Shown here one piece after another: positions 1 to 64,000 of a stretch of DNA of 64,000 nucleotides. Under the pieces are notes generated by a model. The model was not told where the DNA came from and made no database searches. It was given only the letters and a program-made list of their open reading frames with translations. Numbering within the stretch: position 1 is the stretch's first letter; each line of letters begins with the position of its first letter. Source of the stretch: Ardenticatenales bacterium (GTDB lineage Bacteria > Chloroflexota > Anaerolineae > Epilineales > Epilineaceae); the NCBI GenBank assembly GCA_020853525.1, contig JADYYS010000028.1, positions 1-64,000 on the forward strand, written 5' to 3'. Both the position numbers and the translations under genes were made by a program.

Positions 1-17
1 GTCCGGGCGGGGGGGAG

Positions 18-49
18 CCGGGCCGGGGCGCCCATGCGCCCTGGCCCGG
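18..49. terminator. GC-rich hairpin, probable terminator of a gene left of the window
   Basis: A 14-bp stem (18-31 with 36-49, one G-T pair) closes a 4-nt loop. No T-tract follows, so it may be a stem-only terminator or a processing hairpin. It lies upstream of the VapBC module and probably serves whatever gene ends left of the window. Confidence 0.4.
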
Positions 50-177
50 ATCGCCATCGTCCGGAGACCGTTCTCCCTCCGACCCTACGTCACCTTCCGG
101 TTACACATCTTTCCCGACGCCCTCACGCGCCGGCCAAGCCCTGGCATCACGACATCAAAACCGCTATGTTTGGATTC

Positions 178-426
178 ATGAGAACGACCCTCACGCTCGA
201 CGACGATGTGGCGGCGCAGTTGAAGCGCTTGCAGGCGGAACATGATGGCCGGCTGCGAGACATCGTCAACCGGCTGCTCAGGCTTGGGTTGGCGCAACTC
301 CAATCGTCCAAGCGCTCGCCGGATGCGGCCTACACGCAGCCCGTGCCGCTGGGCCCGTGCTTGCTTCCCTCCATCGACAGCGTCGCCGACGTTCTCGCGC
401 TGATTGAGGGCGAGGCCTACCGGTGA
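178..426 (+). CDS. vapB: VapB-type ribbon-helix-helix antitoxin
   Basis: An 82-residue antitoxin that would neutralise the VapC nuclease encoded directly downstream and repress its own operon. The N-terminus MRTTLTLDDDVAAQLKRLQ has the beta-strand plus helix pattern of ribbon-helix-helix antitoxins; the C-terminal half (roughly residues 45-82) would wrap the toxin. An in-frame ATG lies 12 bases upstream and the frame stays open further left, but the second ATG places the family-typical start and is preferred. The stop overlaps the toxin start by 4 bp (GTGA), the usual coupling in VapBC operons. Function is inferred from family pattern and position. Confidence 0.8.
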   Translation: MRTTLTLDDDVAAQLKRLQAEHDGRLRDIVNRLLRLGLAQLQSSKRSPDAAYTQPVPLGPCLLPSIDSVADVLALIEGEAYR

Positions 427-863
427 TCGTTGTCGATGCCAACCTGTTGATCTATGCGTTCGATGAGACCTCACCCCAGCACGGCGCGGCTCACCGATGG
501 TTGCACGAGCAGCTCAACGGAACCGTACGCGTTGGACTGCCGTGGCCGTCGCTTCTCGCGTTCATAAGATTGGTGACGAACCCGCGGGTGTTCGCCCGGC
601 CGACGGACATCGGTACGGCATGGCGGCAGGTCGAGCGTTGGCTTTCCTCGCCCGTGGCCTGGGTGCCTGCGCCGACCGACAGCCATGCGTCCGTCCTGGG
701 TGCGCTCCTCACGGCCACTGGTGCGACGGGAAATCTCGTACCGGATGCCCATTTGGCTGCACTCGCCATCGAGCACGGTCTGATCCTTTGCTCCGCCGAC
801 GGCGACTTCGCCCGCTTCAACGGCATTCGCTGGGAGAACCCGCTGGCCAGGCGACCCGGCTAG
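423..863 (+). CDS. vapC: VapC-type PIN-domain ribonuclease toxin
   Basis: A 146-residue PIN-domain protein. It opens with MIVVDANLLIYAFDE, placing the first catalytic Asp at residue 5; D108 (in PDAHLAALAIEHG) and D126/D128 (in CSADGDFARF) supply the other acidic residues. The segment LPWPSLLAFIRLVTNPRVF at residues 39-57 resembles the mycobacterial-type PIN subfamily. PIN toxins cleave RNA (tRNA or rRNA) with Mg2+; the target here cannot be read from sequence. The GTG start overlaps the vapB stop by 4 bp, so translation is coupled. Its last 47 bp overlap the 3' end of the convergent secreted-protein gene. Confidence 0.85.
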   Translation: MIVVDANLLIYAFDETSPQHGAAHRWLHEQLNGTVRVGLPWPSLLAFIRLVTNPRVFARPTDIGTAWRQVERWLSSPVAWVPAPTDSHASVLGALLTATGATGNLVPDAHLAALAIEHGLILCSADGDFARFNGIRWENPLARRPG

Positions 864-2145
864 GCGACGAGCTTTCGACAACCCCGAGGGCGCGCATCGA
901 CATGCTGGCCTCGCTGCCGCCTCGCCGACCCGCCCACGGGAGGAACAACGCCCTCCGTGATATCGCCGTTGCTGTCGACGTGCTCGGACGAGCGATGGCC
1001 GTTGCGGTCGGCGTCGTGACTGCCGTCGGCGCGACCGTGGAAGTCGCTGTTCCCGTCGAGGTCGACGCCGGCTCAGCGGTCATCGTCCCAGTCCCCCCCG
1101 CCCCCCGCCACACCCCGCCCACGCACGTGCCCTCCACCACCACGTTGTCCGCCCGCTCCGGATCCGCAGCCCCCCCGCACACGCACGGCGCCCCGATCGC
1201 CGCCCCCTCCTCGCACACCGCCGGCCCGATGTAGCTACGGCTGAACAGCACGTTGTCGACGTCCAGGATGTTCGTCGTGCGGGCCGGGTTGTTGTGGATG
1301 TAGAGGTAGACGCCGGCCTCGTTCACGCGCAGGTCGGGCGACGTCCGCCACGCGATGCCGCTTTGGGTGAACGCCTTGCGGCCGTCGACCCAGAACGTCT
1401 GGCTGCCGTCGGGGAGGCCGGGCGTGCCGGGGTCGATGGCCATCTCCAGGACGTGCCACGCGCCGCGCGATATGAGTACGTCTGTCTCGGGCGCGAAGAG
1501 GTCGCCGTAGCAGTCGTCGGGACCCGGATGGCCGCAGTCCTTGGACATCCGGTGGTAGTAGCTGTAGAAGCCCCACTTGCCGGGCCACGGCAGCCGCTGG
1601 TAGTTGGACCACGGCTCGAGGTTGGACGTGAAGCGCTCGTCGCCCCTCGGCCGCTCGCCGGCGTGGCCGAGGCAGCCCCACGGGTAGAGGGCGGCGCTGC
1701 ATGCAATCAGGCCGCCCAGGTGCATGAAGTTGCCCTGGTGGAAGTCGGCGTCGAAGCGCAGGTAGCGGCGATAGTGGATCACGTCCCAGTCGACGTTCCG
1801 GCCGAGGAACTTGGACGGGCCGGACGTCACACCGTTGGCGAGCGCCGCGTCGCCGTCGTTCACGACCTGCAGGCGCATGCTGTGCGATCCTGGCACACCC
1901 GCCGGGTTGTCGCCGATGAGGAACGTCCGGCTGGGCGCACCGTAGACGTCGTCCCAGTAGCGGTCGAGGCTGGCGGCGTCGGGGACCTCGAAGTCGTGGC
2001 AGAAGATCCACGCGGGGTGGGATGCCGCGTCGGCGCACTCCTGGGCGTGGGCGACGCGGGGGGCGGCGGCGAGGCGAGCGACGATGCAGGCGACGATGCA
2101 GGCGCCGATGCGTAAGCCGATGTGTTCGCGCGGGGCGACCCGCAC
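817..2145 (-). CDS. secreted protein with a polysaccharide-lyase-like beta-jelly-roll domain and Thr-rich tail
   Basis: About 442 residues from a GTG that immediately precedes a signal-like segment (GACIVACIVARLAAAPRVAHA); the frame is open further upstream, so the start is uncertain. The central region (about residues 45-305) has the order YRRYLRF, NFMHLGGL, W...YYH, and ends in DVDNVLFSRSYIGP, reminiscent of PL14-like or concanavalin-type lyase folds; this is a weak resemblance and no catalytic residue can be assigned. A Cys-rich patch (CEEGAAIGAPCVCGG) follows, then a Thr/Ser/Pro stalk and an ALFLPWAG motif near nt 934-951, similar to the tails of other secreted proteins in this window. 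Its 3' end runs 47 bp into vapC on the other strand. Confidence 0.7.
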   Translation of the reverse strand: MRVAPREHIGLRIGACIVACIVARLAAAPRVAHAQECADAASHPAWIFCHDFEVPDAASLDRYWDDVYGAPSRTFLIGDNPAGVPGSHSMRLQVVNDGDAALANGVTSGPSKFLGRNVDWDVIHYRRYLRFDADFHQGNFMHLGGLIACSAALYPWGCLGHAGERPRGDERFTSNLEPWSNYQRLPWPGKWGFYSYYHRMSKDCGHPGPDDCYGDLFAPETDVLISRGAWHVLEMAIDPGTPGLPDGSQTFWVDGRKAFTQSGIAWRTSPDLRVNEAGVYLYIHNNPARTTNILDVDNVLFSRSYIGPAVCEEGAAIGAPCVCGGAADPERADNVVVEGTCVGGVWRGAGGTGTMTAEPASTSTGTATSTVAPTAVTTPTATAIARPSTSTATAISRRALFLPWAGRRGGSEASMSMRALGVVESSSPSRVAWPAGSPSECR

Positions 2146-2328
2146 GCCGATGATCCGCCGGGCCGCGAACGCGGCCCGGCGCAATCTACCACGTGCGCGC
2201 TCCACTTCGCCCTCCTCCCGCGGCCGGCAGCAGCCGGCCCCGCCCGCGCCCGCCGGTTGTGTTTCGGACCGGGTCACGCGCAATCTTGGCCCGTGAATTG
2301 CTCTCGGCGACCCGCCGCGCATTCGCCA

Positions 2329-2334
2329 TACAAT
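2329..2334 (+). promoter_or_regulatory. possible -10 box TACAAT upstream of the secreted hypothetical gene
   Basis: TACAAT lies 50 bp before the chosen start of the next plus-strand gene, in the divergent gap with the polysaccharide-lyase-like gene. No well-spaced -35 was found, so support is limited to the -10 hexamer and position. Confidence 0.3.
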
Positions 2335-2383
2335 CGTCCAATCGTTGCGCAGCGATCATCGCCGGGCAAGCGGGAGGCACAGC

Positions 2384-2884
2384 ATGACCGTCGACGCGTC
2401 CATCGAACATCGGACAGCGCTCCATCCGGCGCACCGGCCCAAGCGGCCTCGAGGTCGGCACGTGATGAAGTGGGTCGGCGCGGCATGTCTGGCCTTCCTG
2501 GCCGACGCGCACTCGCCGGCCTGGGCGGTGACCGACGTGTGCCACTTCTCGAACGGGCGCCGATCGCTCGATCGGCCGTGGGACTTGGTGAGCCCGCTCC
2601 CGCTTCAGTTCTACGTCGTCGGCAACGCCCTCTCGCGTCACCCGCTGGACCTTCAGTACAAACTGCGCTGGCGAGCGGGTCGGCCGGTGTGGATCATGCT
2701 GCGCCGCGAAGGTTTCGCGGGTGACTATCTCTACTTCGATCTCGCGGGATTCCTGATTGCCAGCGCGTCGTGGGGGTGCCAGGCCGGTTGCGACCATGGC
2801 AGCCGTCTTGTGTGGCAGGGTCCGGCGCTCGATTCAGATCCGGCGCGCGCGTTCTTCGATGTGGCTGCGGCGGCCGATCGGTAG
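2384..2884 (+). CDS. small secreted hypothetical protein
   Basis: 166 residues of unknown function. The start was chosen because GGGAGG sits about 8 bp before this ATG. An internal ATG at nt 2465 would instead place a signal-like segment (MKWVGAACLAFLADAHSPAWA) at the extreme N-terminus, so the mature region probably begins near VTDVCHFSNGRR either way. Three cysteines (one in VTDVCHFSNG, two in WGCQAGCDHG) could form disulfides outside the cell. I do not recognise a family. It is transcribed divergently from the polysaccharide-lyase-like gene, with a TACAAT box in the shared gap. Confidence 0.6.
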   Translation: MTVDASIEHRTALHPAHRPKRPRGRHVMKWVGAACLAFLADAHSPAWAVTDVCHFSNGRRSLDRPWDLVSPLPLQFYVVGNALSRHPLDLQYKLRWRAGRPVWIMLRREGFAGDYLYFDLAGFLIASASWGCQAGCDHGSRLVWQGPALDSDPARAFFDVAAAADR

Positions 2885-2911
2885 TCGCCCGGCCGCCGGA
2901 AACCGCACGAC

Positions 2912-3190
2912 TCACCGCACGACGAACGTCTTCCACACATCGATCTCCGGCACATCCCCCGCATCCCAGCCGCGCCCGCCACTGCTCGTTCGTCAACCGA
3001 TCGCCGGACGGTTGGACGAACGCGTACTGGCTGTAGATCCCGCCGCGCGCGAGGACGACACGGGCTCGGGCTCGACATAGCCTTTGAGCAACTCTGGCGG
3101 CCCGCCGCCCATCTCGGCCATGCCCTGCTTGGCGTAGAGGATCGTGTCGTGCTTCAGCTCGGACCAGCTGCCGAGCACGGTGTTTCAGCA
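2912..3190 (-). pseudogene. remnant of a DUF3160-family gene
   Basis: Three consecutive reading frames on this strand carry pieces of one protein. Frame 1 (from about 3178) reads GSWSELKHDTILYAKQ followed by GYVEPEP, hallmarks of DUF3160 proteins; frame 2 (about 3070-2965) reads RGGIYSQYAF then DRLTNEQWRARL; frame 3 ends DVWKTFVVR and a TGA at 2914-2912. The order matches the C-terminal part of DUF3160 proteins, but the segment normally between the first two blocks is missing and the 5' part is cut off where the capA-like gene ends. It is therefore a 5'-truncated, internally deleted, frameshifted pseudogene. Family assignment is from recalled motif patterns, not a search. Confidence 0.6.
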
Positions 3191-3210
3191 AGAGCGCCGA
3201 GCGCGTTTCG

Positions 3211-4353
3211 TCATCGCCTTGCAGGCGGAACGTCATCCGCCCGTACTACCCGCCGCATCGTGAAGCCGGTCGGCCCGGCCGCGATGGCCAGCGGGATGAG
3301 TCTGGCCCCGGTCACGCCGTTCCGGCCGATGTCCACGGCCAGCGCCGCCCCCTCCCGCGTCGCCGCGTCGCCGCCCTGGTCGAACAGCGCGTTGCCGAGG
3401 GAGTACGCCACGATCGCCGTGCGGCGCTCGGCCCCGCTCGGCGACGGACCGGTCCGCGGGCTCGCCGACGGATCGACGCCCGGCTGAATCGCCTCGACGC
3501 CCTGCACGACGTGCGGATGGGCGCCCACGATCACGTCGGCGCCTGCGACCGCCAGCACCTGCGCGAACCGTCGCTGCGTTGGATCGGGACGCCTGGCGTA
3601 CTCCGTGCCCCAGTGCACGACGACCGCCACCGCATCGGCGCCGCGCCGTGCCGCCGCCACCTCGCGTGCGACACCGGCGACGTCGGCGTCGACGCCCGGC
3701 CGGACGTAGGCCACCACGGCCGCCGCGCGGTCCTCCGGCATCGTCGCGCTTCTGTTCAGAACGAGCGTGTAGGCCAGGAACGCCACCCGGATCCCGCGCA
3801 CCTCGCGCACCGCCGCCGTTTGGCCGCCCGGCGCGCCGTCCCGCCGGCCGATCGGCGCGATGCCGACGCGCCCGAGGACGCGCACCGTGGCGGCCAGCCC
3901 GGCCTCGCGGGCGTCCAGGCTGTGGTTGTTCGCCACCGACAGCACGTCGAATCCCGCGCGGGCGAGCGCAGCGGCAGAGGCAGTGCTGCCGGTGAGGTTC
4001 AGCAGACCGGGCGACGGCGGGGGGATGGCAAAGGCTCCCGGCGGCACGAGCGGCCCCTCGAGGTTGGCGATCGTGACATCGGCCGCCGACAGCCAGGTGC
4101 GTGCAAGGGCGAAGGGGGCGTCGGGGCCGTGGGCGGCCATGGCGGCGCCGACGTAGCGGCCGAGCATGATGTCGCCGAGGAAGAGGAGGCGCGCTTCGAC
4201 GGGTGGTGGGGACGTGGCCGGTGCGGCGGGGGTCGATGCATGGCCGGCGGCTGCGGCGGACGCCGATCCGGCTTGGCCGAGGGCCAGGGCGAGGCATACG
4301 GACGGCACGGCGAGGCCCGCCGAACACGCGCGCCGCCGGAGGCCAAGGCGCAT
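3211..4353 (-). CDS. CapA-family (PGA_cap) metallophosphoesterase-like protein, exported
   Basis: 380 residues with an N-terminal signal (ALALGQAGSASAAAA) and a Pro/Ala linker. The CapA/PgsA fold follows: GDIMLGRY at 60-67, then NLEGPL, SVANNHSLD, VVHWGTEY, GAHPHVVQG and AYSLGNALFDQ, all in family order. CapA proteins were named for poly-gamma-glutamate capsule synthesis, but most environmental members are of unknown substrate; no capB/capC homologues lie nearby, so a capsule role is not supported here. It follows the GYD gene on the same strand with a 59-bp gap and precedes the DUF3160 remnant. Confidence 0.85.
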   Translation of the reverse strand: MRLGLRRRACSAGLAVPSVCLALALGQAGSASAAAAGHASTPAAPATSPPPVEARLLFLGDIMLGRYVGAAMAAHGPDAPFALARTWLSAADVTIANLEGPLVPPGAFAIPPPSPGLLNLTGSTASAAALARAGFDVLSVANNHSLDAREAGLAATVRVLGRVGIAPIGRRDGAPGGQTAAVREVRGIRVAFLAYTLVLNRSATMPEDRAAAVVAYVRPGVDADVAGVAREVAAARRGADAVAVVVHWGTEYARRPDPTQRRFAQVLAVAGADVIVGAHPHVVQGVEAIQPGVDPSASPRTGPSPSGAERRTAIVAYSLGNALFDQGGDAATREGAALAVDIGRNGVTGARLIPLAIAAGPTGFTMRRVVRADDVPPARR

Positions 4354-4412
4354 GGGCGGGGATCTACGGATCTAGGACGATGCCGTCGACGGCGCTTCCG
4401 GCGAACGACCTC

Positions 4413-4739
4413 TCATTCGCCCGGGGGCCGATAGCGAATCGACTCGGCCCGCCCAAGCGCGGCCAGCGTCTCGTCGACCGTGAGCAGGACGGTCGTCTCG
4501 ATCTTCGAGAGCGCTCCGCCTCCGCCGATCGCAATCGCCACGGCCGCCATCGAAACGTTGTCCGGAGCCTCCCAGAGGTTATAACCGTCGTACGCGCCAA
4601 ACGCGTACCAGAAGCCGTGGAGTCTGCCTCCCACCGACTCGATGTAGGCCCGCGCCGCCTCTCGCCGGTCCTCCGGATGCTTGGCCAGTCGCTCCCACGT
4701 TTCGGGGGTGTAGCTGAAGCGCGTCAGGTACATCGGCAT
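4413..4739 (-). CDS. GYD-domain protein
   Basis: 108 residues spanning one GYD domain: the N-terminus MPMYLTRFSYTPETW, the signature WYAFGAYDGYNLWEAPDN in the middle and IETTVLLTVDE near the end. GYD proteins are small ferredoxin-like-fold proteins of unknown biochemical role. The ATG is preceded by AAGGAG at good spacing; the open frame continues upstream through the repeat island, but that stretch is not protein-like. A TACAAT box about 38 bp upstream of the start is a candidate -10. It may be cotranscribed with the CapA-like gene. Confidence 0.8.
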   Translation of the reverse strand: MPMYLTRFSYTPETWERLAKHPEDRREAARAYIESVGGRLHGFWYAFGAYDGYNLWEAPDNVSMAAVAIAIGGGGALSKIETTVLLTVDETLAALGRAESIRYRPPGE

Positions 4740-4776
4740 CGCTCGGCTCCTTGGGGTCAAGGGGGCTGTCCGGCAC

Positions 4777-4782
4777 ATTGTA
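4777..4782 (-). promoter_or_regulatory. possible -10 box TACAAT for the GYD gene
   Basis: TACAAT on the minus strand would give a 5' UTR of roughly 30 nt that contains the AAGGAG ribosome site. No convincing -35 is visible. Confidence 0.35.
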
Positions 4783-4867
4783 GTCGCGGTGCGCCGGCTC
4801 CGGCGGCGACCAGCCGTCTTCAGCCGTCCATCCCGCAGCGCCGATGGAAAGCTGAGCGAATTGGGCT

Positions 4868-5041
4868 CAACGGCTGAAGCCGTCGCTGAGGGTGGACCTG
4901 TCGGTCCACCACGCGCCTGCCTTCGCAGGCGCCAAAGCGGTGCGCCCCCCGCTACCGACAAACACGGCACCTGGGTCTGGCGCCTGCGAAGGCAGGCGCG
5001 CGGCAGCCGGAGGCTGCCCTCAGCGACGGCTTCAGCCGTTG
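4868..5041. repeat. interspersed inverted-repeat element, full copy
   Basis: A 174-bp element with perfect 24-bp terminal inverted repeats (4868-4891 and 5018-5041, outer end CAACGGCTGAAGCCGTCG) and nested inner arms (4913-4933 and 4979-5001, GCGCCTGCCTTCGCAGGCG type). The right half recurs at about 12.1 kb and 29.7 kb in the same orientation. It encodes no protein. It resembles a BIME/REP-like or MITE-like element; which of these is not decidable from one window. Confidence 0.75.
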
Positions 5042-5048
5042 ATTCGTC

Positions 5049-5147
5049 TCCTTGAAGAAATGCGCCCGCGTTCTTGAAGAAACGCCGGCCCGTTCTTCAA
5101 GAACGCGCTCGCACTTCTTCAAGAAACCGCGGCCGAGTCCTAAAGAA
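5049..5147. promoter_or_regulatory. array of five near-palindromic 11-mers at exact 22-bp spacing
   Basis: Sites begin at 5049 (TCCTTGAAGAA), 5071 (TTCTTGAAGAA), 5093 (TTCTTCAAGAA), 5115 (TTCTTCAAGAA) and 5137 (GTCCTAAAGAA). The core is palindromic except for the central base, and the 11-bp spacers are GC-rich and unrelated. Spacing of 22 bp is two helical turns, so all sites face the same side. The array starts 8 bp beyond the inverted-repeat element and lies about 230 bp upstream of the HU-like gene. A cooperative operator is the simplest reading; the regulator is unknown. Confidence 0.6.
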
Positions 5148-5376
5148 GCGTCATCCGCACCGCCCATGCAGCTCCCGGAGCGCGCCGTGCGTTCGTCGGC
5201 GGGCGCTGGACCGCTGGACCGCTGGACCTCAGTCCGCTTGCTCCGTGCCACCCCAGCGTCGGGCAAACGGCGGTCGCGCGGCGGTCGAACCCCCTTCCAT
5301 ACGGCCGTCGCACCCCTTACGCTGTCCGCGCGCCCGCACCTTCCGCGGGCGCAACACGGAACAGGAGTACATGCTA

Positions 5377-5814
5377 ATGGCAACCTGGATCGAGGCGATC
5401 AGCGCCTACCGCCCGCGGGTCTCCACCCTGCCCACGCTCGACCTCGACGCCCTGGCCGAACGCCTCGCCTCCGGCACGCTGCTCACGCCGCGCGTCGCCC
5501 GGATGGTCCTGGAGGAGCTCGGCCACGAGATCGGACAGCAGCTCCGCACGGGCCACCGCGTGAAGCTGCCGGGCATCGGCACCTTCGGCCCGCGGATCCG
5601 GCTGGACGGGACGATGCGCGCCACGCTGCGCCTCGCCCCGGAGCTGCGCGACGCGGTGACGGACGTCGGCACCTTCCTCGGCGGCATCACCGGCCGGGAG
5701 AGCGTCGGGCTCGACCTCATCGCCCTCAAGGAGCGGTGGGACGCCGAGCACCCGGACGACCCGCTCGAGCTGCCGCCGAACTACCGGAGCCGGGCCAAGC
5801 GCACGGCCGCGTGA
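5377..5814 (+). CDS. HU/IHF-like DNA-binding protein
   Basis: 145 residues. Residues about 25-80 have the HU/IHF layout: helices (LAERLASGTLLTPRVARMVL), then LRTGHRVKLPGIGTFGPRIR, matching the beta-arm entry of HU-like proteins. The arm and C-terminal half are divergent, so this is an HU-related variant rather than a canonical 90-residue HU. AGGAG at 5363-5367 is 9 nt before the second ATG (nt 5377) but only 3 nt before the first (5371), so the second is chosen. The frame is open upstream through the palindrome array, but that sequence is repeat-derived. It would bind DNA non-specifically or in an architectural role. Confidence 0.75.
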   Translation: MATWIEAISAYRPRVSTLPTLDLDALAERLASGTLLTPRVARMVLEELGHEIGQQLRTGHRVKLPGIGTFGPRIRLDGTMRATLRLAPELRDAVTDVGTFLGGITGRESVGLDLIALKERWDAEHPDDPLELPPNYRSRAKRTAA

Positions 5815-5847
5815 GCCGGCGGTCGGACACATTGCAGCCGCAGACAA

Positions 5848-5889
5848 ACCACGAGGGCGTCACCCGCCAGGGATCGACGTCCTCGTGGT
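5848..5889. terminator. bidirectional hairpin between the HU-like gene and priA
   Basis: A 13-bp stem (5848-5860 with 5877-5889, one G-T pair) closes a 16-nt loop in the 79-bp gap between convergent genes. Position suggests a shared terminator; no clear T-tract is present. Confidence 0.5.
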
Positions 5890-5893
5890 CCGC

Positions 5894-8791
5894 TCACAGC
5901 ACGTCGATCGCATCCACGTCCACCCGCCACCCCGGCGGCGGCGGTGCCTCGGCCAGCAGCGCGTGGCCGTCCGGCGAGCTGAGGACGATCTGCCAACGGC
6001 ACTTGCCGCGCTGCCGGTGGAAGAACGCCGGCGCCGGACCGCGCACCATCGTGTAGGGCAGGCCGAGGCGGGCGGCGGCGGCCTCGAGCTGTTGCGCGTA
6101 CGCCCGCGCGGCCGGCTCGGCCGCCGCGTCGTGCGCATCCGTGACCCACAGCAGGCGCCACAGCGGCCGCCACGGCGGGTAGCCGTGCTGGGCGCGGAAC
6201 GCGATCTCGCGGGTGTAGTAGCCGGCGAAGTCGTGTTGCGCGGCGAGCGTGATCGCCGGGTGGTCGGGGTTGTACGTCTGGAAGATCACGTGCCCACCGG
6301 CCGCCGATCGACCGGCCCGCCCTGCCACCTGCGCCAGCAGTTGGAACGCCCGCTCGCCGGCGCGGTAGTCCGGGAAGTGCAGCGCGGTATCGGCCGAGAC
6401 GACACCGACGAGCGTGACGAGCGGCAGGTCCAAGCCCTTCGTGATCATCTGCGTGCCGATCAGCACGTCCGCCTGGCCGCTGCTGAAGCGCGCCATCAGC
6501 GCGGCATGCGCGCCGCGCGCCTCGGTCGTGTCGGCATCCCAGCGGAGCGTCCGGACGCCCGGGAAGGCGGCTTGCGTCTCGCGCTCCAGCCGCTCCGTCC
6601 CCAGGCCGACGTAGCGGATCCGGTGGCTCGTGCACGCCGGGCAGAGCATGGGCGGCGGCTCGGTGTGGCCGCAGGCGTGGCACACCAGCCGCGCCGTCAC
6701 CCGGCCCGGACGGGCCGCATCGAGACCGGCCACGTGCTGCGTGAGCGGCGCGTCGCAGCGCGGGCAGACCTGGACGTGGCCGCAGTCCCGGCACTGGACG
6801 AACGTCGCGCTGCCCCGTCGGTTGAGGAACAGGATCGCCTGCTCGCCCGCGACGAGCGCGTGCTGAAGTGCCGCCATCAGCGGCCGGCTGAAGATGGACG
6901 TGTTTCCGGCCCGCAGCTCGGAGCGCATGTCGACGATGCGGACCGGCGGCAGCTCGCCATGGCCCGGCGCCGTCGTCGCTGCCCCGCCGCCCGCCGCAGC
7001 CCGCGGATCCGCCGTCATCACCCGCCGCGGCAGCTCGATCAGCGTCCAGACCCCGCGCCGGGCGTGCCAGTACGACGTCACGGCCGGCGTCGCACTGCCG
7101 AGCACGACGGCGGCGCCCACCCGCCGGGCGCGCTCGATCGCGACGTCGCGCGCATGGTAGCGCGGCGTGCGGTCCTGTTTGTACGCGTCGGCGTGCTCTT
7201 CGTCGACGATCACCAGGCCCAGGCGCGGCAGCGGGCTGAACACGGCGGATCGTGAGCCGACGACGACGGTCACCGCCCCGGAGCGGGCGCGCTGCCACGC
7301 TTCGCGGCGCTCGGCGGGCGACATCTCGGAGTGCCAGAGCCCGACCATGCCCGGGAAGCGGGCTTCGAATCGATCCACCATCTGCGGCGTCAGCGCGATC
7401 TCCGGCACGAGGACGATCGCTTGTCGGCCGCGCGCGGCCACGTGCGCGATCGCGCGCAGGTAGAGCTCGGTCTTCCCGCTGCCCGTCACGCCGTGGAGCA
7501 GCGCCACCGGCGGCTCGACGGGCGGTCCGCCGGCCTCCGGTCCGTCGCCGCCGTCCAGCAACGGCGCCAGCTGCGCCCAGGCGCGCGTCTGGTCGGCCGT
7601 CAACGGCGGAACGGCCTCGCCGCGTCCGTTCCCGTCGCCCGAAGGCGACGCGCCCTGCGACGCGGGCGGCCATCCTGCGGATGCCTCCGCCCGCACGATC
7701 GCGATCAGGCCGGCCCGTTCGAGCGCCGCCAACGTCGCCGCCGTGGCCGCCGTCCGGCGGACGACGTCGGCCGTCGGCGCGGCGCCGCCCGATGCGGCCA
7801 GGTACTCCAGGGCCTCGACGTGCGCCGTCACCCGGCGCAGCGCGTGTTCGGCGGCGCGGGCGCGGGCGCCGTGGACCTGCAGCACGACGACGTCCGCCGC
7901 GGTCACCCCGCGCACCCGCTGCACTCCGTCCACCGCCGCAGCCTCCGCCTCCGCCTCGTCTGCCGGGGCGGGCGGCGCGACGAGCACGAGGCCGTCCGCC
8001 GCCAGCCGGGCGAGCGCACGCGCACCGCCGCCCGGTGTCACGCCGCCCGTCGCCGCGCCAAGCTCGGCCGACGTGGGCAGCACGATGTCCGCCCGGCGCA
8101 GCCACGCCAGCGCGTCGGCCGCGGCGTGCGGGCGGAGCTTGGCGAGGGCGGCGTCCACGGTCGCCCCGTCGGCGACGAGGCGGCGCGCAAAGACAGCCGA
8201 CCTGGCGCGCGGCGCGAGATCTGGATCGTCGAGCAGCTCGATCAGCCCGCCGGCCAGCGCGGCGGCGAGCGCCGCGGCAAACTTCCGCGACCCGACCGCC
8301 TTGCGGAGGGCGGACTCCGTCCGGCGGCGCTGCCGGCCGAACGCACCGACGAGGGCCAGCACGTCCGCGTCCGCGCCGAACGCGGCCACGGGCGCATCCG
8401 TGCGGCGGTAGCGGCGCGGGGCGGCGGTGTCCGTGCCGGGCGGCAGGAAGGGCTGGAGGCAGCTGAAGAAGGGCGCTCGGTAGTGCCTGGCGATCCAGCG
8501 CGCCAGCGACACGCTTTCGGGCGTCAGCCACGGATCCCCGTCCACGACGGCCTCGATGTCGCGGACGCGGCCGAGGTCCGTGCGCGCGGCCAAGCCGACG
8601 ACGATGCCGATCAGGCGCTGCCGGCCGAACGGCACGCGGACGCCGCTGCCGATGTGAACGGCGTCCGCGAGCGGGCCGGGGATGGCGTACGTGAAGACGT
8701 CCGGGGACGGCGCATCCGGCGCGGCCGGGTGCGGTCGACCGAGGTCGGTCGGTAAGTCGACGGCGACCTCGGCGAACGGCCAGCCGCCCAT
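5894..8791 (-). CDS. priA: primosomal protein N' (replication restart helicase PriA)
   Basis: 965 residues. The N-terminal DNA-binding part (about 1-330) is followed by a superfamily 2 helicase core: Walker A GVTGSGKTE near residues 433-441, VPEIALTP, DEEH, GSATP, and the C-terminal helicase motifs ending in QVAGRAGRS. Eight cysteines in four CxxC pairs between about residues 667 and 717 (CRDC, CPRC, CHAC, CPAC) form the two zinc sites typical of PriA. PriA reloads the replisome at stalled forks. The stop codon of gmk overlaps the ATG (TGATG), so the two are translationally coupled; a GTG one codon earlier is an alternative start. Confidence 0.95.
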   Translation of the reverse strand: MGGWPFAEVAVDLPTDLGRPHPAAPDAPSPDVFTYAIPGPLADAVHIGSGVRVPFGRQRLIGIVVGLAARTDLGRVRDIEAVVDGDPWLTPESVSLARWIARHYRAPFFSCLQPFLPPGTDTAAPRRYRRTDAPVAAFGADADVLALVGAFGRQRRRTESALRKAVGSRKFAAALAAALAGGLIELLDDPDLAPRARSAVFARRLVADGATVDAALAKLRPHAAADALAWLRRADIVLPTSAELGAATGGVTPGGGARALARLAADGLVLVAPPAPADEAEAEAAAVDGVQRVRGVTAADVVVLQVHGARARAAEHALRRVTAHVEALEYLAASGGAAPTADVVRRTAATAATLAALERAGLIAIVRAEASAGWPPASQGASPSGDGNGRGEAVPPLTADQTRAWAQLAPLLDGGDGPEAGGPPVEPPVALLHGVTGSGKTELYLRAIAHVAARGRQAIVLVPEIALTPQMVDRFEARFPGMVGLWHSEMSPAERREAWQRARSGAVTVVVGSRSAVFSPLPRLGLVIVDEEHADAYKQDRTPRYHARDVAIERARRVGAAVVLGSATPAVTSYWHARRGVWTLIELPRRVMTADPRAAAGGGAATTAPGHGELPPVRIVDMRSELRAGNTSIFSRPLMAALQHALVAGEQAILFLNRRGSATFVQCRDCGHVQVCPRCDAPLTQHVAGLDAARPGRVTARLVCHACGHTEPPPMLCPACTSHRIRYVGLGTERLERETQAAFPGVRTLRWDADTTEARGAHAALMARFSSGQADVLIGTQMITKGLDLPLVTLVGVVSADTALHFPDYRAGERAFQLLAQVAGRAGRSAAGGHVIFQTYNPDHPAITLAAQHDFAGYYTREIAFRAQHGYPPWRPLWRLLWVTDAHDAAAEPAARAYAQQLEAAAARLGLPYTMVRGPAPAFFHRQRGKCRWQIVLSSPDGHALLAEAPPPPGWRVDVDAIDVL

Positions 8792-9540
8792 CACAAGACG
8801 ATGGGCGCCCCGCGTGCGACGCGGGCGACACGGTGCTTCTCGGCGCGGATGATCGCGGTGATCGTGTCGACGGTCACGTTCAGCTGGTCGCGTCGATTCA
8901 CGACGACGTAGTCGAAGTCGACGGCCAGGCGCATCTCTTCGCGGGCGGTGGCGATCCGGATCTTCAGCAGGTCGGCCGGCTCGCTCTTGCGCTCGCGCAG
9001 CCGCCGCTCGAGCTCGGCCACGCTCTCGGCCACCATGAAGATCAGGATCGCGTCGGGCACGAGCTTGCGGATCGTCCGCGCGCCCTGCACGTCGATCCGC
9101 AGCACCACGTCCTGTCCGCTGGCGAGGGCTGCGCGGACCTGCTGCTTGGGGATGCCCTTGTAGTCACCATAGACGAGCGCGTACTCCAGCAGCTCGCCCT
9201 GGTCGATCATCTCGGCGAACGCGGCGACGTTGATGAAATGGTAGTCGGCGCCGTCGACCTCGGTCGTCCGCCGCGGCCGCGTCGTGGCCGTCACGACGAA
9301 GTGGAACGGGAAGCCGATCGACTTCATCGCCTTGAGCGCCTCGTCCTTGCCGACGCCCGACGGGCCGGAGATGACGATCAGCAGCGGCGGCGGGTCCTGG
9401 AACCGTTCGACGAACTCGTCACGCGCGTCGATCGCAGCGTCATCGGTGCCGAGCGTCGACGCGATGCCGTCGGCACGCGTGATGCCGTCGATGGCGCGGT
9501 CGGGTTCGGGGAGAGCGGGCGCTTGGGGATCAGCATCCAA
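8791..9540 (-). CDS. gmk: guanylate kinase
   Basis: 249 residues; converts GMP to GDP with ATP. The P-loop GPSGVGKDE is at 59-67, followed by TTRPRRTTEVDGADYHF, LEYALVYGDYKGIPK and IDVQGARTIRK, all family signatures. Typical Gmk proteins start about 5-10 residues before the P-loop; here about 50 extra residues rich in Asp/Ala precede it, read from a TTG because no in-frame ATG or GTG exists. The N-terminal extension may be a real disordered tail, or the start may be mis-set. It is followed by priA with TGATG overlap. Confidence 0.9.
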   Translation of the reverse strand: MDADPQAPALPEPDRAIDGITRADGIASTLGTDDAAIDARDEFVERFQDPPPLLIVISGPSGVGKDEALKAMKSIGFPFHFVVTATTRPRRTTEVDGADYHFINVAAFAEMIDQGELLEYALVYGDYKGIPKQQVRAALASGQDVVLRIDVQGARTIRKLVPDAILIFMVAESVAELERRLRERKSEPADLLKIRIATAREEMRLAVDFDYVVVNRRDQLNVTVDTITAIIRAEKHRVARVARGAPIVL

Positions 9541-9796
9541 CGATCAAGCGATCCTTGCCGGCGGTCGGGTGAAGACGTGATTGTTCCAGAGCGGGTCGGC
9601 CGTGTCCAGCGCGCGCCGCGGCGGAGCATGACGCGGGCGCGTCGCTTCCGAGCCGGCCGGTGACCGCACACCCAGGCAGCCGCGCGGTCCGCCGTGCGAC
9701 GGCTGCGCAACGCCCGTCCGGTACCCTGTCCGGCGCCCCCTGATCACCGTGGCCCGTCGCCCCCATCGACGGCCGCTCGCTTTCAGGAGAATCCCC
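9541..9796. other. divergent intergenic region between gmk and the M23 peptidase
   Basis: 256 bp without a convincing gene. It should contain the promoters of the gmk-priA operon and of the M23 peptidase. A TACCCT (9722-9727) is a weak -10 candidate for the plus strand. No strong hairpin or repeat was seen. Confidence 0.4.
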
Positions 9797-11209
9797 ATGG
9801 TGTCGATCGGGTCGTATGCGTCGTCCGCGCCGCCGAAAGCGCGGCGGCGCGGCGCGGCCGGCAGGCGTTGGGCGCTCGCGTGCTGGGTCGTGGGCGTGGT
9901 GTGGCTGGTCGCCGTCGGCCGCGCCGGGGCACAGAGCGACCATCCGGCGCCGGACTGGGACCCGCCCTACTGCAGCGAGCAGCCGCGGATCACGGCGGTG
10001 TACGACAACGACGTGCCGTTGTACGGCCGAAACGGCCGGACTGTCCTGTTCAGCGGCCACGACGTGCAGCCGTGCGGCCTGCAGTACGACGGGCACAGCG
10101 GCTGGGACTATGCGCGCAGCGGCGGCCGCCAGGCATGCGGCGGCGGCGAGCGCCCTGCGTTCGCGTCGAGCATCGTGCTGGCCAGCGCGTCCGGCACGGT
10201 GCGCCGCTCGCGCTGGTTCGCCGAGCGGCACGACGGCAACGCGGCCGGCTACGGTCTCCACCTCGACCTGCATGCCGCGGACGATGGCCATGGCGAGCTG
10301 TCGCACCTGTACGGCCATCTGGCGACGGTGTTCGTCGAGGAGGGCGCGGCGGTGGAGAAGGGCCAGCCGATCGGGGCCGTCGGCACGACCGGCAACAGCA
10401 CCGGGCCGCATCTCCACTTCCAGGGGGCCAAGGGTGGGCGCGGCGATGTCAGCGACCAGACGTTCGACGTCTTCGGCTGGAACGCCCGCTTCGATGCGGG
10501 GTACCGCTACCCGGGCTTTCCGCAGCCTCACCGCGGCAACGGCTGGCCGTTACGCGTCTACGCACCGGGCGCCGGCGGCCCGCCATGTCCCGCCTCGTGC
10601 GGCGAGCGGGTCGTGGAGGAGGACGATCCGGCCGTCCGGCGCGGCTGCGCGGCAGGCGACACGCCCGCCGACTGCCCGTTCTGGTTCCACGACCCGCGCG
10701 GCCGGGGCGGCGGCCACTTCTGGACCCATCCGAACGGCTCGAGCAAGGACTATTGGATCCGCTACCGATGCCCGGGCTGTGCGCCGGGTTCGTATCTGGT
10801 CGAGGCATTCGTGCCGTTCGGCGCCGACATCGCCAACACGCACATCGCTCGCTGGGAAGTCGGCGACCGGGTCTCGGTCATGGACCAGCACCAGGAAGGC
10901 GACCGGTGGCAGCCGGTCGGCCTCTTCGCCTTCGACGGCGAGCCGGTCGTCGAGCTGAACGACCGCACGGATCGCTACGACTATGTCGCGCCGGCGGACA
11001 TGCGGATCGGCGCGGATGCCGTGCGGTTTCACCGGGTCGGCTGCGGCGGGGGCGGCGGCTTCAGCGGCGGGTCGGGCGGCGGTGGGACGCCGATGACGAC
11101 GGCCAGCCCCGCGTCGACGAAGTCCGCCACACCGAACGTGCCGACCACCCCGACCGCATACGATGCGCGCACGACGACCCCCTCGGTCGCCACCGGGGAG
11201 CCGCACTGA
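9797..11209 (+). CDS. secreted M23-family zinc metallopeptidase
   Basis: 470 residues. A membrane/signal segment (about 25-45) ending AVGRAGAQ directs export. The LytM/M23 fold carries HSGWDY at 100-105 (first His and Asp ligands), HLYGHL at 170-175 and TGPHLHF at 202-208 (the HxH ligand). Intact ligands predict peptidoglycan endopeptidase activity or binding. A Trp/Cys-rich C-terminal domain (about 250-410, with WFHDPRGRGGGHFWTHPNG) and a Gly then Thr/Pro-rich tail follow. The ATG at 9797 is chosen for the CAGGAGA site 7 bp upstream. A lipoprotein gene follows after 59 bp and is probably cotranscribed. Confidence 0.9.
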   Translation: MVSIGSYASSAPPKARRRGAAGRRWALACWVVGVVWLVAVGRAGAQSDHPAPDWDPPYCSEQPRITAVYDNDVPLYGRNGRTVLFSGHDVQPCGLQYDGHSGWDYARSGGRQACGGGERPAFASSIVLASASGTVRRSRWFAERHDGNAAGYGLHLDLHAADDGHGELSHLYGHLATVFVEEGAAVEKGQPIGAVGTTGNSTGPHLHFQGAKGGRGDVSDQTFDVFGWNARFDAGYRYPGFPQPHRGNGWPLRVYAPGAGGPPCPASCGERVVEEDDPAVRRGCAAGDTPADCPFWFHDPRGRGGGHFWTHPNGSSKDYWIRYRCPGCAPGSYLVEAFVPFGADIANTHIARWEVGDRVSVMDQHQEGDRWQPVGLFAFDGEPVVELNDRTDRYDYVAPADMRIGADAVRFHRVGCGGGGGFSGGSGGGGTPMTTASPASTKSATPNVPTTPTAYDARTTTPSVATGEPH

Positions 11210-11268
11210 TGGGCAGGACCGTCGCAACACCACAGCCTCGCCGCACCACACGAAAGGAACACATCGCC

Positions 11269-11997
11269 ATGGTCCGCCGGATCATCGCCCCGCTGATCGT
11301 CCTCGCCGCCGCATCCGTGCTGGCAGCCGCGTGTCAGCCGATGCCGCGGTCGTCGTCGCTGCGGCCACTGTCCGCCCAAGGCTATCCGCAACCCGGCACG
11401 TCGACGCCACCGCCTAGCGCCACCGCGACGCCGACTGCCGACGCCGACGGCTTCCTGCCGCCACCCGACGCGCCGCCCGGCCAGCTCGTGCGCCTCTCCG
11501 ACAGCCCGTACGCCGACGTGCTCGGCGGGCTCCAGGACGCGATCGATGGCGGCGACGGCGCATGGTTCGATGATCGCACGCCGGAAGGCCGCCGGGTGCA
11601 CGTGTTCGGCGTCGGCCAAATGGACAGCGAAGGCGGCACGAGCGCGGACGGCGAGGCGATCGGCGCCTTGGCCGACGCGTTCTTCCGGGCCGGTGCGCGG
11701 CCACGCATCCAAGCATACTTCGAGGGCGTCGGCGAAACGACGGTGTGCCTTTACGTGCTGACCCATGCCTGGCAGGGCGACGTGCCGTACCCCGGCGTCG
11801 ATGACGTCGGCGGTGCCGAGCCCGTCGGTGGGCAGCCGCCGGCGACGGTGCCGCTCGACGGAGCCGCGCTCCACATCTGCCGCGACCAGCTGGGCGAATG
11901 GCTGCTGCGCGATTGGATCCACGGCGGCTACCACGAGACGATCGAGCGGTTGGGCGCGTTCGCACCGACCTGGCCGTTGTACGTCGTTCGTCCGTAG
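11269..11997 (+). CDS. hypothetical lipoprotein
   Basis: 242 residues starting MVRRIIAPLIVLAAASVLAA with a lipobox LAAAC whose Cys is residue 22, so the mature protein should be lipid-anchored. A Thr/Pro linker (residues about 40-65) separates the anchor from a globular part containing FGVGQMDSEGGTSADGEAIG and LLRDWIHGGYHETIE. I do not recognise the family. The GAAAGGAAC ribosome site precedes the ATG. It lies directly behind the M23 peptidase and is followed by a 13-bp hairpin, so the two may form a cell-envelope operon. Confidence 0.7.
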   Translation: MVRRIIAPLIVLAAASVLAAACQPMPRSSSLRPLSAQGYPQPGTSTPPPSATATPTADADGFLPPPDAPPGQLVRLSDSPYADVLGGLQDAIDGGDGAWFDDRTPEGRRVHVFGVGQMDSEGGTSADGEAIGALADAFFRAGARPRIQAYFEGVGETTVCLYVLTHAWQGDVPYPGVDDVGGAEPVGGQPPATVPLDGAALHICRDQLGEWLLRDWIHGGYHETIERLGAFAPTWPLYVVRP

Positions 11998-12018
11998 TCG
12001 CGAGCGGGACGCAGGCGT

Positions 12019-12059
12019 CGCCGCAGGTGCAGCCTGGTCGCCGGGTTGCACCTGCGGCG
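12019..12059. terminator. perfect 13-bp hairpin between the lipoprotein gene and tmk
   Basis: CGCCGCAGGTGCA (12019-12031) pairs perfectly with 12047-12059 around a 15-nt loop, in the gap between two convergent genes. No T-tract. Likely a transcription terminator. Confidence 0.5.
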
Positions 12060-12078
12060 CACGCCGAACCCTGTCCCG

Positions 12079-12144
12079 GCGCCCGCGAAGGCAGGCGCGC
12101 TGTGATGCCCAGCGCCGCCCGCAACGACGGCTTCAGCCGTTGAT
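12079..12144. repeat. interspersed inverted-repeat element, partial copy overlapping tmk
   Basis: Carries the inner arm (a GCGCCCGCGAAGGCAGGCGC variant, 12079-12100) and the outer right arm (ACGACGGCTTCAGCCGTTG, 12124-12142) of the element at 4868-5041. The outer arm includes the tmk stop codon (12133-12135 on the minus strand). The left half of the element is missing. Confidence 0.65.
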
Positions 12145-12819
12145 CGCGATGCGCACCACCCCCCACGCCGCCTCGACCACGTCGTCCACCGCAAGCCCCG
12201 CATCGACGACCCGCCATCGGCCCGGCTCCGCCGCCGCCAACGCCCGGTAGCCCGCTGCCACTCGCTCGTGGAACGCGACGCTCTCGGCGTCGAGCCGCGT
12301 GATCGCCCCACCCTCCGCGTGCCGGCGGCGCAGGCCTTCCTGGACGTCGACGTCGAACAGCACCGTCCGGTCGGGCTCGAGCCCGCCGGTGGCAAAGGCG
12401 TTCATCGCTCGGAGCGCATCCAAGTCGAGGCCGCGCCCATTGCCCTGATAGGCCAGCGTCGAGTCCGTGTAGCGATCGCACAGCACGACGCATCCGTTCG
12501 CCAGCGCCGGGCGGATGATCTGCGCCACGAGTTCGGCGCGCGCGGCGCCGAACAGGAGCGCTTCGGCGGTGGGCTGCAGGCCGCCCGAATCCTGGTCGAG
12601 GAGGACGGCGCGCACACGCTCGCCGGCCCGCGTGCCGCCCGGCTCGCGCGTCTCGACGACGGCGCGCCCACCGTCCCGCAGACGCTGGGCGACGGCGCGC
12701 ATCACCGTCGTCTTGCCGGCGCCCTCCGGGCCCTCGAACGTGATGAACCGGCCTGGAGACCCCCGGCCTGCAGGCCCGCTTTCGCCGCCGCCGGCGTTCG
12801 CATCGTCGGCGTCGCTCAT
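12133..12819 (-). CDS. tmk: thymidylate kinase
   Basis: 228 residues; phosphorylates dTMP to dTDP. FITFEGPEGAGKTTV places the P-loop at 30-37, followed by TREPGGTRAGE, the DRYTDSTLAYQG substrate motif and a lid region (DVQEGLRRRHAEGG). The first 24 residues are an acidic/Gly-rich extension upstream of the usual start. The ATG overlaps the stop of the R3H-ATPase by 4 bp (ATGA). The last codons and TGA come from the right arm of an interspersed repeat, so the extreme C-terminus (...RIAING) may be altered by that element. Confidence 0.93.
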   Translation of the reverse strand: MSDADDANAGGGESGPAGRGSPGRFITFEGPEGAGKTTVMRAVAQRLRDGGRAVVETREPGGTRAGERVRAVLLDQDSGGLQPTAEALLFGAARAELVAQIIRPALANGCVVLCDRYTDSTLAYQGNGRGLDLDALRAMNAFATGGLEPDRTVLFDVDVQEGLRRRHAEGGAITRLDAESVAFHERVAAGYRALAAAEPGRWRVVDAGLAVDDVVEAAWGVVRIAING

Positions 12820-14462
12820 CCCTCGACGCGCGAGATCCGCACCCGGCGGTGCGGGTCCTTGCCGCGCGAAAGACTGGCCAGGTTCGCCTCGCGGGCCAGA
12901 TCGTGCTGCTGACGGCGAATGAACGCGTTCGCCGGCGCCAAGTCGATGAACTCCCGCCGGCCGGTGCGGATCACATGAATCGCATCGTACGTCTCGCGCA
13001 GCGCGGCCTCGTCAGGGTCGGCGACGGGCTGCAGGCCGTACAGCTCGGCCAGTACCTGCTCGATCTGGCCGAACGTGTTCGAGCGCAGCACGTACGTCGG
13101 CACCCCCTGCACCTCGGCGTCGCTGATGACGACGGGCCGCTTGCGGTAGTAGCTCTTCAGCGTGATCAGCGCATCGGCCTCCGCCAGCTCGTCGACGAGC
13201 GCCATCGGCACCCCGAGCGTCTTCGCGCTCTGGCGGAGACGGCTCTGGCTCACGCCGTACGCGAAGACGCGCCGCAACTGCACCGGAGGAGGATCGGCCG
13301 ACGGCGCACCTTGGGCGGTTCGAAGGGCCTCGGCCTCGCGCGCGAGCGGGTCGCGCGCGGCGCGGCCGGTGCGGCCGTCGCGCGTCCAGCCGGCTCCGTC
13401 GGGACTTGGGCGACCGGAGAGCGCGCCGCGCAAAGCGGCGCGCTGCTCGACGGGCGGCGGCAGTGGCGTACCGGCCTCGACGACCGTCTGGCCCTCATCG
13501 TCCAGATACCGCAGCTCGGGCGCCAGCACGCGGCCGCGCAGCAGCGCATCGACGGCCGAGGCGACGTTTGGGTGGACCGTAACGCGGTGCCAGTCCTGGA
13601 TCTCAAGCGCCACATCGAACGTCGGCGGCGCCCGGCGCTCGAGGACGCTCTTCTGCGTCCCGCGGCGGCGCGCCTCCTCGTCGGACAGCGTTACGCTCTC
13701 GATGCCGCCGACGAGATCGGACAGCGTCGGATTCATGATCAGGTTCTCGAGCGTGTTGCCGTGCGCCGTGCCGATCAGCTGAACGCCGCGCTCGGCGATC
13801 GTGCGCGCCGCCTGCGCTTCGAGCTCGCGGCCGATCTCGTCGATGACGACGGCCTCGGGGTTGTGGTTCTCGACGGCCTCGATCATCACCTCGTGCTGCA
13901 GCGCCGGCTCGGGTACCTGCATTCGCCGCGCCCGCCCGATCGCGGCGTGCGGGATGTCGCCGTCGCCCGCGATCTCATTGGAGGTGTCGACGATGACGAC
14001 CCGCTTCTGCTGCGCCAGGATCCGCGCCGCCTCGCGCAACAGCGTCGTCTTGCCGACGCCCGGCCGCCCGACGATCAGCACGCTCTGCCCGCTCTCGATC
14101 ACGTCGCGGACGATCTCGGCCGACCCGGCCACCGCCCGCCCGGCGCGCAGCGTGAGGCCGATCACATCGCCGCGGCGGTTGCGGAGCGCCGAGATCCGGT
14201 GGAGCGTGCGGGCGATGCCTGCGCGGTTGTCGCCGCCGAAATCGCCGATGCGCTCGACGACGTGCGCCAGATCGTCCGCGCCGATCTCGTACGCCTCGAA
14301 AACCTGGAAGCCGGCATGGGACCGAACCTCGGGGTTGCGCCCGAGGTCCATCACGATCTCGACGATGTCGTTGGCCTCGTTGAACGCCCGCACCACACTC
14401 TGGAGACGCGCGGGCAAAAGGTCGATCAGCAGTGCGACTTCGCTGGCGGATTGATCGATCAC
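12816..14462 (-). CDS. AAA ATPase with C-terminal R3H domain (SpoIIIAA/Ycf45-like)
   Basis: 548 residues. Residues about 1-120 form a conserved lead-in; the ATPase core has Walker A VGRPGVGKTT at 131-140, VVIVDTSNEI, and AVVIDEIGRE as Walker B. The C-terminal part ends in an R3H-like segment (FIRRQQHDLAREANL), a single-stranded nucleic-acid-binding motif. Relatives occur in cyanobacteria, plastids (Ycf45) and Chloroflexota; the cellular role is not established. GTG is chosen because GAGGAGGG lies at ideal spacing. Its start overlaps the upstream gene by 4 bp (GTGA), and tmk overlaps its end by 4 bp, so the three form a tightly coupled operon. Confidence 0.88.
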   Translation of the reverse strand: MIDQSASEVALLIDLLPARLQSVVRAFNEANDIVEIVMDLGRNPEVRSHAGFQVFEAYEIGADDLAHVVERIGDFGGDNRAGIARTLHRISALRNRRGDVIGLTLRAGRAVAGSAEIVRDVIESGQSVLIVGRPGVGKTTLLREAARILAQQKRVVIVDTSNEIAGDGDIPHAAIGRARRMQVPEPALQHEVMIEAVENHNPEAVVIDEIGRELEAQAARTIAERGVQLIGTAHGNTLENLIMNPTLSDLVGGIESVTLSDEEARRRGTQKSVLERRAPPTFDVALEIQDWHRVTVHPNVASAVDALLRGRVLAPELRYLDDEGQTVVEAGTPLPPPVEQRAALRGALSGRPSPDGAGWTRDGRTGRAARDPLAREAEALRTAQGAPSADPPPVQLRRVFAYGVSQSRLRQSAKTLGVPMALVDELAEADALITLKSYYRKRPVVISDAEVQGVPTYVLRSNTFGQIEQVLAELYGLQPVADPDEAALRETYDAIHVIRTGRREFIDLAPANAFIRRQQHDLAREANLASLSRGKDPHRRVRISRVEG

Positions 14463-15547
14463 GTTCCCTCCTCGGGAAGCGAGTGGGCCCGCTCGCGCGC
14501 CCGCGAGGCGCGCGGCTGAGCATGGGTGATGGCACGGGCCGATACCTGCGGCACCGCCCGATTCGTCTCGCGCCAGCTCGGCGCGATGCGCTGCAGCCCG
14601 GTCTGCCGGACGCAGCGCTGCCGCCGGACGACGGGCACGAAGCCTGCAGCCGTTGCCGCCGCGCCGATTGCCGGCTCGCGGTCGCCGACGGCCGTCCAGA
14701 CCGCGCCGCCGGGCCTGAGCCGCCCGGCCTCGGCGAGCGCAAGCGCGAACACGGCACCGACGTCGACGGCTTCCGGCGAACCCGCGACGTTCAGCCAGAC
14801 GGCGTTCCGCCCCACGACCATGCGGACCGCACCGATCAGCCGCCCGCCGCCATCCGTCACAACGCGCCACCGCTCGTGTCGGCGGCCCGCCGACGCCGGC
14901 ACGTCGGTCCAACGCGTCCACGCCGATTCATGTGACCGAGCCGCCTCCGGCTGTCCGGCGACCAACAGGGCATGCAGGGCGGGGCGATCGGCCGCCGCGT
15001 AGAGACGGACGTTCTGCCGCCGGCCGTCGCCGGCGGACGTCGCATCTTCCGAAGCGACACGCATCGAAGTCCCGACGGACGCCTTCGGGACGAGCGGCGC
15101 CGCCACCTGGCACACCGTGTCCGCATCGAATGCTGCGAAACCGGCCTGCTGCAGCACCTGCCCGGCCAGCGCATCGTCGAAGGAGCTGGCCGCGAACAGC
15201 CGGGCGACGCCCGCTTGCCCCAACGCCACGCTCGCATCGCCCAACAGGCGCTGCCACGTGTGCGCTGCGCCGCTGATCGCGTGCAGCCCCGGCGCGATGA
15301 ACGTGACGTCGGCTTCGGGTGAGCGCCCGCGTCGCCGCGCCTGCAGGAACCCGCTCGGCGCGCCGACGGCCGGCCTGTCGGAGACCAGCGTCCACCCGTC
15401 CGCACCCGGCCAGCGCAGCCAGCCAGCAATCGCAGGCACCACCCGCGGCCGGCGGGTGAGAACCGTCGACGCGACATCCAGGGATGTGCCGTGCGCCTGC
15501 TGTTGGATGACCCGCCCCACGTCCCAGAGGTTGAACGTCCGTGTCAC
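14459..15547 (-). CDS. GNAT-like hypothetical protein
   Basis: 362 residues. The overall layout suggests two degenerate acetyltransferase (GNAT) halves, e.g. LFAASSFDDALAGQVLQQAG and the C-terminal AATAAGFVPVVRRQRCVRQT, but I see no clean acetyl-CoA pyrophosphate loop, so catalytic activity is uncertain. The GTG start has no ribosome site: a TATAAT box ends 6 nt before it, predicting a transcript that begins at the start codon. It is the first gene of the operon with the R3H-ATPase and tmk (4-bp overlap with the former). Confidence 0.65.
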   Translation of the reverse strand: MTRTFNLWDVGRVIQQQAHGTSLDVASTVLTRRPRVVPAIAGWLRWPGADGWTLVSDRPAVGAPSGFLQARRRGRSPEADVTFIAPGLHAISGAAHTWQRLLGDASVALGQAGVARLFAASSFDDALAGQVLQQAGFAAFDADTVCQVAAPLVPKASVGTSMRVASEDATSAGDGRRQNVRLYAAADRPALHALLVAGQPEAARSHESAWTRWTDVPASAGRRHERWRVVTDGGGRLIGAVRMVVGRNAVWLNVAGSPEAVDVGAVFALALAEAGRLRPGGAVWTAVGDREPAIGAAATAAGFVPVVRRQRCVRQTGLQRIAPSWRETNRAVPQVSARAITHAQPRASRARERAHSLPEEGT

Positions 15548-15553
15548 GGGGTC

Positions 15554-15583
15554 ATTATAGCCCGCGGCGACGGCGTGTGTCGG
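15554..15583 (-). promoter_or_regulatory. sigma70-type promoter of the GNAT-R3H-tmk operon, predicted leaderless
   Basis: -35 CCGACA (15583-15578), 18-bp spacer, perfect -10 TATAAT (15559-15554). Transcription would start about 7 nt further, at the GTG start codon at 15547. No Shine-Dalgarno sequence fits between, which supports leaderless translation. Confidence 0.65.
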
Positions 15584-15626
15584 TGTTCGCGGGCGTGGAC
15601 CCCGGACGGGTCGGCCGCACCGTTCC

Positions 15627-16019
15627 CTACTTCGACACCGGTCGGTACGGCACCTCGATCGTCGGGCCCGAGACATCGTCATCCGTCGCATCCGTGCCGA
15701 CGACCGGGGCACGTCGCCCGTCCGCATATGGACCTGCCAGGCGGTTGAACGCCTTCAGCGCCAACAGCACCACGAAGAAGTCGTCGACGAGGCCGAACGG
15801 GCCGATGATCGCTTCGGGCAGCACGTCGATCGGCGACAGCAAGTAGAGCGCGGTGAGCACCGGGATCGCCTTCTGCCACGCGGGCACGCGTCCGTCGCGC
15901 AGCAGCCGCCATGCCAGGCGGCCTTGATCGGCGATCTCGGACAGACGGTACGGTCGCACTTCGGCGCCGCCGTCCTTGACACGGCTTGTCGGGTCGCTGC
16001 TGTCCGGGTTGGGGTTCAC
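15627..16019 (-). CDS. DUF1232 (YkvA-like) membrane protein
   Basis: 130 residues. The DUF1232 signature occupies about residues 40-85: IPVLTALYLLSPIDVLPE then GPFGLVDDFFVVLLAL, two hydrophobic segments that probably lie in the membrane. YkvA-type proteins have no established biochemical function. The GTG is preceded by GAGGAGCG and overlaps the stop of the solute-binding protein gene by 4 bp (GTGA), making it the last gene of the vWA/propeller cluster. Confidence 0.8.
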   Translation of the reverse strand: MNPNPDSSDPTSRVKDGGAEVRPYRLSEIADQGRLAWRLLRDGRVPAWQKAIPVLTALYLLSPIDVLPEAIIGPFGLVDDFFVVLLALKAFNRLAGPYADGRRAPVVGTDATDDDVSGPTIEVPYRPVSK

Positions 16020-17902
16020 GGTGCGCTCCTCGATCGGGCGGGTCCGGCCTGCGTGGCGGTCGGCGGGACGGGTGATGGGGACGGCGGCGTGGGGGATGGA
16101 GTGGCCGCCGCCGTGGTGGTCCCGGCCGGCGCCGAACCGTTCGGCGACCCGACCGTCGGCACGGGGGCATTCTCGACGACTGTCGGCGTGGCGGTGGGCG
16201 GCAGGAAGGACTCGAGCGGCGGCGGCGGCGAGGCATCGGCCGCCGGCTCCGTCAGGCTGACGCCGGCGAACGCATCGTAGCCCATCGCGCCGGGCAGATA
16301 GCCCTGCACGCGGCTGCCGACGGCCACGATCGGGCGCGCGTTTGCCAGGAAGATCCGCGGCATGTCGGCGGCGACGAGGGCTGCGGCGCTCTCGTACAGC
16401 GTGCGGCGGCGGTCCGTCCGGGCGGTCGTCCGCTGCGCCTCGAGCAGAAGCTTGAACAGGTCGTCGTTCTCGTAGTGGCCCTCGGTGTTCGTGTTCGCCG
16501 GGCCGAAGTGCCAGTACCACATGCTGTCGGGGTCCGAGGTCTGGGCCTCCCAGCCGATCAGCCAGGCGCGGTACGCCCGGTCGCGGTTGTCGAGGAGCCG
16601 GCGGGCGCTGATCGGGTTCACGCTCGCGTCGATCCCGATGGCCTTCAGCATCCCGACGATCGCCCCGGCCGTGCCGAGCGGGTCCGGCAGGTAGGGCCGT
16701 GGCTGGTCCGGTACCCAGATCCGCAGCGGAAACCCTTCGGCAAGGTCGGCCTCCGCCAGCAGCGCCTTGGCGCGCTCGACGTCCGGCGCCGGCGGCTGGA
16801 GGTTGTCGTCATGCCCGAGGAATCCGGGCGGGAGGAGCTGGTTGCTCGGAAGCGCCTGGCTGCCGAAGTGGGCGCTCGCCAGCGCGGTGCGGTCGATGGT
16901 CAGGTGGATCGCCTCGCGCACGCGCTTGTCGGACAGCGGGCTGGCCGACGTGTCGAGCATCAGCCACGCGCTCGCGCGCGCCGGCCGCGGCACGAGGCGC
17001 AGGCTCGGCGCCGCCAGCGTCCCCGTCGTGGCCATCGTCGGCGTGAAACCGGCGCCCGCGACGACGCCCGCGGCCACGGCATCGGCGCGCCGACCGGCAT
17101 CCGGGATGGCGGCAAAGACGACGTTCGGCGTCTTGGGCGCGCCGCCCCAGTAGCGGGCGTTCGCCTCGAGCCGAACAACGCCGCTGGCCTTGTCCCACGA
17201 CGCCACGCGATACGGCCCGCTGCCGACAGGGAGGTGCTCGCCGTCGGCGCCGTACGCCTCGCCCGCGGCGATAACGGCGCGATCGCTCGCGATGCCGAAC
17301 GCCGGGTTCGCCAGGTGCTGAACGAACGGCGCAAACGGCTGGCGCAGCGTGATCCGCAGCGTGAGCGCATCCAGCGCCTCGACCTTCTCGACGATCCCCT
17401 TGTCGTCGTGCGTGCCGAACAGCGAGAGCCACTGCAGGAATCGCCCCTTGTGCTGCGGGTGGTCCGGCAGCAGCCAGCGATCGAAGTTCCACTTCACGGC
17501 CCGCGAGTCCAGCGGCGTGCCGTCCTGGAACACGACGCCCTTGCGCAACGTGAACGTGTACGTCTTGCCGCTCACGTCGGCGTCCCAGTTCTCGGCCAAG
17601 TCGCCCACGATCTCGAGGCTATCGCCGTTATACCGAAACAGGCCGTCGTTCACCTGATTGGCCACCTGGAGCGCGGCCAGGTCCGTGCCGGCCCGCGCCG
17701 CGTCGAGCGTCGTCGGCGCGGAATCAAGCGCCCAGACCAGCGCCCGCGGATCCGCGGTGGCGGCCGGCGCGGGCGGCGGCGGACCGAGCGGCGTCGGCTG
17801 GCCGGTGCAGGCGGCGAGGGCCGCAGCGCCGGCCAAGCCGATGCCTGAGGCGATGCACCGCATTGGATGCACGAACCGACCCGCCCTGTCCCTCACCGGC
17901 AT
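16016..17902 (-). CDS. family 5 extracellular solute-binding lipoprotein (oligopeptide-type), orphan
   Basis: 628 residues. A lipobox (ALAAC, Cys at residue 32) predicts a lipid-anchored protein; an internal ATG at nt 17863 would give a more typical n-region. The SBP_bac_5 fold is clear: NDGLFRYNGDSLEIVGDLAENWD, TYTFTLRKGVVFQDGTPLDS, VGSGPYRVASWDK, REAIHLTIDRTAL, and a C-terminal GWEAQTSDPDSMWYWHFG. Such proteins usually deliver peptides to ABC permeases, but none lies nearby. A roughly 60-residue Thr/Pro/Ser tail is appended beyond the fold, unusual for this family. It overlaps the vWA gene upstream and the DUF1232 gene downstream. Confidence 0.85.
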   Translation of the reverse strand: MPVRDRAGRFVHPMRCIASGIGLAGAAALAACTGQPTPLGPPPPAPAATADPRALVWALDSAPTTLDAARAGTDLAALQVANQVNDGLFRYNGDSLEIVGDLAENWDADVSGKTYTFTLRKGVVFQDGTPLDSRAVKWNFDRWLLPDHPQHKGRFLQWLSLFGTHDDKGIVEKVEALDALTLRITLRQPFAPFVQHLANPAFGIASDRAVIAAGEAYGADGEHLPVGSGPYRVASWDKASGVVRLEANARYWGGAPKTPNVVFAAIPDAGRRADAVAAGVVAGAGFTPTMATTGTLAAPSLRLVPRPARASAWLMLDTSASPLSDKRVREAIHLTIDRTALASAHFGSQALPSNQLLPPGFLGHDDNLQPPAPDVERAKALLAEADLAEGFPLRIWVPDQPRPYLPDPLGTAGAIVGMLKAIGIDASVNPISARRLLDNRDRAYRAWLIGWEAQTSDPDSMWYWHFGPANTNTEGHYENDDLFKLLLEAQRTTARTDRRRTLYESAAALVAADMPRIFLANARPIVAVGSRVQGYLPGAMGYDAFAGVSLTEPAADASPPPPLESFLPPTATPTVVENAPVPTVGSPNGSAPAGTTTAAATPSPTPPSPSPVPPTATQAGPARSRSAP

Positions 17903-20900
17903 AGCGCCTTGCCCGCGATCGCCGTATAGATCGACCGCAGCGCGGCGCCGTCGCTGGCCGCGAACGTGCGGGCGGACGTGCCGGCGACCGTGCGCAGCAG
18001 GGCGGCGTCGAAGTCCGTACCGAGGCCGATCGTGTAGACCGTGAAGCCGAGGCTGCGCGCGTCCTTGGCGGACTGCAGCACGGCGGCCTCGGTGCCCGGC
18101 GTCGGCCGGCCGTCCGTCAGCAGGACGATGACCGGCACGTTCGCCTTCTTGTGGCGGCTGCTGAGCAGCTCGCGCGTGGACTCCTTGAGCCCAAGGTCGA
18201 TCCGCGTACCGCTGCCGTTCGCGACCGCGTTCAGCGCCAACTCGAGCGCGCCGCGGGCGCCGGTCAACGGTTGGGCGATCCTGGCCGTGCTGTTGAACGA
18301 GACGATGGCCGCCTGGTCCTCGGGCAGCGCCATCTGGCTGAGGAAGGCGCGCACGGCGTCCAGGCTGACCTGCATCTTGTTCAGCCGGCTGCCCGGCCCG
18401 CTCGGCTCGAGCATGCTGTTGGAGGTGTCGATCGCCAGGACGATGTCCGCCCGCTGGGGCCGGCAGACGCTCTTGTAGGCCAGCGGCAGGAACCAGCGGT
18501 CGGTACGGCTGACATTGATCTCCGGGACAGGGAACGTGCCCGTGCCGGACACGCCGGTGACGTCGACGTAGCCGATATCCGCGCGCTCGTTCGTCGGCCG
18601 AAGGCCGATCTGGCTCGGCCGGACGGTGTACGTCAAGCGCATGCCCGAGATCGGCACGTCTGTCAGCTGCCACGTGAGCGTGTGCACCGCCGCATCCCAC
18701 GCCGCCGGCGGCACGGCCGAGCCGACCTCGTAGCGCATGTCCGGCGGCAGGACGTCCGTCACGGTGGCGGTGCGGAACAGCTGCGACACGCTGATCCGGC
18801 GGCCGATGTCGGCGTATACGGCCGCCAGGTCGAGCTCCGAGTTCGCGACGTAGTAGCGGTCCGACGAGCTCGCCATGCGCGTCATCAGGTCGGTGTCGAT
18901 ATCGGCGCCGAGGCCGATCGTGTAGAGGGTGATCCCTTTGGCCTTGATCTGCTCGGCGACGGTCAGCGCCTCGGTGCGGTACGTCGGCCGCCCATCCGTC
19001 ATCAGCACCATGACCTTCGGCACGCCCGGGCGGGCGCCGGCGCCCTCGAGTTCGCTCAGACCGGCTCCGAGGCCGAGGTGGATGCTCGTCTGCCCGGCCG
19101 GCGAGAGCTGGCGGATGCCCTTCACGACGTCGGCGAACTGCAGCGTCATCGGCTGGATGACGTCGGCGACCGTCGAGAACCCGATGAGTGCGATCTGCGC
19201 CGCGCCCGGCGCGAGCTCGCCGAGGAAGGCCAGCGCGCCGTTCTTGGCGCCGACGATCGCCGGCCCGGCCATCGAGCCCGAGCGGTCGATGACGAGCGCG
19301 ACGTCGATCCGGCCGTCGCCTTGCGGGCAATCGCCGTTCGCCAGGAGCGCCACCGTCACCTCTTCACCGACCTTGGCCGTCGGGGGCGCGGCGCGCTTGT
19401 CGAGTGTCACGCTGCACTTGGTGTCGACGGCCTGCGGCACGTTCGTCGGCGGTGCGCCGCCGGGTGCGAAGACGAGGATGCGATCGTGCGTCGGATCGGC
19501 GATGTACACCCGGCCGCCCGGACCGGCCGCCAAGTCGGCCGGCAGCACCGTCCGGTCGCCCGCGACGGGGGCGATCGGACGGAAGGCGGCGACGAGCGCG
19601 CCGGAGGCATCGTGCTTCCAGACCCAGCCGTCGCCCGACAGCGCGTACAGGAAGCCCTCGGCCGCCGCGACGCGCACCGCGCCGCCGGGCACCGTGACGC
19701 CGCGCTGCCGCGCGCCCGCCGCGTTGTACACCCCGACCTCGCGGCCCGTCCGGTCGGCCAGGTAGATCGACGCGCCGTCGATGGCGATGTCGCTGACGAC
19801 GCCGAAGCCGCGCGCCGACGGAATCGGCCACTGCCGCACGACGGCGCCGGCGCCATCGAACGTGAACACCTGCTGCCGGCCGATGTCGACACCGACGGTC
19901 TGCGTTCCGGCGGCGTCGACCGCCGTGAAGGCCATGTCCGGCGCAAGGTTGAGCGACCACCTGGCGACCGCACCGGCACCGAAACAGGCGAGGCGCGTGT
20001 CCGTCAACGCGCACGGCCCGACGTCGGAGCCGCCGGCGACGTCGCTGACGAGCGCGGCGTCCCACTGCGCTTCCGGTGCGCCGGCCGACGACCAGCGTTG
20101 GATCCGGCCTTCGGCCGCCGAGGTCTGGTCGGCCGGGAAGTCGGCCATGAACACGGCGCCGCCGTCGTCGACGGCCACGCGCGACGGGCGGACGAGCTTG
20201 CCGAGCGACGTCGGCTGGGTGCCGAAGGGCAGGAATCCGCCGGCGAGCGCGCCGCGGTCGGCCAGCCGGAGGATGCCGGTGTAGCTGCCGGAGCTGACGG
20301 TCGCAACCAGCCCGCCGGCCGGGCCCGTCGAGAGCCACATCCCGCCGCCGAGCCGGGCGTCGCCGGCGTACTTGCCGTCGGCGGCCCAACTGACGAGCTT
20401 CTGTTCCCCGTCGCTGCCCGGCACGCTCAGGCAGTCCTGGCCCGCGGCGATCATCGTGCCGAAGATCCGACCCTGCGCATCGACGTCGACGTCGGCCAGC
20501 AGCGGACCCTCGATGGCCGCGCGGACGCGCAGGAGCGCGCTCACCTTCTTGTTCGTCCAGATGTAGACGCCGCTGTCGGCCGCCATGAAGACGCGCCCGT
20601 CGGCCCCGACGTCGAGTCCGCACGCCTTCTGGATCGTGATCCCGGTGTCGGACCACGTCTCGAGCAGCGTGCCGGCGGCATCGCGCACATCGATGACGGC
20701 CTGCGGTCCGAACGCGCCCGGGCCGAGCCGTGAGATGTACACCCGGCCGTCCGGTCCCGTCCCGATGCCGGTCATGCCGACCTGGGCGAACGTGCCGACG
20801 ATCGCCCCGGCCCGGGTACGGACCTCGCCGCTGGTGCGGCTGATGACGTACACGCGGCTGGCCGTGACCGCCACGTCGATCGGCTCCTGGCCGGCGGTGA

Positions 20901-21168
20901 CGTCGAAGCTGGCGATCTGCCGACCGGCGGCGTCCAGGTGGTACACCTTGCGCGCCGCGCGGTCGACGGCATAGACGGTGTCGTCGGAGGCGGCATCGAG
21001 GCCGCCCGGCGTCCGGAAGACGATGACGCCCGTCGCCGCACGCGTCGACCACGTGTCGACGAGCTGATACCCGCCCAGTGCGCCCTGTGCGGCCGGTGCG
21101 GCCGACGTCCCGCCGGCGGCGGCGAGCGCCACGGCGACTCCGATGAACCCGGCGACGGCGCGCTTCAT
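17893..21168 (-). CDS. giant secreted NHL beta-propeller protein with two vWA domains (copy C)
   Basis: 1091 residues with a signal peptide (MKRAVAGFIGVAVALAAAGG). Residues about 30-590 form beta-propeller blades (e.g. VDVDAQGRIFGT, VAVDDGGAVFMADFP). vWA domain 1 (about 620-800) has the MIDAS start DRSGS and LMTDGRPTY; an Ig-like DUF11-type linker follows (VLPPDMRYEVGSAVPP ... FPVPEINV); vWA domain 2 (about 905-1090) has DTSNS and LLTDGRP. Intact MIDAS residues predict metal-dependent ligand binding at the cell surface. It ends in CR. It overlaps the solute-binding protein gene by 10 bp. GAGAGGTGAGG precedes the ATG. Confidence 0.85.
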   Translation of the reverse strand: MKRAVAGFIGVAVALAAAGGTSAAPAAQGALGGYQLVDTWSTRAATGVIVFRTPGGLDAASDDTVYAVDRAARKVYHLDAAGRQIASFDVTAGQEPIDVAVTASRVYVISRTSGEVRTRAGAIVGTFAQVGMTGIGTGPDGRVYISRLGPGAFGPQAVIDVRDAAGTLLETWSDTGITIQKACGLDVGADGRVFMAADSGVYIWTNKKVSALLRVRAAIEGPLLADVDVDAQGRIFGTMIAAGQDCLSVPGSDGEQKLVSWAADGKYAGDARLGGGMWLSTGPAGGLVATVSSGSYTGILRLADRGALAGGFLPFGTQPTSLGKLVRPSRVAVDDGGAVFMADFPADQTSAAEGRIQRWSSAGAPEAQWDAALVSDVAGGSDVGPCALTDTRLACFGAGAVARWSLNLAPDMAFTAVDAAGTQTVGVDIGRQQVFTFDGAGAVVRQWPIPSARGFGVVSDIAIDGASIYLADRTGREVGVYNAAGARQRGVTVPGGAVRVAAAEGFLYALSGDGWVWKHDASGALVAAFRPIAPVAGDRTVLPADLAAGPGGRVYIADPTHDRILVFAPGGAPPTNVPQAVDTKCSVTLDKRAAPPTAKVGEEVTVALLANGDCPQGDGRIDVALVIDRSGSMAGPAIVGAKNGALAFLGELAPGAAQIALIGFSTVADVIQPMTLQFADVVKGIRQLSPAGQTSIHLGLGAGLSELEGAGARPGVPKVMVLMTDGRPTYRTEALTVAEQIKAKGITLYTIGLGADIDTDLMTRMASSSDRYYVANSELDLAAVYADIGRRISVSQLFRTATVTDVLPPDMRYEVGSAVPPAAWDAAVHTLTWQLTDVPISGMRLTYTVRPSQIGLRPTNERADIGYVDVTGVSGTGTFPVPEINVSRTDRWFLPLAYKSVCRPQRADIVLAIDTSNSMLEPSGPGSRLNKMQVSLDAVRAFLSQMALPEDQAAIVSFNSTARIAQPLTGARGALELALNAVANGSGTRIDLGLKESTRELLSSRHKKANVPVIVLLTDGRPTPGTEAAVLQSAKDARSLGFTVYTIGLGTDFDAALLRTVAGTSARTFAASDGAALRSIYTAIAGKALCR

Positions 21169-21280
21169 GCCTCACCTCTCCACCATGATGGCTCGTGCCG
21201 AACGCCGGTCGGCGCCCGCATTTCGGAAACCTCTGAACACCGGGCGCCGGTCCGGCGGGCCGCCCGACCGAGCGTCCCGA

Positions 21281-24200
21281 TCACCGGCCGCACGGGATCG
21301 CCCGCGCGATGGCGCGGTAGATATCGGCCAGCACGGCCTCGTTCGGCGCCCGGAACGCCCGCCCGGCGACACCGGCCACCTCGGCGAGAAGTGCCTGGTC
21401 GGCGTCGGGACCGAGGCCGATCGTGTAGATCAGGATGCCGCTGGCCCGCGCGCCGGCGGCCGCGGCGCGGACGGCCTCGGGCGTCGTGCCGGACGGCTGG
21501 CCGTCCGTGAGGAGGACGATGGCTTGCAGGCGGTTCGTCACCCGCTCGCCGAGCGCGGCGGCCGCGGCCTCGATGCCGAGGTCGATGCGCGTCCCGGCGC
21601 CGGTCGGCAGCGTGTCGAGGGCACGGGCCAGCACGCCGATGTCGCTGCTCGGACCGCTGACCGTCGTGGCCGCACCGTTGAACGCGACGACGGCGACGCG
21701 GTCGCCCGGCAGCTTCAGGTTCGACAGGAACACCTTGGCAGCGTACACGGCCGCGTCGAGCTTCGTGCCCGTGCCGCCGCCCGCGGGTTCCTGCATGCTG
21801 TTCGAGGTATCGATGACGAGCGCGATGTCGAGGCGGATCTCGGGGCAGTGCTCCTTGTAGGCCACCGGCAGGAATGCGAACCAGCGCTCGGCGACCCGGA
21901 CCGAGACCTCGGGTACCGGGAACACGACGCTGCCCGGCACGCCGACGCCGTCCACGTAGTCCGCGGAGGCCGAGACGTTCGTCGGATGGCGGCCGACGGC
22001 CTGCGGGCGAAGCTTGTAGCGCAGCCGCAGCCCGGCCGGTGACGCCGGGCCGACGGTCCAGCCGAGCGTGCGCGTCGCGGAATCCCATCGGGCCGGCGGG
22101 ACGGCCGATCCGCCGATGTAGGCCATGTTTGCCGGCACGACATCCGTGACGACGGCCGACTGCAGCAGCGACGACGCGCCGACGCGCCGCGAGATCCGGT
22201 CGTAGATCCCGACGAGGTCGTACTCGGTCGGCGCCTCGAAGTAGAAGTTGGGGGCGGTGGCCACGAGCCGCATGAAGCCACCGTCGACATCGAGGCCGAG
22301 GCCGATCGAGTAGACGTCGCGGCCCATCGCGCGGAACTGGTCGGCCAGGCCGAGCACGCCGCCCGCGGAGTCCGTCGGGCGGCCGTCGGACAACAGGACG
22401 ATCACCTGTCGGGCGCCGCGCCGGGCGCGCGGGCTGTCGAGCTCCTCGCCGGCCATCTGCATCGCCTGTGCCATGTTCGTGCCGGCGTCGTCGCCCAGCT
22501 CGGGGATCGCGCGGATCAGGGCGCGCGGGTTGCCCGTCAGCGGCTGGACGAGGTTCACCTCGGTCGAGAAGCTGATCAGCCCCACCTGATGGATTCCGTA
22601 GTCCAGCTGGCCGACGAACTCGAGGACCGCGGTCCGCGCGGCGCCCATCTTCGTGCCGCTCATCGAGCCGCTCGTGTCCACCAGGAGGACGATGTCGGCC
22701 GGGTTGTCCAACAGCGGGCACTCGCCGTCGATCGAGAGCGTGATCTCGGTCGTGTCGCCGAGGATGAGGTCCGTCGGCGCGGCGGTCTTGTCCCGCGCCA
22801 GCTGGCACTGCGGCTGGAAGTCCGGCGGCGTGGCCGGTTTGCCGCCCATCTCCGGGCCGTACACGCCGACGCGCCCGTCATCGAACGTCACGAAAGCGCG
22901 GTCGGCGGCGCCGGCGCTGACGTCCGTCGCACCGCGCGGCGTCGAGGCCTGCCAGAGCGCGCGCGGCGTGCCGTCGGGCGCCAGCTTCCAGACCCAGCCT
23001 TCGTCGATCAGGATGAACACGGCGCCGTCCGGGCCGACGTCGATCCTGCGGGCGCGACCGGGCACGGTGAAGCTGCCGATGAGCCGGCCGTCCGTGCGTG
23101 CCAGCATGTCCACCCGGCGCGCGGTGCGGTTGAGGGCGTACACGCGGTCGCCGGCGAGCGCGATGTCGCCGATCGACACGAAGCCGTCCGGCGGGCTGAG
23201 CGCAAAGTCGCTGCGCGGGTTGCCCGAAAAGTCGAGGATCCAAATGTGCTGGTCGCCCGTGTCGAGCACGGCGACGTCGTTGCCGTGGGCATCGGCGGCG
23301 GTCAGCCAACCGTACGGGACGGCGACATCCGGCCCGGTGGCGGGCGACTGCCACTGCCAGAGCGCGGTGCCGTCGCGGTCACGGAACATCAGCGTGCGCC
23401 CATCGAGGGTGTACACGCTGCCGCGGAGGCCGGCGGCGACGTCCTGCAGCGCGCTGGCCGTGAACTGGGCCTTCGTCGCGCCGGCCGCCGAGAAGTTCTG
23501 GACGCGCGGCCAGGCGTCGACGACCCAGACCTCGCCGTCGGCATTGCCGCTGATCCGGCGGGGCTGGCTCAGCTCGCCGAGCGCCGCGAACGGTCCCCCC
23601 CAGGCGTCCGACTTGGGCTCGATGTCCCGACGATCCGGGAAGTGGCGGACGCCCGTGAAGCCGAGCCGATGGTCCTGCACCGCCTGCACGAGGCCCGAGC
23701 CCGGCCCAACGGCCAGCCCGCGCCCGCCGGGCGAGCGGAACTCGACGGACGGCGCGGCGTCCGCGCCGCGGTAGCGGACGATGCCGAGCTCGGTCAGGAT
23801 GTACCGCTCCGCCGACGACTGCGTGCGGTCGACCGCGACGTCGATCGGCGGCAGGTCGACACCCTGGAACGTCGAGGCCGTCGTGGCCAGCAGCGTGCCG
23901 TCCGGATCGAAGGCCTTGACGGTGTAGCCGCCGATGCCGCCGCCGCCCGTGGCGACGTCCGCCACGTAGATCCGTTCGTCGCCGCCGGCCGCGACACCGC
24001 GCGGCGCGCCGAGCCGGTCCGCACCCCAGCGGTCGACGATGATGCCGGCCGTGTCGAGGACGACGATCTCATGGGGCGTCGCCAGCGAGACATACAGCCG
24101 GCCCTCCCACTCGGCGATGCCCATCGGCGTGCCGGGCACACTCCAGGTGGCCTTCAGGGCGCCGCCGTTGTCGAGCAGATGGATCTGATCGAGGTCCGGC

Positions 24201-24538
24201 TCGGTGACGTACAACGTGCCGTTCGTTGCGGCGACGTCCTGCGGCGCGCCGATCCGGCCCGCCCCCCAGACGGCGCGCGGATCACCGGCCGCCGTGAGGA
24301 CGTGGACGACGCCCTGGCCGCGGTCGGCGACGTAGATCGTGCCGTCCGGCCCAACGTCGATGCCCTCGGGTTGGCGGAATTGCCCGGGGCGGGCGGGCTG
24401 GACGGCGGAGCGCCACATCGCCACCTCGTGCCAGGCCTCCGTGAGGGGGGACTGGGCGAGGGCTGGGCGAGGGGCGGACGACGCGGTGAGCGATGTCGCC
24501 ACCGTCAGCACACACAAGAGGCATCGCTTTGCGTTCAT
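21281..24538 (-). CDS. giant secreted NHL beta-propeller protein with two vWA domains (copy B)
   Basis: 1085 residues, same architecture as its downstream neighbour. Signal peptide (CLLCVLTVATSLTASSAPRPALA), propeller blades from about residue 40 to 580 (e.g. PEGIDVGPDGTIYVADRGQG), vWA 1 from about 613 (DTSGSMSGTK, LLSDGRPTD), the Ig-like linker with VVPANMAYIGGSAVPPARW, and vWA 2 from about 900 (DTSNSM, LLTDGQPS). It ends IPCGR. The ATG overlaps the stop of the upstream paralogue by 4 bp. A 112-bp gap separates it from copy C. The likely location is the outer cell surface; the ligand is unknown. Confidence 0.85.
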   Translation of the reverse strand: MNAKRCLLCVLTVATSLTASSAPRPALAQSPLTEAWHEVAMWRSAVQPARPGQFRQPEGIDVGPDGTIYVADRGQGVVHVLTAAGDPRAVWGAGRIGAPQDVAATNGTLYVTEPDLDQIHLLDNGGALKATWSVPGTPMGIAEWEGRLYVSLATPHEIVVLDTAGIIVDRWGADRLGAPRGVAAGGDERIYVADVATGGGGIGGYTVKAFDPDGTLLATTASTFQGVDLPPIDVAVDRTQSSAERYILTELGIVRYRGADAAPSVEFRSPGGRGLAVGPGSGLVQAVQDHRLGFTGVRHFPDRRDIEPKSDAWGGPFAALGELSQPRRISGNADGEVWVVDAWPRVQNFSAAGATKAQFTASALQDVAAGLRGSVYTLDGRTLMFRDRDGTALWQWQSPATGPDVAVPYGWLTAADAHGNDVAVLDTGDQHIWILDFSGNPRSDFALSPPDGFVSIGDIALAGDRVYALNRTARRVDMLARTDGRLIGSFTVPGRARRIDVGPDGAVFILIDEGWVWKLAPDGTPRALWQASTPRGATDVSAGAADRAFVTFDDGRVGVYGPEMGGKPATPPDFQPQCQLARDKTAAPTDLILGDTTEITLSIDGECPLLDNPADIVLLVDTSGSMSGTKMGAARTAVLEFVGQLDYGIHQVGLISFSTEVNLVQPLTGNPRALIRAIPELGDDAGTNMAQAMQMAGEELDSPRARRGARQVIVLLSDGRPTDSAGGVLGLADQFRAMGRDVYSIGLGLDVDGGFMRLVATAPNFYFEAPTEYDLVGIYDRISRRVGASSLLQSAVVTDVVPANMAYIGGSAVPPARWDSATRTLGWTVGPASPAGLRLRYKLRPQAVGRHPTNVSASADYVDGVGVPGSVVFPVPEVSVRVAERWFAFLPVAYKEHCPEIRLDIALVIDTSNSMQEPAGGGTGTKLDAAVYAAKVFLSNLKLPGDRVAVVAFNGAATTVSGPSSDIGVLARALDTLPTGAGTRIDLGIEAAAAALGERVTNRLQAIVLLTDGQPSGTTPEAVRAAAAGARASGILIYTIGLGPDADQALLAEVAGVAGRAFRAPNEAVLADIYRAIARAIPCGR

Positions 24539-26970
24539 CGACACGGCTCCAGCGGCACGCTCGCCTCGGTCGGCACGGCGGCGGGGGTTGGGCGGCCGCA
24601 GCCGGACCACAGGGTGAAGCCGACGCGGACGTACCGATCGGCGCCGACCTGGGCGCTCGTGACGAGGCGGTCGGGCGGGCTGTTCGGGCAGCTGACGTAG
24701 CCGAGGGGTACCTGGGCCAGGCGGACGTGCCACGGCGGGGGCGTGCACAGGACGATGTAGGCCTGGCCGGGCGACGCGGGGACGGCCTTCACCGTGCCTA
24801 CCCAAAGAGCCGTGCCGCCCGCGTCCGTGACGACGACGGCGCCGGGCTGCTGCCAGGCATCGTGCTCCCAGCGATCGCCGGCCTGCCAGATGCCGTTGCA
24901 GCCGGGGCAGGCGTAGCCGCCGTAGCCGACCGCGTCCGGGAACACGTCGATCGCGAGCCGCCAGGACTGGCCGCGGGCGCACGAGGCGTCCGGCGGTGAA
25001 GCGGGGAGCGTTGCGGTGGGCGGCGGGCCGGCGGTGCGTGCGGGCGTCGGCGCGTCCGAAGTCGGGCCGGGGGTGGCGACCTCGCGGATCGACTCGAGGA
25101 CGGGCTCGGGGAAGGCGACCGTGCGGCGCGTGCCGTCGGCATCGGTGTAGAGGACACGGGCGCGGCCGATCGGCGCCTTGCCGGGCAGGTCCGCCTTGAG
25201 CGTCCACGTGAGCGCGAGGCCGTCGACGGGCAGGAGCGGGCGGGTCCACTGCAGGCGGTCGCCGACGAGCAGGGGCGGTTCGCTGTTGGGTCCGGGGACG
25301 TAGCGGACGAAGGGCGACGCCGGGACGTCTTCGATCGTGAGATCCGTCACGCCGATGGACTGGACGACGCGCAGGATCACGGCGTAGATCCGGTCGAGGT
25401 CGACGGTGTTCGGCGAGTAGAAGAAGTCTGCCTTGGAGCTGGCGATGTTCTCCATGAGGAGCGAGTCGATCGTCCGGCCGAGGCCGATCGTCAGGACGTA
25501 CGCGCGCCGGGCGCGGGCGCGCTCGGCCTGGGCGAGGGCGGCGGTGACGGGCTCCGGAACGTACGGTCGGTTGGGGGCGCCGTCCGTGAGGAGGACGACG
25601 ACGGGCAGCGCGCCGGGGCGGCCGTCGGTCGTGAGGTGCTGCATGCCGACCGCGAGGGCGTCGGCGATGTTCGTGCCGCTCTCACCCTGGTCGGGCTCGA
25701 GCGCGCCGACGATGTCGTCGAGCGCCTTGGCGTCGTCCGTCAGCGGCTGGCGCACGCGCGCCGTGGCGCTGAACGTCACGACGCTGGCGCGGTGGTGTCG
25801 CAGGTCGAGTCCGGACAGGAAGCGCCGGGCGGCGGCCTTGGCGCTCTCCATCCGCTTCTCCTGATACATCGAGGCGCTGGTGTCGATGATGATCGCGACG
25901 TCGGCGCCCGAGACCGCGTCCGGCGGGCAGCTGGCCGACAGCCGCAGCGTCACGACGGCGTTCGAGCACCGCGTGACGACGGGCGGGTCGACGGTCCGCT
26001 GGGCGGAGACGGTGCACGAGCCGCGTGCGCGGGGCGGGTCGGGCGGAACGGGCGTCGGCGCGGGCGGCGTGCCGGGCTCGTACACGCGGACGGAGCGGCT
26101 GTGCTCGTCGAGGACGTAGAGGATGCCGCCCTGGCCGACGGCGATGTCGGCCGGGTCGCCGGCGGCGAAAAAGCGCGCCAGCAGCGTGCCGTCCGGGCGA
26201 TGGACCCGCACGAGGCCGTCCGAGAAGAGGACGGCGACGACGACCTCACCGTCCGCCTGCAGGCCGGCGCCGATGCGGAACGGTCCGCTGGCCTCGAGCA
26301 TCGACCACGTCTGGTAGTCGTTCGGCAGATAGGGCGGCGGCCAGGCGAAGACGCTGCCGCCCATGAGGTCCGTGGCGAACAGCGTGCCGTCCGGGCTGGC
26401 CGTGACGTCGGCCGGGAAGCCGGCCTGCGCGGCGCGCGGGATCAGCTGACCCTCCACGCGGCCGTCGACGTTGCCGAGCCAGTGGAGGGCCTTCTTGGAG
26501 GGTTCGGTGAGCCAGATCCGGCCGGGCGACGCTGCCACGCCGCTGCCCGTCGCGCAGTCGCAGCGGCGCATCCAGACTTCCGCGCCCGCGGCGTCGAGCC
26601 GCCCGGCGCTGAACATCGGCTGGCCGGCGCGGGGCAGCGGGTTGAAGCGGCCGAGGTAGAGGCTGGCGTCGTCGCCGACGGCGAGGTCGAGGGCGTCCGT
26701 CGGGACGGTGCGCTCCTCGGCACGGCTGCCGTCCGGCAGCAGGGCAACGGCTTTGCCGGACGGGCCGTCGAGCAGCCAGATCCGGCCGTCGGGCGCCGCG
26801 GCCAGGTTCGCGGGCGCGGCGAGGCCGTGCGCGGAAGCCGGCCACTCGGCCGCCAGACGATAGCCCGGGATCGGGGCGGCGGGCGCGGCTGACGTGAAGG
26901 CGGCCAGGGCGGCGGCGACGGTGCCGAGCGCGATGGCGGCGCGGGCGAGGCGGCCGGGGCGAAGGAGCAT
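24535..26970 (-). CDS. secreted beta-propeller protein with one vWA domain (copy A)
   Basis: 811 residues from an ATG that opens a signal peptide (RAAIALGTVAAALAAFTSAA); the frame is open upstream but no ribosome site marks any start. Propeller blades occupy about 40-300 (NLAAAPDGRIWLLDGPSGK), one vWA domain about 353-530 (DTSASMYQEKR, LLTDGAPN), then the same Ig-like linker type as the other copies. In place of a second vWA there is a Thr/Pro stalk and a Cys-rich domain (CPGCNGIWQAGDRW) ending EPCR. First gene of the five-gene cluster; overlaps copy B by 4 bp. Confidence 0.8.
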   Translation of the reverse strand: MLLRPGRLARAAIALGTVAAALAAFTSAAPAAPIPGYRLAAEWPASAHGLAAPANLAAAPDGRIWLLDGPSGKAVALLPDGSRAEERTVPTDALDLAVGDDASLYLGRFNPLPRAGQPMFSAGRLDAAGAEVWMRRCDCATGSGVAASPGRIWLTEPSKKALHWLGNVDGRVEGQLIPRAAQAGFPADVTASPDGTLFATDLMGGSVFAWPPPYLPNDYQTWSMLEASGPFRIGAGLQADGEVVVAVLFSDGLVRVHRPDGTLLARFFAAGDPADIAVGQGGILYVLDEHSRSVRVYEPGTPPAPTPVPPDPPRARGSCTVSAQRTVDPPVVTRCSNAVVTLRLSASCPPDAVSGADVAIIIDTSASMYQEKRMESAKAAARRFLSGLDLRHHRASVVTFSATARVRQPLTDDAKALDDIVGALEPDQGESGTNIADALAVGMQHLTTDGRPGALPVVVLLTDGAPNRPYVPEPVTAALAQAERARARRAYVLTIGLGRTIDSLLMENIASSKADFFYSPNTVDLDRIYAVILRVVQSIGVTDLTIEDVPASPFVRYVPGPNSEPPLLVGDRLQWTRPLLPVDGLALTWTLKADLPGKAPIGRARVLYTDADGTRRTVAFPEPVLESIREVATPGPTSDAPTPARTAGPPPTATLPASPPDASCARGQSWRLAIDVFPDAVGYGGYACPGCNGIWQAGDRWEHDAWQQPGAVVVTDAGGTALWVGTVKAVPASPGQAYIVLCTPPPWHVRLAQVPLGYVSCPNSPPDRLVTSAQVGADRYVRVGFTLWSGCGRPTPAAVPTEASVPLEPCR

Positions 26971-27193
26971 GGGGCGCGGATGCCGAATGCGGCGAACGAT
27001 GAGGTCGTCGAACGGGTAGCGGGTCACGGCGCAGCTCGCTGGTGGGATGAACGGCGGCTCAATCGTACTGTTTAACGGTCGGACGCGCACTTGCGTGGAC
27101 CTTGATCACCGTCTGGCGTACACAACACCGAACGTACGTCCACGGCTGCCCGATGGAACGCCGGCACCCCGCGGCACGTGACGGCGGGCGGCT

Positions 27194-27943
27194 TCAGCGG
27201 GGGGGATCGACGTCGATGGCCCCTGCGGCGCCGACGGAGCGGGCGTCGCCGCCGGGGTGGGCGATGTCGATGGCGCCCGGGTCGGCTGCGTCGGCGAACC
27301 AGACGGCCCGCGCCGGCGCACCCTCCGCGCCTTCGATCCGCAGCGGCAGGCAGACGAGCACGCCGTGTCCGGGCGGCGCCTCGGCCATCGCCAACCCCTC
27401 GACGGCGACGACGCCGGCGCCGAGGAGGACGACGTGCGGCGTGTCGGTATCGTCCCACGGTGCGATGGACGGGCCGTCGATCCCGACGAGGCGCACGCCG
27501 AGCGCCACGAGGTAGCGCGCGCCGCCGGCGGTCACGGCGACGAAATCGCGGCGGAACGGCCCTTCGTCACGTCCGTCGACGAGGCCGGCGGAGTTGCGGG
27601 TGCGGAACAGGATGCGGACCGCATCGGCCGGCAGCCCGCCGGCGGCTGCCAGCCGCTCCAGATAGGGTGCGTCGATCGCCCGGACGTCGTCGGGCACGTC
27701 GACGACGAAGGCGGGGCCGATGAGCACGGCGAGCGGGAGGGCGTCCACGGTGGCGCCGTCCGGGATGAAGTGGCGCGGCGCGTCGATGTGCGTGCCGAGG
27801 TGGAGCGTGGCGGAGAGGTGCGACAGGGCGTAGCCGTCGCCGGCGTCGTGGGTGGCGACGGGGGTGATGACGGGCGGGAGGTCGCCGGGCCAGACCGGGA
27901 GGTCGGTGGTGATCCGGCGGGTGAGGTCGATGGGGCGGGTCAT
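27194..27943 (-). CDS. cyclase-family metal-dependent hydrolase (kynurenine-formamidase-like)
   Basis: 249 residues. The metal-binding motif HLGTHIDAPRHF is at 48-59, the HxGTHxDxPxH signature of the cyclase/KynB superfamily; WPGDLPPV near the N-terminus and GVRLVGIDGPSI further on also fit. Members hydrolyse N-formylkynurenine or related amides, or act on cyclic substrates; the substrate here is not known, and no tryptophan-degradation genes are adjacent. The ATG overlaps the stop of the TolB-like gene by 4 bp (ATGA). Confidence 0.88.
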   Translation of the reverse strand: MTRPIDLTRRITTDLPVWPGDLPPVITPVATHDAGDGYALSHLSATLHLGTHIDAPRHFIPDGATVDALPLAVLIGPAFVVDVPDDVRAIDAPYLERLAAAGGLPADAVRILFRTRNSAGLVDGRDEGPFRRDFVAVTAGGARYLVALGVRLVGIDGPSIAPWDDTDTPHVVLLGAGVVAVEGLAMAEAPPGHGVLVCLPLRIEGAEGAPARAVWFADAADPGAIDIAHPGGDARSVGAAGAIDVDPPR

Positions 27944-29487
27944 CGGGGGGCGAGGGGTCTGGCGGGCGGGGGTGCCGCAGCCGTCGGAGCAAGCGTTCGT
28001 GCCGAAGTCGGAGCGGGAGCCGTGCCCGGGGGTGGCGTCACCGTCGGATCGCCGAGCGGCGTGGCCGCGAGTGCGAGCGGCAGGAACACGCGGCCGCCCG
28101 GCGCGGATGTCGGCACGTTCGACGTCGCGGTGGCGGGCGATGTGCGGGTGGGGCTCGGCGATGCGGTCGCCGTAGGGCGGGGGGTGTGCGACGCGGTCGG
28201 GAGCGGCCACGTCGGGGCGATGGGCGGGAGGGTGGGCTCGCGGGGTGGGAGGGTCGGGAAGGGGTTGAGGGTCGGGAACGGGGTGAGGCCGGGGATGGGC
28301 GGGGGGGTGGGCGTCGCGGGTGCGGCCGAAGGGGAGGGCGTGGCCGTCGTGGCGGGCGAGGGGTCGTCCGTCGGGGTCGGGCCATCGGTGGTGGGGAGGG
28401 GCGTCGGCGTCGGGAGGAGGGGGCGGCGGGCCCAGTCGGGCTCGCGGCCGGTCGTGAGGGCGGCGCGGGGGGTGGGTGCGGCGATGTCGAGGACGAATAG
28501 CTGCGGCACGTCGTTGCTCGTGGTCGGGCCTTCGACGACGATCTGGCGGCCGTTCGGCGACCACTTTGGGTTCGTTGGGTAGAAGTCGCGACTGCCTTGG
28601 ACGATGACGCCGACCTGCCCGGTCACGAGATCGAGCAGCCAGATGCCGCCTGGTGTCGGGGACGTGCCGGTGGGCGGGACGAAGATGCTGTCCCAGGCAA
28701 TGTACCGACCATCCGGCGACCACGCCGGGTTGAGATCCTCCCAGCCTGGCCGCGCCAGCAAGCGCCGCGCGCCGCTGCCGTCGCTGTTGACGATATAGAG
28801 CTCGCCGCCCCAGTTGGGGGCGGCCGGTTCGCGGTCGGACGTCACACGAACGACGAACACGAGCCGCCGTCCGTCCGGCGACCAGCGCGGCTGCTCGATC
28901 GTCGCGTACGGGCTCGCGAGCGGCGTCAGGAGGAGCTGCTGATCCGCGCTGCCCGGCACGACGATGTTGATCGACGAGATCTGACCCGGGCTGCCGCGCT
29001 CGAGGACGCTGCTGAAGGCGATCCGCGTGCCGTCCGGCGACCAGTCCGGGCTCGTGTCGTACGGGCCGAACGTGAGCGGAATCCTTATCGGCGCGCCGGC
29101 CGCGTCGTTGGCGAGGACCCAGATCGCCTCGTCGGCGCGAACGGGACCGTCGGACCGCGAGGCGACGAACGCCACCTGGGCACCGTCGGGGGACCAGTCG
29201 GGCAGGCGTTCGGTGAACTGCTCGGACGGCACGCCGGCGCCGCCGGTCAGCGAGCGGCGGCCGGTGCCGTCGGGGAGGATCGAGAAGAGGTCGATGGAGG
29301 CCGCGCCGTCCGCGAAGACGATCGCGTCGGTCGGGTCGGGATCGGGCTGCGCGATCGGTGCGGCACGCGTGGGGCGAAGCGGTGCCGGGGTCGCGAGGAC
29401 GGCGAGGGCGGCAAGCACGGCAAGCACGGCGCACGCGGTGGCGCGGCGGCCGGAGGGATCGGAGCGGGGCGCGGGGGCGGAGGGCAT
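27940..29487 (-). CDS. secreted TolB-like (PD40) beta-propeller protein with Thr/Pro stalk
   Basis: 515 residues. A signal segment (ACAVLAVLAALAVLATPAPL) precedes repeated PD40/WD40-like blades with the WSPDG core: LPDWSPDGAQVAFVAS, SPDWSPDGTRIAFSS, QPRWSPDGRRLVFV, NPAWSPDGRYIAW, NPKWSPNGRQIVV. The propeller ends near residue 340 and a long Thr/Pro stalk follows, then RVFLPLALAATPLG and another Pro/Ala tail. The RVFLPLA motif resembles the ends of other secreted proteins in the window. Likely surface-exposed; ligand unknown. It is cotranscribed with the cyclase-family gene through a 4-bp overlap. Confidence 0.82.
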   Translation of the reverse strand: MPSAPAPRSDPSGRRATACAVLAVLAALAVLATPAPLRPTRAAPIAQPDPDPTDAIVFADGAASIDLFSILPDGTGRRSLTGGAGVPSEQFTERLPDWSPDGAQVAFVASRSDGPVRADEAIWVLANDAAGAPIRIPLTFGPYDTSPDWSPDGTRIAFSSVLERGSPGQISSINIVVPGSADQQLLLTPLASPYATIEQPRWSPDGRRLVFVVRVTSDREPAAPNWGGELYIVNSDGSGARRLLARPGWEDLNPAWSPDGRYIAWDSIFVPPTGTSPTPGGIWLLDLVTGQVGVIVQGSRDFYPTNPKWSPNGRQIVVEGPTTSNDVPQLFVLDIAAPTPRAALTTGREPDWARRPLLPTPTPLPTTDGPTPTDDPSPATTATPSPSAAPATPTPPPIPGLTPFPTLNPFPTLPPREPTLPPIAPTWPLPTASHTPRPTATASPSPTRTSPATATSNVPTSAPGGRVFLPLALAATPLGDPTVTPPPGTAPAPTSARTLAPTAAAPPPARPLAPR

Positions 29488-29677
29488 CGGTGGGCCTCAC
29501 GGGGTGGGACGGGCGGACGGGACGGGACGGGACGGGACGCGTGTGAATGATACGGTTTCGGGACGACAGGTGGGGAGTCGCGCATCCGTGTGCGATCGGG
29601 CGCATCGAAGAGAGATGGTCTGGATTGGGGTGCGGAATCCCGGCACGATGGCGTTTCACGGCGTGTCCGTCTGCCTT

Positions 29678-29748
29678 GGCGCCTGCGAAGGCAGGCGCGT
29701 GGTGGCGCGCAGCGTCACCCTCAGCGACGGCTTCAGCCGTTGATCCGT
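29678..29748. repeat. interspersed inverted-repeat element, partial copy
   Basis: Matches the right half of the 4868-5041 element: inner arm GGCGCCTGCGAAGGCAGGCG (29678 on) and outer arm beginning CCTCAGCGACGGCTTCAGCC (29719 on), followed by TGATCCGT as in other copies. Same orientation as the other two. The left half is absent. Confidence 0.7.
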
Positions 29749-29795
29749 CGGCGGCCAGGAATTGCCGCCGGCGCCGCCGATCCGCACCCACGACG

Positions 29796-29801
29796 TATAA
29801 T
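29796..29801 (+). promoter_or_regulatory. -10 box TATAAT upstream of the O-antigen-ligase gene
   Basis: A perfect TATAAT 42 bp before the start codon. No -35 at normal spacing is evident. It lies about 50 bp beyond the repeat copy. Confidence 0.4.
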
Positions 29802-29842
29802 CGCACCTTGCGTTTTTGGGACGGACGGAAAGGCCCTGCGAC

Positions 29843-32800
29843 ATGGGTTCGCGCATCGGAAACTTCGCCGCCCGGCTGGTCGAGACGGGCTGGCTGGCGG
29901 CCGTGATGGTCGTGCCGATCTTCTTCGACGTCTGGTCGAGCCGTGTGTTCGAACCTGACAAGCTGACGCTGCTGCGGTCGCTGGCCCTGCTCATCCTGGC
30001 GGCATCGTTCGTCGTCTGGGGGCAGTCCGGCATGCCGGCACCGACGCCGGCGCGCATCCGCGCATGGCTGGCGACGCCCCTCGTCGCCCCGGTCGTGGCG
30101 ATGACCGCCGCGATCGCGCTCTCGACGGCGCTCTCGCGGCTGCCGGCGCTCAGCGTGTGGGGCTCGTACAACCGCCTGCAGGGGCTGTACACGTGGTCGG
30201 CGTACGTCGTGCTGTTCGGGGCGATCGTCCTCTTCCTGCGCGACCGGGCGCAGCTCGAGCGGCTCGTGCTGGCGATCATCCTGCCCAGCTTGCCGATCGC
30301 GCTGTACGCCGTCGTCCAGCGCTTCGGCCAGGATCCGATGCCGTGGCTCGGCAACGTCACGCGGCGTGTGGCGAGCACGATGGGCAACTCGATCTTCGTC
30401 GCGGCCTACCTGATCATGGTCGTCCCGCTGACGTGGGTTCGGCTGGTGCAGGCATACCGCCGGCTCGAGGCGGACGAGAGCACGGCGGCGGTCCTGCGGC
30501 TGGCCGGCTACATCGTGATGGCGGTCGTCCAGATCCTGGCGATCGTCCTTTCGCAGAGCCGCGGGCCGTTCCTCGGGCTCTTGGCCGGCCTCGCGCTCAC
30601 GCTGCTCCTCCTCCTCGGCACGCACCGCCGCGCGCTGCGCGCGCTCCTCGCGGTCGGCGCCGTGCTCGCTGCGTTCCTCGTCGTCTTCAACCTGCCGGGC
30701 AGCCCGCTCGCCCCGCTGCGCGACGTGCCGTACATCGGCCGGCTCGGGCAGATCCTGCAGACCGAAAGCGGCACAGGCAAGGTGCGCGTCCTGATCTGGG
30801 GCGGCGCCAAGGACCTCTTCCTGTCCGACCCGACGCGGATGATCATCGGGCACGGCCCCGAGACGATGCACATCGTCTACAACCCGTTCTACCCGGCCGA
30901 GCTCGGCAGCCTCGAGTCGCGCAACGCCTCGCCCGACCGCTCGCACAACGAGACATGGGACACGCTCGTCCAGACGGGCGCCCTCGGGCTTCTGGCGTAC
31001 CTGTTCCTGTACGCCAGCGTGTTTTATGTCGCGCTCCGTGCGCTCGGCCTCATCGCCGGCGCCGCGGACCGCAACCGCTTCCTCCTGGCCTGGTTCGGCG
31101 GCGGCGCGGCGCTGGCCGGCGCGTTCGTCGCGCTCGAGGGCGTGGCGTGGTTCGGTGTGGCGCTGCCGCTCGGAATGGTCGTCGGCCTCGGGCTGTTCGT
31201 GGTCTACCGCGTCGTCTTCGCCGGCTGGACCCCGCCGGACGACCCGACGCGCCGGCTCCTCCTGATCGGCATTCTCGGCGGCATCGTCGCGCACTTCGTC
31301 GAGATCCACTTCGGGATCGCGATCGCCGCCACTCGGACGCTGTTCTTCACGTTCCTCGGCCTGCTGGCGGTCGTCGGCACGATGGCAGATGCCCGACCGG
31401 CGCTCCTGGCCGAGCCGGCGCCGGTCGGTGCCACGTCGGTGACCGCGGCGCTGCGCGCGGGCCAGCGCGGGCGCGGGCGGACGGGTGGGGCGCGGCGGCC
31501 CGGCAGCGCGCCGACCGGCGGCGGCGGGGCATCCTCGCCGACGCACGACTGGTTGGCGGCGGCGATGCTCCTCCTCGTCACGCTCTGCACGCTGGCCTTC
31601 GACTTCATCGTGCGTGCGCCGGCCGGCGACAAGATCTGGATCCTGCTCTGGCTCCTCTCGCTGTCGTGGCTCCTCGGCGGGCTCGTCGTCGGCAGCGAGG
31701 CGGCGACCCTCCGCGGCGCCGGTGCGCGTGGGATGTGGTCGTTCGTGGGCGTGACGCTGGCGGTCTACCTCGGCTACATCTTCGTTCACCGGAGCGTCCT
31801 CGGGAGCGCCGCCGCCGCCGCACCGGGCATGAATACGAGCGTCGTGCTGCTCCTGCTCTATTACGGCATGCTGCTCGCACTCCTCGTCGCCTGGGCGGCG
31901 ATCCTCAGCCGCGAGCTGCCGGTCGAGGACGAACGCCAGGCCACCGCGCACCGCCATCGCCCGGTCTATCTCTATCCGCTGGCCGCCATCGCCGCGCTCA
32001 TCCTGGTCTTCCGAACGAACGTCGACGTCGTTCGGGCCGACATCTGGTACAAGAACGCCTTCCAGGGCGAGCACGAGCGCGCGACGAGCGAGGTGAACGG
32101 CGGACAGTGGGACGAGGCCGACCAGAGCTTCCAGTCCGCCGTCGCGATCTACGACCGGGCGATCGACCTCGCGCCGCACGAGGATTACTACTTCCTCTTC
32201 AAGGGCAAGGCGCTCCTCGAGCGGGCGGACGCCAAGGCGAACCGCGTCGCGAACCAGATGGCGCTCGAAGGACGGGGCGCCGGCGACGACGAGTACGCCG
32301 ACGCCGAGATCGGCCTTGACGCCCAGGGCCGCGACCAGGCGTTCGAGGAGGCGATGGATGTCCTGATGACGGCGTACAGGATGTCGCCGCTGAACACGGA
32401 CCACTCCGCCAACCTCGGCCGCGCATATCAGATCTGGGGCGATCGCACGTTCAAGCCGGACCTGCGCTCGCAGCGGCTGGCCGAGAGCGTGAAGTGGTTC
32501 GAGGGCGACGGCGCCGACATCCCGGGGGCGATCAAGCTCACCCCGACGAACGCCGGCCTGCTGCGCGAGCTGGCGACGACGTACTACCTGGACGGTCAGG
32601 ACGAAAAGGCGCTGGCCACGATCGACCGCGCGATCGCGGTCGACCCGAGCTACACGGCGCCGCTGCGCCTCCGCGCCACGATCGCGGTCGAGCGCGCCAC
32701 CGCCAAGGTCCGCACGGACAAGGCGGCGGCGAAGCCCGACTTCGAGTCGGCCCAGAAGGACTACGAGGCCTATCTGGAGAGCCGCGACGGACGCGGCGAC

Positions 32801-33151
32801 CCGACCGCGTGGTCCGGGCTCGCCCTCGTCCGCGCCCAGCTGGGCGACGCGGACGGCGCACGCGAAGCGAACCTCAAGGTGCTCGAGCTCGCCCCCGGCG
32901 ACCTCGACACGCTGCGCAACCTGGCGATCCTCGAACGCGACGCCGGGAACATCCCGGCCGCGTGCGGATTCGCGACGCAGGGTCTGGCGGCCAACCCGTC
33001 CGACAGCGGCCTGCAGCAGCTCGCCGCCACGCTCGGCTGCTCGATGGAGGGGGATGGCGCCGGCGGCGCGGGCGCCGAAGGGGCAGGGAGCGACGGCACG
33101 GGTCTCGGCGACGGCAGCGGCGTGACGGAGACCGCGCCGGCGGCGCCCTGA
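29843..33151 (+). CDS. O-antigen ligase/polymerase (Wzy_C) membrane protein fused to TPR repeats
   Basis: 1102 residues. At least a dozen hydrophobic segments run from residue 15 to about 700. The Wzy_C-type loop holds RSHNETWDTLVQTGALGLL near residue 366, the conserved ligase/polymerase signature. From about residue 745 the protein becomes soluble TPR-like (NGGQWDEADQSFQSAVAIYD, AIDRAI-type helices) and ends in a Gly-rich tail. Such proteins ligate or polymerise undecaprenyl-linked glycans at the outer face of the membrane. GGAAAGG precedes the ATG. The two genes downstream supply lipid-linked sugar initiation and an acidic nucleotide sugar. Confidence 0.85.
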   Translation: MGSRIGNFAARLVETGWLAAVMVVPIFFDVWSSRVFEPDKLTLLRSLALLILAASFVVWGQSGMPAPTPARIRAWLATPLVAPVVAMTAAIALSTALSRLPALSVWGSYNRLQGLYTWSAYVVLFGAIVLFLRDRAQLERLVLAIILPSLPIALYAVVQRFGQDPMPWLGNVTRRVASTMGNSIFVAAYLIMVVPLTWVRLVQAYRRLEADESTAAVLRLAGYIVMAVVQILAIVLSQSRGPFLGLLAGLALTLLLLLGTHRRALRALLAVGAVLAAFLVVFNLPGSPLAPLRDVPYIGRLGQILQTESGTGKVRVLIWGGAKDLFLSDPTRMIIGHGPETMHIVYNPFYPAELGSLESRNASPDRSHNETWDTLVQTGALGLLAYLFLYASVFYVALRALGLIAGAADRNRFLLAWFGGGAALAGAFVALEGVAWFGVALPLGMVVGLGLFVVYRVVFAGWTPPDDPTRRLLLIGILGGIVAHFVEIHFGIAIAATRTLFFTFLGLLAVVGTMADARPALLAEPAPVGATSVTAALRAGQRGRGRTGGARRPGSAPTGGGGASSPTHDWLAAAMLLLVTLCTLAFDFIVRAPAGDKIWILLWLLSLSWLLGGLVVGSEAATLRGAGARGMWSFVGVTLAVYLGYIFVHRSVLGSAAAAAPGMNTSVVLLLLYYGMLLALLVAWAAILSRELPVEDERQATAHRHRPVYLYPLAAIAALILVFRTNVDVVRADIWYKNAFQGEHERATSEVNGGQWDEADQSFQSAVAIYDRAIDLAPHEDYYFLFKGKALLERADAKANRVANQMALEGRGAGDDEYADAEIGLDAQGRDQAFEEAMDVLMTAYRMSPLNTDHSANLGRAYQIWGDRTFKPDLRSQRLAESVKWFEGDGADIPGAIKLTPTNAGLLRELATTYYLDGQDEKALATIDRAIAVDPSYTAPLRLRATIAVERATAKVRTDKAAAKPDFESAQKDYEAYLESRDGRGDPTAWSGLALVRAQLGDADGAREANLKVLELAPGDLDTLRNLAILERDAGNIPAACGFATQGLAANPSDSGLQQLAATLGCSMEGDGAGGAGAEGAGSDGTGLGDGSGVTETAPAAP

Positions 33152-33170
33152 CCGGCGCCGCCGCCCCACG

Positions 33171-34211
33171 ATGCTCACCCCGACGCTGCTCGTCTTCGCC
33201 CTGGCGCTCGGCGTCTCGTCCATCGCGACGCCGGCGCTCCGCCGCGCCGCCCCGCGGATGGGCTGGGTCGATGTACCGACCGGCCGCAAGGCGCACGGCG
33301 AACCGACGCCGCTGCTCGGCGGCCTGGCGATCATCGCCGCCGTCATCGGCGCGCTGGCGCTGACGGGCGATCCGGGTGCCGCGACGCAGCTCGCGGGCAT
33401 CCTGGCCGGTGCGACGATCGTCGGCGTCGTCGGCGCGGCGGACGATCGGCGGCCGCTGTCGCCCGCGGTCAAGCTGGCGGGGCAGGCGATCGCCGTGGCC
33501 GTGCTCGTCGCCAGCGGTGTCCGGACGCAGATCGTCGGTGTGACGGCGGGCGATCTGGCGCTGACGGCGGTGTGGATGCTCGTCGTGACGAACGCCATGA
33601 ACTTCCAGGACAACATGGACGGTTTGGCGGGCGGCCTGGCGTGCATCGCGGCCGCGTGGTTCGTGCTCCTGGCGGTGGCGAACGGCCAGTTCCTCGTGGC
33701 GCCGCTGGCCGCCGCCATCGTCGGCGCGTCCCTCGGGTTCCTGCTCTACAACTTCAACCCGGCGACGATCTTCATGGGCGACGCCGGCAGCCAGTTCCTG
33801 GGCTTCACGCTGGCCGCGCTCGGCCTCAAGCTCCGCTTCCCGGACCAGATCCCGTCCGTGACGTGGCTCGTCCCGCCGCTCGTGCTGGCGCCGATGCTGT
33901 TCGATCTGGCCCTTGTGACGGTCTCCCGGATCCGCCGGCGCGTGAACCCGTTCACGACCGCCGGCCGCGACCACCTGTCCCACCGCCTGCTGGCGCTCGG
34001 CGCGACGACGCGCGAGGTGGCGCTGGCGCTCTACCTCGTGGCGTGCGCCGCCGGCGGCCTGGCGCTGCTCACGAGCTACGCCTCCCGCGCCGAGGCGATG
34101 GCCATGCTGCTTGCCGTCGTCGCCGCGGCATCGTACGCGCTGTGGTGGCTCGAGTTGCGCCGCGATGCGCCGCGCGCCGCTGGACGGGCGGATGGGAGAC
34201 CGGCCGAGTGA
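33171..34211 (+). CDS. MraY/WecA/TagO-type undecaprenyl-phosphate sugar-1-phosphate transferase
   Basis: 346 residues, about 10 membrane segments. Family motifs are present in order: DVPTGRKAHGEPTPLLGG (34-51), DD at 91-92, NFQDNMDGLAGG (144-155), FMGDAGSQFLG and DHLSHRL. These build the catalytic Asp cluster that transfers a HexNAc-1-phosphate from UDP to undecaprenyl phosphate, starting a surface glycan. The DHLSHRL loop fits WecA/TagO better than MraY. It begins 19 bp after the ligase gene and overlaps the dehydrogenase gene by 4 bp (GTGA). Confidence 0.9.
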   Translation: MLTPTLLVFALALGVSSIATPALRRAAPRMGWVDVPTGRKAHGEPTPLLGGLAIIAAVIGALALTGDPGAATQLAGILAGATIVGVVGAADDRRPLSPAVKLAGQAIAVAVLVASGVRTQIVGVTAGDLALTAVWMLVVTNAMNFQDNMDGLAGGLACIAAAWFVLLAVANGQFLVAPLAAAIVGASLGFLLYNFNPATIFMGDAGSQFLGFTLAALGLKLRFPDQIPSVTWLVPPLVLAPMLFDLALVTVSRIRRRVNPFTTAGRDHLSHRLLALGATTREVALALYLVACAAGGLALLTSYASRAEAMAMLLAVVAAASYALWWLELRRDAPRAAGRADGRPAE

Positions 34212-35626
34212 ACGTCGCCTCCGAGAGGACCGGCGCCGCGAGCGCCCATGCGGCTGCCGACGAAGCGGCGACCGCGGCGCACGCGGCGCTGCTGCTGACC
34301 CGGATCGCCGACCGAACGGCGCGGATCGGGGTCGTCGGCCAGGGCTACGTCGGGCTGCCGCTGGCGGTGGCGCTCGCCGAACAGGGCTTCCCGGTCCTCG
34401 GCATCGACGTCAGCGAGGCGCGCGTGGCGACGATCAACGCCGGCCGAAGCCCGATCGGCGACGTGTCGGACGCACGGCTCGGCGCGCTCGTAGCCGCCGG
34501 CCGCTTCCGCGCGACGACGGACGCCCTCGACGCGGCGGACTGCGAAGTCCGGTTCGTGTGCGTCCCGACGCCGTTCGACCGGAACAAGACGCCCGATCTG
34601 ACCTACGTCCACGCCGCGGCCGACGGGATCGCCGCAACGCTCCGACCCGGCCAGCTCGTCGTCCTGCAGAGCACGACGTACCCCGGCACGACGGACGAGG
34701 CGGTCCGGCCGCGGTTGGAGCGGGGCGGGCTGGCCGCCGGACGCGACTTCTTCCTGGCCTTCGTCCCGGAGCGCATCGATCCGGGCGATCCGGAGCACAC
34801 GGTCGAGACCACGCCGAAGGTGGTCGGCGGGATGACGGCTCACTGCACGGCGGTGACCACGGCCGTCCTGGCGACGCTCGGGGCGACGGTGATGGCGGTG
34901 TCCTCGCCGCGCGTGGCCGAGCTGACGAAGCTTCTCGAGAACGTCTTCCGCGCCGTGAACATCGCCCTCGTCAACGAGTTGGCGGTGCTGTGCGAGCAGA
35001 TGGGGATCGACGTCTGGGAGGTCATCGGCGCGGCCGCCACCAAGCCGTTCGGCTTCATGCCGTTCTGGCCGGGACCGGGCGTCGGCGGGCACTGCATCCC
35101 GGTCGACCCGTGGTATCTCAGCTGGAAGGCGCGCGAGTACGACTTCCCGACGCGCTTCATCGAGCTGGCGGCCGAGGTGAACCAGCGCATGCCGTCGCAC
35201 GTCGTCGACCTCGTCGTGGCGGCGCTCAGCGGCGACGGCAAGCCGCTCGCCGGCGCCGACGTCCTCGTCGTCGGCGTCGCCTTCAAGCCCAACGTCGCCG
35301 ACCCGCGCCTGGCGCCGGCCGAGCGCGTGATCGCCCTCCTCCTGGCCGGCGGCGCCGATGTCCGCTACCACGATCCCCACATCGCCCGCTTCCGCGTGGG
35401 CGGCGACGTCTTCCTGCCCGAGCCGACGACCCTCGACTCCGAGCCGCTGACGGACGACGGCCTCGCCGCCGCCGACGCCGTCGTCGTCCTCGTCGCCCAC
35501 CGCGCCGTCGACATCGGCCGGATCACGCGCCATGCACGGCTCATCGTGGACGCGTGCAACGCCACGGCGGGGCACGCCGGGGGGGCGCGGGTGGTGCGGT
35601 TGGGGGCGCCGGGCGACCCGGCATGA
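34208..35626 (+). CDS. nucleotide-sugar dehydrogenase (UDP-GlcNAc/ManNAc 6-dehydrogenase type)
   Basis: 472 residues. The Rossmann motif GVVGQGYVGL lies at 41-50, followed by VCVPTPFDRNKTPDLTYV, STTYPGTT, PERIDPGDPEHTVETTPKVVGG and the catalytic Cys296 in GVGGHCIPVDPWYLSW. LAFVPERIDPG and FKPNVADPRLAP favour the UDP-N-acetylhexosamine subgroup (WecC/WbpA) over UDP-glucose dehydrogenases. It oxidises the 6-hydroxyl to a uronate using NAD+. A 40-residue Ala-rich N-terminal extension precedes the fold. GTG start overlaps the transferase stop; the two act in one glycan pathway. Confidence 0.92.
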   Translation: MNVASERTGAASAHAAADEAATAAHAALLLTRIADRTARIGVVGQGYVGLPLAVALAEQGFPVLGIDVSEARVATINAGRSPIGDVSDARLGALVAAGRFRATTDALDAADCEVRFVCVPTPFDRNKTPDLTYVHAAADGIAATLRPGQLVVLQSTTYPGTTDEAVRPRLERGGLAAGRDFFLAFVPERIDPGDPEHTVETTPKVVGGMTAHCTAVTTAVLATLGATVMAVSSPRVAELTKLLENVFRAVNIALVNELAVLCEQMGIDVWEVIGAAATKPFGFMPFWPGPGVGGHCIPVDPWYLSWKAREYDFPTRFIELAAEVNQRMPSHVVDLVVAALSGDGKPLAGADVLVVGVAFKPNVADPRLAPAERVIALLLAGGADVRYHDPHIARFRVGGDVFLPEPTTLDSEPLTDDGLAAADAVVVLVAHRAVDIGRITRHARLIVDACNATAGHAGGARVVRLGAPGDPA

Positions 35627-35629
35627 CAT

Positions 35630-35658
35630 TTGCGCCGGGGCGGCCCGGTTCATATCAT
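35630..35658 (+). promoter_or_regulatory. candidate promoter of the hexapeptide-repeat protein gene
   Basis: TTGCGC (35630-35635), 17-bp spacer, TATCAT (35653-35658). It lies between the dehydrogenase stop and the next ATG, leaving a 5' UTR of about 55 nt with an AGGAG site. Confidence 0.5.
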
Positions 35659-35720
35659 CGCCCCCTGTTGTCGTCCCGCCCTTCGTGCGCCCGCCGCCGG
35701 GGCATCCCAGGAGCTTCGCC

Positions 35721-36185
35721 ATGCCTAGGCCCACCCGCCGCACCCGCTTCACCGAACGCGCGCGGCCGTCCCGCGAGGCGGCGCGCCGCGACGAGGGCGA
35801 AGCGGCCGAGATCGGCGGCTGGACGAACCCGGCGGTGGTGCTGGCGCTGTTCGGCCTCGTGATGAGCGCCATCTTCACGATCCACATGATCAGCACGGCC
35901 GAACCGGCGCCCCCAGCCACGGCCGCCGACGCAGCGGCGACGGCTGCCGCCGAGGCGGCGGCGATCACCGACACGCTCGGCATCACCGACACGCTCGGCC
36001 TGACGGATACGCTCGGCCTCGACGACGCCGTCGGCGTGACGGACACGCTCGGCCTCACGGACACGATGGGCCTCACGGACACGATGGGCCTCACCGACCC
36101 GTTGGGGCTGACGAACACCGTCGGGATCACGAGCACGCTGCCCCTCACGGGCACCGGCGCCCTCACCGACACGGGCGCGCCATAG
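35721..36185 (+). CDS. single-pass membrane protein with TDTLGL hexapeptide repeats
   Basis: 154 residues. A charged N-terminus (1-33) is followed by one membrane segment (about 36-56, VVLALFGLVMSAIFTIHMI), an Ala-rich linker and, from residue 83, about 11 tandem hexapeptides of the form TDTLGL with drift towards the C-terminus (TDTMGL, TDPLGL, TNTVGI, TSTLPL). The hydrophobic alternation suggests a regular beta-structure outside the membrane. I know no family for it. AGGAG precedes the ATG. It sits behind the glycan genes but has its own promoter candidate. Confidence 0.65.
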   Translation: MPRPTRRTRFTERARPSREAARRDEGEAAEIGGWTNPAVVLALFGLVMSAIFTIHMISTAEPAPPATAADAAATAAAEAAAITDTLGITDTLGLTDTLGLDDAVGVTDTLGLTDTMGLTDTMGLTDPLGLTNTVGITSTLPLTGTGALTDTGAP

Positions 36186-36250
36186 CCGGCCGGGCGGCGC
36201 CCACCCGACCGCCGCGGCGCGCCGTTCGGGCGCGGCCGTGCTCGCGCGGC

Positions 36251-36976
36251 GTGCGGGGCGCGGCGGCGATCGTGACCGCGGCGCTGCTGGCCGCAGCGGC
36301 GGCATGCTCCGGGCAGGGCGGCCTGGCACCGATGGCACGCACGGACACCGCGCCGGCGGTTCCGGCCGAACGGGACGGGTACTACGCGGCGGGACCGAAG
36401 GACCAGCAGCTCGATCCCGCCAACCACAGCTACTTCGCGACGGTGAAGACGGACGGCGGCGACATCAAGTTCGAGCTCTGGCCGTCGCTCGCGCCGCAGA
36501 ACGTGAACGCGTTCGTCTTCCTGGCGCGCGCCGGCTTCTACGACGGCCTTGCCTTCCACCGGGTGATCCCCGACTTCGTCATTCAAGGCGGCGACCCGCT
36601 GGGCACCGGCCTCGGCGGCCCTGGCTTCGGCCTGCCCGCCGAGCTGCACGCCGACGACCCCGTCCCGATGCGCGCCGGCGCCGTGGCGATGGCCCGCGTC
36701 AGCTCGCTGCCCGACTCGGCCGGCAGCCAGTTCTTCATCGTCACCGGCGACGGCCAGCCGGTGCAGAACCTGACCGGCCTGTACACCGTCATCGGCTGGG
36801 TGACGGATGGGCTGGACGTGGCGCGTGCGGTGGCGCAGGGGGACGTGATGCGGTCGGTGACGGTGACGGCGAAGGCGGTGGGAGCGAGCGAGGTGTCGGC
36901 GGATGGCGTGCGGGTGGCGGGCGGCGACGAGGGCGCAGGCGCGGTGGGGGCGCCGACGGCGACGCGGCAACCGTAG
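36251..36976 (+). CDS. cyclophilin-type peptidyl-prolyl cis-trans isomerase, lipoprotein
   Basis: 241 residues. A lipobox-like AAAAAC ends the signal (Cys at about residue 19). The cyclophilin domain (about 58-205) shows FELWPSLAPQNVNAFVFLA, YDGLAFHRVIPDFVIQGGDP, with the catalytic Arg in FHRV, and SAGSQFFIVTGD. Catalyses proline isomerisation, probably of exported proteins. The GTG start lacks an obvious ribosome site, so the first residues are uncertain. A Gly/Ala tail follows the domain. Confidence 0.88.
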   Translation: MRGAAAIVTAALLAAAAACSGQGGLAPMARTDTAPAVPAERDGYYAAGPKDQQLDPANHSYFATVKTDGGDIKFELWPSLAPQNVNAFVFLARAGFYDGLAFHRVIPDFVIQGGDPLGTGLGGPGFGLPAELHADDPVPMRAGAVAMARVSSLPDSAGSQFFIVTGDGQPVQNLTGLYTVIGWVTDGLDVARAVAQGDVMRSVTVTAKAVGASEVSADGVRVAGGDEGAGAVGAPTATRQP

Positions 36977-37096
36977 CGCGTTGCCCCCTTGAGGACCGTC
37001 GCGTCCAACGACTCCCTCGCGGCTATCGTGTCCGGCGGGCTTCGTTCCTAGCCGGCCGAGCGCCCGGCGGCCCGAGACGCGCTCCGACCCTGGCGG

Positions 37097-37498
37097 CTAC
37101 CGACCGAGCAGCGACGCGTAGCCGAACCACGTAAAGTACGCCCCGACGAGGAACGTCACAGCGAGCACGACGTTCAGGAAGCCGGCCCGCCCCAGCAGCT
37201 GCGCCTTGGCCACGACCGCCTTCGGCCAGACGATGAGCGCGGACGCCTTCAGCAGCCCGCCCCAGGCGATCACGCGGATCAGGATGGCGGCCGGGCTCGA
37301 CAGGTCGTCGTGGAGCAGCGCCAAGGCGGCGCACGTCATAAACAGGACGATCGGGACGAGCGAGAACGAGACCGTCGCGACTTCGTCCGTGAGCCCGTCG
37401 AGCATTGCCTTGAAGTGGTCGCGATCCAGGACGATGGACAGGGCGCGCAGCAGGAGCACGGGGCCGACGATGCGCGCGATGAGCACGGTGACTTCCAT
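37097..37498 (-). CDS. small multipass membrane protein of unknown function
   Basis: 133 residues with about four hydrophobic segments (VLIARIVGPVLLLRALSIVL, FSLVPIVLFMTCAALALL, ILIRVIAWGGLLKASALIVW, FLNVVLAVTFLVGAYFTWFG). No catalytic motif is visible and I do not recognise the family. The ATG is chosen for its GAGAGGTC site; the open frame extends further upstream without protein character. It is divergent from the Ca/Na exchanger gene and convergent with the cyclophilin gene. Confidence 0.65.
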   Translation of the reverse strand: MEVTVLIARIVGPVLLLRALSIVLDRDHFKAMLDGLTDEVATVSFSLVPIVLFMTCAALALLHDDLSSPAAILIRVIAWGGLLKASALIVWPKAVVAKAQLLGRAGFLNVVLAVTFLVGAYFTWFGYASLLGR

Positions 37499-37698
37499 AC
37501 GGGACCTCTCGTCAGGTGCGGGCGGAAGACGAGGCGGCGAGGGCCGGCACCGACACGGTCGACAGCGCGTGTTCGCGTGGCGCCGTACGCGTGCCGCATC
37601 GCTTCCTCGACGTCGGGCACAGAACATGGTACACCGTCCGCGCACCGCCGCGAACGGCGGAACCTCCCGCTGGCTTGCACCCCGACTTGGAGCGACGG

Positions 37699-38634
37699 AT
37701 GCTGGACTGGCTCATCCTCGGCCTCGGCGTCGCCGCGGCCGGCATCGGCGGCGAGCTGTTCGTGCGCGGGTCCGTCGGGATCGCGGCGTGGTGGCGCGTG
37801 CCGGCCGGGATCATCGGGCTGACGATCGCCGCGTTCGCCACATCCAGCCCGGAGCTCGCCGTGTCCGTCATCGCCACGTTGAACGGCGATGCGTCCGTTG
37901 CGCTGGGCAACGCGCTGGGCAGCAACGTCGTGAACATCGGCCTCGTCCTCGGCATCGCGGCCTATCTCGCCCCGATCGCCGTGCCGGCCGACATCGTGCG
38001 GCGCGACTTCCCGCTGGCGTTGCTGGCGCCGATCGTGACGGCCGCCCTGGCGCTCGACGGGCGGCTGTCGCGGCTGGACGGCGTCGTGCTGCTCGCGATG
38101 TTCGCCGCGTGGCTCTACACCGCCGTCGCGATCGCGCTGCGCCACCGGGCCGACGCCACGCAGGCCGTGCTGGGCGAACGCCGGCATGGGCGCGCGTTGG
38201 CCGAGGCCGCCGGGGGTCTGGCGATCCTGTTCCTCGCCGGGCGCTGGATCGTGGCCGGCGCCGGCGGGATCGCCGCCTCATTCGGCCTCCACCCGTTCGT
38301 CGTCGGCGCGACGATCGTGGCCGCCGGGACGTCCGTGCCGGAGCTGGCGACGGTGCTCATCGCACGCTGGCGGAAGCACGACGAGGTCGGGCTGGGCACG
38401 GTGCTCGGCAGCAACCTGTTCAACGGGCTGTTCATCATCGGGCTCACGATCCTGATCCGACCGGTGGACGTGCGCCTGGCCGAGATCGGCTCGAGCGTGA
38501 TCTTCGGCGCCCTGCTCGTCGGCCTCGTCCGGCCCGGCCGCGGCGGCGCCCTCGACCGGCGCCGCGGGGCGCTCCTGCTCGTGCTCTACGCGGCGTACGT
38601 CCTCGTCGTCGCCCAGGCCGGCGGCGCCTCGTAG
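37699..38634 (+). CDS. calcium/sodium antiporter (CaCA family, YrbG-like)
   Basis: 311 residues, about 10 membrane segments arranged as an inverted duplication. The two alpha-repeats are visible: GLTIAAFATSSPELAVSV near residues 36-53 and GATIVAAGTSVPELATVL in the second half, each with the acidic residue that binds the cation. LGNALGSNVVNIGLVLG and LGTVLGSNLFNGLFIIG are the partner motifs. It exchanges Ca2+ for Na+ or H+ across the cytoplasmic membrane. GGAG lies just before the ATG. Confidence 0.9.
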   Translation: MLDWLILGLGVAAAGIGGELFVRGSVGIAAWWRVPAGIIGLTIAAFATSSPELAVSVIATLNGDASVALGNALGSNVVNIGLVLGIAAYLAPIAVPADIVRRDFPLALLAPIVTAALALDGRLSRLDGVVLLAMFAAWLYTAVAIALRHRADATQAVLGERRHGRALAEAAGGLAILFLAGRWIVAGAGGIAASFGLHPFVVGATIVAAGTSVPELATVLIARWRKHDEVGLGTVLGSNLFNGLFIIGLTILIRPVDVRLAEIGSSVIFGALLVGLVRPGRGGALDRRRGALLLVLYAAYVLVVAQAGGAS

Positions 38635-38692
38635 CGAGAGCTGCCCCGGCGGGGTCGATGGTGAGCGGTGCCCGCTGACATCGCGTCGCACC

Positions 38693-39529
38693 TCACGACG
38701 TCATCGCGCGCCGGAAGCGTCCGAGCAGCCACGCGATCACGAGCGCTTGCCAGGCGATGCCCACGATCAGGACGAGGGCGAACGGCGCCCAGCCGGACGG
38801 TGCGCCGATCGGCACGCCGGACGCGGCGCTCGCCACGCCCGCCCGGAGCCACAGCGCCTTCACGGGCCAGAACGTCGGCATCACACCGAACGCCCACTGC
38901 CAGGGCGCGTGGACGAAGTACGCGAACACCGGCGGCAGGAACAGGATGCCCGCCGCCTTCGTCAGCGCGAAGCCTTCGACCTTGTTGCGCGCGAACGCCG
39001 CCAGGAACAGCGCGAACAGGGGCGCGAGCGGCGCCGCACCGAGCGCGACGGCGACGAGCGTCGCCGGATCGACATCCGCCAGGCCGACGAGCGGCACGCT
39101 GAGAAGCGTCATCACGACGCTGAGCGCCATCGGGGCCGCCAGCCGGTAGGCGAGGAACCCGGCAAGCGTCAGCGGCGTCACCTGGAGCGCGGCCAGCGTG
39201 CCGTCGTCGCGCGCGTCCAATAGCAGGAAGCCGACGACCATGCCGCACAGGATGGGCAGGAGCTCGAACACGAAGCTCACGATGAGGACGCCGTGGTCGA
39301 ACAGCGTGAAGCCGAAACGCGAGCGCACGGGCGCGTCGAGCGCCGCCACGCCGAACCGCAGCAGCAGGGCCAGAACGATCGGGTAGGCGACGAGCCAGCG
39401 CAGGAGCGGGTCGCGCGCAACGCTGCGGGCGTCGATTGGCGCGAGGGCGCGCACGGTGCGCAGCGCCCGTTGGACGATGCGCGCGGGGCCGGATGCCGCG
39501 GTCGGCGTCGCGCCGGATGTGCCCGCCAC
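38693..39529 (-). CDS. ABC-2-type transporter permease (second permease of the exporter)
   Basis: 278 residues with six or so membrane segments (WLVAYPIVLALLLRFGVAAL, GVLIVSFVFELLPILCGMVV, LIVGIAWQALVIAWLLGRF). The segment GFLLLDARDDGTLAALQVTPLT matches ABC-2 permeases, which carry a similar loop before the third helix. It forms an export channel with the adjacent permease and ATPase. The GTG starts 2 bp after the stop of the upstream permease gene. The gene order ATPase-permease-permease resembles fluoroquinolone-type exporters, but the substrate is not known. Confidence 0.8.
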   Translation of the reverse strand: MAGTSGATPTAASGPARIVQRALRTVRALAPIDARSVARDPLLRWLVAYPIVLALLLRFGVAALDAPVRSRFGFTLFDHGVLIVSFVFELLPILCGMVVGFLLLDARDDGTLAALQVTPLTLAGFLAYRLAAPMALSVVMTLLSVPLVGLADVDPATLVAVALGAAPLAPLFALFLAAFARNKVEGFALTKAAGILFLPPVFAYFVHAPWQWAFGVMPTFWPVKALWLRAGVASAASGVPIGAPSGWAPFALVLIVGIAWQALVIAWLLGRFRRAMTS

Positions 39530-39530
39530 G

Positions 39531-40235
39531 TCAGGCGTCCCCGCTGCAAGCGACGACGTGACGCTCGTAGGCGCGCAGGGCGAGCCAGCCGAGGGCGATC
39601 GACGACAGGGCGCCGTAGCCGATGGCGTAGCCGATCCGCCACGCCGGCTCCGGCTGGAGGGCCGCTTCCAGGAGGACGAGCGGCGCGCGGACGGGGTGCA
39701 GCAGCCAGGCGGGGTGGGGCCAGATCGCCAGTGCGTCGAACACGGGCAGCCCGAGCACGGCGGTGTACAGGATCGACGGAAACAGGAAGGCATTGATCGA
39801 GCTGTAGCGGGCGACGGCGACGAAGCCGTAGAGCGCGAAAAGCGTGGCCGCCAAGGCGACGCCGGCGGCGAAGGCAACGACATCGAAACGCGGCCCGTGG
39901 GTGGCAAGGACGATCACGCCGGCCTCGAGCCCGCTGAGAAGCGCGAGCGAGGCGACCTTGGCAGCGACGTACTCCCACGGCCGGAGCGGCGAGACGGCCA
40001 GCGCCTGCAGTGAGCCCTCGGCCTTTTCCAGGAGGACGAGCCCACCGATGAAGTAGAACGTGTTCACCTGCATGTTCAGCAGGACGAGCGACGGCAGGAC
40101 GGCGGTGAGCGTCTCCGCGGGCAGCAGGCGCAGGAGCGGGATCATGCACAGCGCCACGAACGCGGCCGCGGCGTAGAACCCGCCCCGGAACTGCAGCCGG
40201 ACGTCGTGGCGGATGGCGGCGAGGAGACGCCTCAT
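39531..40235 (-). CDS. ABC-2-type transporter permease (first permease of the exporter)
   Basis: 234 residues, six hydrophobic segments. The loop LVLLEKAEGSLQALAVSPLR is the conserved ABC-2 permease region and parallels DARDDGTLAALQVTPLT in the second permease, so the two are distant paralogues that probably pair in the membrane. Its start codon lies inside the first unit of a 14-bp tandem repeat that separates it from the ATPase gene, so its translation start is framed by repeated ATGAGG sequences. Confidence 0.8.
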   Translation of the reverse strand: MRRLLAAIRHDVRLQFRGGFYAAAAFVALCMIPLLRLLPAETLTAVLPSLVLLNMQVNTFYFIGGLVLLEKAEGSLQALAVSPLRPWEYVAAKVASLALLSGLEAGVIVLATHGPRFDVVAFAAGVALAATLFALYGFVAVARYSSINAFLFPSILYTAVLGLPVFDALAIWPHPAWLLHPVRAPLVLLEAALQPEPAWRIGYAIGYGALSSIALGWLALRAYERHVVACSGDA

Positions 40236-40338
40236 GGCAGTCGTCTCATGGCAGTCGTCTCATGGCAGTTGCCTCATGGCTGTCGCCTCATGGCAGTTGC
40301 CTCATGGCTGTCGCCTCATGGCAGCGGCCTCATCCGAG
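40231..40338. repeat. 14-bp tandem repeat, eight units, between exporter ATPase and permease
   Basis: Units begin at 40231, 40245, 40259, 40273, 40287, 40301, 40315 and 40329, consensus CTCATGGCAGTCGT (minus strand ATGAGRCRRCTGCC). The unit at 40231 contains the permease start codon and the one at 40329 contains the ATPase stop, so the array fills the 94-bp gap exactly. Each minus-strand unit carries ATGA, a fused start and stop. Confidence 0.85.
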
Positions 40339-41190
40339 CGATCTGCCGGTCGTCGCGAGGAAGACGTCCTCGAGCGTCGCCTCCTGGCTGTGGATCGCGC
40401 GCACGTGCCCGCGGCGCAGCGCGGCGTGGAAGGCGGCGTCGTCGGCGAGGCCGTCGAGTGGGAAGTCGGCCGTGGTCGCCTCGCCCGCCCCGTCCTCGCC
40501 CTCGACGCGCACGACCCGCCGCCCGTGGCGCAGCTTGAGTGCGCGCGGCGTGTCGAGAGCCGCGATCCGGCCGTCGACGAGGAGAGCGACGCGGTCGCAC
40601 AGCGCATCGGCCAGCATCATGTCGTGCGTCGTGAGGAAGATCGTCCGGCCGGCGGCCTGCTCGGCGCGCGCCAGGTCCTTCATCCGGCGCGCGTTCACCG
40701 GGTCGAGCCCGGCCGTCGGCTCGTCCCAGAACACGAGCTCCGGATCGTGCAGCAGGCTGCGCGCGACGCTCAGGCGGGCCTTCATGCCCTTGGAATACTG
40801 CGCCACGCGGACGTCGGCGTCGTCCGCGAGCGCCACGGCGTCCAGGAGGGCGTCGGGGTCGCGCGTCGGGCCGCGGTAGAGCGCGGCGAAGGCGTGCAGG
40901 TTCTCGCGCGCCGTGAGCTTCAGAAAGTGGTTCGGGAACTCGAACGACACGCCGATCCGCTCGTAGTAGTCCGCGCCCCACACCGCCGGCGGCCGGCCGA
41001 ACACGCGCACGTCGCCCGCGTAGCCCTGCAGGAGCCCGATGAGGATCCGCTGCGTCGTCGACTTCCCGGCACCGCTCGGGCCGAGGAAGCCGAAGATCTC
41101 GCCCGGCGCGATCGAGACGTCGATCCCGTCCAGGGCGGGCCGATCGCTGCGCGGGTAGGTGAACGAGACGCCTTCGATTGAGATGACCAT
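40330..41190 (-). CDS. ABC transporter ATP-binding protein
   Basis: 286 residues. Walker A GPSGAGKST is at 37-45; the signature segment YSKGMKARLSVARSLL and Walker B ELVFWDEPTAGLD follow, then TTHDMMLADALCDR with the switch His. After the nucleotide-binding domain (about 1-215) comes a C-terminal domain typical of multidrug exporters. It hydrolyses ATP to drive the two permeases encoded downstream. Gene order and separation by the 14-bp repeat suggest a single operon. Confidence 0.92.
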   Translation of the reverse strand: MVISIEGVSFTYPRSDRPALDGIDVSIAPGEIFGFLGPSGAGKSTTQRILIGLLQGYAGDVRVFGRPPAVWGADYYERIGVSFEFPNHFLKLTARENLHAFAALYRGPTRDPDALLDAVALADDADVRVAQYSKGMKARLSVARSLLHDPELVFWDEPTAGLDPVNARRMKDLARAEQAAGRTIFLTTHDMMLADALCDRVALLVDGRIAALDTPRALKLRHGRRVVRVEGEDGAGEATTADFPLDGLADDAAFHAALRRGHVRAIHSQEATLEDVFLATTGRSLG

Positions 41191-41280
41191 CTTGGCGGGA
41201 CCACCTCGGTGTGGGGCGGGTGTGCGGCCTGGGAAGCCGGGAATGGTACATCGTGTCGTCGCGCGATGCGGCGGCTATCC

Positions 41281-41314
41281 TTGACGATCGAACGGCCACT
41301 GCCCGGCGTATAAT
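41281..41314 (+). promoter_or_regulatory. possible promoter of the mntA-hepT-valS operon
   Basis: A perfect TATAAT (41309-41314) lies 42 bp before mntA. TTGACG occurs at 41281-41286, but the 22-bp gap is longer than usual, so the -35 is doubtful. Confidence 0.4.
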
Positions 41315-41355
41315 CGGGTCGCTGGGGATCCTGGCCACCATGGAGAGAGGTGACG

Positions 41356-41676
41356 ATGATGATCGGGGCCGACACGCCGGAGCGGATCGCTCCGTCCGAC
41401 GAAGTCGTGGCCGCGTTTTGTCGGCGCTGGGGCATTGCCGAATTGAGCGTGTTCGGATCCATCCTACGTGACGACTTCGGGCCGGCCAGCGATGTCGACG
41501 TGTTGATCTCGTTCGCGCCTGATGAGCATCCCAGCCTGTTCGACTTGGTCGCGATGCGCGACGAACTCACTGGGTTGTTCGGCCGATCGGTGGACCTCGT
41601 CGAGTCCGAGGGGCTTCGCAACCCATTCCGACGACGCTCGATCCTGGACCATCGGCGCATCCTGTATGCGGCCTGA
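41356..41676 (+). CDS. mntA: MntA-type minimal nucleotidyltransferase antitoxin
   Basis: 106 residues. GSILRDDFGPASDVD at 34-48 is the nucleotidyltransferase motif GSxxxxxxxxxSDxD with the metal-binding Asp pair; the C-terminus (SVDLVESEGLRNPFRRRSIL) fits MNT antitoxins. In characterised modules MntA AMPylates the HepT RNase toxin on a Tyr near its active site. Two ATGs follow GGAGAGAGG; the first (nt 41356) has the better spacing. The hepT start lies 11 bp inside its 3' end. Confidence 0.88.
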   Translation: MMIGADTPERIAPSDEVVAAFCRRWGIAELSVFGSILRDDFGPASDVDVLISFAPDEHPSLFDLVAMRDELTGLFGRSVDLVESEGLRNPFRRRSILDHRRILYAA

Positions 41677-42028
41677 GGAGCGCGACCTCGCTTACATCTG
41701 GGACATGTGGCAGGCCGCTCGGGACATCATCGAGCTGACCGACGGCATGTCCTTCCACGCGTTCAGCGCGGACAAGCGGACGCGGTTGGCCGTCGAGCGG
41801 CTGCTCGTCATCATCGGCGAGGCGGCGCGACGCGTTTCGGACGCGCAGAGCAGCGCTCAGCCTGACATCCCATGGCACGCGATCGTCGGCCAGCGCAACG
41901 TGCTCGTGCACGAGTACGGCGAGGTTGTGGTCGATCGCGTGTGGATCGTCGTACGCGAACACATTCCCGATCTCGTGCGTGCACTCGCCTCCCTGTTGGA
42001 GGACCACGCCGAAGGAGCCACCGAATGA
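41666..42028 (+). CDS. hepT: HepT-family RNase toxin
   Basis: 120 residues, all-helical (formerly DUF86). The HEPN active-site motif RX4HXY is intact: R77, H82 and Y84 in RNVLVHEY. The helical core (ERLLVIIGEAARRVSD) also matches. HepT cleaves RNA when not modified by MntA. Its start lies inside mntA and its stop overlaps the valS start by 4 bp (ATGA), an unusual coupling of a toxin to an essential aminoacyl-tRNA synthetase. Confidence 0.9.
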   Translation: MRPEERDLAYIWDMWQAARDIIELTDGMSFHAFSADKRTRLAVERLLVIIGEAARRVSDAQSSAQPDIPWHAIVGQRNVLVHEYGEVVVDRVWIVVREHIPDLVRALASLLEDHAEGATE

Positions 42029-44775
42029 CCCTACCGCCCAATAGCCCCATCCACCGCGGCCCGATGGCCAAAGCCTACGACCCCCACGCCTTCGAGGCCG
42101 CCGTCTACGACTGGTGGGAGCAAAGCGGCTACTTCCGCCCGGAAGCGCAGGAAGCGCTCGGCCAGACCGAGCCGGACGCCAAGCCGTTCGTCATCAGCAT
42201 GCCGCCCCCCAACGTCACCGGCCAGCTTCACACCGGCCACGCGCTGACGGCGTCGATGGAGGACCTCATGGTCCGCCACCACCGCCTGCGCGGCCGGCCG
42301 ACGCTCTGGGTGCCGGGCACGGACCACGCCGGCATCGCCACGCAGAGCGTTGTAGAGCGCGTACTCAGCCAGAACGGCGAGACGCGACAGTCGCTGGGCC
42401 GCGAGGCGTTCGTCGAGATGGTGTGGGACTACAAGGCCGAGTTCGGCGACATCATCAACCGCCAGCACCGCCGCCTGGGCGTGAGCTGCGACTGGACGCG
42501 CGAGCGATTCACGCTCGATGAAGGGCTCAGCCGCGCCGTGGCGGAGTGCTTCGTGCGGCTGTACGACGACGGGCTGATCTACCGCGGCCTCTATCTCGTG
42601 AACTGGGACTGCCAGCTGCAGAGCGTCGTGAGCGACATCGAGGTCGAGTACCACGAGACGACGGGCACGCTCTACACGTTCACGTATCCGCTCGAGGGCG
42701 GCGGGTCGATTCCGGTGGCCACGTCGCGGCCCGAGACAATCCTCGGCGACACGGCCGTGGCGGTCCACCCGGACGATCCGCGCTACGCCGCCGTCATCGG
42801 CCGCACCGCGCTCGTGCCGATGCTCGATCGCCCGATTCCGGTGATCGCCGACCCGTACGTGGACATCGCGTTCGGCACGGGGGCGCTGAAGGTGACGCCG
42901 GGGCACGATCCGAACGACTACGTGCTCGGGCAGAAGCACGCGCTGGAGCAGATCAACATCCTCAACCCCGACGGCACGCTGAACGGGAACGCCGGGCCGT
43001 ACGCCGGGCTCGATCGCCTCGAGGCGCGCAAGCGGATCTGGGCGGACATGGACGCCGCCGGCCTCGTCGTCGGGACGAAGCCGCTGCAGCACGCCGTCGG
43101 CCACAGCCAGCGCTCCGGGACGATCGTCGAGCCGATGCTCTCGACGCAGTGGTTCGTGAAGATGGGCCCGCTGGCCGAGGCGGCGATCGCGTCCGTGAAC
43201 CGCGGCGACGTGCAGTTCGTGCCGGAGCGGTTCACGAAGGAATTCCACCACTGGATGGAGAACATCCGCGACTGGGTGATCAGCCGCCAGCTGTGGTGGG
43301 GCCATCGGATCCCGGTGTGGTACGGCCTCGACGGCACGGCATTCGCGGGCCGCGACGAGACCGAGGCGCGCGCGCGCGCCTCGGCGCACTACGGCACAGC
43401 GGGCAGCGACATCGTCCTGACCCAGGACTCCGATGTGCTCGACACGTGGTTCAGCTCGGGCCTGTGGCCGTTCAGCACGCTCGGCTGGCCGGACGAGACG
43501 GACGACCTGAAGAAGTGGTACCCGACGACGGTGCTCGAGACCGGGTACGACATCCTGTTCTTCTGGGTGGCGCGGATGGTCATGATGGGCCTGGCGATGA
43601 CGGGCAAGGCGCCGTTCGAGGTCGTCTACCTGCACGGCCTCGTGCGGGACGCGTCGGGCCGCAAGATGTCCAAGAGCCTCGGCAACGCGCGCGACCCGCT
43701 CGAGCTGATCGACCAGTTCGGCTGCGACGCGCTGCGCTTCACGCTGGCCACGGGCTCGACGCCGGGCGTCGACATGAAGCTGACGGACGAGCGCCTGACG
43801 GACAGCCGCAACTTCGCGAACAAGCTCTGGAACGTCGGTCGGTTCATCCAGGGCATCCTGGGCCAGGACGCTTCGGGCGCCGACTTCACCCCGCTGCCCC
43901 TCGGCAATCTCGAGACGCGCTGGAGCGAACTGTCCCTGGCCGACCGCTGGATCCTGTCGCGCGCCAGCGACGTGACGGTCAGCGTGACGCGGCTGTTCGA
44001 CGCCTACCAGTTCGGCGAAGCCGGCCGCCAGCTCTACGAGTTCACGTGGCACGAGCTGGCGGACTGGTACCTCGAAGCGGCCAAGGTGCGGCTGTACGGG
44101 GGAGACGACGGGGCGGCCGCGGCCACGCGCCAGGTGATCTGGCACGTCTTCGATCGCGCGCTGACGCTCCTCCATCCGTTCATGCCCTACGTCACCGAGG
44201 TGATCTGGGGCCACCTGCCCCACCCGGCCGACAGCGCGCCCGCGCTCATGATCAGCCGCTGGCCGACGCACGGCGCGCGCGACGAGGCCGCCGAGGCCGA
44301 CTTCGGCCTCGTGCAGGCGATCGTCAAGGGCATCCGCAACGTCCGCGCCGAGCACGACGTGGAGCCGGGGCACAAGGTGGCTGCGACGATCCAGGCCGGC
44401 AAGCACGCCGCGATGCTGGCGACGCAGGCGGCGGAGATCGTCGGTCTGGCGCGGATCGACCCCGCGCAGCTCGTGATCGGCGCAGGCTGGGACGTCGACG
44501 GGACGGCCGCGGAGCCCGCCGAAGCGCACGCCACCGTCGTCGCCGCCGAGGGCGTGACGGTCTGGCTGCCGATGGCGGGCCTCGTGGACGCCGACAAGGA
44601 GCGCGAGCGCCTGACGGCCGAGCTGGCGCAGGCCGAGGCGGACGTGGCGCGCCTGACGGCGATGCTGGCGAACGCATCGTTCGTCGAGCGCGCGCCGGAA
44701 GCGGTGGTGCGGCGGGAGCGAGAGCGGCTGGCGGAGGCGGAGGGAAGGGTCGGGGCGCTCACGGGGCGGGTGTAG
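42025..44775 (+). CDS. valS: valyl-tRNA synthetase
   Basis: 916 residues; charges tRNA-Val. The class I HIGH motif appears as HTGHA (69-73, in PPPNVTGQLHTGHAL) and KMSKS at about 547-551. TSRPETILGDTAV marks the editing domain that removes threonine. The C-terminus (about 855-916, LAQAEADVARLTAMLAN) is the coiled-coil tRNA-binding arm. GAAGGAG precedes the ATG, which overlaps the hepT stop. The 3' end overlaps the convergent antiporter gene by 17 bp. Confidence 0.96.
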   Translation: MTLPPNSPIHRGPMAKAYDPHAFEAAVYDWWEQSGYFRPEAQEALGQTEPDAKPFVISMPPPNVTGQLHTGHALTASMEDLMVRHHRLRGRPTLWVPGTDHAGIATQSVVERVLSQNGETRQSLGREAFVEMVWDYKAEFGDIINRQHRRLGVSCDWTRERFTLDEGLSRAVAECFVRLYDDGLIYRGLYLVNWDCQLQSVVSDIEVEYHETTGTLYTFTYPLEGGGSIPVATSRPETILGDTAVAVHPDDPRYAAVIGRTALVPMLDRPIPVIADPYVDIAFGTGALKVTPGHDPNDYVLGQKHALEQINILNPDGTLNGNAGPYAGLDRLEARKRIWADMDAAGLVVGTKPLQHAVGHSQRSGTIVEPMLSTQWFVKMGPLAEAAIASVNRGDVQFVPERFTKEFHHWMENIRDWVISRQLWWGHRIPVWYGLDGTAFAGRDETEARARASAHYGTAGSDIVLTQDSDVLDTWFSSGLWPFSTLGWPDETDDLKKWYPTTVLETGYDILFFWVARMVMMGLAMTGKAPFEVVYLHGLVRDASGRKMSKSLGNARDPLELIDQFGCDALRFTLATGSTPGVDMKLTDERLTDSRNFANKLWNVGRFIQGILGQDASGADFTPLPLGNLETRWSELSLADRWILSRASDVTVSVTRLFDAYQFGEAGRQLYEFTWHELADWYLEAAKVRLYGGDDGAAAATRQVIWHVFDRALTLLHPFMPYVTEVIWGHLPHPADSAPALMISRWPTHGARDEAAEADFGLVQAIVKGIRNVRAEHDVEPGHKVAATIQAGKHAAMLATQAAEIVGLARIDPAQLVIGAGWDVDGTAAEPAEAHATVVAAEGVTVWLPMAGLVDADKERERLTAELAQAEADVARLTAMLANASFVERAPEAVVRRERERLAEAEGRVGALTGRV

Positions 44776-46465
44776 CGTTCGCGTCCATCCCGATGCCCCC
44801 ATACAACGCCTCATGCACCTCGTCCGCCTGCGCGTCCACGACGGCGTCCGGCACGTCGAGGATCTCCAGCGCCGCCCGCACCATCGCCACGCTGCCCTCG
44901 TACTCGGGCTGGACGACGTGGTCGACGCCCAATTCGCGCAGGTCGTCCAGCTCCTGCACGCCCATCGCGCGGGCGACGACCGGCAGGCCGGGGTGCTTGG
45001 CCAGAACGGTGCTGGCGATCGAGCGCACCGCGGCGGCCGACGAGAGGGCGGCGACGACGACGCGCGCGTCCGCGATCCCGGCCGCGGCGAGCACCGTCGG
45101 TGAGGCGGCGTCGCCGAAGATCGCGCGGCGGCCGGCGGCGTGGGCGGCGGCGACACGGTCGGGGTCGATGTCGACGGCCACGTACGGCACGGCCAGGGAG
45201 TCGAGGACATCGGCGATATGGCCGCCGACGCGGCCGAGGCCGAGGACGACGACGTGGGGCGGCGCGCCGGCCGGAGGCGGCGCGGCCAGCGTGTCGCGCC
45301 ACGATGGGCCGCCGGGGTGCAGTCGGCGCACGAGCAGCGGCGCGGCGCTCATCAGCTGCGGTGTGGCGACCATGCTCAGCACGGTCACGCTCAGCGCCAG
45401 CGCGGCGTGCTCGGCCGTCAGCATGCCGTGGTGGACGCCCTCGCGCACGAAGACGAACGAGAACTCGCCCAGACCGCACAGTCCGAGCGCGCACGGGACG
45501 GCGACGGATGCCGGGTGGCCGGCGCCGCGCACCGCCAGCCAGACCGCGACGCACTTGCCGACCATGATCGCCGCCGCCGCCGCGACGATCGTCCCGAGGT
45601 TGGACAGGACGAACGCAGGGTCGATGAGCATGCCGACCGAGACGAAGAACAGCATCCCGAAGATGTCGCGCAGCGGGAGGATGTCGCCGAGCGCCTGGTG
45701 GCTGTAGACGCTCTCGCCGATGACGAGGCCCGCCAGGAACGCCCCGAACGCAAACGACAACCCGGCCCGCCACGTCCCGTACGCCACCCCGAGCCCGATG
45801 GCCGTCACGGCCACCAGGAACAGCTCACGCGATTGCCAGCGCCCGATCTGCGCCATCAGCCGCGGGATGATCCGCCCGCCAACGTACACGAGGAGCGCCA
45901 CGAGGACCACGCCGCGCAGCGCGACGATACCGAGCGCGGCGGCGCCGCCGGCCAGGTCGCCGAGGCGCGGCAGGAGGATGAGCATCGGCACCGCCAGCAG
46001 ATCCTGCATGATCAGCATCCCGATCATGATCCGCCCCGGCCGCGTGTCCGTCTCGCCGCTTGCCGCCAGCACCTTGAGGACGACGAGCGTGCTCGAGAGC
46101 GCCGCCGCGCCGCCCAGCCACGCCGCCGCCGGCCCCGGCCAGCCGAGGAGCCGGCCGATCGCGAAGCCGAGGAGGGCCGCCAGCGCGACCTGCAACGGCG
46201 TCCCGAGGAGCGCGACCCTGCCGACGGCCACGAGCTCGCGCAGCGAGAACTCGAGGCCGAGCGCGAACAGGAGGAGCGCGACGCCGATCTCCGCCAGATG
46301 CTCGATCTGTTGCGGATCGGACAGCGTGACCCCGCCCGTGTAGGGGCCGATGGCGATGCCGGCCAGGATGTAACCGAGGATGAGCGGCTGCCCGAGGCGC
46401 TGCGCCAGCCATCCGCCGGCGAAGGCGGCGACGACGACGACGGCGATGTCGCCGGCGATGCCCAT
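44759..46465 (-). CDS. KefB-type cation:proton antiporter with TrkA-N (RCK) domain
   Basis: 568 residues. About 12 membrane segments in the CPA2 layout (GYILAGIAIGPYTGG, LALLLFALGLEFS-like LFALGLEFSLREL, ALSSTLVVLKVL) occupy residues 1-385. From about 403 a TrkA-N nucleotide-binding domain follows: VVVLGLGRVGGHIADVLDSL, then AVDIDPDRV. Exports K+ (or Na+) in exchange for H+, gated by NAD(H) or a similar nucleotide. AAGGAG precedes the ATG. It is divergent from the propeller-M1 fusion gene. Confidence 0.92.
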   Translation of the reverse strand: MGIAGDIAVVVVAAFAGGWLAQRLGQPLILGYILAGIAIGPYTGGVTLSDPQQIEHLAEIGVALLLFALGLEFSLRELVAVGRVALLGTPLQVALAALLGFAIGRLLGWPGPAAAWLGGAAALSSTLVVLKVLAASGETDTRPGRIMIGMLIMQDLLAVPMLILLPRLGDLAGGAAALGIVALRGVVLVALLVYVGGRIIPRLMAQIGRWQSRELFLVAVTAIGLGVAYGTWRAGLSFAFGAFLAGLVIGESVYSHQALGDILPLRDIFGMLFFVSVGMLIDPAFVLSNLGTIVAAAAAIMVGKCVAVWLAVRGAGHPASVAVPCALGLCGLGEFSFVFVREGVHHGMLTAEHAALALSVTVLSMVATPQLMSAAPLLVRRLHPGGPSWRDTLAAPPPAGAPPHVVVLGLGRVGGHIADVLDSLAVPYVAVDIDPDRVAAAHAAGRRAIFGDAASPTVLAAAGIADARVVVAALSSAAAVRSIASTVLAKHPGLPVVARAMGVQELDDLRELGVDHVVQPEYEGSVAMVRAALEILDVPDAVVDAQADEVHEALYGGIGMDANATPAP

Positions 46466-46652
46466 GGTCGGTCTCCTTGGCGTCGGTCGACGGGCGTCGG
46501 AATGCGGCGCGCTCGAGCGTCGCGGACATCCATTGTACGGTGCGCCCACTGTTGAGGTGCGCAGCGCCCTGTTGCTCGCGCGCCCCACCTCACCCTGCTA
46601 TCGTCGATCCACGGTCGACCTCCGCCTCGCATCGTACCCAAGGACAACTCGC

Positions 46653-49600
46653 GTGCGCACATCGACGCCCGGACCGTACGCCGCCGCCCTCGCCCTCGCC
46701 GTCGTCGCCGTCCTCGCCCGAGCGGCACTGGCCGCCGAGCATTCGACCACGGCGCCGTTGTCCGCGCCGCGCGCCGCCGCCCTCGCCCAAGCCGCCCCGA
46801 CGCTCGCCCCGGTCGCCGTCCTCACCGCCCCCGACCTGCCGCTCGACAACGTCGGCCGGCCCCATGGCGTCGCCCTGGCGCCGGACGGCACGGTCCACCT
46901 CTACGATCAGGCCGCCCGGCGAATCGTCGCCCTGGCGCCGGAGGACGGCCGTGCGCTGCGCGCCTTCGGCGGACGGCGCCTGTTCGGCGTCGCCGGCAAT
47001 GACCGGCACCGCGGCGTCGGCCTGGCGGTCTCGGCCGGCGGCGACGTCGTGGTCGTCAACGGGTCGCTCGGCCAGGTCCAGCGCTTCTCGGCGGGGGGGC
47101 GGGCCGTGTCCCGGTGGGGTCCCGACGGCACGGACGGCACCCGTTTCGCGGCGCCCGGCGGCTTGGCGCTCGACGCCGACGGCACGCTGTTCGTGGCGGA
47201 CGCGCCGGCGGGCGTCGGACAGGGCCGCGTGTACGCCATCGGCACGGACGGTCGGCCGCGCGCGGGCTGGGGCGAGGTGCTGCCGGCGCCGTTCGCCCTG
47301 CAGGCGCCGGCCGGGATCGCGACGACCCACCTCGGCACCGTGCTCGTCGTCGACATGGCGGGCGGTCGCGTCGTCGAGATCGCGGCCGACGGGACAGCGC
47401 TCCGTTCCTTCGGCGCGTTCGGCGAGGGGGCGGGCGCGTTCCGGCAGCCGGCGGCGGTCGCCGTCGAGGCGTCCGGCAGCATCGTCGTCGCCGACTTGGG
47501 CGAGACCGAGAGCCGGCTGCTTCGCTTCGCGGCGGACGGCACGTTCCGCGGGCGGGTCGTCGGCGGGACGGCGCTGCGCGAGCCCGTCGGTCTGGCGGCG
47601 GCGGACGACGGCACCCTCGTCGTGGCCGACGCCGACGGGGCCGTGGTCTGGCTGAGCCCGGACGGCCTGACGTGGCGCGAGATGCGCGGCCGCGACGGGC
47701 CGTCCCTGCCTCAGATCGTCGACGTCGCGGCCGCGGACGACGGGGCGGTGGCGGTCCTCGACGTCACGCTGGGCCAGGTTGTCCGCTTCGACGCGCGCGG
47801 CCGCCACGTCGGGCAGTGGGGCGCGCCGGGCACGGCGGCGGGCGCGCTCGCCGTCGGGCCGGGGACGATCGGGAGCGTCGCCGCCGGCCCGGGCGGCGAC
47901 ATCTACGTCGGCGACACCGCCAACCGCGTCCAGCGCTTCAGCGCCGGCGGCGACCTGCGCGCCGGCTGGGACGTGACGTCCGGGCCGAACCAGCAGAACG
48001 GCGTGCACCAGTTGGCCGTCGACGCCGGCGGCGCGTTCGCCGTGACGCACTTCGGCAGCCAGCGCGTCCAGCTGCACGACGCGGCCGGCACCCGGCTGGC
48101 GCTGTGGGGCTTGTGGGGCTACCGCCTGCCCGGCCGCTTCATCGATCCGGCCGGCATCGCCCTGGCGCGCGACCGGGTCTACGTCAGCGACCGGAGCCCG
48201 ACCCGCCCGCGCATCCAGGCGTTCGACCGCACCGGTCGCGCGATAGCGGCCTGGGGCGGCGCGGCGTGGGGCGTCTGCCCGCCGCCTTCGGACGCCCCGG
48301 CGCCGCCGCCGGTCCAGCCGCCACCCGCATACGACGAGCTGGCCGCGGCGCCGGACGGCACGATCCACGCCGGCCGCTATCCCGACGGCATCGCGGCATT
48401 CGGCGCCGACGGACAGCCCCGGGGTATCTGGGGCGTCGACCCGTTCGGCCGGCCGTACGCCCTCCTCCGCTACGGCCTCGCCTTCGACGCCGCCGGCCGC
48501 GCCTACCTCGGCGACCGCGGCCAGCAGGCCGTCCGCGTCTTCGCCCCCGCGCCCGAGCGGTACTGGCGCGCGGCGTGGTTCGACAACCGCTGGCTCGCCG
48601 GGACGCCGATCATCGTCACCCAGGTCGCCGGGTTTGCCGGCGATGTCGTGCCGCCGCCCGGCCTGCCGGTCGCGGACTGGTCGATGCGCGCCACCCGCTG
48701 GCACCCCCTGGCCGGCGGCGCATGGCAGCTGACCGCGACCGGACGCGGCGGCGCGCGGGCGTGGCTGGCGGATGCGTCGCTCGATCGCTGGGACGGGGCG
48801 GCATTCGACGGCGTGGCCGAGACCCGATTGCCGGCGGGTTCGTGGGAGGCGGGAGTCGAGCTCCAGGCCCCGGCCGAAGGCCCGGCTGCCCTGACCTTTC
48901 GATTGGAACAGGTCGACGCCATCCCCCCTCCGACGTCGACGCCCGTCGTGACGATGACCGCATCGCCCACGCCGGCGGCCACCGGCGCCCGCGCGACGCC
49001 GACGCCCCCTCCGACAGCGACAAGCACGCCGTGGGCAACGACGCTGCCGCACCGGATCGCGCTGCCCGTCGCCCTCGTCGGCGATCCCGGCGGCGATTCC
49101 GGCGGCGATTCCGGCGGCGTTGTGCCGATACCGCCGCTGCCGGCGCGCACGGCCACGGCACCGGCCTTCGGCGGCGACCCGGCGATCGATGTTACCGCGA
49201 TCGACATCGACCTGACGTTCGACACCGCACCGCGATCCGTCGTCGCCGCGGCCGTGACGACGACGCTGCGGCTGCGGACGGCGGCAATCGGCATCGCTTT
49301 CAATGCCGAGCCCGAGGGGATCCGGATGCGCGCCGCGGCGGTCGACGGCCGGTCGACCGGCTGGGGCTGGGCGCCCGGCGCGTGGGGCCGGACGGGCACG
49401 TCGCTGACCCGTCTCCACATCCCGCTCGACCGCCGCGGCGCGGCCGGCGACGTCGTCGTCATCCGCCTGGACTACGACATCCCGCCGGACGTCCGGCGCC
49501 GCAACCTCGGCCTGGCGGGCGACGGCTCCCAGCCGGCCGGGCGGCTGACGCGCGGCTCGCCGACGTTCGCGCGGTGGTGGCTCCCGTCCAACGACACGCC

Positions 49601-50636
49601 GGACGACGTCGCCACGTTCACGGCGGTCCTGCGCGTGCCGGCGACGTGGCAGGCCGTGGCCAGCGGCGCGCCCGACGCGGCGTTCGGCGGCGCGTCGGGC
49701 CGGCCCGTCGGCCGCGACCGGCGCCTCGTGCGGTTCGCGACCGGCGCGCTGGCGACGCATCAGATCGCGGTGGCCGCCGGGCCGTTCCCGCTCGCGGCGC
49801 GCACGGTGTGCCTCGGGAACGCACCGGCGGCACCGCCGGATGGGGCCGATCCGGCCGACCGCGCGGATCCGGCCGACCTCGACGAACCGGTGCCGTGGAC
49901 GGCGTCGCCGACGTGCCGCCCGACCGAGCGCCGCGTCGCGGTCGATCTGTACAACGTGCCGGCCGGCAGCGCGGCGATCACCTCGACGCTGGACGCGATC
50001 GCATGGCTCGACCGCCACGTCGCGCCGTGGCCGCATGCCAACGTCGCGCTCGTCGGCGGCGCCCACAACATGCCCCTCGACCGCGCCGACGTCGTGAACG
50101 TCGCGGCGCAGTCCTCGTCGTTCGCGGCCGGTGAGGCCGCCGCCCGCGCCTACTTCGGCGACGGCGTGCGCGTCGGCGACTGGGACGACGTCTGGATCCG
50201 CGAGGGCTTCACGGTGCTCCTCGCCCGCTTCCGGACGCACGACTTCGAGCTCGGGCCGCTGTGCGAGTGCCGCGTCGAGCCGCTGTTCACGGTGGGCATC
50301 GACCCGGCCGATCTCCTGATCGCGCGCGACCGCTTCGGCCCGGTGCCGGCCACGTGCCACGGCGCGGCTGCCGTGCTCGACCTCCACATCCGGAGCGCCG
50401 CCGCCGTCGGGCTGGGCGTCGACGACGCGCCGGCGCGGCGGCTGATGCTGGCGATCGTCCGCGACGTATACGGGTCGTTCGACGGACGGGCGGTCACGAC
50501 CGCGCAGCTCGTCGATCACGTGGTGGAGCGGCTGCCGGCGGCGTACGCGGCGGTCGGACTGGCGATCGGCGACGCGGCAGCGCGGGCGGTGGCGGCGGGG
50601 TGGGCGGAGCGGTGGGGGGTGGCGCATCTGCGGTAG
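46653..50636 (+). CDS. secreted NHL beta-propeller fused to a degenerate M1-aminopeptidase-like domain
   Basis: 1327 residues. Signal peptide, then NHL blades from about 60 to 640 (PHGVALAPDGTVHLYDQAAR, GGLALDADGTLFVADAPAG). A Thr/Pro stalk ends in HRIALPVALVG at about 797-807, followed by Gly-Asp repeats, then an M1-like domain (about 840-1327): GGAHNMPLDR in place of the GGMEN loop, and FAAGEAAARAYFGDG then WDDVWIREGFT. Aligned on YFG and REGF, the HExxH zinc motif reads EAAAR, so the zinc site is lost and only the later Glu remains. The GTG is preceded by AAGGACAAC. Probably a surface binding protein, not a peptidase. Confidence 0.85.
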   Translation: MRTSTPGPYAAALALAVVAVLARAALAAEHSTTAPLSAPRAAALAQAAPTLAPVAVLTAPDLPLDNVGRPHGVALAPDGTVHLYDQAARRIVALAPEDGRALRAFGGRRLFGVAGNDRHRGVGLAVSAGGDVVVVNGSLGQVQRFSAGGRAVSRWGPDGTDGTRFAAPGGLALDADGTLFVADAPAGVGQGRVYAIGTDGRPRAGWGEVLPAPFALQAPAGIATTHLGTVLVVDMAGGRVVEIAADGTALRSFGAFGEGAGAFRQPAAVAVEASGSIVVADLGETESRLLRFAADGTFRGRVVGGTALREPVGLAAADDGTLVVADADGAVVWLSPDGLTWREMRGRDGPSLPQIVDVAAADDGAVAVLDVTLGQVVRFDARGRHVGQWGAPGTAAGALAVGPGTIGSVAAGPGGDIYVGDTANRVQRFSAGGDLRAGWDVTSGPNQQNGVHQLAVDAGGAFAVTHFGSQRVQLHDAAGTRLALWGLWGYRLPGRFIDPAGIALARDRVYVSDRSPTRPRIQAFDRTGRAIAAWGGAAWGVCPPPSDAPAPPPVQPPPAYDELAAAPDGTIHAGRYPDGIAAFGADGQPRGIWGVDPFGRPYALLRYGLAFDAAGRAYLGDRGQQAVRVFAPAPERYWRAAWFDNRWLAGTPIIVTQVAGFAGDVVPPPGLPVADWSMRATRWHPLAGGAWQLTATGRGGARAWLADASLDRWDGAAFDGVAETRLPAGSWEAGVELQAPAEGPAALTFRLEQVDAIPPPTSTPVVTMTASPTPAATGARATPTPPPTATSTPWATTLPHRIALPVALVGDPGGDSGGDSGGVVPIPPLPARTATAPAFGGDPAIDVTAIDIDLTFDTAPRSVVAAAVTTTLRLRTAAIGIAFNAEPEGIRMRAAAVDGRSTGWGWAPGAWGRTGTSLTRLHIPLDRRGAAGDVVVIRLDYDIPPDVRRRNLGLAGDGSQPAGRLTRGSPTFARWWLPSNDTPDDVATFTAVLRVPATWQAVASGAPDAAFGGASGRPVGRDRRLVRFATGALATHQIAVAAGPFPLAARTVCLGNAPAAPPDGADPADRADPADLDEPVPWTASPTCRPTERRVAVDLYNVPAGSAAITSTLDAIAWLDRHVAPWPHANVALVGGAHNMPLDRADVVNVAAQSSSFAAGEAAARAYFGDGVRVGDWDDVWIREGFTVLLARFRTHDFELGPLCECRVEPLFTVGIDPADLLIARDRFGPVPATCHGAAAVLDLHIRSAAAVGLGVDDAPARRLMLAIVRDVYGSFDGRAVTTAQLVDHVVERLPAAYAAVGLAIGDAAARAVAAGWAERWGVAHLR

Positions 50637-50770
50637 GGTGCAGGGTGGATCCGATGGGCATCGCCCTGCGGTGTAACGCAGCCGATACGCGCACGCAACG
50701 CCCGCGCCGTACGCTGTGGGCCCCGGCAAGCGGTCGGGGGACACCGTTTCTGCCTGAAAGGACCTGATCG

Positions 50771-51631
50771 ATGTTCACACCAAGCTCCAGCGTCCGCATC
50801 GGCCACCATTCGTCGCGCGTCAGGGCAAGCCTGTGCTCTGGCGTTGCGGTCCTCGCGGCCGCGTTCCTCCTCGGCGTTGCCGGCCAGCACCCGACGCCGG
50901 TGGCGGCACAGCTCGCGAACGGCGGGGACTGCTGCAACCGGCTCGAACTCACGGTTCACACGAACGCCCTCAAGCCGGGGGCCAGCATCGTGCCGCCGGC
51001 ACAGATCGCGTGGAAGTTCGACGGCGGCGCATCCGTGCCGATCTTCTTCGAGGCGCTGTACCGCCGCGACGATGGCGGGGCCGGCGCGGACGTCCGGGTC
51101 CTCGGCTTCGTGGACGTGTTCGGCAACGTGCATCAGCTGGGCTGGAAGATCGGCCTGGGCGTGCAGCACACGGAGGACTGGCCGACGCCGGACCCGAGCT
51201 GCGTGGACTGCGAGGGCCTGCCCGTCGTGACCCACAACGGTTTCCTGTCCAGAATCGAGAATGAGACGGCGCTGCAGTGCCAGACCGGGCCGCTCGCGAC
51301 GGCGCCGTGCTTCGCGGACGTCGACCACTTCTTCACCATCTGTCAGAAGCTGAGGGTGGACTACTCCGGCGGCGCGAACGCGTACCGCTTCAAGTCCTTC
51401 GTCTACTGGTTCGAGGGCGCGAACTCGAGCCAGGGAATCGAGGGCAGCGTCGACGGGTTGCTCGACCAGGTCAACCTGCCGTGCGCACCCGGCCCCGACG
51501 CGTTCCGCCTCTTCAGCGATCCGACGCCGAAGAAGGTGATCCCGCTCTCGCGCTGGAGCCAGGAGCCGTGCGCGTCGTTCCCGCCGATGGTGGAGGACTG
51601 CGCGAACATCATGTTCGTCCCGCTCTTCTGA
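50771..51631 (+). CDS. secreted Cys-rich hypothetical protein
   Basis: 286 residues with a signal peptide (LCSGVAVLAAAFLLGVAGQ, mature from about QLANGGDCC). About ten cysteines, including CC at 53-54 and PSCVDCEG, suggest disulfide bonding outside the cell. Pieces such as VPIFFEALYRRDDGG and YRFKSFVYWFEGANSSQG suggest a beta-rich fold, but I recognise no family. AAAGGAC precedes the ATG. A strong hairpin directly after the stop ends the transcript. Confidence 0.7.
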   Translation: MFTPSSSVRIGHHSSRVRASLCSGVAVLAAAFLLGVAGQHPTPVAAQLANGGDCCNRLELTVHTNALKPGASIVPPAQIAWKFDGGASVPIFFEALYRRDDGGAGADVRVLGFVDVFGNVHQLGWKIGLGVQHTEDWPTPDPSCVDCEGLPVVTHNGFLSRIENETALQCQTGPLATAPCFADVDHFFTICQKLRVDYSGGANAYRFKSFVYWFEGANSSQGIEGSVDGLLDQVNLPCAPGPDAFRLFSDPTPKKVIPLSRWSQEPCASFPPMVEDCANIMFVPLF

Positions 51632-51637
51632 GGTCGG

Positions 51638-51687
51638 CCCGAAGGGCGCGCCCGCACGCCGTGAGCCGTGCGGGCGCGCCCTTCGGG
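51638..51687 (+). terminator. 21-bp perfect hairpin after the Cys-rich secreted gene
   Basis: CCCGAAGGGCGCGCCCGCAC (from 51638) pairs perfectly with 51667-51687 around an 8-nt loop. It begins 7 bp after the stop codon. No run of T follows; the long stem alone may terminate. Confidence 0.65.
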
Positions 51688-51769
51688 CTCCGTTCTCGAC
51701 TCCCGCGGCGCCCCAGACGCCACCGCGACAGGCGAAGGCTCGACTTGTAACGTTTGCGCAACGGCCCGC

Positions 51770-51788
51770 TGGTAGACTGTGTCACACA
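51770..51788 (+). promoter_or_regulatory. extended -10 and small palindrome upstream of the next secreted gene
   Basis: TGGTAGACT is an extended -10 (TGnTAGACT); the last T begins an 11-bp palindrome TGTGTCACACA that could be an operator over the start of transcription. The 5' UTR would be about 105 nt. Confidence 0.4.
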
Positions 51789-51891
51789 TCAGCTGTCGGG
51801 GCCGTCATCGCGGTCCCAACACTCCCAGGCCCCGGCAGCTGGCGTGGCCAATCTCGACCGCAATCCATGGACGAAACGTAGGAGTTCCCCC

Positions 51892-52533
51892 GTGAAGAAG
51901 CACTTGCCCCTCGCTATCGCCCTCGGGGCCGGGTTGATGGCATTCGCAACCGTGGCCACCGTTCGGGCGGAGCCCGGCGCCCCGGATCTGCCGCGCTGCG
52001 TCAACTGCCCGATCTTCGTGTTCAAGGACACGGTCGTCAACGGCGCCAACGACGGAATCTACGACACGCGCGTCGTCACCCCTGAAAATCCCGGCGATCC
52101 GGATACGCAGACAAACGACGATGGCCTGTGGCAGCTTGGCCCCCCCTTCCTGCCCGCCGAGGATCTCTACATCGTTATCCGCCCGCTGTTCGAGCAGGGC
52201 AAGCTCTTGATCGGTGGAGACCTCAAGAGGGGCGAGTATCCCAACGGAGCTCAGTTCAACGGCATCCAGACAAAGCTGTGGGAAGACACGAGCGTGCAGC
52301 AGGGGATCTTCGGCGACGTCGGTGACGTCCAGTACGACAACGACGTGACGACGAACACGTACGCCCCGCACTTCGGCGGCGACTACCGCCTCTGGACCCG
52401 CGTCACGGTGAATCCCAAGGCCATCGTGCTGCACATCGACAACCGCTCCGCCGGGATCACGAACCTGTTCGGCTGGGTCTGGAATCAGAATCGGCCGATC
52501 GACAAGCAGCAGCCGAACCAGCCTGTCCCGTAG
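51892..52533 (+). CDS. secreted hypothetical protein
   Basis: 213 residues. Signal peptide MKKHLPLAIALGAGLMAFAT ending near VRA; two cysteines in RCVNCPIF follow. The mature part contains TVVNGANDGIYDTRVVTPEN and GDYRLWTRVTVNPKAIVLH. I do not recognise the family. GTG is chosen because TAGGAG lies 7 nt upstream; the frame is open to the left but lacks protein character. It has its own promoter candidate and a hairpin terminator about 85 bp after the stop. Confidence 0.7.
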   Translation: MKKHLPLAIALGAGLMAFATVATVRAEPGAPDLPRCVNCPIFVFKDTVVNGANDGIYDTRVVTPENPGDPDTQTNDDGLWQLGPPFLPAEDLYIVIRPLFEQGKLLIGGDLKRGEYPNGAQFNGIQTKLWEDTSVQQGIFGDVGDVQYDNDVTTNTYAPHFGGDYRLWTRVTVNPKAIVLHIDNRSAGITNLFGWVWNQNRPIDKQQPNQPVP

Positions 52534-52616
52534 CGGACTGCACCGCGGCGGCGCGACGCTCGGGCGGATTGGATTCAGCCCGAAGTAGCGACGACATGCG
52601 GAGGAACCGATTTGCG

Positions 52617-52647
52617 GAGCGGGTCGCCCTTGCCGGGCGACCCGCTC
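52617..52647 (+). terminator. intrinsic terminator after the secreted gene
   Basis: GAGCGGGTCGCCC (52617-52629) pairs perfectly with 52635-52647 around TTGCC, followed by TCTCGTTTG. The stem plus a modest T-rich tail fits an intrinsic terminator and separates this gene from the AfsR-like regulators. Confidence 0.7.
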
Positions 52648-52776
52648 TCTCGTTTGTGGGCAGTCAGAGGAGCGTGCCCGATCACCTTCCGTCCCGGGCT
52701 GGGACGATTCGCTGGTTGGTGCTTGGAGGCGCAACTAGAATGTTGGCGGTCGCCGTCTCCCCCGGGAATCGCCGCC

Positions 52777-55700
52777 ATGCTGCAGGTTCGGCTGTTTGGT
52801 CGATTTGAAGCCCGCACGGCCGCGGCTCCGGTGCCGCTTCCCGCGCGTCGGGATGCGCTTCGGTTGTGGCAATACCTTCTCGTGCACCGCTCGGTGCCGA
52901 CGTCGCGCGACGTCGTCGCGTCCGCGCTCTGGCCGGACGCGCCCGCCGACAAGGCGCGCGGGTATCTCCGGATCAACCTGCACGCCCTGATGGCCCTGCT
53001 CTCCGACATCGACCCGGCAGCGACGTGGCTGGTTCGAGATGCGAAGTCGCTGAGGTGGAACGAGACGGCGCCTGCATGGGTGGACCTGGACGAGTTCGAA
53101 GCGATCGGGCGCCAGGTCGCGGTTACCGGCGGGCGGGACGAGGACGGCCACGGCGACCTCCTCGCGCGGATGGTGGAGCTGTACCAGGGCGATCTGCTGG
53201 ACGACGCATCGGACGATTGGATGATCGCCGCGCGCAGTCACGCCCGGGCCGAGGTCATCCGCGCGCTCGATCGGCTGGCGGAACACCAGCGGGCTGAAGG
53301 GGACGTCGAGTCGAGCGCGACGTCCCTCGACCGACTGCTGACGTTCGATCCGCTCAACGAGTCCGCCGCCTGCCGTCGGATGGAACTCCTGGCCGCAGCG
53401 GGGAATCAGTCGGCGGCCATGGCCGTGTTCCAGCGCCTGTCCGCGGCGCTCAGGTCCACCCTAGACATCGACCCGTCCGCCGAGACGAGCGCGGTCGTCG
53501 CCCGCATCGCCACCGACGCGCAGCGAACGATCCTGAGCCCGCAAGACGAGCCCCCTGTGACCCGGCGCCTGCCGACCCCGATCAGCCGCTTCGTCGGTCG
53601 CCAGCACGAGCTCCAGACGATCCTCGGGCTCGTGCGGACGGAGCGGCTCGTCACGGTGCTCGGCACGGGCGGCGCGGGCAAGACACGTTTGGCGATCGAG
53701 GTGGCGCGGGGTGCGGGGAGCGAGTTCGCGGACGGCGTATGCTTCGTCGACCTCACCCGGCTAACAGTCGGCGACGATCCGTGGACAGAGGTCGCGAGAG
53801 GTCTCGGCCTAGCGCTTTCCGGCAGCCGGTCGCCTGCAGAGCAAGTTTGCGCGCACCTTCTATCGCTGGAATTGCTGATCGTGCTCGACAACTGCGAGCA
53901 TGTGCTCGTCAGCATCGCCCAGCTCGCGGCCCAGCTCTTGGTTACTGCTCCAAGCGTGCACATTCTGGCGACGTCGCGGTCGCCTCTCGGCGTCGACGGC
54001 GAGTTCCGGTGGCCGATTCCCCCGCTCGGTCTTCCCGGTGCCCGCCGATTGGGCAATGAGTTGACGGAGGGCCCGGCCGAAGCGGTGGAGCTGTTCGTCG
54101 AGCGCGTGCGCTCGATCCGGTCGCGCTTCACTCCTTCTGCGGACGAGTTCCCGGCCATCGAGGCGATCTGTCACAGGTTGGACGGACTGCCGCTGGCGAT
54201 CGAGCTCGCCGCCGCCCGCGCCAACGTCCTCTCCATCCGCGACCTTTCGCAGCGGCTGGAGAGCGGGTTCCGGCTCCTCCGTCTCGACACGGCGAGCCTG
54301 CCCGAACGGCATCGGACGATCGACGCCTGCATCGACTGGAGCGTGCAGCTGACGGGTGCCAGCGAACAGAGGCTTCTGGCACGGCTGTCCGTGTTCCCCT
54401 CCACGTTTACGCTGGAAGCCACGGAAGTGGTATGTGCCGACGACGACAGCGCCACGGGTTCCGTGCTCGACGGGCTAGGTCGCCTCGTCGACGTCGGTCT
54501 CGTCAGCGTGATCGATGATCCGGTCAGCAGCCGGCGTTTCCGGATGCTGCAACCGATCCGCGCCTATGCCGACGCGAACATGGCGGCCGACGTTCGGCTC
54601 CTTTCGCAAGCACGTCATGCCACGTACTTCCTCGAACGCGCCGAACGAGTCGAACATCATTTGCTCGAGCAGCGGGACGAGGCGGTCGATCACGACCTCG
54701 ATCTTGAAGTACCGGATTTCAGGGTTGCGCTCGACACGCTGGGGGCCGCTGGGAACACGGAACCCGCCCTACGCCTGTGCGGTGCGATCTGGCGCTTGTG
54801 GTATGACCGCGGGAACTGCGCCTACGAGCGCCGCCAACTCGACAATTTGCTGGCGGGGTCGACCGGGACCGTTTCAATACGCACCGCAGGGCGCGGGTGG
54901 CTGGCGGCCGGCGCCCTCGCGTATCGCCAAGGCGACCAGGCGAGCGCCGAACACCACTTCGCATCTGCAGTCGACGCGCTGTCGCAGGGGTCGGACATCC
55001 ACTCCCTCGCGCGCGCCCTCGAGTACCTTGGGATCGTCCGCATCGTGCGAGGCGAGCCAGTGCAGGCCCAACAATCCTTCCAGCGTCTGGTCGAGGTGCT
55101 CGGCGACCACGCCGAGCCCAGCCGTCTGGTTGGCGCACGCCATCGCCTGGCGCAGATCCAGGCATCGCAGGGCGACCTTCCCGCGGCGCATGCGACGTTG
55201 AACGAGTGCATGGCATCGACGGAAGTGCTGCCGTTCGAGTTGACGCTGGACATTCGGGAGAGCCTCGCCCGCGTCCGCTACCTCCTGGGGGACTTCGCGG
55301 CCGCCAACGAGCAGGTGGAACAAGGTGTACTGGATGCTCGTGGGATCCACCGAAAGCGGAAGGTTCTCCTGTGGCAGATCCTCCATGGGCTCATTGCATC
55401 CGCATTGGGCGAATACGAAGCGGCGAACGCCATTCTGCGCGAGGTTGCCGCTGCGTGGCGCGCCGACGGTGACTTGAGAGAGATCGCCCGCGCGTATCAC
55501 AACCTGGCGGAGGTCGCGCTCGCCCAAGGCGACTACCCCACCGCTCGCACCTACCTCAACGAAAGCCGTCGCCGAAAGGTCGAGGCCTACGACCAATGGG
55601 GCCTCGTATTCACAGACATCGGCCTCGCTACCCTCGCCCACGAGACCGGCGCCTTCGCTGAGGCCCTTGCCACCGCCACCGTCGCGACGGCCGACGCCCG

Positions 55701-56124
55701 CGAGCGCCAGGACAAGTGCCTCATCGCCTGGGCCCTCCAGACCGCCGCCCGCGCCGCCCTCGCGCTCGACCGCCTGGACGAAGCGGCGGCTGCGCTCGGC
55801 GAGTGCGCGGCGCTGCTGGCCATCACGTGCGAGCGGCGCCGGATCGCCATGGCCCTCGAGCGCGCCGCCATGCTGGCGGGCGCCCGCGGCCAGCACGCCG
55901 CCGCCGCCCGCCTCCTCGGCGCGGCCGACGGCATGCGCACCGCCATCGGCAGCCCGCCCACGCACGGCGAGGCGGCCGACCGGGAGGCGTGTGTCGCGGC
56001 CGTGCGCGAGGCCATCGGCGATGCGGCGTTCGACGGCGAGGCCGACGCCGGGCGGCGCCTGTCGCAGCCGGAGGCGCTGGCGATGGTCGCGCAGCTCTGC
56101 GACGACCTCGCGCTCTCGGCATGA
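52777..56124 (+). CDS. AfsR/BTAD-type transcriptional regulator with NB-ARC ATPase and TPR
   Basis: 1115 residues. An OmpR-like winged helix (about 1-90, MLQVRLFGRFEAR, DVVASALWPDAPADKARGYL) and a BTAD domain (about 95-245) are followed by the ATPase: Walker A GTGGAGKT near 294 and Walker B LLIVLDNCEHV near 366, then a winged helix (RFRMLQPIRAYADANM) and about 450 residues of TPR-like helices. SARP-type regulators of this build activate nearby genes. The upstream ribosome site is weak. The stop overlaps the next regulator by 4 bp. Targets are not visible in sequence. Confidence 0.85.
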   Translation: MLQVRLFGRFEARTAAAPVPLPARRDALRLWQYLLVHRSVPTSRDVVASALWPDAPADKARGYLRINLHALMALLSDIDPAATWLVRDAKSLRWNETAPAWVDLDEFEAIGRQVAVTGGRDEDGHGDLLARMVELYQGDLLDDASDDWMIAARSHARAEVIRALDRLAEHQRAEGDVESSATSLDRLLTFDPLNESAACRRMELLAAAGNQSAAMAVFQRLSAALRSTLDIDPSAETSAVVARIATDAQRTILSPQDEPPVTRRLPTPISRFVGRQHELQTILGLVRTERLVTVLGTGGAGKTRLAIEVARGAGSEFADGVCFVDLTRLTVGDDPWTEVARGLGLALSGSRSPAEQVCAHLLSLELLIVLDNCEHVLVSIAQLAAQLLVTAPSVHILATSRSPLGVDGEFRWPIPPLGLPGARRLGNELTEGPAEAVELFVERVRSIRSRFTPSADEFPAIEAICHRLDGLPLAIELAAARANVLSIRDLSQRLESGFRLLRLDTASLPERHRTIDACIDWSVQLTGASEQRLLARLSVFPSTFTLEATEVVCADDDSATGSVLDGLGRLVDVGLVSVIDDPVSSRRFRMLQPIRAYADANMAADVRLLSQARHATYFLERAERVEHHLLEQRDEAVDHDLDLEVPDFRVALDTLGAAGNTEPALRLCGAIWRLWYDRGNCAYERRQLDNLLAGSTGTVSIRTAGRGWLAAGALAYRQGDQASAEHHFASAVDALSQGSDIHSLARALEYLGIVRIVRGEPVQAQQSFQRLVEVLGDHAEPSRLVGARHRLAQIQASQGDLPAAHATLNECMASTEVLPFELTLDIRESLARVRYLLGDFAAANEQVEQGVLDARGIHRKRKVLLWQILHGLIASALGEYEAANAILREVAAAWRADGDLREIARAYHNLAEVALAQGDYPTARTYLNESRRRKVEAYDQWGLVFTDIGLATLAHETGAFAEALATATVATADARERQDKCLIAWALQTAARAALALDRLDEAAAALGECAALLAITCERRRIAMALERAAMLAGARGQHAAAARLLGAADGMRTAIGSPPTHGEAADREACVAAVREAIGDAAFDGEADAGRRLSQPEALAMVAQLCDDLALSA

Positions 56125-58139
56125 GGCGGTCGAGCGGCCGCCTCGTCGATCTGCCTGGCCCGCTGCCTCCGCCTCACCCCTTCGCAGCCGCGCGGCTCCG
56201 CATCCGCCTCTTCGGCCCGCTCGTCGTCACGTATGACGGCGCGCCGGTGCGCCGTCCGTCCCGCATCGACACCGAGCGCCTCTGGATGCGGCTCCTCCTC
56301 GGCGGCAGCGTGCCGACCCCGCGCGCCACGATCGCCACCGACCTCTGGCCGAACGTCGATGCCGGGCCGGCGCGAACGAACCTCCGCTTCAACCTCCACC
56401 ATCTCCACGCAGCCCTCCCGCCGCACGACACCGTCCCGTGGATCATCGCCGGCGCCGACACGCTCCACTGGAACGCGGACGCGCCCGCCTGGATCGACCT
56501 CTACGCCTGGGCCGACGCGCTCGCCCGAGCGGCGGCGCTCGTCCAGGACGATGGGCGCGGCAACGGCGCCGACGCCGTTCCGCTGCCCACCGAGGCGGCG
56601 GACGCCCTCACGCGCGCGATCGACCTCCAGACCGCCGTCCTGCTTCCCGACCACGACGGCCCGTGGGCTGCCGCCTGGCGCGACGCCGCCGCTGCGGCCC
56701 ACCCGGTCGCCGTCGACCGGCTCGTCGCCCACCTCGCGACCACGGGGGCGATGGACGCCGCCCTCGCCGTGTCCGCCCGCGCCGTCGACTTCGACCCGCT
56801 CGACGAGACCGCGCACCTCCGCCTGATCACCGCCCACGCCGCCGCCGGCAACCGCACCGCTGCGCTGCAGGCCTACGCCCGCGCCGTCGACGTCCTGCGC
56901 GACGAGCTCGGCGACGAGCCCTCGGACGAGCTGACCGCTCTCGCGCTGTCGCTCCACCACGAGCCGGAGTCCGAGCGTGGCGAAGCCGCCTCGACGGGCG
57001 CCGAAGGACCGGCGGCCGCGCCGTCCGCCGGCGCGCGCGTCCGCTCCGCGGCCGACCGTCGAAACGCCTCTGCGCAGCTCCAGGGCCGTGCCTCGGATGT
57101 CGAGCACATCGTCGCCCGCCTCGCCACCCATCGCCTCGTCACGATCACCGGCCCGGCCGGCGTCGGCAAGTCCGCTGTGGCCGAGGCCGTCGCGGCGGCG
57201 CTCGAGCAAGCGGACCGCCCGATCGCGTGGCTCGACCTGGCGACGTTCGCCCCGGCCCATCCCCTCGACCGGGCGCTGGACGATGCGATCCGCGACACCG
57301 CGCCCGCGGCGGACGGTCCGTCCGCCGCCGAGGGCGCACCCGACCGCGTCCTCATCCTCGACAACGCCGACCGGTTCGTGGGGGCGCTCGGCCGGCATGC
57401 GCCGGACGTGATCGCCCGCGCGCCGGACGTTCGGCTGCTCATCACGAGCCGGCGCCCGCTCGCGTTGATCGGCGAGGCGCGTTGGTCGGTCCGCCCGTTC
57501 GGCGGCCCGTCCGTCGACCGCGCATCGACGGACTCCGACGGTGTCACGCGCGCCGTCTTCCTGGCGGCGTGGTGGGAGGGCGCGGCCGCGTCCGCGGCCG
57601 CGCGCCCCACGCCGTCGCCCGCGCAGCGCGCCGCCATCCATGCGATCGCCCAAGCCGTCGACGGCCTGCCGCTCGGACTCGTCGTCGCCGCCCACGCCGC
57701 ACGCACCCTCGGGCTCGAAGGCGTCGCGGCCAGCGTCGCGGCGGATCCTCTGGCCGTCGTCGACCCGGTCACGGACGACCCCCGCCACCGCAGCCTGGCC
57801 GACGCACTTGCATGGACGATCGACCTGCTCGATCCGGGCGACCTGGGCTGGCTGCATCGTCTTGCCGCGCTCCAAGGACCGCTCACGGCGGCCGGCATCG
57901 AGTCCCTCGCCGAGGCGAGCGGCACGGACCCGATCAGCGCGCTCGATGCCCTGGGGCGGCTGGTCGACGCCGGCTGGCTGCTCGCCGACGGCGCGGGCGA
58001 CGGCGCGGGCGACGGCGCGGGCGACGGCGCGGGCGACGGCGCGGGCGACGGCGCAGGCGACGGCGCAGCCGAGCGCACGGACGGCTACCGAATGCCTGGC
58101 ATCGTGCGCATGCTCTGCGCGGCTACCCCGATGCCGTGA
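56121..58139 (+). CDS. second AfsR/BTAD-type regulator, lacking the TPR half
   Basis: 672 residues. Same order as the upstream paralogue: winged helix (IRLFGPLVVTYDGAPVRRPS, TDLWPNVDAGPARTNLRF), BTAD region (about 100-265), NB-ARC ATPase with TITGPAGVGKSAV and VLILDNADRFVG. It stops within the second winged helix: DGYRMPGIVRML aligns with RFRMLQPIRAYA of the paralogue, after which the paralogue continues for more than 450 residues. A (GDGA)6 stretch sits in the wing just before. Either a truncated but functional sensor-less partner or a decaying copy. Overlaps the first regulator by 4 bp. Confidence 0.8.
   Translation: MRRSSGRLVDLPGPLPPPHPFAAARLRIRLFGPLVVTYDGAPVRRPSRIDTERLWMRLLLGGSVPTPRATIATDLWPNVDAGPARTNLRFNLHHLHAALPPHDTVPWIIAGADTLHWNADAPAWIDLYAWADALARAAALVQDDGRGNGADAVPLPTEAADALTRAIDLQTAVLLPDHDGPWAAAWRDAAAAAHPVAVDRLVAHLATTGAMDAALAVSARAVDFDPLDETAHLRLITAHAAAGNRTAALQAYARAVDVLRDELGDEPSDELTALALSLHHEPESERGEAASTGAEGPAAAPSAGARVRSAADRRNASAQLQGRASDVEHIVARLATHRLVTITGPAGVGKSAVAEAVAAALEQADRPIAWLDLATFAPAHPLDRALDDAIRDTAPAADGPSAAEGAPDRVLILDNADRFVGALGRHAPDVIARAPDVRLLITSRRPLALIGEARWSVRPFGGPSVDRASTDSDGVTRAVFLAAWWEGAAASAAARPTPSPAQRAAIHAIAQAVDGLPLGLVVAAHAARTLGLEGVAASVAADPLAVVDPVTDDPRHRSLADALAWTIDLLDPGDLGWLHRLAALQGPLTAAGIESLAEASGTDPISALDALGRLVDAGWLLADGAGDGAGDGAGDGAGDGAGDGAGDGAAERTDGYRMPGIVRMLCAATPMP
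57990..58070 (+). repeat. 12-bp coding tandem repeat (GDGA) in the second AfsR-like gene
   Basis: Six perfect or near-perfect units of GGCGCGGGCGAC (starts 57990, 58002, 58014, 58026, 58038, 58050) plus a partial seventh. The length is a multiple of 3, so unit gain or loss keeps the frame. It inserts Gly-Asp-Gly-Ala repeats into the wing of the winged helix. Confidence 0.85.
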
Positions 58140-58154
58140 GCGGGGGGCGAAGCG

Positions 58155-58178
58155 GGGGCGAAGCAATTGCTTCGCCCC
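58155..58178. terminator. 24-bp perfect palindrome between convergent genes
   Basis: The palindrome GGGGCGAAGCAATTGC... reads the same on both strands and lies between the second regulator and the MBL-fold gene, which converge. Probable bidirectional terminator; it could also be a small repeat unit. Confidence 0.55.
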
Positions 58179-58238
58179 TACCGTCGCCCATCGTGACGCC
58201 GCCGGCCGACGTCGTGGCCCGATCGTGCGGAATCGGTG

Positions 58239-59135
58239 TCAGATCCTCCACTGCCACCCCTCCATCCCGATCTCCACCCCCCGCTCCCGCCCCCACGCCT
58301 CCGCCGCGCCTGCGTCGTCCAACAAGGCGTTCGTGTGGTTGAAGTGGATCAGCCACGCCTCTCCCCCCCACCCCGCCGCCCTCGCCGCCCCCACCGCCAC
58401 CGCCGTGTCGCCGGCCAGCGGGTGCGGCACGTTGCGCATGTCCCGCCCGCCCAGCTCGCCCGCGTCCAGGAACGTGGCGTCGAGGCACGCGACGTCGATG
58501 CGGTGATCCAGCAACAGCCGCCGCAAGCCGCCGTCCAGATCGTCATAGCGGTCGATGTCCGGACACCACAGCAGGCGGCGCGTCGGTCCGTGGACGACGA
58601 ACGCGTGCGCGTCGCTCCACTCGGCGCGGTGCGGCACGGCGACGGGCATCACGGACAGGCGCTCGGACAACGTCAGCGGCTCGCCCGCGGCGAACACGCA
58701 CAGGTCGATGTTGCCCAGCTCCACCAGCTGCCGCCACGGCGCGTTCGCCGTCAGGAACGCCGCCATCGACGCCGAGACGAACACCGGCACGGCGCGCGCG
58801 CCCATCGCCTCGCGGCCGAGGTGGACCAGGCCGGCGTAGTGGCCGATGTGGGCGTGGGTGAGGAGGATGCCGGCGAGGAGGCGAGGCACGGCAACGTCGA
58901 CATGCGTTCCGACTGTGTCGCTCAGCAGATCGCGCAGCTGGCTCGGGAAGGCCGGCGTGGCGTCGACGAGCCACGACTCGCCGGTGGCGCCGTCGACGAG
59001 GCCGAGGCAGGCGGGGCGGGCCACGCGCGCCGGATCGATCCAAGCGGCGGTGCAGCGCGGGCAGCGGCAGCCGGCCTGCGGGACGCCACCGTCCTGGGCG
59101 CGACCGAGGAGGAGAGCATCGACGTCGGCGGGCAT
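58239..59135 (-). CDS. PqqB-like metallo-beta-lactamase-fold protein
   Basis: 298 residues. The N-terminus DVDALLLGRAQDGGVPQAGC with CRCPRC matches the PqqB family, and LLTHAHIGHYAGL supplies the metal-binding His cluster of the fold. PqqB oxidises a PQQ intermediate in PQQ producers, but no other pqq gene is nearby, and many PqqB-like proteins are of unknown function. The ATG is chosen for fit to the family; a GTG 18 bp upstream is possible. A TATCCT box ends about 8 nt before this ATG, and there is no ribosome site, so a leaderless transcript is possible here too. Confidence 0.8.
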   Translation of the reverse strand: MPADVDALLLGRAQDGGVPQAGCRCPRCTAAWIDPARVARPACLGLVDGATGESWLVDATPAFPSQLRDLLSDTVGTHVDVAVPRLLAGILLTHAHIGHYAGLVHLGREAMGARAVPVFVSASMAAFLTANAPWRQLVELGNIDLCVFAAGEPLTLSERLSVMPVAVPHRAEWSDAHAFVVHGPTRRLLWCPDIDRYDDLDGGLRRLLLDHRIDVACLDATFLDAGELGGRDMRNVPHPLAGDTAVAVGAARAAGWGGEAWLIHFNHTNALLDDAGAAEAWGRERGVEIGMEGWQWRI

Positions 59136-59252
59136 GGCGGGCGAGGATAGCACGCCCCATCGCCCCGATCTCCCGTCCGTGGCATCCTTGTGCCTGCGCT
59201 CGAGGGAACGCGAGGGAAGTTGTAGCCGGCGATGGATGAAGGGGGAGGCACG

Positions 59253-60998
59253 ATGGGGCGGAACAGCGAATCAAGCGAGGCTCGTCCTCGGCCGACGTGG
59301 GCGTGGCCGGGGGCGACAGCGGTGGCGATCACGGCCGTACTCGGCGCCGGCCTCATCACCCGCATGTCCGATGCCCGCGCCGCTGCGCCGTCGCCGATCA
59401 TCCCGATCGCACCCGGCCACCTGATCCACGGTGAGGGCGCCGACACGCGCCTCGAGGTCTCGGCGGTGGGCGACGTGAACGGGGACGGGGCGGACGATCT
59501 CTTCATGACGCACTGGCGGGAGCGGGGGACGCGCCGGGCGAACCAGATGACGGTGGCGCTCGGCCGGGCGGCGTGGCCGGACGGGATCGATCGGGACAAG
59601 CTGGATCAGCAGTTCGATCTGGGCTTCCCGGACCGGAACGTCGACCAGCTGAACGACGACACGTTCGAGCTCGAGGACGTCCGCGACTACGACGGCGACG
59701 GGCTCGCCGACATCGCGATCGAGGTGAACGAGCGCAGCCAGGGCGAAACGGATGCCGTCGAGGTGCGCGTGTTCAAGGGCCGGGCCAACTTCGCCTCGAT
59801 CAACGTCCAGACCGGGCGGCCGGACTTCGAGATCCGCCAGGGCTCGCCGCCCCGCAACCCGCAGCAGGAGAAGACGAACGCGATGCCGGACAGCGTGCTC
59901 GGCGGCGACTTCGACGGCGACGGCGACCACGACCTGGCAGTGTTGAGCTGCGCCGCCGGCGGCGTGCGCTACGAGGAGGACCAGGTCGGTGCGCTCCGGA
60001 TCTACTGGTCGGACGCCGGCGGCCCGCGGACCGTCGACCTCAAGCGCGGCCCCGACGTGGCGATCCACGGCCAGCCCGGCCTCCAGCTCGGCTGCTTCGG
60101 CGCCGAGGTCGCCGATCTCGACGCCGACGGCAAGGACGACCTCGTCCTCTTCGGCAGCGCGCTGGCCACGTTCGGCGGCTCCCACGGCGCCGTGATCTAC
60201 GGCCGCACGGAGTGGCCCGCCTCGGCCGAGGTCGAGGACCTGGCCGATCTGACGCTGAACCACGACGCCGCCGACGGCGGCCTGCGGATCGTCGATCTCG
60301 TCCACGCCAACGGCGACGCGCGTCCGGACATCCTCGCCGAGTTCGGCGCCGTCCGCACCGTCGAGGGCGAGTGCCTGTGGTACACCCCGGCCGCCCGCGC
60401 CACCGGCCGCCGCGCCACGGACAGCTGCGACGTCCGCTTCACCGGCCTGCCGGCCGACCACTTCCTCGATCTCGACGCGGACGGCAACCCCGACCTCATC
60501 CACCACGCCCGCCGCCCGCAAGGCCAGTCGACGCCGTTCGCCTGGCGTGTCTACTTCGGCCCTCTCGCCCGCCCGGCCATGTTCCTCAACGGCCTGCCCG
60601 ACGACGGCGATGCCACCGTCACCCAGCCCTACGGCACCGGCCACCCGCCCGACTGGCGTTTCGGCGACGTGAACGGCGACGACAAGATCGACCTCATGCA
60701 GAGCATCCTACAGGCCCCCGCACCCGACGGGGCTGAGAACGCCGGCTCCGTCGCGATCCACCTCGGCCCGCTCGTCGACCGCGCCGCCCTTCCGACGGCC
60801 GCCGCACCATCGCCGTCGCCGCCGCCGACGACCGCCTCGACGCCGGCGACTGCCGTCCCGACCGCCACGGCATCGGGCGCGACGACGCCGGAGCCGACGT
60901 CGGCCACACCGGCGGTGCCGGCGCCGACGGCGACGGGCCACGACGGCGGACCGACGTCGCGCCTTTATCTGCCGGTCGGGAAGACCGGTCGCCCATGA
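59253..60998 (+). CDS. secreted FG-GAP/VCBS beta-propeller protein with Thr/Pro stalk
   Basis: 581 residues. A membrane/signal segment (ATAVAITAVLGAGLI) precedes FG-GAP-type blades with Ca-binding Asp-rich loops: DVNGDGADDLF, DYDGDGLADIAI, DFDGDGDHDLAV, DLDADGKDDLVL, DLDADGNPDLIH, DVNGDDKIDLM. Integrin-alpha-like propellers bind ligands with Ca2+. A Thr/Pro/Ala stalk and a final SRLYLPVGKTG follow. GGGGGAGG lies 5 bp before this ATG; an ATG 21 bp upstream is less well placed. The stop overlaps the dienelactone-hydrolase-like gene by 4 bp. Confidence 0.85.
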   Translation: MGRNSESSEARPRPTWAWPGATAVAITAVLGAGLITRMSDARAAAPSPIIPIAPGHLIHGEGADTRLEVSAVGDVNGDGADDLFMTHWRERGTRRANQMTVALGRAAWPDGIDRDKLDQQFDLGFPDRNVDQLNDDTFELEDVRDYDGDGLADIAIEVNERSQGETDAVEVRVFKGRANFASINVQTGRPDFEIRQGSPPRNPQQEKTNAMPDSVLGGDFDGDGDHDLAVLSCAAGGVRYEEDQVGALRIYWSDAGGPRTVDLKRGPDVAIHGQPGLQLGCFGAEVADLDADGKDDLVLFGSALATFGGSHGAVIYGRTEWPASAEVEDLADLTLNHDAADGGLRIVDLVHANGDARPDILAEFGAVRTVEGECLWYTPAARATGRRATDSCDVRFTGLPADHFLDLDADGNPDLIHHARRPQGQSTPFAWRVYFGPLARPAMFLNGLPDDGDATVTQPYGTGHPPDWRFGDVNGDDKIDLMQSILQAPAPDGAENAGSVAIHLGPLVDRAALPTAAAPSPSPPPTTASTPATAVPTATASGATTPEPTSATPAVPAPTATGHDGGPTSRLYLPVGKTGRP

Positions 60999-61828
60999 CC
61001 CGCGGCGTGCCAGCACTCCTACGTCGACTCGCCCTCCTCGCCATCGCCCTCCTCGCCCTGTCCGCCGCCGTCCTCGTGGCGTTCAACGCCTGGGCCGCCG
61101 CCACCGGCCCGCGCGCGGCAGACGTCGCGAACAGCCGCTTCGAGAGCGGCCCGTCGACACGCGCCGCGCCCGGCACCGAGGTCGTGGCCTACATGGCCAA
61201 GCCGGAGCGGCGCGTGCTGCGGCCGGGCATCGTCCTGGTACACGAGTGGTGGGGCCTGGACGCCGAGACGGCCGCCAAGGCGGAGCGGCTGAGCGCGCTG
61301 GGCTACGCCGTCTTCGCGCCGGACACGTACCGCGGCCAGGCCGCCGAGTACGTCAGCCGCGCGCTCTGGCTGCGGCTGACGGTGCCCGAGGACCGCGTGA
61401 TGACGGACCTCGACGGCGCGGTGCGGCACCTGCAGGGCGTGGACACCGTCGATCCCGAGCGGATCGCCGTCGTCGGCTTCTGCTACGGCGGCGAGATGGC
61501 GCTGCGCTACGCGACGACGAACGACCGCCTGGCCGCCGTGGCCGTCTTCTACGGCCGCCCGATCGACGACCCGAAGGCGCTGGGCGCGATCGCCGACCGC
61601 AAGATCCCGGTCCTGGGCGTCTTCGGCGCCGACGACCGCCGCCTCGGCCCGGCCGTCGCAGACCGGTTCGACGACACGCTGACCGCGGCCGGCGTGCCGC
61701 ACACGGTGACGGTGTACCCGGGCGTCGGGCATGCGTTCGTGAAGACGGGGGCGCTGGATGCGCCGGGGGCGGCGGCGGATGCGTGGGCGGAGTTGGAGGG
61801 GTGGTTGGGGGCGGTGTTGCGGCCGTGA
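60995..61828 (+). CDS. membrane-anchored dienelactone hydrolase family protein
   Basis: 277 residues. An N-terminal membrane segment (ALLRRLALLAIALLALSAAV) would anchor the enzyme outside. The alpha/beta hydrolase has the DLH triad Cys163 (GFCYGGEM), Asp near 213 (FGADD) and His246 (GVGHAF), plus LVHEWWGLD with the supporting Glu84. DLH enzymes hydrolyse dienelactones or related esters; the export signal suggests an extracellular ester or lactone. Its ATG overlaps the FG-GAP gene stop (ATGA), so the two are coupled. Confidence 0.88.
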   Translation: MTRGVPALLRRLALLAIALLALSAAVLVAFNAWAAATGPRAADVANSRFESGPSTRAAPGTEVVAYMAKPERRVLRPGIVLVHEWWGLDAETAAKAERLSALGYAVFAPDTYRGQAAEYVSRALWLRLTVPEDRVMTDLDGAVRHLQGVDTVDPERIAVVGFCYGGEMALRYATTNDRLAAVAVFYGRPIDDPKALGAIADRKIPVLGVFGADDRRLGPAVADRFDDTLTAAGVPHTVTVYPGVGHAFVKTGALDAPGAAADAWAELEGWLGAVLRP

Positions 61829-62182
61829 TGGAGTGGTGAGGATCCATCGTTCACATGTGCAGATTCGATGGATTGACACACGGTCAACGATCGGATAGCT
61901 TGTCTTCGGGGCGCACGTTGCGCTTTCCCGAACCGCTCATCAGGAGTTGCCGTGCCAAGCACACCGAGTGTCCGTTCGAGTCATTGTCCGGTTCCGGTGA
62001 GACGAATGGGCTGGCCAGCCGCTGGAACGACCGGCCAACCCTACCGCGAGGCGCCTGATTCGCCTCCGCTGGCGTGTTCGAGCTTGCCACGGTCTCACGT
62101 TGTCGGCAAGCCAACGGGCGGATCAAGGCCCCTCCGACCAGCGCGCTGGATCCCCCACCGCGCATTGCGTCAGGAGGTTACG
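61829..62182. other. 354-bp intergenic region with a promoter and an alternative start
   Basis: Contains a TTGACA promoter candidate (listed separately) and, from a GTG at 61952 preceded by CAGGAG, an in-frame upstream extension of the next gene. I chose the later ATG, so the extension is left untranslated here. Nothing else recognisable. Confidence 0.45.
61873..61901 (+). promoter_or_regulatory. candidate promoter with overlapping palindrome
   Basis: Consensus -35 TTGACA (61873-61878), 17-bp spacer, weak -10 TAGCTT (61896-61901). TTGAC and GTCAA (61873-61887) form a small inverted repeat over the -35, a possible operator. It probably drives the downstream secreted gene. Confidence 0.5.
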
Positions 62183-62875
62183 ATGTCTCTGTTGACTCCC
62201 CCCCGCCGCTTCACGCACGTCCTTCGCCGCCGTTCCGCGGCGCTGAGCCTCGTCTTCGTCGCGGCTGTCGTTGCCGGCGGCGTTGCCACACGCGCGATCG
62301 TTGTGCCGGAGCCGGTGTATGCGGCGTGCCATGGAGCGAACCAGGCATGCTACATGAGCAGCACCAAGACGGCCGCCGTCGACGTGTACTACTATGTACC
62401 GGCCGGCGGCTCATCCATTGTCCCGGTTGAGCCAGATAGCGCCACAGCCTTCACCATTTCAGGTGTGTGGAGTCCTCCAGTTCCGCAATCCTGTAACGAT
62501 TCGACCGAAAACGCCACCGTGGATGTCACTTGGACGGCCACCGGATGGGTGGTGTCAAACTTTGTTGGTACCGCCAACATCATTGATATAGCCGTCTGTT
62601 CGTTGTCGCCATGCGAGGCAGAAGACATGCATGCCTATGCGTATCGCATGTACGTCGATGTCAATGATCCAGGTCCGGGCGGCAAACACCTCAGTCACGT
62701 GACCTTTACCGCCACTACCGTGCCGGACGGCCATGAACTCGACCCGAGCCCATGCGAGCTTGGCAGCGCCACGACACCAACATCATCCAGCTTCAATGCC
62801 ACTGATAGCGGAGTCTTCGAGTGTCCGTTCAATTGTGATGCCGCGGGCACCACGTTGAACATCACCTACAACTAG
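62183..62875 (+). CDS. secreted hypothetical protein, lower GC
   Basis: 230 residues. An ideal AGGAGGT site precedes the ATG. A signal segment (LSLVFVAAVVAGGVATRAIV) leads to a mature part with eight or so cysteines (ACHGANQACYMSS, CSLSPCEAE, CPFNC) and Thr/Asn-rich beta-like sequence. I do not recognise a family. Codon use is less GC-biased than in most of the window (many AAT, ATT, ATA, GTT codons towards the 3' half), which may signal recent acquisition. A 19-bp hairpin follows the stop. Confidence 0.7.
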   Translation: MSLLTPPRRFTHVLRRRSAALSLVFVAAVVAGGVATRAIVVPEPVYAACHGANQACYMSSTKTAAVDVYYYVPAGGSSIVPVEPDSATAFTISGVWSPPVPQSCNDSTENATVDVTWTATGWVVSNFVGTANIIDIAVCSLSPCEAEDMHAYAYRMYVDVNDPGPGGKHLSHVTFTATTVPDGHELDPSPCELGSATTPTSSSFNATDSGVFECPFNCDAAGTTLNITYN

Positions 62876-62892
62876 GCGTGCAGCTCTGAAAG

Positions 62893-62935
62893 AGAACGGG
62901 GCATCGCCAGGTCTCGCCTGGCGATGCCCCGTTCT
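62893..62935 (+). terminator. 19-bp perfect hairpin terminator
   Basis: AGAACGGGGCATCGCCAGG (62893-62911) pairs perfectly with 62917-62935 around TCTCG; GTCAT follows rather than a T-run. It separates the secreted Cys-rich gene from the last gene of the window. Confidence 0.65.
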
Positions 62936-62960
62936 GTCATCGCTTCTGAGGGGGTGGAGT

Positions 62961-64000
62961 ATGAACAGACGACTGCTGACTGTCGCGATGCTGGCAGCAG
63001 GGACCGTAGCCCCGAGTGCAGTAGCCGCCGCTCAGTCCATAGACCCGCGCGACATCATCTTCACCGTCGATGACGACGCCGCCGGTGGATGGCCTGGATG
63101 TGACGCCGTAAGCGCCATCGATGCACGAACTGGGAAGCACCTCTATGACGGCGCGCACACGACGTCTCCCGGCAGGCTCGCCTTGACATCAGATCTTCGG
63201 TGGGTCGTTTCTGGTGGCAGCAATAACGGCGAGCGATTCATGTTCCAGCTCATCTTGTCGAAACGGGGAATACCTCATTGGGAAACGCTTAAGTTTGCCC
63301 CGCAAGGGTTGTCTGCTGGGCCCGTAGCATTTACACCCGACGACAGAATGTTTTTCGTTGCTCAGCCCGGCAGTGTAGCACGCTACTTGACTGCGAATTT
63401 TGGTCGAGCGACGTTTGGCAACGAGACCGGTCGATATGCAACCGGCGATGTCGCGTCCATACTCTTTTCAAGTGACTCGGCGATGGTGCTTCTCGTACAT
63501 GCGAATGGCGACATCGTATTCCTCGATCCGCAATCGATGACGATCTCCAGGACCACGATGACGTATATTCCTCTTGCATCTAATAGAGATCGAAAGATAC
63601 GGCAGACATTTGCCGCGATTTCGCCTGACGATCGTATTGTCGTGATCAACACAGGTGGCCCCCGTGTAAACGTCATCGATCTCATCGAGAATACGTCGTC
63701 GGTGGTGGCCCTGCCGGAGTCCGGCGAAACGTTTGGTTTGGCGTTCAATTTTGCATCAGCCTCGCGCACACTCGCCGTTCACGGCCGCTCGGTCGTGTCC
63801 GTCTACGACTTCGGAGATCCGATCCATCCTCGTCTACTCGCAAAGACGACTGTACCAGCGCAAATGACTCAAATTCCGATTGGCTGGGAGGAGCAGTTCG
63901 AATGGGTGCGACACTCCACACTCGCCTGGACTGGTCGCGGCGACGCTGTCATCGCCGCAATCGGAAAGCCGCAAGAGTATCGAATTCTTGACTTCGAGAC
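62961..64000 (+). CDS. secreted beta-propeller-like protein, 3' end outside the window
   Basis: Open through the window end (346 codons seen, no stop). Signal peptide MNRRLLTVAMLAAGTVAPSAVAAAQ, then blade-like repeats: AVSAIDARTGKHLYDG, FTPDDRMFFVAQPGSVAR, ANGDIVFLDPQSM, ISPDDRIVVINTGG, VNVIDLIENTSSVVAL, AVHGRSVVSVYDF. This fits a YVTN/WD40-type propeller. GGGGTGGAG lies just before the ATG. Codon use is markedly more AT-rich than in the rest of the window. The domain content beyond the window is unknown. Confidence 0.75.
   Translation, partial: MNRRLLTVAMLAAGTVAPSAVAAAQSIDPRDIIFTVDDDAAGGWPGCDAVSAIDARTGKHLYDGAHTTSPGRLALTSDLRWVVSGGSNNGERFMFQLILSKRGIPHWETLKFAPQGLSAGPVAFTPDDRMFFVAQPGSVARYLTANFGRATFGNETGRYATGDVASILFSSDSAMVLLVHANGDIVFLDPQSMTISRTTMTYIPLASNRDRKIRQTFAAISPDDRIVVINTGGPRVNVIDLIENTSSVVALPESGETFGLAFNFASASRTLAVHGRSVVSVYDFGDPIHPRLLAKTTVPAQMTQIPIGWEEQFEWVRHSTLAWTGRGDAVIAAIGKPQEYRILDFE

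Follow-up and report, generated by a model that had tools for sequence, protein, structure and literature searches.

The five TTCTTSAAGAA-type sites at positions 5049–5147 of the window (the whole stretch of 64,000 nucleotides analysed here) are best explained as the cognate array of the neighbouring HU-HIG family protein, an architectural module with predicted DNA binding to which we give a probability of about two in three on sequence grounds. The preliminary description had already raised the possibility that the array serves this HU-like protein, and genomic association strongly supports that link, since paralogues of the protein have 21–23-bp arrays with motifs of their own and plain HU genes do not. 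Arrays were found both near HU-like orthologues and elsewhere in the genome; their absence from both had been named beforehand as evidence against the idea.

The array in the window

Five 11-mers of TTCTTSAAGAA type were confirmed at the positions and the exact 22-bp spacing first described, three of them perfect and the two at the ends with one and three mismatches. Unit 1 (5049–5059) is TCCTTGAAGAA, with one mismatch; unit 2 (5071–5081) is TTCTTGAAGAA, a perfect match that recurs in the arrays on contigs C7, C43 and C53; units 3 (5093–5103) and 4 (5115–5125) are both TTCTTCAAGAA and perfect; unit 5 (5137–5147) is GTCCTAAAGAA, a degenerate edge unit with three mismatches. Throughout the 4.27-Mb genome, 14 perfect TTCTTSAAGAA sites were observed, where 0.058 were expected under a dinucleotide (order-1 Markov) model. 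A generic array detector (five units, ten columns, periods 14–35) was run on 404 kb of the genome and ranked the window array as the top period-22 match with a score of 105; the one other period-22 stretch scoring ≥70 in the same 404 kb was a real array with a different motif. The excess of perfect sites and the top period-22 rank rule out a chance origin of the window array.

The spacers had been described as unrelated. Their identity is indeed far below that of the cores, but they are not wholly unrelated, with values of 0.49 inside an array and 0.42 from one array to another, where shuffled sequence gives 0.34. Core identity in the four TTCTTSAAGAA arrays is 0.82–0.84 (0.82 between arrays), and this difference from the spacers marks the cores and their phase as the conserved part. 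In the window, spacer 1 is in part reverse-complementary to spacer 3 (p=0.02 for spacer complementarity in this array), so that units 1–4 form a larger inverted repeat at 5051–5123, whose 31-nt arms (5051–5081 and 5093–5123) are 90% complementary and enclose 11 nt.

A second repeat family, distinct from the array, abuts it at 4867–5042 and consists of nested, interspersed inverted repeats of AACGGCTGAAGCCGT and CGCCTGCGAAGGCAGGCG. A perfect 26-nt inverted repeat, TCAACGGCTGAAGCCGTCGCTGAGGG, encloses the inner CGCCTGCGAAGGCAGGCG inverted repeat in this region, and AACGGCTGAAGCCGT was found again at positions 12127 and 29727 of the window. A 14-bp tandem repeat of 7.6 copies (CGCCTCATGGCAGT) is located at 40228–40333.

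The HU-HIG gene and its neighbours

The proposed cognate binding protein, 145 aa long, is encoded on the + strand at 5377–5814, with the array 230 bp upstream of the gene start. The divergent neighbour on the other side of the array (4413–4742, - strand) encodes a GYD-domain protein (PF08734, 85 bits). No sigma-70-like promoter was seen near the array. HU-HIG (PF18291; HU_rel, TIGR01201) is a known family, and the window protein is a member by its PF18291 score of 39.1 bits, against a Pfam gathering cut-off of 26.2 bits. Its TIGR01201 score (23.3 bits) is below the NCBIfam cut-off of 68.6 bits, which is exceeded by the array-linked proteins L215 (81.2) and L203 (73.7) from the order of Prevotella. 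Structure prediction without an alignment gave a mean pLDDT of 43.5, solved structures yielded distant HU/IHF matches only, and there was no match to defence-system families. The source genome contains 13 HU-HIG-related loci, and the copy number reached about 21 per genome among the genomes in this analysis. A 2017 comparative study of the HU-HIG family reportedly predicted roles in chromosome partition and in the recognition of invading elements.

Recurrence of the motif and arrays of other paralogues

The genome-wide search for TTCTTSAAGAA at 22-bp spacing, which had been proposed as a check, recovered arrays at three other loci, C7:324, C43:37360 and C53:37837. All four window-motif arrays (that of the window being on C28) are intergenic, have a 22-bp period and five to six units, and match the motif best in their centre, with degenerate edges. 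They hold 11 of the 14 perfect sites, and the remaining three (C13:25098, C20:4640 and C68:4221) are isolated sites outside arrays. Among 60 relatives, none of the same genus, the exact motif gave a single-pair, one-mismatch match as the one hit besides the source genome, and it was not found in viral contigs. The exact two-unit pattern was detected among 84,980 species in Prevotella MAGs only, one of which contains 75 phased pairs, with HU-HIG genes adjoining such arrays.

Other HU-HIG copies of the source genome, on C64, C25, C65 and C49, adjoin arrays with a period of 22 or 23 bp and different motifs. The C25 paralogue has an array of TCTCGGTTAGA (within TGTCT-N5-AGACA) 3' of its gene and more arrays on C27, C33 and C52; one random control stretch contained an array with this exact motif. 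Arrays of GAGCACNGTGAAT, the motif of the C64 paralogue, were located on C64, C8 and C46, and those of TCAACATNGA, the motif of the C49 paralogue, on C49, C56 and C33 with a 23-bp period. Reversed-pattern controls for the C25, C64 and C49 motif searches gave 0 matches. These directed searches thus identify four paralogues with three to four arrays each, one of which adjoins the paralogue's own gene. The C65 paralogue has its own array, with the motif TTCCTTGCCTGT, and the HU-HIG loci at C37 and C13 probably have arrays too. At 6 of the 13 HU-HIG loci, no array was detectable within several kb.

Two other phased stretches were noted in the course of these searches. At C19:92852–92950 (L134–L137) there are at least four phased TCTCASYGAGA units, which are near to but distinct from the C25 motif and have no HU-HIG gene assigned, and on C26 (L124, 3432–3564) there is a weaker period-22 stretch of CTTCCAGGCGGGAAG-like units.

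Periodicity around HU-HIG genes

At each locus, 15 non-triplet periods were compared in the sequence up to 600 bp from the gene, and the best one was noted. A period of 22 bp was best at 18/30 HU-HIG loci of class-level relatives (P=2.7e-14), at 5/7 loci in a further set (P=2.5e-5) and at 25/40 loci from the order of Prevotella (P=5.9e-20); these P values assume independent loci and are overstated where a paralogue was duplicated with its array, which does not affect the contrast with the controls. The period profile of 219 control genes of the source genome was flat (22 bp best in 19/219), and in the same search 22 bp was best at 0/22 loci of plain HU type. Among the 15/40 loci from the order of Prevotella that were not topped by 22 bp, some carry a 21- or 23-bp array instead.

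Arrays in other genomes

Two genomes of the same family and a finished class-level relative (G033) have the same pattern, yet with other motifs, such as GATCACGGTGATC, CCTTGCAAGG and GTCACGCCGTGAC at 22 bp and TTAAGCCRACAAA at 21 bp. Arrays of TTAAGCCRACAAA lie at 389271, 2741653, 2816867 and 3959294 in G033, the one at 389271 adjoining a HU-HIG gene. The flanks of the arrays at 2741653 (L246) and 2816867 (L247) are 96–99% identical over about 90–130 bp, which points to recent copying and indicates that arrays are sometimes duplicated together with the surrounding DNA. Each motif tested, four in the source genome and one in the finished relative, recurs as a few further arrays.

The 40 loci from the order of Prevotella were taken from five HU-HIG-rich genomes, and the motifs beside them include GTATATAC, TTTAGTACTAAA, CTCTGCAAAGAG, AAGTCGGACTT and others, mostly at 22 bp. 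The paralogues L237 and L239 (98% identical) share AGTCGGACTCTTG at 23 bp, and the near-identical L232 and L233 share TGAAAYAATTRTTTCA at 21 bp. A motif shared by near-identical paralogues is what recognition by the protein would predict; another explanation is that gene and array were duplicated together. Some paralogues that are 80–94% identical differ in motif (L060 and L066 of G002; L231 and L233), so that motif and protein do not track simply. In a clade with a C-terminal extension, the 21-bp period is constant across at least three motifs, and it looks as if the period is a property of the protein clade and the motif a fast-changing one. The differences among close paralogues from the order of G060 (45–95% identity) were not simply concentrated in the beta-arm.

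In records of gut Bacteroidales, a period-22 stretch is flanked by a DUF3987- or DnaB-type gene on one side and by a DUF4248 gene on the other, with the HU gene several hundred bp downstream of it; these arrays are weaker, with scores of 56–64. The conserved cassette in the Parabacteroides distasonis and Bacteroides finegoldii plasmid records (L258, L259, L262) runs DUF3987 or DnaB, period-22 stretch, DUF4248 (- strand), HU, smalltalk, amidase. A period-16 repeat, outside the usual range of 21–23, adjoins the HU-HIG copy of G001:C15 (L087, about 1912).

Comparison with known systems

BrickBuilt of Porphyromonas gingivalis is a minisatellite/MITE with 23-nt tandem units at 19 intergenic loci (PMC4596501). 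The 84-nt copy BrickBuilt_14 adjoins an HU-family (PF00216) gene, and no leader or tail terminal repeat is listed for it; copies may carry a leader and a tail, with terminal inverted repeats of IS5-like type, and may reach 22.8 units, and earlier reports of 22- and 23-nt repeats are mentioned as well (PMC4596501). The repeat is not connected to the HU-family gene in the available text of that paper (PMC4596501). BrickBuilt resembles arrays of the window type in its 23-nt tandem units, its intergenic and dispersed copies and the one copy beside an HU-family gene, and differs from HU-HIG arrays, which have four to six units, in its length of up to 22.8 units and its possible leader and tail. It probably represents arrays of this type, as an overlooked example, and the position of BrickBuilt_14 is an independent hint of the link to HU-HIG proteins.

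The closest analogy in organisation is REPIN-RAYT, in which a gene is flanked by a cognate palindromic repeat that is dispersed intergenically and differs by gene lineage. The arrays of the source genome are likewise palindromic repeats dispersed between genes, but the partner is an HU-fold protein and not a transposase, and the repeats form phased arrays of five to six units, few per genome. In ParB-parS and ParR-parC, too, the cognate sites of a DNA-binding protein are clustered close to its gene, with a few at other places, and the protein loads side by side on the array; these systems differ from the present case of many orthogonal paralogues per genome. Plasmid iterons share tandem repeats with a spacing of about two turns, whereas the units here are palindromic and several arrays occur per chromosome. 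Among the neighbouring genes scanned for the window array and the remote arrays of the source genome, no transposase, Rep or Par domain was detected, which includes the cognate Y1 (RAYT) transposase of REPIN repeats, the adjacent Rep initiator of a plasmid iteron origin and the ParA, ParB, ParM and ParR domains of partition systems such as ParABS.

Placement, folding and alternative explanations

Whether a gene-adjacent array is 5' or 3' of its HU-HIG gene depends on the lineage, and the two positions are about equally frequent. Nine remote arrays of the source genome have both neighbours known, and five of these lie between convergent, three between co-directional and one between divergent genes; convergent gaps are enriched (5/9 against 12/78 control gaps, P=0.006), the counts being small and the gene calls those of a simple codon-usage finder. 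The proteins encoded next to the remote arrays have unrelated housekeeping or surface functions.

Significant palindromy was detected in 17/28 arrays using a column-shuffled null, and some arrays are not palindromic. Better folding than in shuffles (z below -2) was found for 24/32 arrays, clear arrays that do not fold being G001d, G101b and G119b, and the spacers were mutually complementary in 12/18 arrays tested. The C52 array (L158, 4939–5015) is a near-perfect 76-bp inverted repeat with a 35-bp stem, and large inverted repeats of the whole array were also observed at L217 and L222. Extension of the palindrome past the defined core explains part of the spacer complementarity; the rest may reflect hairpin-templated repair or a role as a cruciform.

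The preliminary description had suggested an operator, and the arrays could be transcriptional operators at which HU-HIG would repress the gene that encodes it, together with a small regulon. The position of the window array 5' of the HU-HIG start would suit this, as would the arrays 5' of the gene in Prevotella and part of its order, but numerous other loci have their array on the 3' side of the gene, most remote arrays are at gene 3' ends with one in nine divergent, and no sigma-70-like promoter is visible near the window array. This placement and the unrelated functions of the neighbouring genes speak against a simple operator, which we regard as quite improbable, and an architectural role is likelier because the remote arrays tend to sit at the 3' ends of genes, away from promoters. 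This position, together with the folding and the spacer complementarity, could also be taken to mean that the arrays act in single-stranded form as hairpins, be it as an RNA terminator, as structured RNA or as cruciform DNA, the duplex motif being secondary. This is barely credible, as palindromic units by themselves inflate fold scores, clear arrays exist that do not fold, and hairpins would have no need of a strict 21–23-bp phase.

It is also conceivable, although unlikely, that the arrays belong among mobile repeats of the REPIN or MITE kind, either selfish or domesticated, and that HU-HIG is a partner in their spread or maintenance and not an architectural protein. The copies are dispersed, intergenic and 3'-biased, they form hairpins and array-level inverted repeats such as that of C52, two G033 arrays appear to have been copied along with flanking DNA, and BrickBuilt, with its terminal inverted repeats, is classed as a MITE (PMC4596501). 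Against mobility, the immediate neighbours examined are free of transposase domains, the source genome has only three to four arrays per motif with a size fixed at five to six units, and the flanks of its arrays are non-homologous beyond short low-complexity matches. A spacing of about 22 bp is typical of iterons, and the gut Bacteroidales arrays lie in a cassette with DUF3987 or DnaB-like helicases, as might be expected if plasmid-like or satellite elements had left the arrays behind as their iterons or centromere. We consider such an origin highly improbable, given that no Rep, ParA or ParB family is encoded by the genes adjoining the window array and its remote copies, and that iterons are direct repeats bound by Rep, whereas the cores here are mostly palindromes linked to HU-HIG.

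Proposed role and significance

The preferred reading is of arrays as cognate sites of HU-HIG proteins. The family is an expanded set of paralogues, of which many have an array within about 0.1–0.6 kb (up to about 1 kb). Each such array consists of four to six short, mostly palindromic units at 21–23 bp, or two helical turns, and its motif is specific to a single paralogue or shared by a few that are almost identical. One HU-HIG dimer is predicted to bind each unit, and the two-turn spacing would place all dimers on one face, where five to six could pack cooperatively side by side. The resulting nucleoprotein block of about 110–130 bp would be bent or stiffened and could join blocks at sister loci. 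Because such a block is possible at about four loci, most of which are at the 3' ends of genes, an architectural role, by bending, bridging or anchoring specific loci, would be the likeliest, and it would be orthogonal for each paralogue. More tentatively, and at a little short of even odds, HU-HIG proteins and their arrays may be widespread, previously unrecognised orthogonal chromosome-organising modules, in which a paralogue would bind no array but its own two-turn-phased one and would tie together the few loci that have it.

A HU-HIG gene with a private phased array is apparently a new kind of system, present in two unrelated bacterial groups, and no description of this pairing was found in the open-licence literature. 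HU is commonly seen as a nucleoid protein with little sequence specificity; one branch of its superfamily appears to use specific, paralogue-matched and helically phased arrays. HU-HIG proteins thereby gain a concrete candidate DNA target and may be a source of orthogonal protein-DNA pairs, and, as Parabacteroides distasonis and Bacteroides finegoldii records have arrays close to HU-HIG genes, study in cultured bacteria seems feasible. The scattered 22–23-nt intergenic repeats of Bacteroidota would become parts of one system. If true, orthogonal modules of this kind would explain both the lineage-specific expansion of HU-HIG and orphan 22–23-nt intergenic repeats such as BrickBuilt.

Follow-up and report, generated by a model that had tools for sequence, protein, structure and literature searches.

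A run of genes on the minus strand of a 64,000-nt stretch of DNA (the window, by which we mean the whole stretch that was analysed) raises the question of which of its members belong together, and of what the large secreted proteins at its centre do. An earlier note, made from the sequence alone, had described five of these genes as one surface system in which three propeller/VWA paralogues assemble and a solute-binding lipoprotein (SBP) takes up or senses a released ligand. We sought to establish which part of that description holds when the gene models, the predicted folds and the relatives of the proteins are considered together.

A run of more than five genes on one strand

Gene models within the window were defined by open reading frame (ORF) calls and a Pfam search.

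24535..26970, minus strand: gene A, secreted NHL propeller, Ig-split VWA and C-terminal Cys-containing domain, 811 aa (ORF, Pfam, model)
21281..24538, minus strand: gene B, secreted propeller region, Ig-split VWA1 and VWA2, 1085 aa (ORF, Pfam, model)
17893..21168, minus strand: gene C, architecture as in B, 1091 aa (ORF, Pfam)
16016..17863, minus strand: SBP, family-5 solute-binding lipoprotein, 615 aa (Pfam)
15627..16019, minus strand: DUF1232 protein, 130 aa, GTG start (Pfam)

ORFs and Pfam confirmed the three secreted propeller/VWA paralogues of 811, 1085 and 1091 aa, and the 4-bp overlap between A and B and the 112-bp gap between B and C proved to be exact as first described. The lipoprotein matched SBP_bac_5 (PF00496) with an E value of 5.6e-76, and the DUF1232 protein matched PF06803 with an E value of 2e-10 (40.7 bits against a cut-off of 23). 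An overlap of these two genes, also described before, is real and measures 4 bp. The overlap proposed between C and SBP, on the other hand, exists only if SBP starts at the ATG at 17902; with the ATG at 17863 the two genes are separated by a 29-bp gap. The start at 17863 is favoured because the N-terminus then carries the lipobox-type signal MRCIASGIGLAGAAALAAC, in which the lipobox LAAC occupies residues 16-19 of the 615-aa form. C and SBP lie ~0.3 kb apart in the relative G001.

All five ORFs are in place on the minus strand, but the run to which they belong exceeds five genes and reads PD40-cyclase-A-B-C-SBP-DUF1232-GNAT-R3H-TMK. A scan of the locus for promoters and terminators gave no informative signal in this ~72% GC sequence. 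Elsewhere in the window, the G+C content drops to 59% at positions 62001-64000, compared with ~72% in the remainder. The divergent neighbour of the cluster, at window positions 29843-35626, includes an O-antigen-ligase/TPR protein; as judged by eye, two further genes there resemble those for a nucleotide-sugar dehydrogenase and a WecA-like transferase, and all of these are possibly genes for a surface polysaccharide.

A, B and C as a conserved gene unit

Gene order was compared between the genome of the window (G000), two other genera of the same family (G001 and G002) and two order-mates from a different family (G005 and G006). One G002 contig is identical along all of its 8900 bases to QEVT01000156.1, from the MAG 'bacterium isolate UCB3', and UCB3 serves in the literature as the name of an order in Anaerolineae (PMC11748557); by kinship, the window most likely comes from this order of uncultured Chloroflexota. 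Orthologues in G001 and G002 were 56-57% identical for A, 51-53% for B (51% for the G002 copy) and 44-48% for C (44% for the G002 copy). Since orthologues in other genera retain 44-57% identity, the A/B/C pattern lies far above chance. The three genes are contiguous in G002, with the same order and orientation as in G000, and are flanked there by Tex-like and RelA/SpoT-like genes, without an adjoining SBP or DUF1232. In G001 the trio is split across two contigs by a break within B. The first contig carries PD40, cyclase, A and the apparent start of B, and the second carries the rest of B followed by C, SBP (52% identical), DUF1232 (42%), a GNAT-like gene and R3H. Taken together, the G001 contigs and the G002 locus indicate that two genera share one gene order all the way from PD40 to R3H, and that for A-B-C alone the shared order extends to three. 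The order of the trio is thus not peculiar to the genome in which it was first noticed. A strong match to R3H was not found in G002, whose assembly is 81% complete.

The genes downstream of C behave differently from the trio. SBP follows C in two of the three genera. DUF1232-GNAT-R3H-TMK is present in both G005 and G006, without A-B-C or SBP at that place, and in G005 a sigma-factor-like gene lies upstream of DUF1232. DUF1232 therefore belongs to an older neighbourhood, and we rejected it as a member of the cluster because it goes with GNAT-R3H-TMK in families that lack A-B-C. In a tree built from 61 Ig-VWA1 modules, A, B and C each formed a well-supported clade of their own with members from all three genera, and the subfamily that holds the A clade contained neither B nor C. 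Because these orthologue clades are separate, the trio must be old, and a recent local triplication was rejected. Of the conserved five-gene order that had been expected, the A-B-C portion stands in three genera, while SBP shares it in only two and DUF1232 is part of the older run. A-B-C is a true conserved gene unit, SBP and DUF1232 are probably mere neighbours, and the unit to study is accordingly A-B-C in place of the five genes.

Predicted domain anatomy of the three proteins

Pfam detected five VWA domains, one of them in A and a pair in each of B and C, and an NHL match that was above the cut-off in A and B and below it in C. Each protein has a secretion signal by sequence. AlphaFold2 models of A and B were compared with solved structures by Foldseek, and the domains assigned from these sources, all on the minus strand, were as follows.

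26071..26865, minus strand: A, NHL-type beta-propeller, residues 36-300 (AlphaFold2; Z 26-28 against NHL domains)
25357..25914, minus strand: A, VWA with MIDAS, residues 353-538 (Pfam, AlphaFold2, Foldseek)
24571..24993, minus strand: A, C-terminal Cys-containing domain, residues ~660-800 (recurrence in other proteins)
22850..24436, minus strand: B, propeller region, residues 35-563, probably two propellers (AlphaFold2, Foldseek)
22706..22816, minus strand: B, Ig-like first half, residues 575-611, with C578, K584 and C607 (model, conservation)
22172..22705, minus strand: B, VWA1, residues 612-789, MIDAS D621-S623-S625-T687-D718 (Pfam, conservation, model)
21887..22171, minus strand: B, Ig-like second half, residues 790-884, with D799, Y841, T853 and N854 (model, conservation)
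21290..21847, minus strand: B, VWA2, residues 898-1083, bracketed by C898 and C1083 (Pfam, model, conservation)
18781..19314, minus strand: C, VWA1, residues 619-796 (Pfam)
17899..18465, minus strand: C, VWA2, residues 902-1090, bracketed by C902 and C1090 (Pfam, conservation)

Modelled singly, as had been proposed at the outset, A and B each yielded a propeller and a VWA-in-Ig module. In the model of A, residues 36-300 match a six-bladed NHL fold across 240-258 residues with Z of 26-28, and the VWA domain is predicted to be set into an Ig-like sandwich made of residues 313-352 and 539-632. B and C probably carry two propellers each. Strands flank the VWA of the A model at 320-347 and 542-628; in the B model the two Ig-like parts run from 579 to 606 and from 792 to 881, VWA1 fills 614-787 and VWA2 covers 902-1083. 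Residues 246-320 of the B model have low confidence, and residues 641-811 of the A model are unreliable. The VWA domains are compact, at ~178 residues. When the two Ig half-domains were spliced together without the VWA, they gave a weak Pfam match to GBS104-like_Ig (best E 6.4e-4, below the cut-off) and another weak match to DUF11. A linker GSAVPP...FPVPE, previously thought to be shared by all three proteins, is exact only in B and C; it corresponds to the second half of the Ig-like domain that VWA1 splits.

The C-terminal domain of A had no Pfam match. With its CPGC and CPNSPP motifs it recurs in several proteins of the three genomes (L173, L174, L175, L178 and L180), and by eye it resembles SdrD/Cna-B-type beta domains.

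Conserved metal-site and putative cross-linking residues

The DxSxS MIDAS start is intact in all five VWA domains of A, B and C, as had been noted, and in all 15 when both orthologues of each protein are included. Among 41 VWA1 modules, all have the MIDAS residues D, S, S and T, and 40 keep the last D. Mature B contains only four cysteines, all of them conserved, at 578 and 607 before VWA1 and at 898 and 1083 around VWA2. Two Cys pairs are conserved in each of B and C, and B-type pairs occur in 87-94% of the family. From this pattern we infer disulphides at the Cys pairs of B and C.

The Ig-like domain contains a further set of conserved residues. Most family members keep K584, D799, Y841, T853 and N854 (B numbering). 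Of 41 aligned modules, 35 have both the Lys and the Asn, and the Asn is never present without the Lys; the count comes from related sequences and is not a probability. Both residues are lost in the A clade. In Mfa5 of Porphyromonas gingivalis, strands B and C of an Ig-like domain are separated by an inserted VWA domain, and the Ig-like domain carries a Lys-Asn isopeptide bond, close to which lie Asp, Thr and Tyr residues (PMC7835359). The residue set points to a putative Lys-Asn isopeptide bond in the Ig-like domain of B, C and most paralogues.

Neither a sorting signal nor a strong hydrophobic helix close to the C-terminus, either of which could serve as an anchor, was found in A, B or C; the chains of B and C stop 2 and 1 residues, respectively, past the VWA2 cysteine. 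A motif [IV][FYW]LP[LV][AL] lies directly before this cysteine in many paralogues (for example L054:14594-16999 and L046:429-3854), often after a Pro/Thr-rich spacer, with 18 matches compared with 0 for the reversed pattern. The same motif is found near the C-terminus of the PD40 protein (window 27940-29487).

Multiplication of the module

Pfam found 115 VWA domains in the 4.27-Mb genome of the window, 112 of them above the cut-off. Among the matches listed, the three genomes of the family held 105-131 VWA candidates each, compared with 6-12 in order-mates and 0-19 in 53 class-mates, and protein B had 16-18 matches in each of the three. A profile search with the Ig-VWA1 module, in which matches in the genome of the window were listed down to ~E 1e-51, returned at least 37 near full-length modules there, 13 of the 37 having another within 5 kb, and 1-3 in each order-mate among the matches listed. 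At 1e-45 a module match was found in only 5 of 301 sampled Chloroflexota genomes, the genome of the window included, and no other listed genome of this sample came near it in the number of candidates. Among the genomes searched, multiplication to dozens of copies is confined to one bacterial family. A scan of a genome collection with the B sequence alone found no relative, and a 16-member family alignment was too diverse for scanning; a 6-member alignment returned one contig of the same family (from G002) and otherwise distant VWA proteins.

Other members of the family also have recurrent neighbours. A propeller/VWA member at L041:2044-9854 (G002) and L042:7265-15476 (G000) shows the same order of neighbours in both genomes, namely, by appearance, a lipoprotein-like gene, an ABC ATPase and a large FtsX/MacB-like permease, and this is a second conserved cluster. 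All three genera also have a gene for a CPBP/Rce1-like membrane protease that follows the gene of one A-like VWA protein (L086:404-4843, L091:4648-9055 and L092:3187-7378); for the protease, PF02517 was shown in the L086 copy.

A probable role in metal-dependent adhesion

Predicted folds and structure matches agree with the earlier suggestion that A, B and C take part in binding or adhesion. We consider it probable, with ample room for error, that the three co-directional genes A-B-C encode secreted proteins of several domains which depend on metal, serve in adhesion or as matrix, carry load-bearing bonds and act in one extracellular structure. Ligand, assembly and surface anchoring are parts of this reading that we infer. 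Each protein would combine a signal peptide, an N-terminal NHL-type propeller and a complete-MIDAS VWA held in an Ig-like domain of the pilus-tip type, with an extra MIDAS VWA bracketed by a Cys pair in B and C, and a different Cys-containing domain at the end of A. Through a divalent cation, the MIDAS faces would hold on to an acidic ligand presented by an adjacent cell or by matrix, and the propeller would offer a second binding or docking surface. The disulphides, along with the isopeptide bond in B, C and most paralogues, would enable the protein to withstand load. A, B and C would act in the same extracellular structure, with SBP and DUF1232 outside the adhesion mechanism. With at least 37 modules in the genome of the window, the expanded family may provide a varied coat for adhesion or self-recognition. 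Both the missing C-terminal anchor and the loss of the isopeptide residues from A count against this reading, as does the occurrence of VWA domains in protein complexes that have nothing to do with adhesion.

The VWA-in-Ig core is also that of pilus-tip adhesins, PilY1 likewise pairs a VWA with a propeller (PMC13190605), and the genome contains three sortase genes, all on other contigs. On these grounds A-B-C might encode subunits at the tip or surface of a pilus or filament of the PilY1 or sortase-pilus kind, with the machinery encoded elsewhere. We regard this as unlikely: PF05567, the PilC/PilY1 propeller, had no match in A, B or C at E 0.1, the domain order is the reverse of that in PilY1, neither a sortase nor a T9SS sorting signal was seen in the three proteins, and the locus contains no pilin or sortase genes, the neighbours being PD40, cyclase, SBP, DUF1232, R3H and TMK. 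It is very unlikely, in our estimate, that all five genes form an uptake or sensing system, in which A-B-C would capture or process a surface polymer, SBP would pass the released peptide or oligomer to a permease, and DUF1232 would be a membrane partner. Such a system would account for the C-SBP-DUF1232 order kept in G001 and for the 4-bp overlap of the last two genes, and a Dpp-type permease pair is indeed present elsewhere in the genome. There, at G000:C36, a related SBP (~32% identical) adjoins the two permease genes (DppB/DppC-like), so that uptake through a shared importer is possible and the SBP studied here may serve that permease; no permease gene lies beside SBP itself in the window or at locus L039. 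However, A-B-C stands without SBP or DUF1232 in G002, DUF1232 keeps its company with GNAT-R3H-TMK in families without A-B-C, and no enzyme domain was seen in A, B or C. The Dpp-type permease is not tied to A-B-C, and the uptake or sensing of a released ligand is at most a possibility.

The dozens of diverged propeller/VWA paralogues could also constitute a strain-specific coat for cell-cell contact in multicellular growth. The confinement of the expansion to one family among the genomes searched would fit such a coat, as would paralogue groups that predate the genera, but orthologues in the three genomes are evenly conserved along their length (35-63% identity in the propeller parts of A, B and C and 47-66% in the VWA domains), unlike fast-changing specificity regions, and we judge this distinctly unlikely. 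A bolder version, also improbable, is that one bacterial family possesses a combinatorial surface-recognition repertoire with dozens of diverged members on an integrin-like plan, obligate sets such as A-B-C forming heteromeric adhesive complexes. If it were true, the plan would consist of a propeller, a VWA-in-Ig module and a second VWA.

Relation to known adhesins, pili and integrins

Under the adhesion reading that we prefer, the proteins belong with the MIDAS adhesins, and the N-terminal propellers, the lack of a visible anchor and the family expansion set them apart. A literature search on VWA expansion, NHL plus VWA proteins and Chloroflexi, in which subscription journals were thinly covered, found no system with the A-B-C set. 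Mfa5, RrgA, GBS104 and SpaC share with these proteins a complete-MIDAS VWA inserted into an Ig-like (D2) domain, predicted here, and, except in A, the Lys-Asn residue set with Asp, Tyr and Thr; Mfa5 in addition aligns with the predicted model over the whole module. A, B and C differ from them in their N-terminal NHL propellers, the second VWA of B and C, the Cys pairs, the compact VWA and the dozens of paralogues. Membership among sortase-pilus tips was rejected, since there is no sorting signal and no pilus locus. The best full-module match is 4FX5, a solved VWA protein of Catenulispora acidiphila (294-300 residues, Z ~26). Residues 575-885 of the B model matched it with Z 26.2, followed by ArnB (Z 24.8), ITIH1 (Z 24.1) and Mfa5 (Z 23.5), and residues 313-632 of the A model matched it over 300 residues with Z 25.8. 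The solved chain of 4FX5 shows one VWA and no propeller.

In PilY1 the VWA is N-terminal, and a seven-bladed PF05567 propeller forms the C-terminal part (PMC13190605). PilY1/PilC thus resemble A, B and C in joining a MIDAS VWA and a beta-propeller in one chain, and their adhesion is load-bearing, whereas the propeller of A, B and C is N-terminal and NHL-like. The absence of PF05567 and the reversed domain order led us to reject membership in the PilY1 group. Tandem VWA domains as in B are found in the mussel byssus protein PTMP1, which aligns to B 610-1085 with a large rmsd across both domains and hence has another domain orientation, and matrix-type VWA domains are found in von Willebrand factor A3 and collagen VI. 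These three are animal proteins without a propeller.

Integrins place a propeller beside a VWA set in an Ig-like hybrid domain and use this arrangement for cation-dependent adhesion; extended beta3 integrin stood at rank 50 in the structure-comparison list. They differ in having two chains, a transmembrane build and an FG-GAP propeller, and the resemblance is one of arrangement, an analogy and not shown descent. If the adhesion reading is right, A-B-C would extend the MIDAS adhesins by a branch that is soluble, lacks an anchor and bears a propeller, and its bacterial lineage would be one that sets aside at least 37 modules and more than 110 VWA domains, in a 4.27-Mb genome, for such proteins. 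It would also offer a lead, open to testing, on how uncultured Anaerolineae attach or form aggregates, and a comparison case for the way in which propeller-VWA adhesion could come about independently of the animal integrins.

Follow-up and report, generated by a model that had tools for sequence, protein, structure and literature searches.

A single open frame on the forward strand (46653..50636) of the window, the whole 64,000-nucleotide stretch of DNA that was analysed, encodes a protein of 1327 residues in which an NHL-type beta-propeller and a PA14-like domain are followed by an M1 peptidase fold that has lost its zinc motif. With its zinc-binding residues replaced, the M1-shaped domain probably does not cut proteins but holds or organises them. 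On balance, we favour the reading of an exported propeller-PA14 protein bearing a zinc-less M1 module that has kept its fold and serves in non-catalytic binding or scaffolding.

Gene and domain architecture

The gene starts with GTG, with AAGGA upstream. The frame itself opens at 46380, and the start at 46653 is preferred, with a signal-peptide-like sequence directly after it. The GC content by codon position is of the coding type in every part of the gene (0.79/0.55/0.94 in the M1 catalytic part), which, together with the open frame, bears out the placement of the gene at these coordinates. The protein comprises, in order, (i) a probable Sec signal peptide (46653..46733, +; residues 1-27, VRTSTPG...VVAVLARAALA, read from the translation), (ii) the NHL beta-propeller, (iii) the PA14-like domain, (iv) a Thr/Pro linker and (v) a two-domain M1 fold. 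Judged by its N-terminus, it is apparently exported.

The propeller region (46830..48548, +; residues about 60-632) is matched by the Pfam NHL and SGL models. The NHL repeats lie above the Pfam cut-off (E 2e-15; 56.4 bits vs 20), as expected from the original prediction of a propeller, and the SGL match has E 5.5e-9; the NCBIfam model for ScyF-like NHL proteins scores 107.6 bits, below its cut-off of 350. A single-sequence model of residues 46-835, spanning the propeller and PA14-like domain, is poor (pLDDT 40.8). The region that follows, taken at first for a stalk, is present but is a divergent PA14-like domain (48531..48932, +; residues 627-760), as delimited by alignment with six propeller relatives: five of the seven aligned family members match PF07691 (PA14; best E 1.8e-8), while the copy in the 1327-residue protein has no match of its own.

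Between this domain and the M1 fold (48924..49157, +) the sequence runs through the Thr/Pro linker, the peptide RIALPVAL (residues 801-808, 49053-49076) and a Gly/Asp linker. RIALPVAL occupies the position equivalent to the WLPVA tail at which two relatives, L042 and L052, terminate. These two and a further pair of NHL propeller-PA14 proteins (L051 and L056) have the same N-terminal architecture and stop after the PA14-like domain and tail, without an M1 module; L042 is encoded in the same genome. There are thus several examples of the propeller-PA14 architecture in this lineage, and these relatives, together with the probable signal peptide (read by eye), support the proposal that the M1 fold is delivered to the outside with a propeller. 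It is very improbable that the fusion is an assembly artefact linking a propeller to an unrelated M1 gene. The assembly does consist of 76 contigs, and none of the other genomes searched shows the fusion, but a single uninterrupted frame crosses the kind of linker that is usual in the lineage, and GC3 is high on either side of the junction.

An M1 fold without a zinc site

The pseudo-M1 module (49158..50636, +; residues 836-1327), recognised by profile, model and fold match, consists of an N-terminal beta domain and a thermolysin-like domain, without the C-terminal HEAT/ARM domain. Its homology to M1 is firm. A profile built from 36 other M1 domains finds it at E 1e-30 and reports none of 20 shuffled-sequence controls, and phmmer matches it to M1dr of Deinococcus radiodurans (PDB 6iff) at E 1.8e-7; the Pfam M1 matches are weak and under their cut-offs (PF17900, E 0.0097; PF01433, E 0.012). 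Structure prediction followed by superposition on M1 peptidases, the check proposed at the outset, gave a model (pLDDT 70, pTM 0.77) that matches PDB 6a8z, a Deinococcus two-domain M1 peptidase, with Z 30.9 over 401 residues, the model being biased towards the M1 fold because its input alignment consisted of true M1s. Confidence is low (pLDDT under 50) for 111 of the 492 residues, including most of 1203-1255. The M1 landmarks YFGDG and WDDVWIREGF, noticed earlier, are both in the sequence. At 67 columns, 85% or more of the other 36 M1 rows share a residue; the module is identical at 30, among them W976, P978, N980, D981, W1177, W1181, E1184 and W1317, and altered at 37, with the cores W..PxND.P.D.A and W...W..EGF intact. 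M1dr (PDB 6a8z, 6iff and 6ifg) is the best match in both sequence and fold and has the same two-domain extent, also without a HEAT/ARM domain. At about 21% identity, however, M1dr is a free enzyme with HELAH, whereas the module forms one chain with a propeller and a PA14-like domain and has no His zinc ligands.

At the position of HExxH the protein reads EAAAR (50133..50147, +; residues 1161-1165), as the original prediction stated; MAFFT places it there against 80/80 M1 domains in 5/5 runs, and the DNA reads accordingly. In place of HExxH-x18-E stands EAAAR...E. The third zinc ligand is retained as Glu1184 of WIREGF (50202..50204, +), which aligns with its counterpart in 80/80 domains, both in 5/5 MAFFT runs and in the pairwise alignments. 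The two His are replaced by Glu and Arg and, on the ungapped alignment, the catalytic Glu by Ala. The profile alignment, like 11 of the 80 pairwise alignments, inserts one residue in the motif, so that the catalytic Glu would persist as E1161; with or without this gap, both zinc His are absent. Another HExxH in register could have overturned this result, but neither HExxH nor HxxEH occurs elsewhere in the 1327 residues, and the loss of the zinc motif is firm. The catalytic Tyr after the third ligand is also gone, with no Tyr from 1185 to 1272 and none placed there by any alignment. A frameshift or sequence error as the source of the changed motif was considered and rejected: its flanks are gap-free in the MAFFT runs, and three motif codons would all need to be wrong.

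With the zinc His, the catalytic Tyr and, on the ungapped alignment, the catalytic Glu lost, the module should be unable to work as an M1 peptidase, and we infer from these residues that it has no peptidase activity. The earlier idea of a pseudopeptidase is therefore well supported, the His pair and Tyr being lost while the fold and coding signature are kept. A salt-bridge network of Glu1161, Arg1165 and Glu1184 may stand in for zinc as structural glue. The same charged cluster, with E1161 as a catalytic Glu on the gapped alignments, might suggest an enzyme using other chemistry or another metal, but the lack of any His ligand and of the catalytic Tyr makes this most unlikely, and we know of no precedent for it.

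The earlier proposal that the GAMEN-type loop reads GGAHN is doubtful and not upheld. The GxMEN-type Glu was located in 73 M1 domains, all of which align it with D1143 (in MPLDR) in three of five MAFFT runs; one of the remaining runs puts a gap there and the other G1136. Both phmmer to 6iff and the profile alignment also choose D1143, and H1138 is paired with the Glu in only nine pairwise alignments. The hmmalign rows, which were trimmed (numbers shifted by five, some rows further, so that D1138 = D1143), were given no weight. Asp1143 (50079..50081, +) is probably the equivalent of the GxMEN Glu, in a part of the alignment that is unstable. The pocket that receives the N-terminus has a second acidic residue in M1 peptidases, the Glu within EPxGAxxWFP, and here Ser969 stands in its place.

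M1 folds without peptidase function have precedents in eukaryotes. TAF2, a nuclear scaffold in TFIID, has lost its zinc and, like the module, has an M1-like fold that is not a peptidase. PMC4906157 speaks of its 'extended aminopeptidase-like fold'. Section 13 of the review PMC11266112 has one pseudopeptidase, from yeast, for the M1 family; in Tma108 of yeast, according to the same source, the fold serves binding and not cutting, and the protein appears to bind nascent chains through its substrate pocket and retains all active-site residues but one. Tma108 is an intracellular protein. In a sharper form of the favoured reading, the module would be a peptide holder of this type, its pocket kept with Asp1143 standing for the GxMEN Glu, and would bind the free N-termini of peptides or of other exported proteins. 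The placement of D1143 and the apparent pocket binding of Tma108 point this way, but the instability of that placement and Ser969 point the other, and Tma108 keeps all but one of its active-site residues, whereas the module lacks the zinc His pair; we consider this form unlikely.

Distant relatives and probable repeated loss of zinc

The homologue search proposed for recognising a clade-wide zinc loss has been run and answers in part: it gave no orthologue or other close homologue, with or without the motif, and the distant M1 relatives spanning the motif are intact, except for zinc-less domains of the type found on contig C6. The absence of an orthologue of the 1327-residue protein holds for overlapping sets of 60, 7, 396 and 400 genomes, with at most four candidates scored per genome in the 396-genome search and at most three in the 400-genome search. 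Among the candidates scored, the M1 matches are only the query itself and other M1 proteins; the whole-protein search (7 genomes) also returned many propeller proteins. An exact 8-residue pattern search of genome contigs matched 99 stretches with no relative among these, and a scan of viral contigs added no alignment rows. The zinc motif is intact in 80/80 M1 relatives kept from the genome scan. In a set of 42 loci, 36 have HExxH-x18-E, five (L147 and L150-L153) belong to other proteins, whose HExxH has a different spacing, and one (L155) is zinc-less; in a set of 19, 17 are intact and the available sequences of L190 and L195 stop short of the motif. The 400-genome search also gave four matches that have no locus and stand outside these counts. 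Among the open-access papers searched, judged by title and start of abstract, none deals with a bacterial zinc-less M1 or a propeller-PA14-M1 architecture.

Two tandem proteins of the same genome (contig C6, L014) contain between them three more M1 domains that are zinc-less, and for one of these domains another genus has a zinc-less relative, 45% identical. One C6 protein combines a dead M1 with a live one in a single chain, an arrangement also found in M16 peptidases. L155 (genome G002) is a single zinc-less domain, not a tandem. Like the module, the C6/L014 domains and L155 are M1 relatives without HExxH, preceded by an LPV/LPM/LPR-type peptide; unlike it, they have no propeller and have lost the third Glu as well, and those of C6 form M1-M1 tandems.

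The tree implies roughly three separate zinc losses: one in the propeller fusion, one in the clade formed by the first domains of the C6 tandems and one in the second tandem's second domain. A common origin of the module with the C6 first-domain clade (p-AU 0.009) and one of all five zinc-less M1s (p-AU 0.00027) are rejected by AU tests that share the long-branch problem of the module row and whose groups were named after the tree was seen. The pairing of the module with L081 (93/85) is not trusted, as it joins two long branches.

The branch of the module, at 4.33 changes per column, would also fit relaxed drift. The module might then be a relict, the remnant of a fused M1 peptidase whose function has gone, drifting without a present role, and the lack of an orthologue in any genome search and the poor alignment of its C-terminal half agree with this. 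We nevertheless consider a relict improbable, since the frame is open to its end with coding codon-position bias, the two conserved cores are intact and the lineage retains further zinc-less M1s. The persistence of such relatives, at 45% identity in another genus, would instead count in favour of a retained binding role.

A peptidase fold as a probable binding module

In outline, then, the original observation is confirmed for the frame, propeller and zinc loss, though not for the loop or the stalk, and its interpretation is supported as regards a pseudopeptidase, probably exported with a propeller. Under the favoured binding or scaffolding role, a compact two-domain M1 module would have been joined to a propeller-PA14 protein after its usual LPV-type tail, keeping its fold and losing zinc binding and catalytic residues. 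It would most likely provide an extracellular, non-catalytic surface that binds proteins or peptides, or a scaffold; the PA14-like part might attach to glycan, and the propeller would offer additional binding sites.

A bacterial, apparently exported zinc-less M1 on a propeller-PA14 protein and three zinc-less M1s beside live ones make up a natural series for the question of how a peptidase fold turns into a binding module, for which the live/dead C6 tandem may be more testable than the propeller fusion. Tentatively, this lineage may repeatedly convert exported M1 peptidases to binding domains (about three zinc losses in one genome), in which case the propeller fusion would be the copy displayed at the surface, where it would either hold peptides for the live enzyme or compete with it.

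Domain architecture and M1 identity

The gene at 46653-50636 on the forward strand encodes 1327 residues from a GTG start with AAGGA upstream, on a contig of 64,387 bases, whose first 64,000 bases form the window, in a GC-rich genome of 4.27 Mb and 76 contigs. Residues 1-27 read as a candidate Sec signal peptide by our inspection of the sequence, and an NHL propeller occupies residues about 60-632 (Pfam NHL, E 2e-15). The region behind it, originally predicted to be a stalk, has a different identity: residues 627-760 can be aligned to a C-terminal domain shared by other propeller proteins of this genome and its relatives. Five of the seven aligned members match Pfam PA14, the copy in this gene not among them, and the region is best described as a divergent PA14-like domain. 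The closest relative, L042 of the same genome, is a propeller-PA14 protein and ends in ...VWLPVAWRSR. The counterpart of this tail, RIALPVAL (residues 801-808, window 49053-49076), is followed here by a Gly/Asp linker and then by the M1 module (residues 836-1327). Judged by L042, which stops at the tail, the M1 module appears to have been appended to an ordinary propeller-PA14 C-terminus. A similar LPV/LPM peptide precedes the first M1 domain in the M1 proteins of C6, another contig of this genome, so that the fusion may have happened across an LPV-type element. No second example of the propeller-PA14-M1 architecture turned up in the genomes searched.

The M1 module has as its top PDB match 6iff, the two-domain M1 peptidase of Deinococcus radiodurans (M1dr; phmmer, E 1.8e-7). 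A profile of 36 M1 domains, with the window sequence left out, matches it at E 1e-30 (search space 100,000) and reports none of 20 shuffled copies; Pfam M1 models stay under their cut-offs, which is taken as a measure of divergence. The AlphaFold2 model, computed from an alignment of the window sequence and the 36 domains (pLDDT 70, pTM 0.77), superposes on the two-domain M1dr structures with Z 30.9 over 401 residues at about 21% identity. This input alignment biases the model towards the M1 fold, and the sequence results therefore bear the weight of the M1 identity, which agrees with the original prediction. An insertion in the M1 module, absent from the aligned M1s and in a part modelled with low confidence, contains an acidic Asp/Ala/Pro-rich stretch (DGADPADRADPADLDEP, residues 1063-1079, window 49839-49889).

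Loss of the zinc site

An M1-alignment scan of genome contigs matched at least 595 stretches, at least 340 of which encoded relatives, and HExxH-x18-E is present in all 80 kept (the best 80 of at least 340); the scan patterns favour conserved M1s, but they draw on the N-terminal core and the motif of the third ligand, lie outside HExxH and so do not force it. Against 80 M1 domains, five MAFFT runs with varied settings each place E1161, A1162 and R1165 at the His, Glu and His of HExxH, and E1184 at the third zinc ligand, in 80/80 cases. The predicted loss of the zinc motif, with EAAAR at HExxH, thus stands. In the profile alignment, and in 11/80 pairwise alignments, one extra residue falls within the motif, and the catalytic Glu is then kept as E1161; both zinc His are missing under either alignment. 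An alternative HExxH in register, the outcome named as contradicting the prediction, was sought through the whole 1327-residue protein and is absent. Residues 1185-1272 contain no Tyr, so the catalytic Tyr is lost under any alignment. Ser969 stands in place of the Glu of the EPxGAxxWFP motif; that Glu is part of the N-terminus pocket (PMC10343166) and would, we infer, be equivalent to Glu180 of human PSA. The GAMEN loop had been placed at GGAHN (His1138), an assignment that is doubtful: the alignments favour Asp1143 as the counterpart of the GxMEN Glu, and the stretch shifts between methods.

Among the 36 other M1 rows, 67 columns are conserved at 85% or more, and the module is identical in 30 of them. 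Kept columns include the W..PxND.P.D.A and W...W..EGF structural cores, and the zinc His pair is among those lost. The catalytic part has a codon-position GC of 0.79/0.55/0.94, like other genes here. Both features suit a coding, folded domain; since no close relative was found, they are no proof of selection. Searches of 60, 7, 396 and 400 genomes (overlapping sets) returned no orthologue and no close homologue with an intact motif, the other outcome named against the prediction, and the zinc loss of this module therefore cannot be called clade-wide.

Zinc-less M1 domains on contig C6

Two adjoining M1-M1 proteins are encoded in locus L014 (G000:C6:52000-68000): (i) at 5373-8888, a zinc-less domain with a live one (HEAAH...E), (ii) at 9212-12556, two zinc-less domains. 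This dead+live, then dead+dead arrangement is reminiscent of M16 peptidases, in which a dead partner is paired with a live one. Outside this genome, a relative of the first-domain type (L155, 45% identity), zinc-less too, occurs in another genus of the family. The tree unites the zinc-less first domains in a single clade (support 100/100) and joins the zinc-less second domain to the live second domain as its sister (99/97); on this tree, parsimony gives three zinc losses. The M1 of genome G231, a member of the same class, is sister of an Anaerolineae M1, so that the genome studied probably belongs to Chloroflexota. Grouping the window module with the C6 first-domain clade was rejected (p-AU 0.009), as was uniting all five zinc-less M1s (p-AU 0.00027). 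Two cautions apply: the window row sits on a very long branch, and both groups were chosen after viewing the tree.

Neighbourhood, recurrent tail and proposed role

The neighbours, which give no functional clue, include genes for valyl-tRNA synthetase and, on the opposite strand, a Na/H-exchanger-TrkA_N antiporter. Directly downstream, the product of 50771-51631 is 286 aa long, opens with a signal-peptide-like sequence, has no Pfam match and ends in MFVPLF; its gene is possibly co-transcribed with the one at 46653-50636. A short tail, [VILAFM][YWFH][LIVF]P[LVIRM], recurs at C-termini of exported-looking proteins, often behind a Thr/Pro linker. Examples are the genes that end at window positions 51631 and 60998, the L042 gene ending at 2967 (-), a gene of the propeller-PA14 relative L052 ending at 2248 (-), and, inside the propeller-M1 gene, window 49053-49076. 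The gene ending at 60998 (59232-60998), about 9 kb from the propeller-M1 gene, encodes an FG-GAP repeat protein ending in RLYLPVGKTGRP. The tail occurs in 3/53 genes of own-genome loci (0.3 expected) and 1/16 in loci of relatives (0.1 expected), rates biased by loci partly picked for such proteins and by a pattern drawn after viewing some. A sorting or docking peptide is possible; a literature search on the tail peptide found no paper.

A pseudo-M1 module in the gene at 46653-50636 is well supported. Peptide holding would gain weight from an acidic residue kept where GxMEN has its Glu; the alignment there is too unstable to assert one. In a review of metallopeptidase pseudoenzymes (PMC11266112), the M1 family is exemplified by Tma108, and M16 peptidases by pairs of a dead and a live partner; both could by analogy serve as models to test for this module. 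What is shown is an M1 fold, unable to bind zinc in the usual way, on a propeller-PA14 protein that starts with a signal-peptide-like sequence, and the M1 module probably serves in binding or scaffolding outside the cell.
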